From Ectocarpus siliculosus (lineage: Eukaryota > Sar > Phaeophyceae > Ectocarpales > Ectocarpaceae): a stretch of DNA of 54,234 nt. Positions 1 through 54,234 of the stretch are shown here, in pieces. The position numbers and the translations under genes are program-made. Location of the stretch: positions 219,612-273,845 of the forward strand of contig FN648187.1 in assembly GCA_000310025.1 (NCBI GenBank), given 5' to 3'. The notes beneath the pieces are model-generated. The model was not told the origin of the DNA and ran no database searches. It saw only the letters and a list, made by a program, of their open reading frames with translations. Every line of letters starts with the position of its first letter. Within the stretch, counting starts at the first letter, position 1.

Positions 1-3000
1 GAGGGGGGCCGCGGGGTAGGAAGAAGAGAAGACGAAATCGGGAAAAATTCGGGGTTGGCCAATCGCTCGCGTGAAACATGTTAGGAAGTTTTGTCAAGCG
101 CGAGTTTTTTTTATTCCTGCGCGCTTGTTGGGGTCTTTCGGGGGCTTGACCGGCGCCCCCTTTTTGTTTTACCCGGTCCCCGGTCCCCCCCTGAATATCG
201 CCCCCCCCCCCCTTTTTTTTTTTTTTTTTTAGTTTTTGATGCCGCGTAATTTCTTTGTTCTGAGCAGAGAGTTACGGTCCGTTGGGGATGAATGTACGTT
301 CGTGACAAGTACAGCGTCGTAAAGGCTGTACACACGTGACAAGCGTGGCTGGCTGCTGCTCTTTGTTATCGGTATTTTAACACTGGGTGAAGGAGGTGAT
401 GGGGGAGTATTAGAGGAGATGGGAATGCGCTGCATAGTCATCAACCATCACATGTGATGTCGATGTTGTTGGCGATGGTGATGATATTGATGTTTCCTCC
501 CGATGGCTGGCTGTCAGACGGTGGCCTTCTTTTTGTGTTTGTGTTGCTGATTTTTGTGGAAAAGGACAATGCGTTGTTTTTCTAATTTTGCTTCCGGCCA
601 CGGGGTGCGGTATCATGCATATAGAAGATCGCTGACTTGGCGTTGTTAGACTTGTTTTTGCCGATGCCGGCTGCCGCTGCTGGCCGCTGCGCTGTTGCTT
701 CTCTCTAGCTGTACTATCTGCTGCAGGCGCGCCGTTGGTTTTTGTCCCCCTGGCTGGAAACGATGGTTCAAGTCTATAGACGAAACGTGCATGGGCATGT
801 ACCAAAGAAAGGCGGCGTGATTTCTTGTTTTGTGGGCTCTGTGTGACGCTGCTGCTGCGGGGATGCCGCCGCTACTACCCTGTACGATGTTCTTGCCCTC
901 GCCTTTTTGTTTGTTTGTTTTGGCTGTTGCGTCGGTCTGGATAGAGTGGTTTAGATAGCGATACTTGTATATCGTGGTGCAACATCTTTGTGCGTCCGTT
1001 CACGGCCCCGCGAACCACAATGCGCCGAGGTGTCCCGCATATGTCCGTCAGATGTGTGCTGATGATGGTGGCGATGAGATGATGCAGGAATTAACAAAAA
1101 TAAAAAGGAGAGGAGGGAATGGTTGCTATGGGGGGAAAATTTATGATGGTCGAGGTTACGTCTGTGTGTTTTGAGCTTGGAGGGATGCCTGCAGGGGAGA
1201 GGGGAAGAGAAACGGTGCAACGTATCGTAATAACCCCGCTAATGGTGGCAAGTTGTGTGGCTCGCACATGCACACCATGACCCGAGGTTTTGTTGCAGGG
1301 TAAGAGGGAACGATTGGCGATGTTTTGGATATAGAGTACGCGTGGAAGTCTTGGTGTCGCTCAAGATACACGTGATGGACTTAGTATATCGCGCCACCTG
1401 TCGCGTGCTCTGCTGATGGCGTGGGGTCGACTACTTGTACCCGGCACCGCCCTGTACCTAAAAAAGTAGGTGAAGTACCTGCTGCGCCTGGAATAGAACA
1501 CTCGAAAGTCAAGAATCGAGGGCAAGGTGGCGCGTTCTCGTAGTGGTGGCTGCTCTCTGCTTTGCAGTTGGCGGTGGAGGGTGGGGTGACGGTGATAGAT
1601 TTTCACGCGTATGGACTGCAGAAAGGCATCCAACGGGAGGGGGGGGGGGGCAGTGGTGACGATACCGCAGGCCTTGGTGTCGTTTGTCGGCTGGAGCCCT
1701 TCCAACATGTTGTTAAAGCATTGGCGTGTAGGGGGTTGGGTTGTTGTCACTTTTTCCATATAGACGTGGTGGTAGTTTTGTATGATACCGTACCGTGTGT
1801 TCCTTTCCATTGCCCAGAAGCCCGAAGGGCAGTGGAAGAAGGGAAGCAGAGGTTAAGAACAGGGAGGCACACGATGTACAACTTGCATCGGCCGCTGCTT
1901 CATATCTCGTCGCTATTTGTAAGGTAGAGGGGGGGGAGGGCTATGTATGCGGCTCTTTGTTTGTTTTGTGTTTCCAGCTCTTTTAGCGCGATGATGACCA
2001 GACGGGGAGTGGTTGACTTCCGGTTTGTCTCTCGCTAGGTCTTCGCTGGCTATTTTTTGATAGAATTTTGTCCCGTCCCCTACGCGGGGGAATCATTTTT
2101 GCGGCTTTGCGAGCAGTTTTTTACTTGAAATGGCAGTTCAGTGTGACGCCGACGAAGTATAGAAGAAAAACCTTTTTTTTTGGAGGTTGGTAGTCAAGTC
2201 ACATTCGTCTTGTTTTCTCCAACATGTTTTGATCTGAAGTGCAAGAGGGCGGTCAGCTTCTGCCCGCCTCATCTCTCGCCCGTAGGAAGACGTCATGAGA
2301 AACACATTTTTGCAAGGGAGGGAACCGCGCATTTTGATTTCAATGTTTTCCATGCCGTAGCTGGCACGATTTTGATCGTGTATGGGATGGTCGACCAACG
2401 CCTCGCCTCCGGCTTCCTTGCCGCCTGGGTACGTGACAAGTTATTATGACTTTGGCGATGGCAAAACATATGTGTTGCTTGTTCTCGTCGCAATTGTGAC
2501 AATACGACGGTGGCAAAAACGCATGCATCTGCCGTGTTCTTCTTGTGTAGTCGGAAAGACAAAGTAAGGCGCATTCTCAACGAAGACCCCAAGGATTTTT
2601 CGACAATCACGTTGGCAGCAGAAAAAGCCACCGGGACAGATTTAACTTGGCGTCCGCCATTCAACTGTCTCCACTTAACTTGGCGCCTACTTGCGTCTTG
2701 TCTACTTCGAGCGATTTTGACAATTACCCCGCTTGTTCTGGACACCGCGTTCGAACCAACCAGTCAGCTCATAGACCAACACACATCAATCAACCGGGAG
2801 CCTGGCGCATACCACACGCCTACAGCAGGAGAGAATCAGCAGAGGCCACTCACTCTGGTCTCTGTGTTTCGCACTGTCAACCTGCACTTCAAACCTTTTT
2901 GGAAAGATGATGGCAGTCCAACCAAAGTAGCTAGCAGACGTGCAGTAAATATGTGTGACACTTTCCCGTACGGGACTGTCAGCAAACGGCCAGTAATTTT

Positions 3001-6000
3001 CGGGAGAACCCCAAGGTAGCCTGTTGACTAGTATTCGGGATCCCCAACAGTAGATATATTATACCGTTTTTTTTGTTTCTAGTGATCGAGAACGGGCCCG
3101 CGCGCCTCTGTCTCACTCTCATCTTCTACAGTAGTAGTAATAACCAGGCCCTGGGGTCAGCTGTAATAACGATATCAACAACATTCATTTTGTATTTCAC
3201 CTAGTTCTGAGGGTCACCGAGTTGCGTAACAGCACTCAGCAGTGTTCCACCTCTACTCTCGCATACAGCAGATTGTCTTACTTCTCAGCGAGCACCTACC
3301 TGCGGTAAGCTTTCCAAAGCGGGCCAGCCCGACGTGCTACCGCTGCAACCTTGTCACCAAGACTCTCACTCATCACCAAGCGTGATGCGCCGTGAGGTAT
3401 TCGGCGAGTCGCATGGAGGGTGCGCTGCATCCTGCTAATAATCCGTTGCTTTCTTCCCTTGCATATGGATAACAGCTGCAAATGACTTACCTCATTTTCT
3501 GGTGCTATCACTTCCAGAGACAAGTATGAGGGCTGTGTAACTGCCTCGAGGGTGCTTGGCCAATATAACACAACGTGGTGCGATCATCCTCTTTGCGGGG
3601 AGTGAGGTTCTCGACCCCAAACAACGTAATTTACTCGACCACCATTATGGTTACCGAAAGCAAAAACCAAAGGCAAAGAAACAAAGCGGATATCTGGTTG
3701 TCGAGCTCACGAAGCGATCGGCATCTTTTACAACAAACACCGATGCCTAACTAAGCGACCAAAACCCTGAAGCCCGAAGGCTCTCGGGAGGGGTGGGTGG
3801 GTGGGTAGTACTTTTGGGAGAACTACATGTAGGCGGCCGCTCCAGCAAAGAAAGGCTGCCTTTCTTTGTCGTCCGGCTTAAAACGCAGGCGTGGAGCGGA
3901 AGGAGAGGAAGGACTTGGGCTTCAACTTCCCGGGTGGGGTGGTTGTTCTGGTATTTTGACCCTTGGACAAAGATACTTTCTGGGCGGGTATATCGTTCAG
4001 GAATACCCCGACCACCCGCCGCCCAGATTCCTAATACTCCGACATTAGACACGTAGCGGTACAGGTTAGTAGCAGCAGCAAGCGATACGCAAGCGTTCTC
4101 CCTTGCTCAGCGTTGCCTGGGAATGAGCGATAGCGAGCGACTGAGAGAGATAGGAAGAATAATCAGGAAGGAGACAGACTGAAGAACTGAAGCGGCTTCA
4201 ACCTGCACACGGTGGTCGGACTAGCTCCACACTGAACCCGCGTCGAACATCGTCACATGGCGCTGTTTGATAATGCGACCCGTGACAGGGGGAAGCAGTA
4301 GTCTACATGTGTACAGCGGCAGTATCCCCATACGTTCCTGCTCGACGTCTCCTCGAGGACAACGTCGAAGGCCTTGATTCGGCCGTTGGTGTGGCTGCCG
4401 TAGATTGAACCCGCCGCACCCCCCCGCTTCATCCAGACTTCAGCCCCCATCAGCCTCAACCACCGTCATCCGCGAGATACTGTCGGCCGACGACATTTAT
4501 TTCTCTTCGTGGTTCCCCCTCCATATTTTCGTCACCTGTGCTTCGACTGGTCTTCTTACCGTCCTTCGACACCTCCTCTATACCTTTCCTTGCCGGCTTG
4601 TCGAAGCCGCCGGAGCACGATAGAAGCCGTAATCAATCCATTAGATAGACTAGTCAGCGCTGACTTACAGAAGTCCAGTGGTTTGATTTCGGCTTCTATG
4701 CACCCTGCTCACCAGCTCTTCGTTGTTGACAACTACCGACGCGCGCCTCTCCTCTGCTCTTGCGTGTTGACGGTATAGACTATATTTATTTGTGACCCCT
4801 TTCCCAGAATCTCAAGAAAATTCTTTGGGGGGTAAGACTATGTAGTACGTACATGTACGTGTGCACACATACATACTGTATTACGTCAGTGTCAAACACC
4901 ATGTCAAGAAGCAAGTTCATACGTCAGCAATGTGTGTGGACAGCTGCAGCAGCTGCAACAGGAAGCAGAAACATATAGTTTCCAGAGCAGTCGAGCCATG
5001 TCGTGGCGGTGTCAGCAAAGGTGCAGAGTAATGCAGACCATCATGCAGACCGCCGAGCCTCAGGTTGGGACCGACGTTGTTGGTATTGCGGCAGGTATGC
5101 GAGGTTTCAATCAAGAAAAATCCTCCATACAAATAGAGACAACACTTGCTTTCTTTGATTCACCTATCTATCTATAAGCACGAAGCAACAGCGATAATGA
5201 CACCACGGCTGGCCGGTTTTATGTAAGATCATGAGGACACTGGTGTGGTAGTTAGCACTCTGGGTGTAGCGAGTCTTTGGTCTAGAGGCGCCGAGATGGG
5301 TGAGCTCTAGGCGCGGGGGTCGGATGCCCTCAACAGATCTGAATGTATGTGGGCATGTGGGCGCAACAAACAACAAATTGTTTCAGGGTTGTTGTTCATC
5401 TTGCAGCAGTCAAATTCCTACAGAAGGATCTGTAATCTTTATGTCGAAGGAAAAGCTCCCAAAAATGGCGCAAACGCGCAAACGCCCTTGGAAGAAGCCT
5501 AGATATCAATATCACATAGACTATGCAGGTACAGCATCTGTTCTTGCATTGTCTTGCATCACCCCTTTGCCGCGGAGCCCTCTCCCCGGAGGGAGGCCTT
5601 GTACATACACACGAGAATATGTAGGAGAGTTTCGCTCTTCTTCTGTCGCTGAACCGGACTGAATCTCGCGGACCGACTCGAAGGCCTCCCACTTGTGCTC
5701 TCTGCTGACGAGAGACAGTCAAGTTTGCACCTGAAAATTCAAGTTTCTCGACATGAAGAAAGCCGATTTCCATTTTTTACCGCGCGCGGCGGGACTGCGA
5801 TCAGCCATCCAATCAGAACAGTCCCACGTTTCGGTTCTTCTTTCTCCGTTCTCCTCCTCCGCCCACCCGCCCCCCTCCCCCCCCCAACACACAACCAGCT
5901 GCAACAGCAGAAGATCTACTTTGTACCTTGAAAGCGCAGCAAAGCTACGCTTTCGGTAAAGCAGGACGCGTCCACCATGTACCTGTCGACGCGGGATCGC

Positions 6001-7681
6001 GTCAAGCCATGTCGGGTAATCGCCCTCACAAGAAGGCCAATCCCCAGACCAGCTTCGCCGCCGGGGATCAGCATCAGCATGCAGCGACGGCTAGGCTTGT
6101 CCCCGAGAACGACACCAGACCCCCATGCTGCTAATCGAACCGCACGGGTCGGAGAGGACAAGATCAAGCACCGCAGTGTCGGCATGGTGAGTCAACCGTG
6201 TACCGGTGCTGTCTAGGCAGGTCCGGGTGAAGACGTGCTGCTGATCGGTGTCAGGTGTTGCCATGCATGGGTATCATGTGCGGGTAGCTCGCGCTAATTA
6301 TTGATGCTTCGCCCGATCTAGAAAGACCAAAAATGCTACAATAATCGCCGCTCGATCACTGTAGGGCGTGCTTCCTTGTAGATATGTATCCCCGCACACC
6401 ACTGTTGTTCCAGGCATCCAAGCTAATCACCTGCACCTCCTTTTTCACGGCTGATCGGTCGACTACCTGCTGCGAAAGCTCACGAAGTACGTAGACGGGT
6501 TTCTTTTATGGTATCTTTGAATCTGAAAAGTGGAACCGATGTGTTGTTGAAGATCTATATGGGAGACATGGGGCTCGCCCCCGACATCCCGACATCGATC
6601 TGGCCTACACCCTCACGTTGCCACGGGTGGTTGACCTTGCCCTACTGTAGACCTCTGCGATTCGATTGACGGCATTGCCGTCGACTGACATCGTCGGCCG
6701 TAGCCGTGCTGGCCGCCCCTGCGGCGTTATCCCTGGCGCCGCGGTCTGTTGTTCGTGTCTTGTCTGTACGTGGTGAGACATGCGATCGCAAACACGAGCG
6801 ACAGACCGGCGCCGGGAATCACAACACAGCGGCGGCCATCAAGGACATCGCTGAGGGTGTCACCCGACCTTAATCCCGACCGAACTGCGCGGGTCGGGAG
6901 CAAGATCAAGCACCGTGGCGGCACGGTGAAAGAGGGTTTAGGCCGATCGAGCTGACTTGTAGCATAGTGGATATGCTGTACATCTTAACAGTCGGGTTGC
7001 CATCCTTTGTTAATTATTGTCTCGGCTAATCTCAAATATAAAAAAGAACCGAAACAGGAGCAAGAGAGACTAAGAGTACGTAAATAGTCTACATGTGCCA
7101 TTACTCTCTAGTCCGTTTCTACTAATGTCACTGCCTCTCGATCGCTCTAGGGCGTGCGTTCTCGTATGTATGTACCCCTCGTATTTTTGTTCCAGCCCTC
7201 CAACCGAAGCATCTGCATCTCCTTTTTCACGGGTGATCGGTGGACTCTTCGCGAAAGGCCTAGTGTAGATCGAAGAATCCAATACAATAGTTCAAAGTTG
7301 CGTGCATGTACATATTCCATAATTTTGGCATTGAATTGATATTTAATTATTTGTGCGATCGATGCGATGTCAGGAGAAGTCGCATCGAAAATCTACTGCT
7401 GCCGTAAACCCCGTTCGACACCCCTTGAGCGTTCGTGTTTTCTTAAGAAAGGTTATCACACCCAACCCGCACAAAAGCCTGTATCGCATTACTCCATTTT
7501 TTTTCGCGACAAGGGTTGAGCAAATCCTCATGCCTCCTCTGGCACCACGAACAAGACATTACACAGATGGGATTCAATATGGTCCTCCCGCTACGTAAAA
7601 CGTTGTGTAGCTTATATCGCCACTTATCTTCAACTCCTTGGTCCCGCCTACTCCCCTCCTGAAAACAACAACACACCAACA
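1..7681. other. No recognised gene; non-coding, repeat-bearing region
   Basis: I see no protein family, convincing splice-linked exons or RNA gene here. Open frames of 60-170 codons occur on both strands (for example 2510-3019 on +), but they show no familiar motif and have low-complexity or implausible composition. The first 230 bases are rich in homopolymer C and T runs. A diverged tandem repeat lies at about 5.96-7.28 kb (separate entry). The 5' end of the gene that starts near 7.7 kb, including untranslated exons, may lie in the last part of this stretch. Confidence 0.5.
5960..7280. repeat. Diverged tandem repeat, two units of about 0.74-0.78 kb
   Basis: Several blocks recur in the same order and orientation. 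The block around GATCAAGCACCG is at 6162 and 6904. The block around TAGGGCGTGC is near 6362 and 7149. The block around TTTTTCACGG is at 6441 and about 7222. The offset grows from 742 to about 785, so the copies differ by indels. The minus strand of both units can encode short hydrophobic, Gly-rich peptides (6185-5916 and 6924-6727), but no family is recognisable. This may be an old duplicated gene fragment or mobile element. Confidence 0.55.
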
Positions 7682-7922
7682 GGACCGTAACTTGGGGAGA
7701 GCGGGCACCAGGACACCCGGAGACAAGGACGGCAGTGGCGGCAACAGCAACGACAAGAAGATCGTGCAGTCTGGCGATGAGACGGACATCCCGTCACCGC
7801 TGTCCTCGCGAGCCTCTTCTTCGGCGGAGATGGACCAGGGCACCACCACCACCACCAGCGCCAACAGCAGCAGCAGCAGCAGCAGCAGCGGCAGCAGCAG
7901 CGATGAGGGCGGCAGCAGCAGC

Positions 7923-7975
<53 letters not shown>

Positions 7976-10900
7976 CGGTGAGAGAAGCTGTAGTGGTGAG
8001 AGTGGTAGCGAAGGAGGTAGCGCCTGCCCTGACACCAGGCTATCCACCACCATGTCCATGTCCACAACAATGGTTTTCTGATCGGGAGATGTTCGATCTA
8101 CAGCAGGGAAAACCATAGGGCACAGACAAGAACACGGCAGACATGTCATGCCTATTGTTATCGTTGTTGTCTTCACAAAAACATCACTGCGCGCGAAACA
8201 TGAAACAATCCTCTCTCCGTCATTCGGACAACTACGACCACAACCAACCGCTACCTTTGTTCTACGTTCACAATCGCAATCCTATCGCACCCTCACTGAA
8301 AAAACCACTACTCCATGCTTTACGTTCACAAGAGCAATTCTAACGCACCCTCAAATCTGCCTCCTGGCGCCTCCCCCTTTTTTTGTTTTCCTCCAGCAGG
8401 GATGACGAGCTCGACCGTCAGATCCACGATGCCCCAGAAAAATCTCACCGCCTCCCGCAAGAAACGGTCCGTTCTCACTGCGATCGCTTGCAGACAGCTC
8501 GCCGCCGCAACCTCGAAGCAGACCAGGCAGTCCGCATGGGCGATGAAGCCCACCGAGTCCCGCCGGCAAGCCGCGGAGCGACGGACGCCCGCGGCAAAGG
8601 TGTACCCTAGGGCGAAAGCGGCAGCGGAAGCACCTTCGAAGACGACGGCAATTGTCAAGTCGAAGTCATCGAGGCCTAAGGGTACTACTACGTCGAAGAG
8701 GGTGGTCGAAGGAGGCGACGGGGGCAGTGGGAGAAGCCCCAGCAGGAGGCGCGAGACACCCAGGTGAGTGCTTGATGGTTGATGGTTGTACTCCTGCGGG
8801 CGTTGTTGCCGCTGCACGTTTGAGTCCACACCGAGGGGTGGCCCACGTTCGATAACTACGGTACACTTGGGTGTGTTGCATCCACCAAAGCACGCACCTT
8901 CTTTTTTGTTTCTCGCCGTATCGTCCGTCCCCTTCAGCCTGTATACTTGTGTGCGACACGTGCGCGGCCAACAACTGCTTCTGATACGGGTACATGGCCG
9001 CACAAAATCAGTACCACACACGCTTTTGTTCTTCATCCTGTTGCGCCTCTCCGAGACCTTGGGACATGATTCGAAAGACAAAACTTTCAAACATTGTGGT
9101 GCACTTTGCTTGCTGTCCCAATATGACGTCACCATTTTCTGAAACAGGGTCTCCGCTTCCCGCCACATGGCCTGGGAGCGTCAACTCAGGGCATCGACGA
9201 CAGCAGGGGCCAGCAATCCCGACCGCACGAAGGACGCGGCAGGTCACCGGGCACGGCAGAAGGCCGACAAGAATGGCGGTGGCGACGGGGGCGGCCGGCC
9301 ATCCCTCGGCACCTGGGAGAAGACCATCGTCCGACTGGAGATCTTGAAAAAGATCACAGGAAAGGTGAACTTGTTCTGTTTTTTTAATACTTTTTTTTTT
9401 GCATCGGCTGTAGTGGTAAGAGCAATGGCCCTACCGGTGGCAGTTACAGACGTGCGTAGCAACCTTGTGGCGATTGCCTTCCTGCAGTGATGCCCACAGC
9501 TCGCGACACAGCAGCCCCGAGTCGTCTTGCTCCGGCCGACTTTGTGAGCATTTCTGTCGTCGACCTCTCCATCCAGTGCGCCGTCGATTTATCGTCTAGA
9601 CGACTTGGGGATAGGGCTATTGTAAGGGTTCCTTGCTTCCAGTATGTTTCCCTTCCCTGCACAGGTGCCATCCTTTACTACCCTGGGTGCTTTACCGCCT
9701 ACTGTCTCGTATTTTCGTGTTAGCTCGCCTTTTCTTGGGGGCTGTAAACTAATTATTTTCTGCTCGCATGTGTTTCCCCTGGATGCTTTTCGTCTGGGCG
9801 GCCGATATCGTGTGAACTGAAGGGCGATGAGGAGCTGGAGTGGCTCTGCTCGGCTAAACAGGGGGACGGGATCCAGAAGAGCGAGACCCGGAGGGATTGT
9901 GCGGAGACCGACTACCACCGCCTCCTGTTCCAAGAGTCCATGCTGCAGGTAGGCCTGGCAAAGAGTCAGGCGATCGAAATTGAGCTCTACCCTGTTTTTT
10001 TTGTGTGTCCTTGACCTATAATAGCTCGATTTGGTTTCTAATTTTGCTTTATGGAACATCGCTTGTACCCGACCTCTACATGCACCTAGCTCCATTATTG
10101 TCTTTCTTTTTCACCTTGTGGTTTTTCTTTCGACGCCAACGCGAACGTTCGACAGGCGGGCATGGAGATCCTCAAGGACCGCCGGCTGGAGGTGTCCCTC
10201 AAGACCCTCGCCAAGATGGGAGGAGACCTCGAACGCCTGACCAAGCTTCACGAGCAGCTTGCGGAAGAGGTCGGTGGTGTGATACGCATAGTCTCGCCTT
10301 CTCCTTTTCGCCAAGGCTGTGGCAGTATGTTTCGCCATTACCCACATCTTCTCTCTGACTGTTCTCATGCTTTCTCCACTCTCCATTTCGTCATGTTGTG
10401 TCGTGAGCTTTCGGAACATGTGACAGAAAGCGGTACTGTTGTGAGACCCTTGTCCTACTACAATACCTCGTTTAGTTTGTCCGCATCCAGTACTACGGCG
10501 TTACCTTCACAGCAGTCGTTCTTTCTCCCTTTCCAATCCCATGATGTGGGTCACCACTTTGTTGTGCTCTTTTACTTTCACTGCCCTTGAGAACTCTGTT
10601 GTTTTTGTCGTTGCGGTACCTCACGTGGACTCTATGTTTCCCCCTGGTTGGCGCTACCTACCCACTTCATGTTTTCCTCTGAACCAAACAACAGAAATCG
10701 CAAATGAAGGAAGCAGGCACATTGGAGTAACACCAAGACACGCGCATGCACATACGGCTTTCGTGGAGTCAAGGTCGAATCGCTACGCGGTCCCTCACGT
10801 CAACCTACAATACACACGTCCGATTCATCCCGTCGTTTTCTACCATTGAACGTCTGTGTTCATCTTCCAGACATGCCGTATCCCTGTACACCGCTCCTCT

Positions 10901-13900
10901 GCACCCACATACACCCCTTGGAAACCAAAGCCACCACCCCCACCCGGTAAGTGACCTATTACTCTAATGAGTGCTTACCATCCAATAACATGAAACGTTC
11001 GCTCCTGCTGCTGTTGCACCCCCGCTGTCTACCCGTACAAGCAGGAGGCGTCTCTCACGACCGTCAATGCTGAGGACAAGGTCGACGGGGACGAGGCCAC
11101 CACGGAGGAGGCAGAGTCAGCGGCGGCGGCGTCAGCGGCAGTGATGGCCTCGCTGCAAAGAGACCGCCTCGGGCAGGCCAGGGTCGATGCCGAGGCCGAG
11201 CTTCGCCGAGTGTTGGAGGGCATCTCGGATGCACAGAGGAAGGTCCTCCTTGTGGGGCACGGCCTGAAGGAGGAGGTTGCGGGCGGGACGAGGAAGGTCT
11301 TCGGGGAGTGCAAGAGCGGGCTGGAGACAGCCATCGGTAGGCTGCTGCTGTTCAATGGTTGTAGTAAATTGTACTGTCGTCCGTTGTATCGATGGAGGCG
11401 CTGTTACGCCTGGACTCGAGCCTTCTGACGGATCCCTCAAAACCGCTTTCACAGACAGGCGTTGCCTGCATGCAAGGGTTTGCATGCGCCAATTTAATTT
11501 AAAATGTTTGTCTACCTTGAACCCAGCGGTAAAGGTGAGAATGTGAGCGAGAGTTGATTGACAAACAACCGCTATGACGTGAGCATGAACTACGTTCAGG
11601 AATATTCCTGTCGCGGTACAAACATTGTAACGCACTTTCCACTTTTTTTGTTTCACAGGCAAGTGTGCCGCAATATGTATTTTGCGATTTTTTCTCGCTT
11701 TGGATGTCTCCTGCACACGCAAAATTTATTGTACGTGCCGCCGTCCACGCAAGCACGACCAGGGCAACCATGCGCGAAACACAAAACAGACAGCAAGCGG
11801 AACAACTTCTAATCGCTGTGAGCATGCCCCTCTCTCCCCGCCTTTCCGGTCACTTTGGATACATACGCTAGGCATCACGGGGAGTGTAGGGTCGGCGAGA
11901 GAGCTGGTCGCACCCACCCAGGCTGCGAGCGGCCTCCGAAGCATGGAGGCTGACGTCAAGACAATGGCTGAGACGCTTAGCAAGACGAGGTGAAATGCCG
12001 TACATCTACTGTGATTGATCATGGAAGCGGGCAAGGGTGCATGCGGGGCAGTAGTCTACGCAGCAAACTTGATTAAGCAAACATATGGGATAAAGTATTC
12101 AATCCGTGCTTTGGGGTTAGGGTTAGGGTTAGGGTTAGGGATAGGGTCTGCGTGCCCCCTCCCATTTATGTTTATACAAGTAGATACTCTTAAAATCCTG
12201 CGTAGGCGGTCCTGTGGGAAACCCGGTTTGGGGTCACCTCATCATCTTACGTTTCGTTCGGGAAAGACTCATTTTACGTGATATACCTGTTGGCTTCGTC
12301 CTGTTTAACCGTACGATCACCGACACAAAGAATCCTATGCACGTTTTCTCCCAAAAGCGCAAGATTGCACCCCAAACGTGTACGTTTTCACCCAAAACGT
12401 GCACCCCCCTACCAACGGAGGGGATAAGTTGGAAGCTCTTTTCTTCTGCCTGTAGCTCTGGACCTTATCCTGCCACAACAATGTAGAGGCACCATTTTGT
12501 TTGTATTTTCTGTGATTGTGTTGGCGTTGTAGGCCATAAGTGTACTCGTTCGCCGTCTTCATCCAACCACGTGGCGCTTTCATTCACGTGCCCCCCCCCC
12601 GCCCGGTGCTTGCCGTTGTGGTTGGCGCGTTGTTGCGCAGGAGGGACTGCCAGGCAGCCCTTGAAAAGATGGAGCTGTGGCGGGAGCGAAAAGAGGCGCT
12701 GCCCGAACACGTCAAGGTAAGCAGGCGTGGCAGGTTTACCATTGTGAAGGTGTCGCGTTTTCCTCGAGTAAAATACGATAAAATACAGGCAAGACTTGAG
12801 CATGCACGGCTGGTCATGAGCACACGCACACGCACACACCCCGCTCTCCATCTTCTTCCCTTTCTTGCATGGACCCTCTCGCAATGACAATATGCAAAAA
12901 AACCAGCACGTGGCGGGCGAGGAGAGGGCATGGTTCGACCGCGAGGCCGCGACCAACGCGCAGGCGCTGCGGCGCATGCGCTCGCTGATGCCGGTGGGCG
13001 TGACCGGGCTCACGCTGTCCGAGTTGGAGCAGCAAGCCATCGACGCCGGCTCGTTGTACCCGAGGGAGTTGTCGCTGAGACTGAAGGTACTGTAACTGGA
13101 GTGATTAGGTACACCAAGGGTGGGAGAAAATATGCGTGCAATCAAAGAAGTATTATCCGGTCGAGATTTAACGACAGGCAGTACCAGTAGTCGAAGAGGA
13201 TGATGGGTTGAAGTCTTTACGGCGAATGGAAGAAAACTGGTCCTATTTCGAGTCTACCAATGCCTACGCCCACCGGCATCAGCGAGCGTATGCAACGCAG
13301 TCTCAGGGACGACTCCCTCGGGTACAGAGAGCCTGCGTCGATGGCTCGCTGCTCCAACTCGGACAGCGTGAGCCCGGTCACGCCCACCGGCATCAGCGAG
13401 CGCATACACCGCAGCATGCTCTCGTTGATGCCGGTGGTCATGACCGCCCTCACGCTGTCCCAGCTAGAGCGAGCCATCGACGCGGGCTCGCTGTACCCGA
13501 AGGACTTGTCGCTAAGACTGCGGTGCATGTGCTCGCTGATGCCGGTGGGCGTAGGCATAAACCACACTCGAAAATATGCGTGCAATCAAAGAATTGTTGT
13601 CCGGTCGAGATTTAACGACAGGCAGTAGTCGAAGAGGATGATGGGTTGAAGTCTTCACGGCGAATGGAAGAAAACTGGTCCTATTTCGAGTCTACCAATG
13701 CCTACGCCCACCGGCATCAGCAAGCGTATGGACCGTAGTCTCAGGGACAACTCCCTCGGGTACAGGGAGCCCGCGTCGATGGCTTGCTGCTCTTGCTGGG
13801 ACAGCGTGAGCCCGGTCACGCCCACCGGCATCTGCGAGCGCATACACCGCAGCATGCGCTCGTTGATGCCGGTGGCCATGACCGACCTCACGCTGTCCCA

Positions 13901-16900
13901 GCTAGAGCGAGCCATCGACGCGGGCTCGCCGTACCCGAAGGACTTGTCGCTAAGACTGCGGTGCATGCGCTCGCTGATGCCGTTGGGCGTAGGCATAAAC
14001 CACACTCGAAAATATGCGTGCAATCAAAGAATTATTGTCCGGTCGAGATTTAACGACAGGCAGTAGTCGAAGGGAGTGATGGGTTGAAGTCTTTACGGCG
14101 AATGGAAGAAAACTGGTCCTATTTCGAGTCTGTTTAAGTCCATACACTGAAATACACCAGCGAAGGGATGTGAATGTGCAAGGGTGTGATGATCGGGGGG
14201 AAGGGGCTCCTGATCGGCGGATAAATCATTGAGTTGGTATCTCGGAGTGGGGAATGGAGGCCTGCGGGGATGGAGGGATGCCTGCTGCCGTTCGTTTCTA
14301 AAACATGGGAAGGTAGAGAGAAAACATGGGAAGGTAGAGAGTTGAGAAAGAAGGGGTGTGGTGATCGTGGCTGTTCGCGTGTGTCCTCTTTTAGCATTTC
14401 TTTAGTCCTACCTTGTTGTGATACGGCACCTCAGTGTCCTTACCTTCTGCTGTCGCGTGCTAGGGCAGCAGGGGGTCAGTGAGGCTTTGTTGCCCTGCTT
14501 GGTTACACCTTCGCTTCCCTTTGTGCATTATTTCTCACCCAGTCTTTGAACATCCCCGCCCTTGCCGTACCGGTTTCCTTGCCGCTCGCTGGTCTTTCGT
14601 CCCGTCACCGTCGCCCCCCCAGGAGAACCGGCTCCTCCAGTGGACGGTAACGCACCCGGACGACATCGCCAGGAGCAATTTCCTCCAGGGCTCCCACGCC
14701 CATTTCTTCACCAATCTTGACAAGGTATGGATCAATTGAGTGTATATGTAGGCTTGCACAGACTCAAAATAATCAAGCCATTTTTTTTTCCCAATATCTG
14801 AAAAGACTTGAACCCATCCCCTTCGTCTGCTGTGGTTTTATCTCGAATGGGTAGTCTCTCTGTGTTTGTATGTAGATTTTCTAACAAAATATTTCAATAT
14901 ACCACCGGTGAAGGAGGTGGGTCATGATATCGTATCTTGATATCTTGACTCGCACAACAAAGCACGGTGCCTGGCGAGGAAGACAAGCGGAAACGAACAC
15001 GATCCTCACACTTCGATCCTCACACTTCGTGTAACACTTGTCTTCTTCGTAAGGTCAAACCGTCTGAACCGATTTCCCCAGGCGCAGAGGTAGTGAGTGG
15101 GTGGTAGACCATCCTCTTTCTTTTCAGAAAAAACATCCTACGCGATGTTAAAAAGAGTATGAATGCGTAAATGTGACTGCCAATGCTGTGTGTTTGTTGG
15201 GTGCTCTGGGAACAGCTGTCTGTATCGTTCCTTTAGATCCTTTCCGGATCTACCCGAAGAGTTCAACATGCTCAAAAATGGTGTGCGAAGTGGCACCGGC
15301 GCACCAAAAACCGATGAGCTAGACAGTCAATACCTACAGCCAGTGCCGTCGTGGATGCTGTGCGAGACGTGTATGTATGTGATACAAAGCGGTCTTCTTT
15401 TACAAAACTATATAGAGAAAAACTTGTGTGTGGGATGCCTTGCTCCTGTGTGACTTGATTGACCCCCTTCTCAAGAATTGCATCGAAAGGTGAAAATACC
15501 GACGTCCAAAATAAATGGGATGACACACCTCAGTAATAGACTTAACCCCACCACACCCGGGAAGAAATCGAGAGGTAGCTTGACTGTTGTTTCGCTTCTT
15601 ATCTATTCATCGTGTTTGTTTCCAGAATTGTATCGGAAGGCGAAAATACGGACGCCCAAAATAGACGGGATGACACACCCAATAATGCCTTAGTCGAACC
15701 CCACCACTCGTGAAGAAGATATCGAAAGTTTTCTTGACTGTTCGTTGTGCTTCTTTTTGTCTCTCTGTCGTGATTTCTGTTTTTGTAGTACGACCTGGTG
15801 GAGATGAGAGCGATCCTGGCATGCCTCCCGGACAAGTTCGAGGTGGACGATGACGGTCGCAAAGCCGCCTGGAGGGCCGAGTTCGTGCAACGGGCTAAGG
15901 GGCTGGTCGCACAGGTGAAACAGACAGGAGCCACATAGAAGGGAAAGGGAGAGAGAGAGAGAGCACGGTATGGTAATAATTTACTGTAACAGCTATATAT
16001 GTTCGGCAGTATTTAGGGTAAAATCAGCGTTGTCTTGGCATCCCATTTGGTCTGGACGCCGACTCTCACGCCATCAATGTTATCTATTTTGTTTGGACGC
16101 ACTGCTACTAGCTGTATCACAAAGTAAGAAAGTCCAAACAGACCGGAGTCCCCGCCCGCCCTCCACCTTCCGGCTGCCTGCTGTGACTGCCTTCCTTTCT
16201 ATCTCGAGCAGGATTTATCTATGCGTTTCTTTCTCTATTTAGTCGACCGTGAAGTAAAAATAATGTGTACACACCACACAATTGATGGCTGCCCACGATT
16301 GTTTGTTGTAGCATACTCCAGCCAAGTTCGACAGCCACACTCTGTGCTCCACGCTATCCCACCGAAGCAACATGTTGGCCCACAGCAACTCATTGCTACA
16401 CAGGCCAGGTAGCATATTATCAACGCGTTTGCACATACACAAACATCCCTCATTGCGTATTTTGTTCTCGCTCGTGTCTATCGTGCTTTGGGGTTTCCAG
16501 GAGAGAGGAGACACGGTCAGCGGGGGCTGGGACCCCGAGATCTCGGCCAGGCGGCAAGTGCGCCTCCCCGAGCTGAGCGCAGGGCAGGCCAGGAGGGAGG
16601 AGTACTTCTATCCGACGGCGGCGGAGGTGCAGGCCAGGGTGGACAAGCTCCGAGAGCGGCAGCGCAGGCTGGAGGTCAAGCAGGTCGACGTGGCCAAGGT
16701 GAGTTCGGCTTCCCGCGTTGTCATTAGTTGCATCGGCCGCGCTAACCGGCTGACCAATGAACGTAGACGTCAGTCTCAGTGCGATCGAAATCAGAAAATG
16801 GGCATGAAGGCCATTGTCTGGTACTCCATATGCTATGTGTGCGCGCGTTATGTGCGTGTTTCTTGAATTAACATCGTTGAAACCTGCTGAAGAAAATGAA

Positions 16901-18516
16901 AAATGTCGCGAAGCATGCGGAGTTGATTTCTAACAAGAGGCAACAGCATGAAGAATCATCAATTCTTTCGTCACCTTGATTCTCACCATCCATCCATCTC
17001 CTCACGGCCGCGCTGTCGTCGCCACTATCAGGTGAGGGACGAGCTTCTCCCCGAGGCGAGACGAGAGTACGAGTACGTCCTCGAGGACTCTCGCCACCCG
17101 TTCAACAGGGCCACGTGCAAGCCAGAGGATCTCCGGAGGGCCAGAGAAGAGGCCAAGTCGGAGGTCACCAGGTATGCATGTGTGTTTGTGGTTTTTCTGG
17201 AGTAGAACGTATTTTGTGAGAATTGGAAATACCGGTCGGTATGTATGTATGGTAGATGCGCTTTTACTGTACCATAGAACATATTTTGTGAGGATTGGGA
17301 ATACCGGTAACTCGACTCCATGCCTACATGCAAGTCAAGATTTATAATCGCTACCCCCCCCCGTCAAATAAAACCCTCACACAGGCTGTCGAAAGAGGCG
17401 AAACGCCTCGAGGGTCACGTGGAGTCGGCGGCCCGCGCGCTGCGGGAGAGCCCGTCCACGGTGGACGGCACCCTGGCGGGGGCCGCGGCTACCCGCCGGT
17501 TGCTGTCCGCAAGGAAGCTCCTCCGCTTGCAGCAGCAGCAGCAGCAGCAGCAGACGGAGACGACAGCCACCGCCACTGCTTCCGTCCCGGCACGTGGCCC
17601 GGCGGCCGCGGAGGCGGAGACGGCGGCATCCACTGCGGAGGCGGCGGCGGCGGCGGCGGAAACACCCACTGCGGACGGGCAGGTAGAGGAGGTGGAGGAG
17701 GACGAGGAGGAGTTCGAGGTGGAAGAGGGGTCGGAGGTCGAGGGAGCGTTCGACCCTAACCCCGAGCTCCGGTCGAGGCTGAGCGACAAGAGCAAGTCCC
17801 TCCGGTTCGTCACCGCGGACGAGGAGGCCGAAATCCGGAAGGAAGAGCTGGGGAGGGTCTTCTCCTGCTCCTCCCGGGGGGCCCGCGGAATGGCAGGGGC
17901 CAACGGCGGCAAGAGCAGCACCAACGGTGGCGGTGGTGATGACGCCGAGGGGGAAGACGAAACGGCCGGAGGGAAGACTTCGGCCGTCGGTGGAGGGCAC
18001 GCCAAGGACCGCATCAAGGCCTTCGGCGCGGTGCTGGAGAAGACCCTGAGCAAGACCGTGCTCGGGCGGGCCCCGGCTACCGCTCCCGGTCGGACCAGGA
18101 AGGCGGGCACCCCGCCCCGGCCGCAGCAGCGGGACTCCAACGCTGCGGCCGTCGCCGCCGCTGCGTCGTGGGAGCCGAAGTCTAAGCACTTCCGCGCCCT
18201 CCGGTCCGCGACCGCCGCCAGGAGCAGTGGCGGCTCTCGCTTGACCGGCTGCCCGAACCCGCCGCCGCCGCCGCCCCCGCCGATGCTGGGAATGCTGTCG
18301 CAGATCCGGGCCCGCGGCGGCGGCGGCGACCGGCAGAGCGGCGGTGGCCAAGCGGCGGCAGGCATCGGCGATCTTCTGGCGGAGATCCGGACCCGCGGAG
18401 AGCGGGGTGGCAGCGGCGGCGGTGGTGGCGGCGGCGGCACCCAGAGCGGTGGTTGCGAAGCGGCGGCAGGAATCGGCGGGCTTCTGGCGGAGATCCGAGC
18501 GGCGAAGCGCGGTTGA
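7682..18516 (+). CDS. Coiled-coil protein with C-terminal poly-Pro and three WH2-like motifs (putative actin-binding protein)
   Basis: Fourteen exons join with unbroken phase: 7682-7977 (5' limit uncertain), 8400-8763, 9148-9364, 9823-9948, 10156-10269, 11045-11336, 11872-11989, 12641-12716, 12907-13086, 14623-14724, 15789-15914, 16501-16698, 17032-17171, 17385-18516. From the in-frame ATG at 7830 this gives 1110 residues; a start at 8402 or further upstream is also possible. The order is a Ser-run low-complexity head, a basic segment, and a long charged helical, coiled-coil-like middle. This is followed by a better-ordered block (14623-15914, with HPDDIARSNF and YDLVEMRAIL), then more coiled coil, a Gln run and an acidic stretch (17677-17755). 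The tail has eight prolines (18258-18281) and three repeats of the form LL.EIR (18282, 18361, 18473). Poly-Pro followed by WH2 motifs is the layout of actin nucleation factors such as JMY/WHAMM. The LKKV half of WH2 is weak and there is no acidic CA tail, so the actin link is inference. The last four exons recur inverted at 51.2-53.9 kb. Confidence 0.72.
7864..7974 (+). repeat. (AGC)n trinucleotide repeat coding a Ser run
   Basis: Imperfect AGC/GGC repeats interrupted by a short GATGAGGGC stretch. In the frame that links by phase to the next exon they read as serine with some glycine. The donor GTGAGA follows directly at 7978. The other frames would give Ala, Cys or Leu runs. A length-variable site is expected. 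Confidence 0.85.
12113..12147 (+). repeat. Interstitial telomere-like (TTAGGG)n tract
   Basis: Four or five consecutive TTAGGG units (one changed to ATAGGG) inside the intron between exons 11872-11989 and 12641-12716. Shorter relatives lie at about 37197-37213 (complement strand) and 37857-37873. Confidence 0.85.
13187..14130. repeat. Tandem 438-bp units, each a long palindrome built from the upstream exon
   Basis: The string GTAGTCGAAG recurs at 13187, 13624 and 14063, giving two full units of 437-439 bp and a partial third. Each unit contains a palindrome of two arms of about 150 bp (13258-13412 / 13413-13558 and 13696-13851 / 13852-13997). Both arms closely match exon 12907-13086, one in antisense and one in sense, including the stretch coding MPVGVTGLTLSELEQ. 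The array lies in the intron directly after that exon. Flank 13130-13186 is also repeated in the unit ends, so the exon and its donor flank form a half-unit. The copied exons lack the original AAG/GTACTG donor. Confidence 0.9.
14300..14341 (+). repeat. 21-bp tandem duplication
   Basis: The sequence around AAACATGGGAAGGTAGAGAG occurs twice head to tail within an intron. Confidence 0.85.
15471..15790 (+). repeat. Tandem duplication of about 160 bp at an intron 3' end
   Basis: Blocks AGAATTG.ATCG, GGGATGACACACC, AACCCCACCAC and CTTGACTGTT occur in the same order in two consecutive units (about 15471-15632 and 15633-15788). The second unit runs up to the acceptor of exon 15789-15914. The same tandem pair is present in the inverted copy near 53934-54234. 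Confidence 0.75.
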
Positions 18517-20545
18517 GGCCGGGACGCCCCGATAGCGCCCCCAGTCGGGGAAGGGTCTTTTGTGTGATATTTTTTCACATACTGGTACCAAATGGAAAAT
18601 TTCGGTTGTATAGCATATGTTTTCTGAAACGTACGGTTAGCTACCGTTCTGGCGGGACCGTTGGTTCAGGTACTTAAGAGTTGTTGGGTCTACTGCTATT
18701 AATACTGTTGCTTCGGAACAGGTACTATGACTTGTTGTGTCTACTTTTACTTCGGAACAGAACCGAAGATGCTTGACGAAATTTTGCTTGAGAAGAAGAG
18801 GCATTCGTTCCTCTTGATGGTTGGTGTCACCACCCGGAATTTAGTCTTAGCGTCTTGGAATGGACACGGAGGCGCGGGAGAGGAAGAGATAAAGGAGAGA
18901 GAAGGTATGATGCATGGTAGGTGTTGTGTCGCTGCTTGGTGTATCGCAGCATAGTGTTTGTGTAAAAGTGCTTTTGTTTAACCCTTTACGTGTGTAGCCA
19001 GTCTACTTTTTTGTGTACCTGTGATTTGAAGTGCACAGCCTATTTTAATCTAACGTATTGTACATCCAGTGTAACACCAGTTAATTAGTGTTGTGTGAGC
19101 CTGTAACTTGAAAGCGTACTGGCAGATACGCCTGATTTTGAGACATACAGGGAGACGTGATGTGAACGTGCATGTGCAGTCAGTCTATTGTTTTACGTGG
19201 CTGTGAACTCATGTGCGCCATTGATTTTGACACAGGGAGAGGTGGGGTGAGCGAAGTGCCAGTGGTTGCCTCGCGGCTATCGTAGTCTAAGCTCTAAACC
19301 CACCTTGTTTTCATGCAGGACTTTGATAGTTCGTGGGGCGTCTAAACATTTGTTCATACATACAGGGTTAGAACTTTCCTGTGCCAGTCTTCTACTTGTA
19401 GACTGAGGTCTTCTGGGCTAATTTTGAGATATGGAGGCGAAAGGTTGGTTTCGTGCAAGCAAGGTGTTCATAACACGAAGAATGAATGGTGGTGATGTGT
19501 CGAAAGAGTTGGCGTAACGACATGCCGGGTCCCTTTGCGACAAATGGTGTGTACGTGCGAGGGGTAATAGGAGATTGGTGGTGGTTACCACAAGAGCGTT
19601 TTGCGTTTTTCCCGCCGTTTGAGGGCGGCTTTGTACCCATGCCCGTCGTTGTGCTTGTAGATTATTTCACTCACCATTACCCTTACCGATATTTTATACG
19701 GACCATCCCCATGTAGGCTAAAACGTGGGGTTGTGTAGGCATGTGTTGAGCGCGTTGCTCGCTGTGCAGAAATGGCTAAATGTTGTGAAGTAACAGGAGT
19801 GAGTATGCTAGACTACATAGACAACAACATTGTTTTTTTGGTACGGGTACCCCAGAAACGCCCTTCCTTCCTCCTGGAGGCGCTTGGGGGCTGGCTCCAC
19901 GTTGTTGGCCTTGGCCACCTCTTGGTGTTGCTGTTGAACAACGTTCGAAACTCTACCCCTATGGTTTTTCTGTCCTTCCTTACGGAGCGCGCCCACGCAA
20001 TCTGGAAGCCATACCTAGTGCTGGCCGCAAGTACACGTCCGGTTATATTGCCGGTATATATCGGTTGCCCGCGATAATGCCGGTCGGTGCAATCGGCTGG
20101 ATCGCACCGGCATTATCCCGGGACCACTACTGGACCAGCGAGGGCGGGGGAGAAGATGTCCTTACCACGTTTCTTTCCTGCAGGAAATCCTTCAACCCAT
20201 GGCCTTCGACTGTGGTTATTTCTCGAACGTGCAGTCTCTCTTTGATACATACCATGTATGGTTCCTAAGAAAGAAATCCTTGTTTCGTTCATGTCCGCAC
20301 AACAAAATCACCGAACAAAATCACGGGGGTTTCGGGTACATGTCTCGCCCCCCCCCCCCCCGTCCGTGCAGACCAAGAGGCTTTCGGCGCCACCCGTTTT
20401 GCTACATCACGCTCATCGAAGATCCTGCTAGCCCATAACACGGGCCGTGCTGCACCACACATTATTATGTGCGTCAGAGGGCTGTGTGCTTGACTCCGAG
20501 AAGGGCGTCATCTCCGCTTTGCCGGTGTGATGTAGCCGCACGAGA
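18517..20545. other. 3' flank of the WH2-like gene; no recognised gene
   Basis: This lies wholly inside the inverted repeat. Open frames of 60-100 codons exist on both strands (for example 19772-20077 on + and 19996-19808 on -, the latter Gln- and Lys-rich). They are kept in the other arm, but conservation between recent copies is no evidence of coding. Diverged short repeats around CTGTGATTTGAAGTGCAC occur at 19010-19230. A C-run lies at 20347-20360. Confidence 0.5.
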
Positions 20546-20732
20546 ATGTTGTGTCATGTTTACGCACAAGTGTTATTACACAAAGGCGTTGTTACACACA
20601 AAAGTATTGTTGTTATCACACAAAAGTATTATTGTTATCACACAAAAGTATATTATTGTTGTTATCACACAAAAATATTGTTATTATCACACAAAAGTAT
20701 TGTTATTATCACACAAAAGTATTGTTATTATC
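20546..20732 (+). repeat. AT-rich minisatellite, 19-22 bp unit
   Basis: Units of the type CACACAAAAGTATTGTTGTTAT repeat with 19- and 22-bp variants until the sequence breaks into N. The unit length shifts the frame from copy to copy, yet none of the frames contains a stop. This yields spurious open frames of His-Thr-Lys-Val-Leu character. Confidence 0.92.
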
Positions 20733-20832
20733 NNNNNNNNNNNNNNNNNNNNNNNNNNNNNNNNNNNNNNNNNNNNNNNNNNNNNNNNNNNNNNNNNNNN
20801 NNNNNNNNNNNNNNNNNNNNNNNNNNNNNNNN
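20733..20832. other. Assembly gap of 100 N
   Basis: Exactly 100 undetermined bases, the usual placeholder for a scaffold join of unknown size. It sits inside the minisatellite on the left; on the right the sequence resumes in a G-rich stretch with a run of about 30 G (20894-20922). Confidence 0.97.
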
Positions 20833-21575
20833 ACCCTTTGGGGGGGGTCCAGCCAATGGAAACATTTCGGAGGACAAAAAATCATTTGGGGGGGCATTGG
20901 GGGGGGGGGGGGGGGGGGGGAGGTTAGTTAGTGACGACACGACGGAAAAATATATATCAAAATATGGGGGTACGTCCGATTGATGTTCCTGCTATCGTCT
21001 CCATCAACTACATCAGTCCGGTACACATCTCTCTATCCGTTCAGCCATCTCCGCCCTGCTCCCTTCGGCTGCAGTCGTGTCTTCTGCCGTTCGACGTTTC
21101 CCCCCCTAGTTCTCCCTTCCCGCCCTGCTCTGCTGTCCGTTTGGTCTGCTGTTCGGTGTTTTTCTTGTTCCGTTCCTCCGCACGTGTCGTATGCTTAGCT
21201 TCTCTTGCTCCTTGTGCCATTTGACCATGATGAACATCTCCGCTCCCTGCATCACCCTTTCGTACCACGGCAGTTCCTCCGTCTTTTTCGACATGGATCG
21301 TTCATTCGGCAAATCAAAAGCGTGTGATTGGTGACCAGACTAGCACGGAAGGCACAGGTGGCACCGTAGGCCCTCGCACACTATTAGTAGTATAGAGAGG
21401 TTTATAGCAGAGCAGTTCATGCATCATCAGTGGCGGTGTCGAGCAGCGTGTTGGTGTGCCTCTCTCTGTTCTCTCTTTCGATCGCTGATGACAACGAACA
21501 ATCGCTGGTCTGGTCAACACGCACATACCAACACCATTATCCCGGGGGGGTGATAACGCACACGGTGATAACCAC

Positions 21576-21615
21576 GGAGTCTCCATGGTCAGCCATGGGC
21601 AACCATGGAGACTCC
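21576..21615. repeat. Perfect 14-bp inverted repeat with 12-nt loop
   Basis: GGAGTCTCCATGGT (21576-21589) pairs exactly with ACCATGGAGACTCC (21602-21615). The loop itself contains CCATGG. It would form a stable hairpin in DNA or RNA. No flanking gene suggests a terminator role. Confidence 0.85.
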
Positions 21616-24043
21616 ATGGTGAAAATGCCCATGTATGTACAAGACCCCTTGAGACGGCCCTTCCCTCTGTTGTGAGCCCGTTGGCAAAACGAGAAAGTAG
21701 GGCTTCAGTTGAGGCCGGGACTACCCCCGGGTTGTTATGACAGGTCATGGCTGGATTACGACCGCGGGTTATGATCCACTAGTTTGGTCATATTCTTGCG
21801 AAAGCCAGAAACAACAAACTACACTAGGTCCTGACCGGGTCCCGGGTCATGACTCTGTCGATGATGAACATGATGAACTTACCGTCGCCACATGAACAGG
21901 GTACTACATGTAGCCTCAGGGAAATAAATGACGGATGTTAAAGATGGGCCTGGAACTGAGCAGAGGCCGAATCGGTTTTGATGTAGCGATGACAGCAACA
22001 ACAACAACAGCTACTGACAGCAGACAGCAGATCAGCAGATCTCGGTCGTTGTGCCGGTTCATCGATCCAAGAACCTGCGAACCGGTTCCGTTCTTTGCGC
22101 GCTGCACGTTGCATATCTTGCCCATCCACGCAATCATGCATATCGTTTCTTGTCGTTGAAAATCCACGCTTCCTGCCTATCCTCCTGCTCCTTGCGGCAC
22201 TTCTCTCCGAACACGCTGCATCGAGGCTGCGACCAACATGTTGTTGACAGTGTGGCTTTCACCGCTCTTCCTCTTGGTCCAGGGCATCGGTGCTGGTACC
22301 GAAAAGGTGAGCGAGACGGAGAACACAGACGACACGCATTTCGTGACCTTTTCTACACGACAAGGACGGCCCTACGATACGCGAGTGCGCACGTATGTAC
22401 GCAAGTCCTTCATTGAGGTGAAAGTCGAAACCTCTTGTTTGGCATTGTGTTCTTGGATAGAGCCACACTCAGCTACAGCCGGCGGCAGGGGTGGTCGTGT
22501 GTATGGATTGATGTGGTGCCAGAAGGGTTAAGACCTAATGTGGGCGCTTGTGTGTCTACAGCAGCAGCCTCATACATATCCCTGCCCAGGGAAACCAATA
22601 GCACGCCCACCTGAAGCAGACACCATTTGCACGGTCATGCCATCCATTCTCCCCAAGAGTGCTCTATTTAGCGCAACCCTCAGCTCTCGTGCGGCGTTGA
22701 TCAACGTTAGCTGAGTGATGGGGTCATGTTCTTGAAGCGTACCTCCCTTGCAAAGAAATTTGATCAGAAAATGTTTCGGCGGTCAGATTGTGGACAGCCG
22801 CGCGTGGTTCAGCAACTAGCAACACACGCTGGGTGCTGCCGTACCCACATCCGGACCGACAATCCTTGATTACCTAGCTCGTTGCCTCTGGAAGAGGTTG
22901 TCTGTTACACGTCTCTAGGAGCAGGATGAGTGCACGTGAATACTTGTATACCAACGCGTCGTACAGAGCGGGTTATTTACAACGAAAAGCACAGCAAATA
23001 TACAACGCCCACCGCGCTTGCCTTGGTCTGTGGACCGAAGCTATACACCAATTATTTTTTGACAGAAATATCCGCCCATCCGCCCAACACACCCGCCGGC
23101 ACCCACACGCACATATTTGGGAAAGCTGTCCACGTCGCTACATTTTCGGTGACGTCACCACGATTGACTGAAACTTCGGAAGATGGAGGGATTTCGGGAG
23201 ACAGACGACGTGGACCTTTCAACGTAAGACGTAATCATAGTAATGACGGACTGTTTCTGGCTCGCTACAATGTAGATATATTGAACGGTCGCTCCGTAGT
23301 AGTAGTGGTAAATTAACCTCGTGAACACTCATAGCAGCAAATCTGATTCTCTCTCTGCATCAAAGCAAAACAAAACAAAAGTGGAAAACCCATTGTTCGT
23401 GACAGCGGGTAGACAACGGAGGAAATGTGGGGAATAAAAAATACCAACAGAAAGAAAGCTGTGTGACCTGGATGGAGGAAGTTATATGGGGAATGGACTA
23501 GAAAATAATGAATGGTGAATGTGTCCCCGACATCAGTAATGCCTCGCAAACGTGTCTACCTCCAGCATCCTATTGTTGTGTGCATGTGGGGGCACGTGCT
23601 TTGGCCAATGGCTGAGCAGCTGAATGTTGTCAATGACATAGATAGGGGGCGAGAGCCTTTTCGGCGGGAACGCTGGGGGTATGGAATACTCCCGTATTCC
23701 TATACTAGATAGGGCGGGGTAGTGAGTCGCGGGGTAGCGACTCAACACATGTACCTCGCAGTAGTCTTATCTGCAATGAATGCTGATGGTGCACGAATGA
23801 ATGCCGACACGCAGCTGCGAAGGTGTACCGATTCTGGTAAAAGTCAATCGACGGATACCCTGCGAATCGGATCCTCCTTAACACTCTCCACCCACAGAAT
23901 TTACCCTCAACTGGGAACCTCTTGTGGCCAGGACGGGTAATTCGATGGAAGTGTCACAAGGTTCTTTATAGGATCGATTCCAAGTAGAGGTGTTCTCAGG
24001 ACTGACACACATTGTGTCCATGGGAAAATGCCCAAGTCAGGAG

Positions 24044-24130
24044 AAAAAACGTGCACCCAAGGAGATTCGAACCAGTATCATCCTGCTGACGCTTAACACA
24101 GCAGCGTGAATCGTTTGTGGTGCAGCTACG
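24044..24130 (-). other. tRNA-like / Pol III-like segment (tentative)
   Basis: On the minus strand GGTTCGAATCT fits the internal B-box of Pol III genes. It is preceded by a 6-bp stem with a 10-nt loop (CTGCTG...CAGCAG, 24104-24083) placed like an anticodon arm, and followed about 15 nt later by a T6 run. I cannot fold a full acceptor stem or D arm, so it is not called a tRNA gene. A tRNA-derived SINE fragment or chance are both possible. Confidence 0.25.
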
Positions 24131-25591
24131 CGTGCACCGGAGGGGGCTCTATGTGCGTCCCGTTCAATATGTTGCACTTTTTTTTACGTGTGTGTGTGTG
24201 CGGTGGTAGTGACTTTTTCCGTAGATGCATAACATGTGCATGCCCCACGAAGGACCAATATGAAGTCTCCCCGCTGTGCGGAGGCAAACACGCACATCTG
24301 GAAGAGGCACGCATGCGGCATGTACCTGACCCGAGCGTATCACACGTCACACCGCCTAGGAGCACGAGCAGCAGCAGCAGCGTAGACAGACATGGGATCG
24401 TGACAGACAGATGCGTGACAGACAGATGGCAAATATTAAGTCAGGCTCACAACTTACCCGCCACATTCATTCGTCTCGATCGAGCCTCCGAATTTCCCAC
24501 CATCCATGTGAAAGCAAGCAGCTGCATACATCACGGGACATTACAACAATAACGCATGCACCAAAAACAAAAGCCGGTGATGGCGATGAGTTGGATGCGG
24601 GAGACCCAGCACCAGCACCAACCAGCATCAGGCAGGGTACGGCTTTTGTAAAGACAGTAAGTAGCGCGGCGCAAGTACGCAGCAACCTGTCTGAACCGAT
24701 CCCGGGTAACCATATCCTGATAGCGCACAGCAGTAGACCCTCGCGCCCTCGACGATTTCTCTCGATGGTAGGTGTGATCTAGACTTGGGAAGGTGTGTTC
24801 CCAACTTTGGTTTTGTGATTATTGGTCGGTCCAGTTGATTGATATGTCTGTCTACTGTTATTTTAGCAGTCGGTTGGACCCACTCAACATCAATAAGCAC
24901 CACGGCCAGGTTACACATGGCGCATGACTACCCACGGCGTGCAGGTCGTATAGGCTCGGCCCTCCTGGTTTTCGAAGCTGGTCTCGGATCAGCGTCCCAG
25001 CGGTGATGCGTTTTTTGGTCTTGTTGTTGCGTCTCTGTCCCTGTGTCTTCTCCTGGTTTTATTATTCCTTAATTCTCCTGGTTTCAATCGCGCGCGCGCG
25101 CGATCTCCGTTTTTGTGTTCCCCTTTTCGTGGAAAACCAAGGGGATGGGGTGACCGATCTCCTACGAACTTTGGGCGCATGTGCCTGTGAAGCACGGTCA
25201 TCTGTTGCCGAAGCACGACCAAACCGACCGGTGTGGCGGAGAGCGCGCTATTTTTCTTGTTCCTCAGAAGCGAACAGATCGTCAATCGGTGCCCAATAGA
25301 TCTCGTTCTGGTTCCAAAGGTGGGTTATTTCGGCTTCCCGGAAATCAAGTTTTGGGGCCCCTGTATCGTGCGGCGCAACTTTGGCGATATTTAGAGCCTG
25401 TTTTTTCCCTCCTGGGACGGAGGGAAAAGAACGGTCGCGCTTCGCGCTCCGCGGCTCATGATGTACTATTGAAAACCAACGCGTGCACACTCACGTGGAT
25501 ACATGATCCGGTACGTTACTGCTGAGTGAAATCACGAAGTTTGCATCGCTCGTCTTTTTCGTCCCGCGAAACAGGCTCTGTTGTTCCAGAT

Positions 25592-27489
25592 ATGACCCTG
25601 GATGCCAGCTATCCGGGCGAACTTGTCCAACCCATCTCCGATGTCATGCTGCGGGAGTCCATGACTTTTGGCGAGTACTTCAACCAACCCATGAATGGGA
25701 TCTTGTGGCCCGACTCCCTGAAAGAGATACGGTTCGACAAAATCGACCATTGCAATTCTCGGACTGCAGGTGGTGTCATGCAACCCATCGCGGGTGCCAC
25801 GTGGCCTGCCTCCGTCGAAATTATGGTCTTTGGCCCAACCTTCAACCAGCCCATCGCGGATGGCACGTGGCCGGCTTCCCTACGGCAGCTGTCGTTCGGG
25901 CACTCCTTTAACCAGCCCATCGAACAAGTTGTGTGGCCAGCTTCCTTGCAGCAGCTTTCGTTGGGGGACGGATTCAACGAGTCCGTCACCGGGGTTGTGT
26001 GGCCGACCTCACTGCAAGAGCTATCGTTCGGGACGAAATTCAACCAGCCCATCGTTGGAGCCTTGTGGCCGGCCTCCCTGCAACAGCTATCGTTCGGGAT
26101 GAAATTCAACCAGTTCATCGCCGAGGTCGTGTGGCCGGTCTCCCTGCAGCAGTTGTCATTAGGGTGGAAATTCAACCAGTCCATCGCCGAGGTCGTGTGG
26201 CCGGTCTCCCTGCAACAGCTGTCGTTTGGGAGGGAATTCAACCAGCCTATCGCCGAGGTCGTGTGGCCGGCCTCCCTGCAGCAGCTGTGGTTCGGGGACA
26301 AATTCAACCAACCCATCGCGGGTGTCACGTGGCCTGCCTCCCTTGAAATTCTGGTCTTTAGTAGCCAAAGCTTCAACCAACCCATCGCGGATGTCAAATG
26401 GCCGGCCTTGCTGCAGTTCCGTTCGGTATGAAATTCGACCAGCCCATCGCCGAGGTCGTGTGGCCGGTCTCCCTGCAACAACTGTCGTTTGGTAGGGAAT
26501 TCAACCAGCCTATCGCCGACGTCGTTTGGCCAGCCTCGCTGCAGCAGTTATCGTTCGGGTGTAAATTCAACCAGTCCGTCGCCGAGGTTGTGTGGCCGGT
26601 CTCCCTGCAACAACTGTCCTTAGGGTACACATTCAACCAGCCGATCGCCGAGGTTGTGTTGCCAGCAAGCCTCCAGGAGCTGAGTTTTGGGCACAACTTT
26701 AATCAGCCTATCGCCGAGGTCAGGTGGCCTGTCTCCCTGCAACAGCTATGGTTGGACTGGAAATTCGACCAGCCCATTGTTGGAGTCGTTTGGCCGTCCT
26801 CGCTTCAAGTATTGTATTTGGGGGGAAGCTTCAACCAACCCATCGAAGAAGCCGTGTGGCCGGTCTCCTTGAAGCAGCTTTTGTTCGGGTCCCAATTCAA
26901 CCAATCCATCGCCAGGGTCGTTTGGCCGGCCTCGCTGCAGCAGCTATCGTTTGGGCAGCTATCGGATGGGCCGAGTGGGTCTGAATTTAACCAGCCCATC
27001 GCGGAGGTCGTGTGGCCGGCCTCCCTGCAACAGCTATCGTTCGGAACGAATTTCATCCAGCCCATTGTTGGAGTCGCTTGGCCAGTCTCCCTGCAGCAGC
27101 TATCGTTCGGGTGGCATTTCAACCAGTCCATCGCCGAGGTCGTGTGGCCGGTCTCCCTGCAACAGCTATCGTTCGGGCAGGAATTCAACCAGCCTATCGC
27201 CGACGTCGATTGGCCAACGTCGCTGCAGCAGCTTTCCATCGGGTTCGCATTCAACCAGCCCATCGCGAATGTCACGTGGCCGGTCTCCCTTGAGATTCTG
27301 GTATTTGGCGCAAGCTTCAACCAACCCATCGAGGACGTCACGTGGCCGGCCTCCCTGCGGCAGCTGTCATTAGGGTTCTACTTTAACCAGCCCATCGAAC
27401 AAGTTGTGTGGCCAGAGTCTCTTGAAACACTTACGGTCGGGGGCTGTGCCCAACCTATCGTCCAAGGAGACCAGCCGACCGCGGAGTGA
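25592..27489 (+). pseudogene. FNIP-type repeat protein, about 27 repeats, broken by one frameshift
   Basis: Two open frames (to 26431 and from 26398) together encode a solenoid of 22-residue repeats with consensus FNQPIAEVVWPASLQQLSFG plus two variable residues. I count about 12 before and 15 after the break. This matches the FNIP repeat (a leucine-rich-repeat relative known from Dictyostelium, giant viruses and algae), usually a protein-interaction module. At 26411-26416 the unit reads CTGCAGTTCCGTTCGG where other units read CTGCAGCAGCTATCGTTCGG. That is a 4-nt loss that shifts the frame and brings a stop 15 nt on. Restoring register would give about 633 residues. The start used is ATG 25592; a GTG lies upstream at 25526 after an in-frame stop. 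An acceptor-like CAG at 25574 hints at a 5' exon, and a candidate frame (25181-25525) precedes it, but their phases do not fit. One unit near 26955 has a 10-residue insertion. A truncated but expressed gene, or an assembly error, is possible. Confidence 0.85.
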
Positions 27490-28805
27490 GTGTCGCAGGT
27501 GGCGGGAAGCATGGCATCACTCCTGCTTGGGGTTGTTTCCCAAGGTGGTTCGTCGATGCATGGCCTCACTATTAATAGTTCATTCGAAACGCCTAGGCGG
27601 TGTTGCCTAGGGTCGTCTACATACTCACGTATGTTTTGTTTTGAGTCAGGTTTCCGTGCAGTCTGTTGGCAATGTGTCTTGTTTAGATTCAAAAACTAAG
27701 TTTGCTGTCGGAGACGGAACATACTGAATTTTGTTGTAACCGAAAGAGTTGCAACGCATCATTATCGCAAAACCGGGACTACATGTAGAGCACATTTCGC
27801 GTGCCCCCCGAACTTCCCCAGTGGAGAGAGCACGCGTGCGCTGTGCGTTGTCGTCGGCCGTTGCGCGCGCGAGCGCGAGGGAGGACCACGGAGTATGTGA
27901 GCACGCCGAAGAATTGAAGCATTGGTCAACATAGGCAGGTGGCCACAGGATGCACCACAGACCCTTCCTTGTGTGTCTACACATTATAGTGACCAGTGGT
28001 GGTGGAGGAGTGAAGGTGGTACCACTCTGGAATCAACGGGTTGTTTCTGTTCGTCGCACATACGTAAGTGTTGTATTTTTTTTGTTCGGTGTTTTGGACG
28101 TATCTCTAGGACTGTTTCTCGGTAGCGTTTGGGAGCGTAGCGGGCCTAGAAAAGAGGAGAGCGAGAGGGCAGAGCGCATGGCAGTTTTCGCTTCGTCTAC
28201 GCGAAGAGTATGTGTAGAGTGACGGGTGCCACCATTTGCAGTCCGCGTGCTGATTATAACTTATGGGAGCGATTCAACATACGAGGGACAATCGTTGCGT
28301 GTGTGCATGCCCTCCTGGCTTCGGTTGGTTTCTCTGCTGGGATGATAGAATAGGGCTGCTTCCTTGTTAGGCAGAAGCTCGCACATCGTCTGACTGAGGC
28401 GGTGACGTTGATGTCCCAATGGTCGCACCTTGGGGTGCTCCAATATTTATTGCGAAAAGACAAACTTGGCATGCTCCAAATTTTGGGATCGTTTCAACTG
28501 ACCGAGATTATTTTCGAAGAACCGCATATGAAAGCACCTCCGCAGCCCAGAGCAAAACTCGCAATCTCCAAGCACGGTGGCTCGCTACTCGAGCCAGTGT
28601 CGAATAAATCTAACCCTCCAAAAAGACAAAAATACCAACTAGCATATGCTTGTGGGTAGAGTGGCGCAAATCCATTCGTCCACGTGGAGTCCCACATACC
28701 TCACCACATCACCTAAACAGCAAATGCTTCTGGGTAGAGTGGCGCGAGCCCACTCGCCAAAAGTAATCCCAGACACCTCACTGGCCCCGAGGGGCAACTC
28801 ACAGC
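27490..28805. other. No recognised gene
   Basis: Downstream flank of the FNIP repeat gene. Short open frames only. A diverged direct repeat of about 80 bp (GGGTAGAGTGGCGC... near 28656 and 28732) is the only structure noted. Confidence 0.5.
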
Positions 28806-29559
28806 CTACAACCAAGTTTCCCGCCAGATGCCTCTAGTGCGGGGCCACACTGGCTCGACGCACAGAAAGAGCGGGCGCTCTCCGGTACATGGTGCTTTCC
28901 GTTCACCGCGCGCCGTTCTCCTCTTGACATCGCGCCTCTCCGCAAGCTCCGCCAACTCCTCCAGATAGAGGTAGATCCCTCCCTCCTCTCGCCTCCGGAC
29001 CCGGTGGCTTTTGACTTCCCACAGCTCTCCCCCGGCCAGGCCCGAGCTCACGTCATCGCCATCCATGTCGTCGTCGTTGTGGTCGAGCATCTCGGAGATG
29101 AGGGCTTGGTCGTGGGAGGCGAGGACTACTCCCCCTCCGTAGCCCTCGAGGGCCGTCTTGAGGGCGTCGATACTGGCCAGGTCGAAAGTGGTTGGTTGGC
29201 TTTTTGCGAGAAGACGGGGAGGGAAAGGGCGTGGTGTTGTGAGGTGGTGTTTCGGCCTTGGAAAGTGTGCGTGGTCTCTCGCCCGACAATGTTATCACTC
29301 AGTAACAGGCTCGATTCGAGCTGGCCGCCAGGATCTTTCGCGGATACCAACTGCAGTGATTCGTAGCGTGTGAGCTGTTCGTATGTATGCGCAGGGGTTT
29401 ACGGGATGTGTTAGGCATGTTCGAGCGCGGAGAGTCTCTTTCTTTCGGAATGGCACGTCGGCCCGGCAGGTGGCTAGCAGAGGATCACAAAGGTGCGATG
29501 ATACGATGGAGCGCTCAGGCTTAAGCCGTTGGGTACACCATCGTGGTGACGATCTTTCT

Positions 29560-29625
<66 letters not shown>

Positions 29626-31454
29626 CCCTCCCTCCTCTCTCTCTCTCTCTTCCTCTCTCTCTCACCCTCCCCACAAGCCGCAAAAACAACAAACAAGCGG
29701 ATGCAAAAGGAGAAACACATAGATCTGCAACCACAACCTCGCCAAGCAGACGCAAGTGAGGCCGATGTGTCAGCTCCGCCAGCACTACCCTGCTCTTCTG
29801 CCCTTCCGACAGTCTCCGCATCTCTTGCAGGGCCAGACGGCCGGTGATACCGCAGCAGCCTGTGGGGCGCGCGCGGGCGGAGCACCTGACGACGGTGACG
29901 GTGAGAATTAGCAGGGTTGATCGGCCAACAGGTTGAAATGCACCACACTTCTCTGTTGTAAAACCGTAGATGCCTTGAATAAATATATAGGTACCTGATG
30001 GAATGTTTTAGGGGCCAAGTTGGAAATGGAATACGAGCTACTTTTACAACAGGCTTGGCGCAATTGCTCTCTTTTCACTTCAAGGTGGCGAGGTCTTCCA
30101 TTCTGTTACCCTGTTGTTGCGCCAGCGTTGTGACCACTCCCAAAAACAATGTCCACCGACGCCGACGAGATGAAAACAGATCTGGCAAGTTTTGCACTTT
30201 TGTACCGCAGGGCGTGATTTCACTCGCACTCCCCAGTTGGTCACAAAGAAACGACGCCCGCAAAGAAAACTAATTCACCAAGCTGACGACGCAATTCGGC
30301 CTCGTTGATGCCCTCCACGTTACCGAAGATCCTCCGCATTTGCTGCAGCGGGCTGTCGGACATGAGAAGCGTCTCCACGTGGTGCTGGACGCGGAGGGTC
30401 GAAACGGAAGAAGAAAACAAATTGTCTTGAATATCATTCCGTCACCACCGCATATATGTAGGGTACAAATTGACAAAGCTGTCGCGACAGTATTAAACAC
30501 GCCTTGTGTATTCGGACAAGTAATTTTCGGTTTTGACTCGAAATAGCTACAGATATCTCGAGGTGATCCTCATTCGTCCCCCCGCCTGACCTGTCTACGC
30601 GCGCGTTGGAATTTCGGACGATTCTCCCTCGTGTCGGGGCAAGGTTGTCGCCGCCCCCTGTCGCAACCCACGGGGGCGCCGCTTCCGGCCTCGGTAGCGG
30701 CCGCAATGAGTCTCAAGAGAGTGCTCTTGCCGGACCCGTTTCGACCCACCAGTACGACCCTGTATATTTATTAGTTAAGCAAGAAGATGAAAGCTTGTTT
30801 TCATGCACTTCATAATTGCATTAGGTTGCAAGTTTGTTTTCTTCAAGCGCATTGTAATAACGTTAGGACATAAGTTGCAGGATTGTTTTCAAGTACTTCG
30901 CAGAAAATGATAGAGTAGGCTACAAAGTTGCAGAGCTTGCCGAGCACTTAAACTTCCGAAAAATCAATAAAAACACTCGCCACAAACAAGTGAGGGCAGC
31001 AGTTCTGAGGCACTTCCACCATGCGAGGCTCGATCTTGTGTGATGTCCATCCGCACGCTATTTTTGTGACTGGTGTTCACCAATACTTACCAACATCTCT
31101 AGGGGCTTCAGGCCTCAGCAATCGAAAAGAGTGCCGTTCCTCCCGTGACTACTGATGCTCAAGCGTTTCTGTCGTCGTGGTTCGCGGCAATCAATTCTGG
31201 GCGATTCATACAGACGGGTCTCACCACAACACAACCGCGCACACCACGCGCACCTGCTCCTGCGCGTGAAGTCCATCGTGACGCCCTCCAAAAGCTGTTG
31301 GTTCTTGCCAAACGACGATAAAGTATAGGAAGTTGACGGGGGGGAGGAGAAGGTCACTCCGCGGCACTACACGATGGGGGCGTCCATCGCGCACGAGAGG
31401 GGAGCCACGTTGGGAAGCTTGAAGACCGTCTCTTTGTCCACGTGCGCAGCCAAA
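28806..31454 (-). pseudogene. ABC-F family ATPase, 5'-truncated pseudogene (C-terminal nucleotide-binding domain)
   Basis: Five exon remnants run right to left: 31454-31254, 30759 to about 30591, 30384-30279, 29859-29738 and 29199-28806. Most junctions keep phase. They spell one ABC-F nucleotide-binding domain in order. First comes the entry strand (FGKNQQLLEGVTMDF), then Walker A (VGRNGSGKST), the arm segment (HHVETLL...SPLQQMRR), the signature (LSEGQKSRV, Gly to Glu), a Walker B remnant (LRLLGE, catalytic Asp replaced by Gly), PTNH, and the H-loop (VVLASHDQALI). Lesions are an in-frame TAG at the PIV-CRG position (about 31371), a frame change after Walker A, one extra T after PTNH (29185-29187), and the lost Walker B Asp. 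The first ABC domain is absent. Intact ABC-F proteins (GCN20/ABCF type) act in translation or ribosome assembly with two such domains. Retained introns show this was a DNA-level duplicate, not a retrocopy. Confidence 0.85.
29564..29660 (+). repeat. (CT)n microsatellite
   Basis: A long CT/TC tract, interrupted by GCCCCTCCCTC, inside an intron of the ABC-F pseudogene. On the minus strand it reads as GA repeats that give spurious Arg-Glu open frames. Confidence 0.95.
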
Positions 31455-33085
31455 CTGTCAAACAAATGGCACAAAACGAAGATGGGTGGGCAAAAGAGGG
31501 ACGGGGCGACTCACGACCATGTGGGGTGGGTGGAGGAGATAAGAGACCGAATCGTGGTAACCCCATACCATGGACTGTGGTGCGTCCGACGTATTTTTCA
31601 GCCTTTCTTGCACGCTTCTGGTGGCAGGACCTCTTGTATGTATTGGCGGGCTTCGCCCGCGAAGTGAAACTCCAAAGCCTATGTCGTCTCGGTACGTAAA
31701 TAATTTGCCATTACGTTGCGAATGGCAGTGGCAAAGCTAGACGAAGCCAGTATATCGACAGGTAGCTGACGGAATTTCTTCAAGCCTCTAGCAAGACACA
31801 TCCCTCGACGTTCTGTACAACCGAGATACAGCGCTATGCTAGGCGCGGCTCAATGCACTCGGGCAGAATGCAGGCGTGCTCCGCAAGTCCCGGGGAGGAT
31901 GATGGTGGCCAGGCCAACGACCAAGGCTAAGAACATTGACCTCTCTGCTCTTCTTGTGCCTCTTGGGCGACGAAACCGTTTGCTTTCGCAGCTTCGATAT
32001 TTAACTCCGCAGCCTGCTCAGCTGTATGCTATGAGAAGCAAGGAAGCAGCATAGTACGTTCAGCTGCCGATGAAAGATAGAGAGTACTTGCCGAAGTTGA
32101 ACAGACGCTGCGGCCAACAAGTAAGTGCTTAGGTATCGGTGAATCGATTGAAGTCTCTCTGTCGGGAGACCAAGGTACAGCATGTAGCAAGAGGGAAGGA
32201 AAGTCAGGTGGGGGTGGACACCGCAAAGAAAGGCGAGATATCCGCGTTTTGCTGGGAAATCACACTCGGACCAATCTACGTTGCCGATACATATTGCGTA
32301 CATGAGTCATTATACTTCACCGATACCGGTAGGGTGGATGCTTCCGGATGGAGAGTATGTACCACCAGGCAGGCACAATGTGTGTACTGCTGTAGTTTCG
32401 CTGGTTCTCACGTGCTGGCAAAGTGTAAACACAATGATGATGACTCTCGATTAATTGTGAGCATCTTTATGAGCGGGCCTTCACTGCCAACAGAGAGAAT
32501 CAGACGTACTGTGGTCACCACCGGAGCTACGCTCGGCCGGATAACCGCATTGACGTCGGTGTATGTCTGTACTGGGCGGGCGCGTATCTTTCTGCCTACG
32601 TACCACTCTCGCTCCGTCCACAACAACTGCCGTGCAAGTTGTACTGCTAAAGTATAGTACTGACATGCAGTCGTTCAATCTGTATTCTACATTATTTATT
32701 GTTATTTGAGCGTGTCCTTCTCGACCGCATCCACGTGCTGGTAGGCAACACGGCTGTGGCCTGTGGTTGATACGGTATCCGTCGCTCGAGCTGACTTCTC
32801 GCCATGGCTGTCTTTCTCGCGCTCTCAAGAGGAGAGAGTGGTGCGTGGTGGCGGGTGGCGAGTGGCGGTAAAATTAAGGAAGAATAAAATTAAGGAATAA
32901 TAAAAACACACACAGAAAGACTACCCAATGTGATGTGATGGGCGAACTTTCCCGAACAGTCACCTTACATCATCCAAACCCTCCGCATCCATCCATCCCA
33001 TCTTTCGGGCATCGGGCTATCCGGCTGCATCTTGGTTTGCACCAGCTGGCACACAGCGAAGCTGCAACCCTCGGACGCCGTCCGG
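31455..33085. other. No recognised gene
   Basis: Upstream side of the ABC-F pseudogene; I looked for its missing N-terminal ABC domain here and found no Walker or signature motif on either strand. A 172-codon frame at 32139-32657 on + has no recognisable domain and lacks a convincing ATG start. Confidence 0.5.
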
Positions 33086-34147
33086 ATGAGCGTAGCTCCA
33101 GTGGCAACCGTATCTCCAGTGTTCTCTGACGAGCCCCCAACAGCAGTGATATTGGCGAACGAACCGGTCCCAGCTGAAGGCGGAGGCTGGATTTCGGCAA
33201 CCTCAAGTCCTGGTGGTGCTGCTGGTGCTTCTGCTGTTGTTGTTGAAGAACACGCCGCCGATGTGGAGTCCGGTACAAGACGACCAATACCCACCCGTGC
33301 TGCTGCCGCGCCGGCAGCTGGAGGACCAACCGCTGATGATGTTGAAAAGAGCTGTGGCCTGACTTCGCGTCGCTGGCACCAGCTCTTCGCTCTGGGCATC
33401 GGTCTGCTGGAGGCAGCGTTCAGCCTCAACAATGCCATCGCTGAGGACGCGTTCAAGATCGAGGACGCTGCGAGCTTCGTCTTCTCTGCGTCGGCTGTCC
33501 AGGAGTCCGTCGGCCTAGCCGTGATGCTTCTGCTCTCGCTATGCAGAGCAAGAGTTGGGGAGCAGGATGCGGTGATGGAAGAGTTTGGCTCGCCGCTTGC
33601 GATTCTTGTGAACGGCGTTCGGCAAACAGACAGGTCTTTAACCAAGACTGGGCATTTCGGCGCGATGTGCCAGGCGGCGGTCGTGGCCGTAACAGGCCTC
33701 GTGCTGCTACAGAAGGTGGACGCGAGGGGCTTCGTCATTCTCTTCTACGCCCTCTTGGTGCTCTTCTGCGGTTTCTGCCTTGTCACGAACACCGTCTTCT
33801 GTGCGGGTTACTTCCGGAACCTGGTCGTCGTCTCTAGGTTAGACTCTGCGCTTGATCCTGACAACCCGGCTGTCGGCTTGACTTACGCCTTGATTGCGCT
33901 GCCACTTGGTGTCGATGTCGCTGAGATTCTGTTTTTGTTCCTCGGAGGGCAATCGTGGAACGCTACAATATTGGCATTGTTGGATGTGGGTGTAACGGCC
34001 ATGGTCGTCTTTCCTTTCGGGTACAAGAGGTTCATGACAGCTTTTCCAGAGGCCGCGCGGCGCCTGGGACTGGACTCAGGCCGCGCGTGCGATCACTACT
34101 ACTGTTGCTGTAACCTGGAAACCCTGTTGTACGTTGTTTTCGTTTGA
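33086..34147 (+). CDS. Intronless multi-pass membrane protein of unknown function
   Basis: An uninterrupted frame of 371 codons opens at 33032. I prefer the internal ATG at 33086 (MSVAPVATVSP), giving 353 residues. The first third is Ala-, Pro- and Val-rich low complexity, probably disordered and cytosolic. About six hydrophobic spans follow: ALGIGLLEAAFSL, ESVGLAVMLLLSLC, AAVVAVTGLVLL, FVILFYALLVLFCGFC (possibly a double span), YALIALPLGVDVAEILFLFL and LALLDVGVTAMVVFPF. A Cys-rich tail ends the protein (HYYCCCN). I do not recognise the family. The absence of introns is unusual beside neighbours with 5-14 exons and could mean a recent retrocopy, transfer or an orphan gene. Sustained membrane-protein composition over the C-terminal two-thirds argues for real coding. 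Confidence 0.55.
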   Translation: MSVAPVATVSPVFSDEPPTAVILANEPVPAEGGGWISATSSPGGAAGASAVVVEEHAADVESGTRRPIPTRAAAAPAAGGPTADDVEKSCGLTSRRWHQLFALGIGLLEAAFSLNNAIAEDAFKIEDAASFVFSASAVQESVGLAVMLLLSLCRARVGEQDAVMEEFGSPLAILVNGVRQTDRSLTKTGHFGAMCQAAVVAVTGLVLLQKVDARGFVILFYALLVLFCGFCLVTNTVFCAGYFRNLVVVSRLDSALDPDNPAVGLTYALIALPLGVDVAEILFLFLGGQSWNATILALLDVGVTAMVVFPFGYKRFMTAFPEAARRLGLDSGRACDHYYCCCNLETLLYVVFV

Positions 34148-35100
34148 AATATATATGACGGTGGCCACTCTGAGACGGCTGTGACCGAAATTAGAAGGGC
34201 ATGTGTTGATAGACGTACGTGCTTGTAAGGTGTATATTGTGCTGGGTATACAAATTATTTAAGTTTGTAAGTATGTAGTCCCGTGTGCCATCGGTTGCGA
34301 TGAGGGTTGGTTCGTTTCCTGTGAATACTTGTGTGAGCTGGGGCATTCAGAGCTTGGCCGATGACTTGATCCACTTCATCCAGCAGATGGAAATCTTGAG
34401 TGTAAAAAATGACAAAACAAGTGTGATCCACGACGTACAAGTAGTCTCGCAAGAGGGGAGGTGGCTTGACGGCGCGAAACGACGCTTGGCAATTGGCAAG
34501 TCCTCGTTTGTTTTGGGCTCGCCCTTTCCGTTCCCGTTTGTCCGGTACGCTCCTCGATCACAAAATACGGGCAGACCGCATGTCCGGCGAAAGGCGCACA
34601 CGAAATCGTCCTTGACATATGCATATATATATATATACGCTTCACCCCTTTTCGTCTTCCAAGCAGCCCAGGCTGGTGGCACGCCTCTTGCACGAGCAGC
34701 CAGCGCACTTACAAGGCAGTTTTCGATGTGTCAAGAAGGATCACAAACATCTCCCGACTGTATGTGCGTACTCCCACCCCGGACGATGTTGTGTCTGCTA
34801 TGCTTATGTCATCGATCCCTGTTGCAATTAACGAGCAACCGTTTGTTGTCAAACCAGGGTGTCCTGAAAAGCGCGCGTTACGGCCCAACGATCCGCGATC
34901 TCTCGGTGTGCGGCTGTCCACATACTCCGAGCGAGAGCATGGGCACATGTCGCCATAAACACAAACAATAAAACATGCCCAAATTAAACGGCTGAAAACA
35001 AATTTATTCAACAAAAAAACAACATTCTCCCCTCGTTCTTGCCTCTCCAAGTGTCTCTTATTGCCACCCCGACGATCCCCAACTACAACGGCTGTGCGTG
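34148..35100. other. No recognised gene; intergenic
   Basis: Convergent intergenic space between the membrane-protein gene (+) and the 3' end of the pseudouridine synthase gene (-). A 228-codon frame at 34285-34971 on + has no familiar motif. A short (AT)n tract lies at 34622-34636. Confidence 0.5.
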
Positions 35101-38100
35101 CTACAACTGCAGCTCTCCGTCGACGAACACGAACGGGTCGGGCGCAACAACGTCCAAGATCACCTCCTGCTTCCCGCCCGCTACTCTCGCCGGCTGCACC
35201 TCCTGCCGGCCCCAGTACCGCTTGCCGCGACCCCCACCCCCCCCTCCCTGGGAACTCGCTCCTTCCGTCGACACCGCCGCCGCCGCCGCCGCTGCGGACT
35301 CAGCAACACCTCCTCCACTCTCTTGTTTCGCCAGCGCCTCAGTGTCAGAACAAGCGGCGTCGGAAGGGGGAGCGAGCCGCAGCGTCAAAGACTGCGCGTG
35401 CAGGCACATTCTGGGGATGGTGTGGTCGGCGTCCCCGTAGGTGGTGTCGCCAAGGATAGGGTGCCCCATGTGCAAGGCGTGAAGCCGAAGCTGGTGTCGC
35501 CGCCCGGTATGCGGCCTGGTTGTGGAGTAGAGGAGGCGACCCAGGGGGCAAAGGTAAAAGCACGGCATCGCGGGAAAAAACTAAGAGTCAGCAGAACGTT
35601 CAGTCGTGGCTCCGATATAAGAGGGTGGTGTGTGACAAAGGCCCTATGCATAGACCCTCTGATATCGGACCCCCCTCTTGTACCGGAATAAGAGGCTACC
35701 CAACTACACTATCGCGGGTCGAGTCCGCGACAACCGATTTCGACCCTCTTATATCGGAACCCCTCTTACAAGGTACCCTCTTACAATGGAGCCACGTCTG
35801 TTCCACATTGCCGTACTACCGACGGGTGGTGCCGCCACTGGGTGGTCATGTGGGCGATCACGTCTACAACAAACATTTGTGTCTCGACTTGTCACAATCG
35901 ATAACCATCACAAACACATGACAACAACCAGGGAAACAAGAAACCGGCAACAAGAGCAGGCGACATACTACTGCTTCTCCCACACCCGTCTAAACTGGCC
36001 AAAACAATCGCTCCTCACCTCATCAAGACCTTCGTCACCGATCGTCCCCGGTACGACCCGTGCTCAAGCACCTTTACGAAAGTCCTCGACGGCTTACCCT
36101 TCCCCCCGGCCTCTTCGTCCAACCGCATGCGGAAGTCGCCCGGCACCTCGGACACGGACGCATCAACCCGAAGCTCCCCCTCGCCATCACCGGGCGCGCG
36201 GAACACTCCTCGGTCCGGTGCGCCCTGGGCCGTCTGGAATCTCGCCGCCTCCGCCTCCGCAACGGCGCGAATCTTGTCAGCCTTTGCGGCGGAGTGGAAC
36301 GGCCGCGAGGCAGCCTTGTCGAACTTGATGTCCCCCCAGCTCAGCTTCGAGAAGGCCAGGTCTTCCGGGGACAAGGTTTCGCCGAGCTCGATGGCCCTCA
36401 GGAGAAGGTCCTATTTTAGTTGCGAGAAGAACAAGCGGGCGGATGTTGTATACAAGCTTGGATGTTGTACACAAGGGGCATGTTGCACGCAACGGCAGAC
36501 GCTCAAACGTGGGCGATCACACCCTGGTGTATTCATCGATGATCAGGCTATACCTAGTATGCGCCTTCCCTCACACCAGCACAAGGTCGGGGTGGAACGG
36601 TACAACAGGCGGACAAAAGCCCCGGCGCACGCTTGAAAAACGCGAGCCAGGCGACATCCAGCGCCAAATAGCTCAACACACGAGCAAAATTACCACCTGT
36701 GCCTCCGGGCGGGCGGCTGAGCGTTAGCGTGGCTCTTACACACAGAGAGGAAGATTACCAAAACCGTGCATTCGGACAGCACAGAAAACGTAAAAAAACA
36801 ACACAGAGAGTTGCTGCTGCGCTCGACTTTGACCCCGCTCCATCACTACGCCACTTGTGTTGAAACAACTGCAAACAGATATGCTACACCGTTCGGCGCA
36901 ACCACAAAAAAAAAAAATCAAGAGCCCATCTCCCGCTTTACGGCCACCATAACGCGGGGGCAAAAACGCCATCCCTCCCATGATCCCCGTCCATGTGGGC
37001 GGCGGGCGATGATCCCTCATACACCCCTTTCGCTCCTTGCTTCTCCCCCTTCCTAATTAGCATCGGTGCCAGGAACGTACCCTAGCCCCACGCCTTTGTT
37101 GCTAACCCAGAACAACTGCCATGGTATTTGGTACTGTCTACGCAAAAGAGAGTACGTTGATTACGAAAAAAGACCAGGTAGGGGGTACGCAGACCGTAAC
37201 CCTAACCCCAACTTAGCCGATTCTATACTCTTATCCAATATGTTTGCCTACTTGAAAAAACCTGCGTGGACTACTGGGTACATGCCGCACGACGCACGTG
37301 TAGCCTACAGCTCCCACCTTTTTCCGCTGGAAGAATCCGTGGGCCGGAGTGTGCTGCACCGAGTCCGGCCTTCGCTTCCGCCCGCCCCCGCCCCCGCCAC
37401 CGTTGCCATCCCTCCCCTCCCCCCACCCCTCCGGCTCCTCCTCCCGCCGGGGGACGGATTCCGGGTCGACTGCTCCCTGGACCACCGCCAGGTACGACTT
37501 TTTCGCCCGCCGCTCTCGGAACGCCTCGCAGCCACGTGCCGCCGCTTCTCGGTGGAGCGCTACGCACAACACCCCTGATGTCGCTGTGCACGCAGACCGG
37601 GCGCGCGCAGGGGGGGGGAGGGGGGGGGAGGGCAAGATAGGGGGGGGGGGAAGGGTGAGGGTGCACAAAATGGCAGGCGGGAGCAGGTGGATGGGCGGAG
37701 GGTGCTTGGTACAGCTGAGGCTGCGCGGGTAGTCTTTTGACAAGCAACAGCGTTGTTCTGGGGGCAGATCCTGGAGCGGGTGCGAGGACAAGCATGACAT
37801 GCCCTCATGCTAAGAACAACAAGATATAAGGCGCAAATAAAAATTAGAACCTCGGCGTTAGGGTTAGGGTTAGATACAGGACGCAAAAAAACAAAATAGC
37901 TTTTAGGCGTGTCACTTTTGTGAAAAGAGCACGACGACAAACATCACACGCCCCACGCTACACAACACGAAGGTACATAGACGCTAAACAAAACAAATAC
38001 ATCGACGGCGTGCCGACGTACGAATGTATGTGAACGGGGCACCTCGAGTGTCAGATTAACTACTCGGCCAACTGGCGATAACAATCAGCTGCGTGTGCGT

Positions 38101-40210
38101 GCACACATACATACCACGTCAAGTAGGCTGGTCCGACGCAAAAATGCAACAAAGTAGGACATTGCGTATGTCTGTCAAAAAGCTCACGTGTTCGTTTGTT
38201 TTTGTCAGCTTAACACGCACTTCGTTGTGGAGAAGCTTGTGACAATAGATATCAGTACCTTTTCCTTGAAGGCCACGGAGGGAGGGCACTCGGAGATACT
38301 GGTAGGTCAAATCGGTTTTTTCGTTGCCGTGAAAACGCCAACAACAGTAACACCACCGCCACCCAACAACGACAACAACAAATAAAGTACGACATTTCGA
38401 TGCAGGCTTCGACCACCACACGTCGACAACATACCACGTAGCACCTGGGAGCGCCCCAACACCCAGCCGAGTGTGCAGGCCACCGGAGACAGGTGTGACC
38501 ACCATCAACCTCTTGCAAGGAAGAGACGACCGCATAGTACGGCGGTTGATCATGAACGACGGGGGGGGGGGGGGGGGGAACCACTCACCGAAGTCCAACT
38601 GGTGCACCCATTTGAGCTCCTTGTCTTCCAGGGTGGGGCACCAGTATCTGATGAGCTTGTCCACGGCTACGTCGAAGTTCCCATCCATACGCACATCTGC
38701 TGGCTGCCCGGCGCGATGCAGGAAGGCGCACGGCGGAAGGGAAGGGAGGTGGACGGTTCTGCGGAGATACACATACATGTACGGCGGGTGCAGTTTGAAC
38801 TACCCATCTTTGCTTTTCTTGCGGGCTTGCTGAGCCACCATGCACTGAAGGTTGGTCAACAAACTGGTGATTTGATGGAACCGCTATATCTAGTGGCACG
38901 TTTTCCGTGGTCCCTATCACGTTGATGACGCGGGTCGTTCCGCGGACCAAGGCCATCAACCCCATGCACACAAAACGGGTTCTGTGCCACTGGCAGAGAC
39001 TATCTACGACTGCTGCTGTGGTGCACACCAGTCGCGAGTTTTCGAGGCGAGGACGCCAAGCAGGCGTTTTGTTAACACTCCGTGAACTAAACTAAAAAGG
39101 AGAAACGAGAAAGAAAGCGTTGGTGGTGGTGGCAAACAACACGTTCCTTGGTGTGGGCATGCCGACTTCCAGCAGTCATCCACCACGGACCATGCACACA
39201 CAAGAGAGGAGTACGCTGTGGAAGCCAAACTTTCTCCATATGCAGCGTTTCTGACGTGCCTAGTAGGGTGACCCGACCAGGACCGCGGTACGATAGGGTA
39301 GTCCTACTACGAAGAGAGCATACCGTAGGTTGCATAAGATACCACACCCCCTGGACCGACTTTGAAAGGTCGATTACTCCACCACGAAGAGGATGCCGAA
39401 ATCGAATGGTGCATTTTCGGGAAGCTCTCGAATGAGACAACTCCAATGCCGCCATTTCCGGCACCGTCACTCCCTCTGCTGTCGAGGAATCGAGCTTTGA
39501 AAACCGGCCCAGCGGGTGTGATATCTCATGCAAGCTACGGTGGTATCGACATGGTAGTGGGTCTTGATGCATATTGGTATGTCGACTAAGTGTACAAAAT
39601 TGACACGACCCAACCATATGCGGCATAAATATACTGCTGCTACTGCAACAACGACAAATGGCATGTACACGTCCTCGAGACGAGTCGTTCGCGTGTACCT
39701 CACGTAAAGAGAGATGCAGGCGCATCTGGACGCACGAAAGACAGCGCCACAGCAGCGTCGTGAGAAGGTCGTGTCGACCATAGACGGCGGAAGGATGTGA
39801 GGATCGCGCCCAACGGATGCCAACAACGAGACTTTGTACACCGCCCAGAGTGTTGCTCAGAGATGGAATATGAAATGCACACTAAAAGTACGGCATGAAA
39901 CGAACACTCGCGATATGGTGAGGATGGTTTGCGTCGTGGTGCTAACCTTGTTAATTACGACGAAGTCATCGTCCAGCGACAGCGTCTCCGTAGGTATGTC
40001 TCCGCACTGCCGCGATGCCGCGAGCTCTCTCGACGTCATCGACAAGCCTCTCTGAGCCATCACCGTGTCTGCCAGGGCTTGGCAGCGGATGGGAGACCGC
40101 CGCATCAGACTCGCCATCATGGAGCCGGGAGAGACGAAGGCGACTGCGTTGGCGTTGTTGCCGCAGAAGTGATGCTGCTGCTGCTGCTGTCCCAAGCCGG
40201 TTGCTGGCAT
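35101..40210 (-). CDS. RluA-family RNA pseudouridine synthase
   Basis: Five exons join with matching phases: 40210-39947, 38703-38589, 37583-37318, 36410-36019 and 35515-35101, for 483 residues. The enzyme isomerises uridine to pseudouridine in RNA. Visible landmarks are DDDFVVINKPADVRMDG (the family's opening strand, formed only across the exon 1-2 junction), and HQLDFATSG, formed across the exon 2-3 junction, with the catalytic Asp at residue 125. KKSYLAVVQG and the C-terminal block RPHTGRRHQLRLH...GHPILGD...MCLHAQSL follow. The HQLDFATSG spelling is typical of eukaryotic RPUSD-like members. The start is ATG 40210. The leader (MMASLMRRSPIRC, Arg-rich with no acidic residues nearby) suggests organellar import, perhaps mitochondrial. 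A Gly-rich insert follows the YLAVV block and may be variable. The last 80 residues are Ala- and Gly-rich. Intron 1 holds one TIR element and intron 4 a foldback. The gene is divergent from the prenyl synthase at 41604. Confidence 0.9.
35611..35758. mobile_element. Short foldback / MITE-like element with perfect 16-bp terminal inverted repeats
   Basis: TCCGATATAAGAGGGT at 35611-35626 is the exact reverse complement of 35743-35758. Related internal pieces (ACCCTCTGATATCGGA near 35652, ACCCTCTTAC near 35777) suggest nested copies. A second small palindrome (TCGCGG...CCGCGA) lies near 35711-35730. It sits in the last intron of the pseudouridine synthase gene. Confidence 0.6.
37857..37873 (+). 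repeat. Short telomere-like tract
   Basis: Two to three TTAGGG units in an intron of the pseudouridine synthase gene; a complement-strand CCCTAA relative lies at about 37197-37213. Confidence 0.7.
39323..39540. mobile_element. MITE-like element, copy 1 (TIR about 36 bp)
   Basis: The left end CCGTAGGTTGCATAAGATAC continues as CACACCCCCTGGACCG. It matches the reverse complement of the right end (CCGTAGCTTGCATGAGATAT, then CACACCCGCTGGGCCG) with about five mismatches over 36 bp. Partial similarity extends further inward. It has no coding capacity. It is in intron 1 of the pseudouridine synthase gene. Copy 2 is at 46434-46596. Confidence 0.72.
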
Positions 40211-41043
40211 GCAGCTACAGCAGTATGTACACTGCTTGCTGTTACTGTGCTGTGCCTGAAAGTACTGAAGGAGTCGGCTTCCCCTCTGTGTACCCCTTTA
40301 GTACAGAGAGAATAGGTGTAATGCAGTAGAGGTAGGCACTTCACTTCTCCAAGAAACCTGCTCGAGCGTACAGCGTATACGTTGGTAGACTCTCTCGACA
40401 CAAGGCTGAAGGCCTGCTGGCTGTGTGTGTGCTGGCCGCTGGCTGCTGGCTGCTGGCTTGAATACAGGGGGCACGCGCGCCGGAAAATCGGCGTATGAAG
40501 TTGGGAGTTCCATTGGAAAATATCGGAACAACGGGGCCGGATTAATCTGACATTTTGAGCCCAGTTTCCACCAACGCAGACTCCTCCTACTGGGTCAGGC
40601 TCCGGGTTTGTCAGCCTGATCCTCAAAGAACACCGTACCCTCCGAGAAATTGACCACCGCCTGCACCCAAGAGTACGCCACCCCGAGATTTCACGCCAGA
40701 TTCAGGACCGCAGGTGAGCTGCATGGGCGCTTGCGGATCTGTGTGGGGCGATTTGGCAGGATTTTCCTTCTGGCAGCCCCTCTCAAAAACACGTCGATTT
40801 GCCTGACTCGTGCCGCTGGGGTGTACAACACAGGGACGAATCTCTCGATTTGCTGCTGTCGTGACTACGCGATTTCACGTTCGGGAGGCGTCCTTGTCGG
40901 ATGGCACCTGTAGTCCATGGTCACTCAGTCGTCGTTTGTTGTACAGGGTTGCTCTTGGGCGAGGTAGCACCCAGTACATGCTATTCTTGCGGCGTGCGTG
41001 GCTCTCTCATCAATCAACACGCAACGTCGTGTGCACGTTCCAC

Positions 41044-41075
<32 letters not shown>

Positions 41076-41603
41076 TCAACCCATCTGCTCGCTTCCCCGA
41101 GAACGACTACCACGCACCGACGAAAAGCCGAGATTAATCGTCTCTACGGGTGCTCTCATCGCCCTCCGGTGTTCCCCCTGCCAATGCACGGCAGCAGGAT
41201 TGCAAGAACTTGTCGCGTGTAGCAGCGTTATTCCCCCGCCTAGACAATCCCATTTTCTCCACTGCGAGGTGACTGACCTTTGTCACAACGGTGTTCCCTC
41301 TGAAACCAGCTGCCCTTAAACCCTGCTGGCATCTGGCCGAGTCAGAGATGCATCCCCTGATAACCAAAGATCCCGCCTGCACTCGCACAATACTCACCGC
41401 GCCGCCGACCCTCATGCGCCTGCAGGCGCCCACAACTCCACGCAGGAAACCATCGCAAACATCAACACGGAACTACCTTGAGGGAGGGGCAGCAGCAGTA
41501 TCATCGTCACTCCGTGTAGTCAGCAGACAAGAGCCAGCAGTTTAGTAGCGGATTCAAAAACATAACCCCAAGGCGGGCAAGCCCGATAGCACACAGACCA
41601 AGG
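40211..41603. other. Divergent intergenic region between two enzyme genes
   Basis: The 1.4 kb between the starts of the pseudouridine synthase (-) and prenyl synthase (+) must hold both promoters. I see no clear TATA box at a convincing distance from either start. A (CAG)n tract at 41045-41073 makes spurious Gln and Ser frames. Confidence 0.6.
41045..41073 (+). repeat. (CAG)n microsatellite
   Basis: About ten uninterrupted trinucleotide units in the divergent intergenic region. Confidence 0.92.
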
Positions 41604-44600
41604 ATGAAAACAGCAACAGCGATGCGCACGACGGCGTGCGCGGCGTGCTGCGGCCTCGCGGGCGTCGGAGCTTTCCTGTCGGCCCCCTCCACGAGCATCG
41701 TCTCCTCGCGAAACAACAACCCACACACGTGGGGAAACTCCGCATTATCTTCCCCGCTGAGCTTAGTCGGGGGAGGCTCGGCAAACGCGCGCGCGTCGGT
41801 GTGTCCATCACCGGACGGCGACGGGGAGGGGGAAAGTCGACGGGATGCTGCTGTCAAGGGCGGGGTTCGACGGCATGGCGGGGGCGGGGGCGGCGGCGGC
41901 GGCAGGCGTCACCGCGCGGCCACCCTGGGGAACTTGGACTTGAAGCCGGCGTACCGATTGTTCGACACCGTGCCGCCGCCGCCGTCCACGGACGCGACGG
42001 CGCGGAAGAGCGACGACATCGACCTCGACGTCGATGGTGACGCCCCCTACGGTGAGAAGAAGAGGAGACACCGACCCCGCTGGACACAGCGGGCGGCGCC
42101 GATATTATCTACTTGTCCAATATTGATTTCCTCCGGAGTACTTCTATATATAATCTTGGGGTTGTGCGTTTCTTCGATGTTCTTGGTCGTTAGGTATCGA
42201 GTCAGCAGTTGTGGAATTCCGCCGCTTCTATTCACGGTAAAAAAGGGCTGCTGCGGTGACACATCGGAAGAAAAGACGCCGCTGCTTTCTTTTCTGCCGG
42301 CGTGAGTTCTCGGTCCCGTCTTGCGAAGCACAGCAGGAGCACCTCTGCTATGCCAAGCACCTTCTTGGTAGATTACCTGGATCGCCGTTCTCGTTCTGTT
42401 TTTTTTTTTTACCTGGGCGAGCACAACGCAGTATTCGGGCCTGATACGTGCTTACGTCATGCTTGGATATCGATTTCCGAGCATCTTTTACTGTCACAGC
42501 AGCAGCAGCTGCGTCATGTAGACACACTAATGTATTGTCGTCCCTGTTTTCGGAGATACGTGACACCCCACAACTATGAATACCAGTTTTCGTTCGTGTC
42601 GTCTTTTTCAACGCTTTTGAGTCTCCGACTTTGAGAACTATACTTGCGCTTGGTAGCTGTCTACCTGGTTCCTGATTTTAACGTCTACCTGTTACCTATT
42701 TTAACGTCCATCTGGTACCTACTCTACCGTTGTTCACCTCACTACTTGTTTGTGTTTATCCGATGTCCGTAAGACATGCCGGTGGAATGTTTTGATCAAC
42801 GCCCGTCCCGCGGACGTTCCCTCCCCCCGCTCCCCCGCACCCTCCCTTCGCGGTGGTGAAGCCGCTCGTTACAGCAGTTCCACCTGTACGATACTACCAT
42901 CCGCTTGATCTCTCTCGTCCCCCGAGTCTTTTGTTATCCATGCGATCTTTCAGACATCTACCAGTCAATTATCAACCTCGCGTCTGCGATGTGCAGTTCC
43001 GACGTAAATAGGACGGTAGTTGGCACCGAAATCGAGGCCAGCTTGTCGTTGTTACTCTGGCGTGAGCGTGGCGGTGTTGTTCAAGTCTTTTCTTCTCAGC
43101 AACAGTCCGCTCTCGTGACGAAAGACAAGAGAAAAGTAAACTCCCAACCCACAAGGTGTGTTCAAGCCGGTGTGCGCGTTTTTAAGCTTGCCTTCTTTCG
43201 CGTACAGTACATATCCAACGAACTACGTTTGGCATCACTGCAAAAAAAAAAAATCCCGGCGAACAGATGTCGACCCGTTCAAGCTGGCGAGCAAAGACCT
43301 GTCGCCGTTCACCGACACCATCAAGGAGCTGGTCGAGTCGGAGCACCCGGTACTGTCCATGGCCGCGAAGCACTTCTTCGAGAAGCGCCACGGGAAACGC
43401 TTCCGCCCGACCATCGTCGCGCTCATGGGTGAGTTTTTTGTTTGGCGACCGACAACCCCCCCCCCCCCCCCCTCCCCCGTTAATATTTTTTTTCACTTGG
43501 AGTATCCAAATTAGTAGCCATGTTCATGTTGTTCGGCGCGGTGTATTGTGCAAGAAGGAATGCGGCCGGGTTTAATATTGTGCTGTATCTCCCTGGCAAG
43601 CGGGCTACATACGTTTGTCATATGGTCGATTCATTCGTTTTTCTGTTCGTTTTTTTTTCGCACTACCGAGAAGCGCTGGCGACGTGCGACAAGCCAATGG
43701 AGGCGCACCGGGAGAGCGAAGAGTACACACGGCAGGGGCAGGTAAGATACGGGAACGCGGCTTCATGTCGTGTGTACACGGTAGCAAGTTGCGCTCTCGC
43801 CCGCGATGGTAGGCCTGTGAGTGATCCAAGCAGGGCCCCTGTCGAAAACACACAGCTGTGGATGGGAGAGAGGCAGAGCTGTCGATACTGTGAATGATCG
43901 AAGCAGCTGTCGATAAACATGCAGGCACGATACATTTACAATGAGCATGCTAGAGGTTGGAGGCACATACATATTTCTGCGTGTACATTGTACGATGCAC
44001 GCACGCTCTGGTCCCACAACATGTCAACGTTCATCGACACCCCCCCCCCCTTCCTGTGCGTGCCTGTCGTTCGAGAGAACAGTTGGGACAGATCACGGAG
44101 ATGATCCACGTTGCGTCGTTGATCCACGACGACGTTCTCGACGAGGCGGAGGTCAGGAGGGGCGGGATGGCCGTGCACAAGCTGTACAGCAACAAGGTAG
44201 CGGCCGGGAGCGTTGTAGCCTTTTTCGAAAAATAATCGACCGTTGCACGGTGTTGTATTTCAGCCCTCCTTTTTTTCGTTACATTTTTTCGATCGAAGAA
44301 TATTCGACCACCGCCTGTAGTAGTTCTAGCGCACCTTTTTATACAGACTTCGCCCGCACGTAGGTTTGGCCGGGGTCGGGTGTTCCTACAGCAGTTCTGC
44401 TTGTGGGCTAAAAATGGCCGCTCTATATAAGTAGGTTTTAGTGTAAGACACCGGGCTCACAGAGATGATGGTGCTCACGTTCTCACGGTTGATATATTGT
44501 TTTAAGTCAAGTTCTGAAGAGCTCTTGACCAAGCTCACAAACGGTACCCATGCATTATGTTCGATACGACGTTAAGAAAAAATTGAAGTTCTTTTTGTGT

Positions 44601-47476
44601 GCTGGGCGCCATCTGTATTCATGCGTATTGCGTTTTTGGTGTTGGGGTTGATGGTTTGTGTCCCGGCCGAACACGGGCCTAAAGAACCGAAATATTTTTC
44701 ATGTGTTATTTTGTTTGTGGTGATGTGATGGGGTGGGGTGACGCTCGTTCCGCGGCATGACTGTGTTCTGCGTTGTTGGACCTGCTGATTGAAAAACGCT
44801 TCCGTAGGTATTGTATAATAGTCGAAACTCCTAGAGTTACCAACATCCATCCCCCGTCATGACCCCCAGCGGCCTCCCTGTCTGGGAGATGCTAATGTCG
44901 TACTTAGTGTCAAAGGCCAGCAACCAAAAGTGCCTCCTTTTTCATTTTGGAAACCCCTCAGGTGGCGGTGTTGGCCGGGGACTACCTCCTGGCTCGGGCG
45001 TCGGTGTTGCTGGCGAGGCTTGGGGACGTCCAGGTGGTGGAGATCATGGCCACGGCGCTGGACAGCCTGGTTCAGGGGGAGATCATGCAGCTGAAGATGG
45101 ACCCCGAGAAGCTGCTGGACATCTCCCTTTACCTTCGGAAGAGCTACTACAAGACGGCGAGCCTCATCACCAACGCGTGCAAGTCGTGCGCGATCCTGGG
45201 GGGACACGAGTTCGACAGTGACGTAAGTGGGGGGGGGGGTGCTGTGGGGTGCTGTGGGGTGCTGTGCTTTTTGGATTTTTTTTGTGTGGCCAGATTTCCG
45301 GCCGATTTTTGCGCAAGTCGAGTCGAGAATGTTGAGGAGCTGCGGTCGAACGTTAGACGCGGATGCTGTTGTTGTTGTTGTTGGATCTGTAAAGAGGAGA
45401 ACGCTCTTTTTGTTTGTCTTTGGACGTGGATGTTGGTGTTCCACCTGGCACAAAGAAAACCCGAATTTTTGTGATGTTGCTGTTGGAGCTGTGAAAAAGA
45501 GAACGCGCGTTTTGTCGTCTTTCTTTTGTATTTTGGTTGCAATAGGTTGCCACTGCGGCGGAGGAGTACGGGTACCACATGGGGCTTGCGTTCCAGATCG
45601 TGGACGACATCCTCGACATCGTGGGGGCGGCAGATGTGAGTATGCAAATATTATAGTCGAAATGCTTTCAGTATGGCTTCAAGAACGTCTCTGCTTGAGA
45701 GGAGGGGGCGGGCACGACCCGATACTTTCCATTTTTTTTATTCCAACAACATAGCGAACGAACAGAAATGGATGCAGTTATACTAGTTGGAATTTGTTTT
45801 GTGCGTATTCGTCATCGTGTGCTCTCGGGAATCAGCTTCCGCAAAACTACAAGTTGAGAATAAAAACACATATGTGGATATGGATGTGCAAGAAATTTGT
45901 GTTGTTTCTGTAAGGAAATAACATAAAATGGGATGGGAATGAAAACGTATTTCTTACAGCAGTACCGACGCTGACCACGTTGTGTGGGGCGAAACGAATG
46001 ACTGTTGTTGGCGGTGCCGATACACTGCATTTGCGGGGTCAGCGATTATCGTTTGTGCACAAGAGCAAGGTATGCTGCAACAATAATGCTGTACGTCCCC
46101 ATAGGGAACTAAAGGTGCTTCGGTGGAAAGATGATTGTGTAAATGATAACGTTCGGATTGGAAACGGAGATTCTGATCATTGGCAGCCGCACTGCTGTCT
46201 TTGATTTGGTTGGCCGCTCTTTTTGTCCGTAGGTCCTGGGAAAGCCGGCTATGGCGGACATGTCGCTGGGGCTCGCGACTGCGCCCATCCTCTACGCCGC
46301 GGAGAACGCGCCGGAGATCAAGAAGATCGTCAAGCGCAGATTTAAGAAAGAGGTGAGAGCCGAGTCTAAGTTGCCCTTCGGTTGTCGTCATCGCTCTTTG
46401 GAGCGGAGGGCCATGAGAGAAGGCGTCGCGCTGCCGTATGTACCCTTGGTGACGCAAGATATCACACCCCTTAGACTGATTTTCAACAGCTGCATTTCTG
46501 CTCAAGAGTGCCGTTGCAGAAAATGTCGGCGTTGGAACCGTCTCCTCCAGCTCTGAACATGGGTCCAGGGGATGTGGTATCTTGTGTCACATACGGTAGG
46601 TTTGTAAGGCGAGTCTCTACTAGTAGTTGGTAAGCTTCGGCCGGGAAGGCGTTGCTGGGGTCCGCCTCTTCGAAAACGTCATCAAACGTCGGCAGACATT
46701 TCATAGCCTTGCAGTCAAATATCGCTGTCTGCCCTTGAGGTAACCCCCCACCCCCCGTCCTCTCGCATCCCGCTCGCAGGGGGACAAGGAGAAGGCCTTG
46801 AAGGCTGTTCTCGATGGGGACGCAGTTGCAAGGTCGAGAGAGCTAGCGCGGTGGCATGCACAGGTATGCGGGAGTGTCCATCGGCAAATGTGTAAGGCCT
46901 TGCTTGACCTTTTGCGCATATCGGCTCATCAACGACAAGTGGTCAGCCTTCCCGTGGGTGTTTCATTACAGTCGACCCTCGGCTAAGAACACACCTGGTT
47001 TTTTGCTAAGAAAACCGTCTTGAAGCCGGGGAAGTGTCGTTAACGTTGATACCCCTCCTTATGCTGTACTTCATTCTGCGAGCCACCATGCCTGTGACTT
47101 TATGTCCTTAAGCGAGGCACGACTGTACGTGTATGTTGTTGGAGAGAGGTCCAGATCTTCTTATGTATGGCCTCGTTAACCCCAGCGCTTTCGCGTAGTG
47201 CCTGGTAGAATCTCCCGCCCGCCCGCCCGCGGGCACGAAGTTCGATGCCCCCCTTTTCCAACCCTAGCGGTAGGTTTGTCATGTGCGTTTTTTCTGTGGC
47301 GTCCGGCCTATGGTGTCATCTGTGTCCGTAACTCCGCTGTCCCTTCCTCTCGCCTGTAACCCCTTTTTTCGACGCACGCGCAGAGAGCCGTAGACGCTGT
47401 GTTGAGGCTGCCGCCCTCGGAGGCACGCAACGGACTCGTCAACATCTGCCACATCGTCCTCACTAGGAACAAGTAA
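41604..47476 (+). CDS. SPS: Plastid-type all-trans polyprenyl (solanesyl) diphosphate synthase
   Basis: Nine exons keep phase throughout: 41604-42051, 43267-43428, 43674-43741, 44083-44196, 44962-45222, 45546-45635, 46233-46352, 46780-46863, 47384-47476, for 479 residues. The enzyme condenses isopentenyl diphosphate onto an allylic starter to make the long side chain of plastoquinone or ubiquinone. GKRFRP (residues 192-197) binds pyrophosphate. The first Asp-rich motif is HDDVLDE (Asp 242, 243, 246); the second is VDDILD (Asp 371, 372, 375). GEIMQLK and GKPAMADMSLGLAT also match the family. Ala at position -5 before the first motif, rather than an aromatic residue, fits long-chain products. 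The leader from ATG 41604 is hydrophobic, reaches a VGAF step near residue 24 and then turns Ser-rich, like the ASAFAP bipartite plastid signal of heterokont algae. A variable Gly/His/Arg-rich linker separates leader and enzyme. Intron 7 carries a TIR element. Chain length and targeting are inferred. Confidence 0.93.
46434..46596. mobile_element. MITE-like element, copy 2
   Basis: Left end CCGTATGT...GACGCAAGATATCACACCCCTTAGACTG. The reverse complement of the right end reads CCGTATGTGACACAAGATAC followed by CACATCCCCTGGACCC. It shares the core AAGATAYCACACCCC and the CCGTA tip with copy 1 at 39323-39540. It lies in intron 7 of the prenyl synthase gene, between exons 46233-46352 and 46780-46863. 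Confidence 0.7.
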
Positions 47477-48976
47477 TAAGGGGTTAGAAAAAAGGGTGGG
47501 GTGGGGTGCAGACGGAGCAGGTCACGGCTCGTCTTCGCAAACCTCGACGGGTGTTGTTTGGAACCAGTTTCTGCTTCTGGAAAATAATTAATCTTGGACT
47601 CGTCTGTTTCAGTTTCCCCTTCTTAATTTTGGTTGCCCGTGAGGTGGTCGGACGACGCGGCGGGCGTGCAGTTTAGAGTGCGGCGACGGGGCGGGCGGGC
47701 GGGCGGCGGGGGGGGGGTGGGGGGTCGTGTCTCTGGGGGGGGGGGCGGTCGTGCCTCTCCGGCTGCAAGCGGTCTTAAGTGCTTCGAATACTTATGCTGC
47801 TTCGACTTTTTTGCTGTAGGCGTGTTGGTTGTGACGGCGAAATTGCGACAGAAACGCCAACAGGAATAGCTTCCGTTCTGCTGTAAGACGTAAAACGAAC
47901 GGCGTGGCACGGGTTGGAATATTCAGCAACCATTGCAGGGCGTGGCGGGCCAGAAAGGGAAAAATATCGGGGTCCCCTGCAGGTCGTCCCACCCGATGGG
48001 CGTCGACCGCAAGTTATCACAACGGGTTGAAGGGTTACGTGTGTTAGAGACTGAAGAATAGCATTCTGCGAACGGCCTTACTCCCTCCTCTTCCCCTTCC
48101 TCGTGCATGATTGGTCTATGATTCGTCTAATGACACGCTTCGTTTGAGGTTCATTTTTGTGAGAGGGCCGTGCGTGTGCTGTCAAGCGGACAGAAAGGAA
48201 AGCTCGCAGACCTCGCTGCTCTAAAGGGTCCCTCCTCCCCAACAGAAACTGCCGATTGAGGCGGGGGAGAGGGGGATTGTGTCGCTGCAAGGAATCAAAG
48301 CCCTCTTGCTGGTGGCGGCAGGGATTGGCGTTGTAAGAGGTCGCCGCAACATGCAGAATCACTGGAGTAGAATCATGGCTGCTCGCTTCATGTAGTCGTG
48401 GCGGAGAAATCAAGAGAGCGGCTGTAGCACGGGTTTGGTTCTAAGGGAGGATGGGGAATGTTCGGGGTAAATCGCTCCATGGTGGAAGGGCGAGTTACGC
48501 AGCGTTGCTGCTCCGCTTGTACAGGTGTTTTGGGGGTTTAAAAAAAGCTTTTTTTGTTTGTCTTTGGTTTCTCGGCGGTCGTGTTGGGAGTGGGAGGGAG
48601 GGTGTAAACATTCTGAGTAGTTTCGATCTGTCGAGTTGTTCGACAAGTTCTGCCTGCGCCGAATGCCACTGTCACCCGGTTGATGACCGAAGTCGGGCAA
48701 GGCAGTTCGGGTGACATTTGTTTGAAGTTGAAAGATGGCCTTCCGGCCGGCGTAGCTGCGTGTCGGAAGTGTTGCGATTGGCTGGACCCTCGCCAAGTGT
48801 CATGTGTGCGTGTAGCCGGGTGCGGTTTGAAGTACAAGTAATTGCGTGTGACGTAGTCGAGAAAGGGAAGAAGAAGGCCTGTTGAACGGTTCGTCGCCTG
48901 GTAATGGTGTTGAGGAGTTGCCCTGCCAGGGCGTGACGGACGTTGTATGGTGGCCGCTGTCCCTACCGGCCGCATC
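47477..48976. other. No recognised gene; intergenic
   Basis: Flank between the prenyl synthase stop and the inner edge of the inverted repeat. A G-rich tract at 47677-47756 has several runs of four or more G and could form a G-quadruplex on this strand. A 274-codon minus frame (49362-48538) runs through the minisatellite into this region, but is explained by the stop-free repeat unit. Confidence 0.5.
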
Positions 48977-49230
48977 GATAACAACAATACTTTCGTGTGA
49001 TAACAATACTTTTGTGTGATAACAACAATACTTTTGTGTGATGACAACAATACTTTTGTGTGATAACAACAATACTTTTGTGTGATAACAACAATACTTT
49101 TGTGTGATAATAACAATACTTTTGTGTGATAACAACAACACTTTTGTGTGATAACAACAATACTTTTGTGTGATAACAACAATACTTTTGTGTGATAACA
49201 ATACTTTTGTGTGTAACAACGCCTTTGTGT
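48977..49230 (-). repeat. AT-rich minisatellite, second array
   Basis: The same 19/22-bp unit as at 20546-20732 in opposite orientation and with more copies (about 11-12). It marks the inner edge of the right duplication arm. Beyond it the sequence turns into unshared DNA (GGCCGCATCG at 48968-48977). Confidence 0.92.
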
Positions 49231-51200
49231 GTAATGACACTCGTGCGTAAACATGACACAACATTCTCGTGCGGCGACACCGCACCGGCAAAGCGGAGAT
49301 GTCGCCTTCTCGGAGTCAAGCACACAGCCCTCTGACGCACATAATAATGTGTGGTGCAGCACGGCCCATGTTATGGGCTAGCAGGGTCTTCGATGAGCGT
49401 CATGTAGCAAAACGGGTGGCGCCGAAAGCATCTTGGTCTGCACGGATGGGGGGAAGGGGGGGCCAGACATGTACCCGAAACCCCCGTGATTTTGTTGTGC
49501 GGACATGAACGAGACAAGGATTTTTTACGAACCAAACATGGCACGTATCAAAGAGAGACTGCACGTTCGAGAAATAACCACAGTCGAAGGCCATGGTCCA
49601 GTAATGGTATCGGTATAATGCCGGTGCGATCCAGCCGATTGCACCAACCGGCACTATCGCGGGCAACCGATATACACCCGCAATATAGCCGGACGTGTAC
49701 TTGCGGCCAACACTAGGTATGGCTTCCAGGTTGCGTGGGCGCGCTCCGTGAGGAAGGACAGAAAAACCATAGGGGTAGAGTTTCGAACGTTGTTCAACAG
49801 CAACACCAAGAGGTAGCCAAGGCCAACAACGTGGAGCCAGCCCCCAAGCGCCTCCAGGAGGAAGGAAGGGCGTTTCTGGGGTACCCGTACCAAAAAAACA
49901 ATGTTGTTGTCTATCTAGTCTAGCATACTCACTCCTGTTACGTCACAACATTTAGCCATTTCTGCACAGCGAGCAACGCGCTCAACACATGCCTACACAA
50001 CCCCACGTTTTAGCCTACATGGGGATGGTCCGTATAAAATATCGGTAAGGGTAATGGTGATTGAAATAATCTACAAGCACAACGACGGGCATGGGTACAA
50101 AGCCGCCCTCAAACGGCGGGAAAAACGCAAAACGCTCTTGTGGTAACCACGACCAATCTCCCGATACCCCTCGCACGTACACACCATTTGTCGCAAAGGG
50201 ACCCGGCATGTCGTTACGCCAACTCTTTCGACACATCACCACCATTCATTCTTCGTGTTATGAACACCTTGCTTGCACGAAACCAACCTTTCGCCTCCAC
50301 ATCTCAAAAATAGCCCAGAAGACCTCAGTCTACAAGTAGAAGACTGGCACAGGAAAGTTCTAACCCTGTATGTATGAACAAATGTTTAGACGCCCCACGA
50401 ACTATCAAAGTCCTGCATGAAAACAAGGTGGGTTTAGAGCTTAGACTACGATAGCCGCGAGGCAACCACTGGCACTCGGTCACCTCACCTCTCCCTGTGT
50501 CAAAATCAATGGCGCACATGAGTTCACAGCCACGTAAAACAATAGACTGACTGCACATGCACGTTCACATCTCCCTGTATGTTTCAAAATCAGGCGTATC
50601 TGCCAGTACGCTTTCAAATCACAGGCTCACACAACACTAGTGTATACACTGGATGTACAATACGTTAGATTAAAATAGGCTGTGCACTTCAAATCACAGG
50701 TACACAAAAAAGTAGACTGGCTACACACGTAAAGGGTTAAACAAAAGCACTTTTACACAAACACTATGCTGCGATACACCAAGCAGCGACACAACACCTA
50801 CCATGCATCATACCTTCTCTCTCCTTTATCTCTTCCTCTCCCGCGCCTCCGTGTCCATTCCAAGACGCTAAGACTAAATTCCGGGTGGTGACACCAACCA
50901 TCAAGAGGAACGAATGCCTCTTCTTCTCAAGCAAAATTTCGTCAAGCATCTTCGGTTCCGTTCCGAAGTAAAAGTAGACACAAAAAGTCATAGTACCTGT
51001 TCCGAAGCAACAGTATTAATAGCAGTAGACCCAACAACTCTTAAGTACCTGAACTAACGGTCCCGCCAGAACGGGGGCTAACCGTATGTTTCAGAAAACA
51101 TATGCTATACAACCGAAATTTTCCATTTGGTACCAGTATGTGAAAAAGAACACACAAAAGACCCTTCCCCGACTGGGGGTGCTATCGGGGCGTCCCGGCC

Positions 51201-53933
51201 TCAGCCGCGCTTCGCCGCCCGGATCTCCGCCAAAAGACCGCCGATTCCTGCCGCCGCTTCGCAACCACCGCTCTGGGTGCCGCCGCCGCCGCCACCGCCG
51301 CCGCTGCCACCCCGCTCTCCGCGGGTCCGGATCTCCGCCAGAAGATCGCCGATGCCTGCCGCCGCTTGGCCACCGCCGCTCTGCCGGTCGCCGCCGCCGC
51401 CGCGGGCCCGGATCTGCGACAGCATTCCCAGCATCGGCGGGGGCGGCGGCGGAGGGGGAGGGCAGCCGGTCGAGCGAGGGCCGCCGCTGCTCCTGGCGGC
51501 GGTCGCGGACCGGAGGGCGCGGAAGTGCTTAGACTTCGGCTCCCACGACGCAGCGGCGGCGACGGCCGCAGCGTTGGCCCGCTGCTGCGGCCGGGGCGGG
51601 GTGCCCGCCTTCCTGGTCCGACCGGGAGCGGTAGCCGGGGCCCGCCCGAGCAAGGTCTTGCTCAGAGTCTTCTCCAGCACCGCGCCGAAGGCCTTGATGC
51701 GGTCCTTGGCGTGCCCTCCACCGACGGCCGAAGTCTTCCCTCCGGCCGTTTCGTCTTCCCCCTCGGCGTCATCACCACCGCCACCGTTGGTGCTGCTCTT
51801 GCCGCCGTTGGCCCCTGCCATTCCGCGGGCCCCCCGGGAGGAGCAGGAGAAGACCCTCGCCAGCTCTTCCTTCCGGATTTCGGCCTCCTCGTCCGCGGTG
51901 ACGAACCGGAGGGACCTGCTCTTGTCGCTCAGCCTCGACCGGAGCTCGGGGTTAGGGTCGAACGCTCCCTCGACCTCCGACCCCTCTTCCACCTCCTCGA
52001 ACTCCTCCTCGTCCTCCTCCTCCTCCTCTACCTGCCCGTCCGCAGTGGGTGTCTCCGCCGCCGCCGCCGCCGCCTCCGCAGTGGATGCCGCCGTCTCCGC
52101 CTCCACGGCCGCCGGGCCACGTGCCGGGACGGAAGCAGTAGCGGTGGCTGTCGTCTCCGTCTCCGTCTCCGTCTCCGTCTGCTGCTGCTGCTGCTGCTGC
52201 AAGCGGAGGAGCTTCCTTGCGGACAGCAACCGGCGGGTAGCCGCGGCCTCGGCTAGGGTACCGTCCACCGTGGACGGGCTCTCCCGCAGCGCGCGGGCCG
52301 CCGACTCCAAGTGACCCTCGAGGCGTTTCGCCTCTTTCGACAGCCTGTGTGAGGGTTTTATTTGAAGGGGGGGGGGTAGCGATTATAAGTCTTGACTTGC
52401 ATGTAGGCATGGAGTTACCGGTATTCCCAATCCTCACAAAATATGTTCTATGGTACAGTAAAAGCGCATCTACCATACATACATACCGACCGGTATTTCC
52501 AATTCTCACAAAATACGTTCTACTCCAGAAAAACCACAAACACACATACATACCTGGTGACCTCCGACTTGGCCTCTTCTCTGGCCCTCCGGAGATCCTC
52601 TGGCTTGCACGTGGCCCTGTTGAACGGGTGGCGAGAGTCCTCGAGGACGTACTCGTACTCTCGTCTCGCCTCGGGAAGAAGGTCGTCCCTCACCTGATAG
52701 TGGCGACGACAGCGCGGCCGTGAGGAGATGGATGGATGGTGAGAATCAAGGTGACGAAAGAATTGATGATTCTTCATGCTGTTGCCTCTTGTTAGAAATC
52801 AACTCCGCATGCTTCGCGACATTTTTCATTTTCTTCAGCAGGTTTCAACGATGTTAATTCAAGAAACACGCACATAACGCGCGCACACATAGCATATGGA
52901 GTACCAGACAATGGCCTTCATGACCATTTTCTGATTTCGATCGCACTGAGACTGACGTCTACGTTCATTGGTCAGCCCGTTAGAGCCGATGCAACTAATG
53001 ACAACGCGGGAAGCCGAACTCACCTTGGCCAAGTCGACCCGCTTGACCTCCAGCCTGCGCTGCCGCTCTCGGAGCTTGTCCACCCTGGCCTGCACCTCCG
53101 CCGCCGTCGGATAGAAGTACTCCTCCCTCCTGGCCTGCCCTGCGCTCAGCTCGGGGAGGCGCACTTGCCGCCTGGCCGAGATCTCGGGGTCCCAGCCCCC
53201 GCTGACCGTGTCTCCTCTCTCCTGGAAACCCCAAAGCACGATAGACACGAGCGAGAACAAAATGCGCAATGAGGGATGTTTGTGTATATGCAAACGCGTC
53301 GATAATATGCTACCTGGCCTGTGTAGCAATGAGTTGCTGTGGGCCAACATGTTGCTTCGGTGGGATAGCGTGGAGCACCGATTGTGGCTGTCGAACTTGG
53401 CTGGAGTATGCTAGAACAAACAATCGTGGGCAGCCATTAATTGGTGGTGTGTACACATTATTTTTACTTCACGGTCGACTAAATAGAGAAAGAAACGCAT
53501 AGATAAATCCTGCTCGAGATAGAAAGGAAGGCAGTCACAGCAGGCAGCCGGAAGGTGGAGGGCGGGCGGGGACTCCGGTCTGTTTGGACTTTCTTACTTT
53601 GTGATACAGCTAGTAGCAGTGCGTCCAAACAAAATAAATAACATTTGATGGCGTGAGAGTCGGCGTCCAGACCAAATGGGATGCCAAGACAACGCTGATT
53701 TTACCCTAAATACTGCCGAACATATATAGCTGGTACAGTAAATTATTACCATACCGTGCTCTCTCTCTCTCTCTCTTTCCCTTCTATGTGGCTCCTGTCT
53801 GTTTCACCTGTGCGATCAGCCCCTTAGCCCGTTGCACGAACTCGGCCCTCCAGGCGGCTTTGCGACCGTCATCGTCCACCTCGAACTTGTCCGGGAGGCA
53901 TGCCAGGATCGCTCTCATCTCCACCAAGTCGTA
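51201..53933 (-). CDS. Second copy of the WH2-like gene, 3' part (partial in window)
   Basis: Exons 53933-53808, 53221-53024, 52693-52554 and 52344-51201 match the last four exons of the 7.7-18.5 kb gene. All splice sites, phases and the stop are intact. The upstream exons would lie beyond the window. The last exon is 12 nt longer in net. Differences include one fewer Gln in the Gln run followed by extra Thr-Glu repeats (from an ACGGAG expansion), EEFEEVEE for EEFEVEE, and KTLLGR for KTVLGR. Further changes are ELARVF for ELGRVF, LIAQ for LVAQ, and a changed residue before the poly-Pro run. Both copies keep the poly-Pro tract and all three LL.EIR motifs. An intact frame despite amino acid changes fits either a paralogue under constraint or the second allele placed in the wrong spot. 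Confidence 0.75.
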
Positions 53934-54234
53934 CTACAAAAACAGAAATCACGACAGAGAGACAAAAAGAAGCACAACGAACAGTCAAGAAAACTTTCGA
54001 TGTCTTCTTCACGAGTGGTGGGGTTCGACTAAGGCATTATTGGGTGTGTCATCCCGTCTATTTTGGGCGTCCGTATTTTCGCCTTCCGATACAATTCTGG
54101 AAACAAACACGATGAATAGATAAGAAGCGAAACAACAGTCAAGCTACCTCTCGATTTCTTCCCGGGTGTGGTGGGGTTAAGTCTATTACTGAGGTGTGTC
54201 ATCCCATTTATTTTGGACGTCGGCATTTTCACCT

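Follow-up and report, generated by a model that had tools for sequence, protein, structure and literature searches.

Inverted Gene Copies and Intronic Hairpins

MIRNA genes reportedly can originate by inverted duplication, in which a gene piece is copied as an inverted repeat (Allen et al. 2004). The hairpin described here, from Ectocarpus siliculosus, differs from that origin in that it lies in the source gene's own intron, adjoining the copied exon, and any small RNA from it is putative. In PMC13128112, proto-miRNAs and S-locus precursors are like the present case in consisting of a gene piece as an inverted repeat, which can form a long hairpin matching its source. Ectocarpus miRNAs within protein-coding genes are mainly intronic (PMC4513859), and their hairpins are nearly all on the host-gene strand; the array considered here resembles them, whereas its arms are about 150 bp long and are copies of the host gene's exon. 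Short-range template switching (PMC7954356) and microhomology-mediated break-induced replication share with the array local inverted copies, mixed direct and inverted repeats, and microhomology at the joins. In contrast to both, the array has longer arms (~150 bp) and, as interpreted below, a complete snap-back and a later tandem duplication, and the putative events recur on the exons of a single gene family. Among open-licence PMC papers, no description was noticed of intron hairpins that copy an exon of their host gene. The structure of the array is unusual, and the mechanism proposed for it is known in kind.

The Gene and Its Array-Bearing Intron

The window, that is the whole stretch of 54,234 nucleotides analysed, contains gene 1, whose exon E (12907-13086, + strand) is the source of the copies. 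An earlier note on this DNA had taken the exon to be real, and this holds: it is an open frame of 180 nt or 60 codons, in phase 0 at both ends, preceded by AG and followed by GT, and all of its 60 residues are matched at the protein level in gene 2 (95%) and in the paralogs C25 (78%), C17 (75%), and C20 (65%). It includes a perfect 10-nt palindrome, GCGCATGCGC (12972-12981), at or next to which the intron palindromes turn. Comparison with the paralogs indicates that 13087-14622 (+ strand) is an intron, extending from the GT after exon E to the AG before the next exon (14623-14724, + strand), which is conserved in the paralogs; an intron is found at this position in C25, C17, and C20 as well. 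As for the identity of the gene, Pfam searches of gene 1 pieces (one joined peptide and nine open frames) and of two frames from the C55 relative gave no match above the cut-offs, and a PDB sequence search gave no match at E 0.001; the last exon has what we take, by eye, to be a WH2 / poly-proline character.

Two tandem 438-bp units, each a palindrome with arms of about 150 bp, had been described 3' of exon E in the same intron. Tandem Repeats Finder agrees, reporting 13126-14131 with a period of 438, 2.3 copies, and 94% matches, and self-palindromes are present at 13260-13558 and 13698-13996 (83% over 302 aligned bases, E 1e-86). The plain tandem description can be refined to the layout a-P-a-P-a over 13126-14131, in which "a" is a stretch of 124-130 bp and P is a 314-bp palindrome. 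On the + strand these components are a1 (13126-13255), P1 (13256-13569, with an antisense half at ~13260-13415 and a sense half at ~13413-13558), a2 (13570-13693), P2 (13694-14007), which is 94% identical to P1 (295/314, no gaps), and a3 (14008-14131), followed by sequence that is absent after a1 or a2.

Arms of the Palindromes

In P, exon bases 12967-13083 occur once in antisense and once in sense, together with a partial second copy (12967-13001). As claimed before, the arms are near copies of about 110 bp of the exon in both orientations, each additionally carrying the partial copy. In particular, A1 (13298-13415, - strand) is an antisense copy of exon 12966-13083 with 93% identity over 118 bp, whereas the sense arms match exon E at 84%, S1 (13413-13522, + strand) with a 3-nt deletion; the outer partial copies of 12967-13001 are located at 13266-13300 (antisense, - strand, 91%) and 13518-13552 (sense, + strand, 94%).

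The arms within one unit are 17-19% apart, and A1 and A2 are closer to exon E than to their own hairpin partners; over one stretch of 58 nt A1 is a perfect match to the exon. When E1 serves as outgroup, unit 1 has 4 unique changes in A versus 14 in S (p 0.03), unit 2 has 6 versus 11 (p 0.33), and the arm of gene 2 compared with S1 has 5 versus 10 (p 0.30); 2 of the 15 tests over five outgroups are below 0.05. Constraint on the antisense arm, or its conversion, could account for its being nearer to the exon. The four sites that distinguish S1 from S2 all fall on second codon positions, and the differences between the two exon E copies of another paralog, C11, are even over codon positions (9, 6, 7), so that no coding constraint is seen; at this low power there is no clear sign of selection on the coding or the pairing of the arms. 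A coding role for the sense arm, whose open frame is shorter by one whole codon, was considered and set aside, given the confinement of the S1/S2 differences to second positions and no convincing splice sites found by eye in the arm.

Distribution in the Genome and in Paralogs

Within its limits, the genome search located the 438-bp unit in gene 1 and its inverted duplicate, gene 2, and nowhere else; to that extent the unit does not look like the common dispersed repeat that the earlier note had weighed against its own reading. That note had placed a second copy at 51-54 kb, where an inverted gene duplicate is indeed present (48977-54234, - strand; 97% to 15488-20137 over 4,671 aligned bases and, beyond this stretch, 87-90% identity in a tandem repeat), but only the 3' part of gene 2 lies there, and its exon E copy with the array is outside the window, adjoining an N run. 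Gene 2 independently shows the first junction of the array before its copy runs into the N run. No palindrome was found in the corresponding introns of the three paralogs C25, C17, and C20. The C25 intron provides an empty site. Its alignment supports this on the right of the insert; on the left, where the global alignment misplaced the flank inside a3, the match was read by eye.

C11, a further, degenerate-looking paralog, contains four distinct palindromes, every one of which overlaps a match to an exon of its gene; in a test devised after seeing the data, 880 of 100,000 random placements did likewise. Compared with five exon E copies, its exon E sense arm has 2 shared 21-mers (with C17) and its antisense arm has 0. 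One reading, an improbable one, takes the exon-by-exon palindromes for a functional feature that recurs in the family, with hairpins feeding a self-directed small-RNA or splicing circuit and C11 being a decayed hairpin locus against four exons of its parent gene.

Predicted Folding of the Transcript

P1 has a predicted fold of -253 kcal/mol (z -24.8 against 100 shuffles), and in the minimum-energy fold of 12907-14131 A1 pairs with 111 of the 117 bases in exon 12967-13083, the GT donor at 13087 being itself paired. The E:A1 duplex, at -256 kcal/mol, has about the same energy as the S1:A1 duplex, at -254 kcal/mol. The earlier expectation of two dsRNA hairpins in the pre-mRNA stands as regards the potential to form dsRNA, but not as regards two separate hairpins, since in the predicted fold the exon pairs with A1. 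According to this model the gene could yield self-matching double-stranded RNA, and the perfect run of A1 with the exon, together with the predicted exon pairing, makes small-RNA or splicing effects possible. P1 and P2 differ at 19 positions. In no case are both partners of a pair altered, and among one-sided changes five keep a pair and five break one; with only two units the power is low.

Origin of the Array

Judged from its sequence, the array probably arose by a local replication-based template switch with snap-back, followed by tandem duplication, its RNA hairpin being a tolerated by-product. On reaching the end of "a", the polymerase would have left its template and moved ~250 bp back to copy exon E, in two pieces and in antisense; a snap-back on its own strand would have made the sense half, and re-entry at the start of "a" would have produced a-P-a, whose block P-a would later have been duplicated in tandem. 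The earliest step would predate the inverted duplication of the gene, and exon E and three other exons may have been hit by similar events in the decayed paralog C11. The RNA hairpin would most likely be tolerated, with incidental dsRNA or small RNA possible. This reading is drawn from the a-P-a layout, the junction microhomology, and the turn at the GCGCATGCGC palindrome of the exon. The duplicated flank "a" is seen on both sides of P, and the adjacent exon E is a local source present in both orientations. By eye, the antisense copies are joined at a 3-nt CTG microhomology (13081-13083 and 12967-12969), the remaining joins having short filler and no clear microhomology; the sense halves mirror the antisense halves, including six non-exon bases, AGGCAT. 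The restriction of the unit to genes 1 and 2, the first junction shared by gene 2, the three paralogs devoid of a palindrome, and the C11 palindromes were counted in favour of template switching. The greater closeness of the antisense arm to the exon was counted against it, and the simplest version leaves the unequal arm distances unexplained, since a snap-back copy should start identical; also counted against it was the overlap of all four C11 palindromes with exon matches, which would not be expected from plain random template switching.

Among the rivals, a source of proto-miRNA or hairpin RNA, in which the intron hairpin is diced to 21-nt RNAs that match the exon of the gene and of its duplicate and tune both, is unlikely. 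The inverted repeat has arms similar to the target gene and the strong predicted fold of P1, the perfect 21-mers common with E1 and with E2 are 38 for A1 and 14 for A2, and the genome has small-RNA pathway parts at the domain level (Argonaute, RNase III, RdRP), namely one Piwi-domain locus, two RNase III-domain matches, and two RdRP loci. The mainly intronic position of those Ectocarpus miRNAs that lie in protein-coding genes (PMC4513859) and the enrichment of introns among RISC-bound small RNAs of Ectocarpus (PMC12867755) were also counted for it. However, P1 and P2 have no pair changed on both sides (at low power), A1 and A2 are more similar to the exon than to their own partners, and in C11 the antisense arm of exon E has no shared 21-mers. 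A splicing modulator is improbable: pairing of A1 with exon E in the pre-mRNA would enclose the 5' splice site and favour skipping of the frame-neutral 180-nt exon. The pairing of exon and donor in the minimum-energy fold, the similar energies of the two duplexes, with the exon transcribed before S1, and the whole number of codons in phase 0 agree with this, but the insert was not found in three of the paralogs and shows no clear sign of being maintained.

Capture of exon E by a transposable element of the foldback kind, an alternative already raised in the earlier note, or of the Pack type is very improbable. The stretch "a" weakly resembles a dispersed repeat in reverse orientation (a1 resembling its reverse complement), a member of this family being located at 14802-14880 (+ strand; 779 candidates, 40 scored), and TACACCA is present on both sides of the insert (13110-13116 and again 14153-14159, + strand), a weak candidate for a short target duplication, as 5.9% of shuffles give a shared 7-mer between the 40-nt flanks. 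Yet no locus with the unit was detected outside genes 1 and 2 within the limits of the search, P is flanked by copies of 124-130 bp and not by a short target duplication, the ends of the insert, if bounded by TACACCA, are not inverted repeats (9/30 positions equal), and the copied exon is the immediate neighbour. The remotest of the alternatives is an assembly artefact from chimeric or foldback reads; palindromes are hard to assemble and the gene 2 copy enters an N run, but the divergence of the arms within a unit argues against read-level artefacts, P1 and P2 are 6% apart, and the first junction is present independently in gene 2.

Significance and Other Palindromes

If small RNAs arise from the array, it would be a natural self-directed gene hairpin observed just as a small-RNA locus is being born, probably in a lineage that evolved multicellularity independently. 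Even if the array is inert, a single gene family with exon-sequence palindromes at five different places is a test case for the origin of inverted gene copies, from which hairpin-RNA loci are built. Rfam at gathering thresholds gave no match in the window, where other palindromes are present at 6670-6878 (65%) and 39322-39541 (64%), and a short one at 21571-21620. In a control stretch (L013), a long palindrome at 7005-7473 is probably a transposon, since it sits between outer inverted repeats.

Layout of the Array and Its Possible Origin

Exon E of gene 1 (12907-13086) has 60 codons in an open frame, is preceded by AG and followed by GT, and encodes a protein segment which, over all 60 residues, shows an identity of 95% with gene 2, the inverted duplicate of gene 1, and of 78%, 75%, and 65% with the paralogs at the loci C25, C17, and C20, respectively. 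The array in the downstream intron (a1-P1-a2-P2-a3, 13126-14131) alternates a stretch called a with a palindrome of exon copies, P; P1 and P2 are of 314 bp each and 94% identical (295/314). The hairpin units with sense and antisense exon copies claimed in the earlier note are indeed present, with an arm 93% identical to exon E over 118 bp and a palindrome E-value of 1e-86. The antisense half of P contains, in order, exon positions 13001-12967 and then 13083-12967, and is mirrored by the sense half, an arrangement read partly by eye; six non-exon bases, AGGCAT, are also mirrored in P and are identical in all five outer pieces compared. As read from the sequence, CTG lies at the junction of the two exon copies and occurs both at 13081-13083 and at 12967-12969, and P turns at or adjoining GCGCATGCGC (12972-12981).

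P is flanked by copies of a, the trace expected if a polymerase left at the end of a and re-entered at its start; the order of these steps is one that we infer. Template switching of such a kind is described at short range in PMC7954356.

Distribution and History of the Unit

The genome-wide search for other copies of the 438-bp unit proposed in the earlier note, carried out at the DNA level on 189 Mb with one unit as query, gave 19 matches: seven in gene 1, four in gene 2, six in exon relatives (four at C11, one at C25, one at C17), and two weak hits to a at the loci C33 and C8; thus, gene 1 and gene 2 were the only places where this search showed the unit. On the 5' side the two genes share 97% identity across about 4.5 kb, and on the 3' side they do so across 4.7 kb. 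In gene 2, the exon and a are both present and the antisense arm begins, but partway along this arm the sequence enters an N run (L003 1-4282, the stretch right of the window). Counted with its two edge bases, the N run exceeds the corresponding gene 1 interval by 2,186 bases, i.e., 4.99 times the 438-bp unit, which would fit five more units in gene 2, the N-run length being possibly an estimate. The first junction is shared with gene 2, so the start of P is older than the gene duplication. The introns that follow exon E in C25, C17, and C20 were all read, and none showed a palindrome. At its inner ends, the inverted duplication of the gene carries 22-bp tandem repeats (20588-20732 and 48977-49220) that are related to each other and oppositely oriented.

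Of the 180 sites of exon E, 3 differ between the gene 1 copy (E1) and the gene 2 copy (E2). In comparison with E1, the antisense arms of P1 and P2 (A1 and A2) differ at 8/118 and 12/118 sites, the sense arms S1 and S2 at 19/110 each, and the gene 2 arm at 12/96, its last bases, beside the N run, looking altered. Between arms, the differences are 20/108 for A1 and S1, 18/108 for A2 and S2, 4/110 for S1 and S2, and 10/118 for A1 and A2. Tree support was 84 for the five rows from other paralogs together, 87 for E1 with E2, and 100 for S1 with S2; the arms as a single group were supported at 56 only, with no firm branching order among them.

Palindromes at the C11 Locus

C11 is a degenerate-looking relative with four palindromes within 5.2 kb of sequence, overlapping sense matches to exon E by 161 bases (L004 2799-3196), to the preceding exon by 49 bases (3938-4077), and to two earlier exons by 124 (4511-4853) and 57 bases (6085-6369). 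In a random placement test, devised post hoc, 880 of 100,000 trials had all four overlapping an exon match over 40 bp or more. Nine random control stretches were obtained, one being all N; the remaining eight (74.8 kb) had an inverted repeat in two cases at stricter settings, that in L013 being a long palindrome, and in four at looser settings. At stricter settings, the paralog stretches L005, L006, L009, and L010 had none (0/4), L006 having one short inverted repeat at looser settings, and the window outside the array had one short palindrome (21571-21620). The next C11 stretch, L011, had four at stricter settings; therefore, inverted repeats are also frequent in the C11 region outside exons. 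The exon E palindrome of C11 turns at a different place from that of gene 1 and is accordingly taken to be a separate event. The exon preceding exon E is present three times at C11 in direct orientation (L004 2381-4222).

Sequence Constraint and Predicted RNA Pairing

The dN/dS values of the five arms against E1 were 0.19-0.47, pairs in which the exon branch, itself constrained, also contributes change. The four changes between S1 and S2 all fall at second codon positions; A1 and A2 differ by 2, 4, and 4 changes at the three positions, and the two exon E copies of C11, one of which has a stop, by 9, 6, and 7. Relative-rate tests of antisense against sense arms gave p of 0.03, 0.33, and 0.30 with E1 as outgroup and from 0.03 to 1.0 with all five outgroups (2/15 below 0.05, uncorrected). 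Between P1 and P2, no pair was changed on both sides, one-sided changes kept the pair in five cases and broke it in five, and 9/19 differences fall at bases unpaired in P1. The codon-position, relative-rate, and pairing counts suggest no clear constraint on the arms.

Computational folding, as the earlier note had advised, gave -253.1 kcal/mol for P1 RNA, whereas 100 shuffled versions averaged -122.6 (sd 5.3). In the predicted minimum-energy fold of exon plus array, 111 of the 117 bases of 12967-13083 pair with A1, and S1 is mostly paired with A2; exon E, if transcribed, can by this model pair with A1. An effect on splicing through this pairing is improbable. A small-RNA action of the hairpin arms, to which the predicted exon-A1 pairing lends some plausibility, is less remote and still unlikely; A1 matches each of E1 and E2 perfectly over a run of 58 nt and shares 38 21-mers with each, and no 21-mer of A1 or A2 recurs in the exon E copies of C25, C17, or C20. 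On the side of the machinery, the genome has six Piwi-domain matches all at one place, which fits the single Argonaute reported for Ectocarpus in PMC12867755, together with RNase III and RdRP domain matches, some of the latter with stops.

Other Repeats

Palindromic stretches also occur upstream of gene 1 (6670-6878) and in the upstream C11 stretch (L011 852-1235), and a palindrome at 39322-39541 reaches 64% over 220 bp. The segment 14802-14880 belongs to an abundant short dispersed repeat (779 genome candidates, 40 scored), and at 25841-27397 a coding-like unit of 66 bp, by eye with FNQPI-type repeats, is repeated in large tandem arrays.
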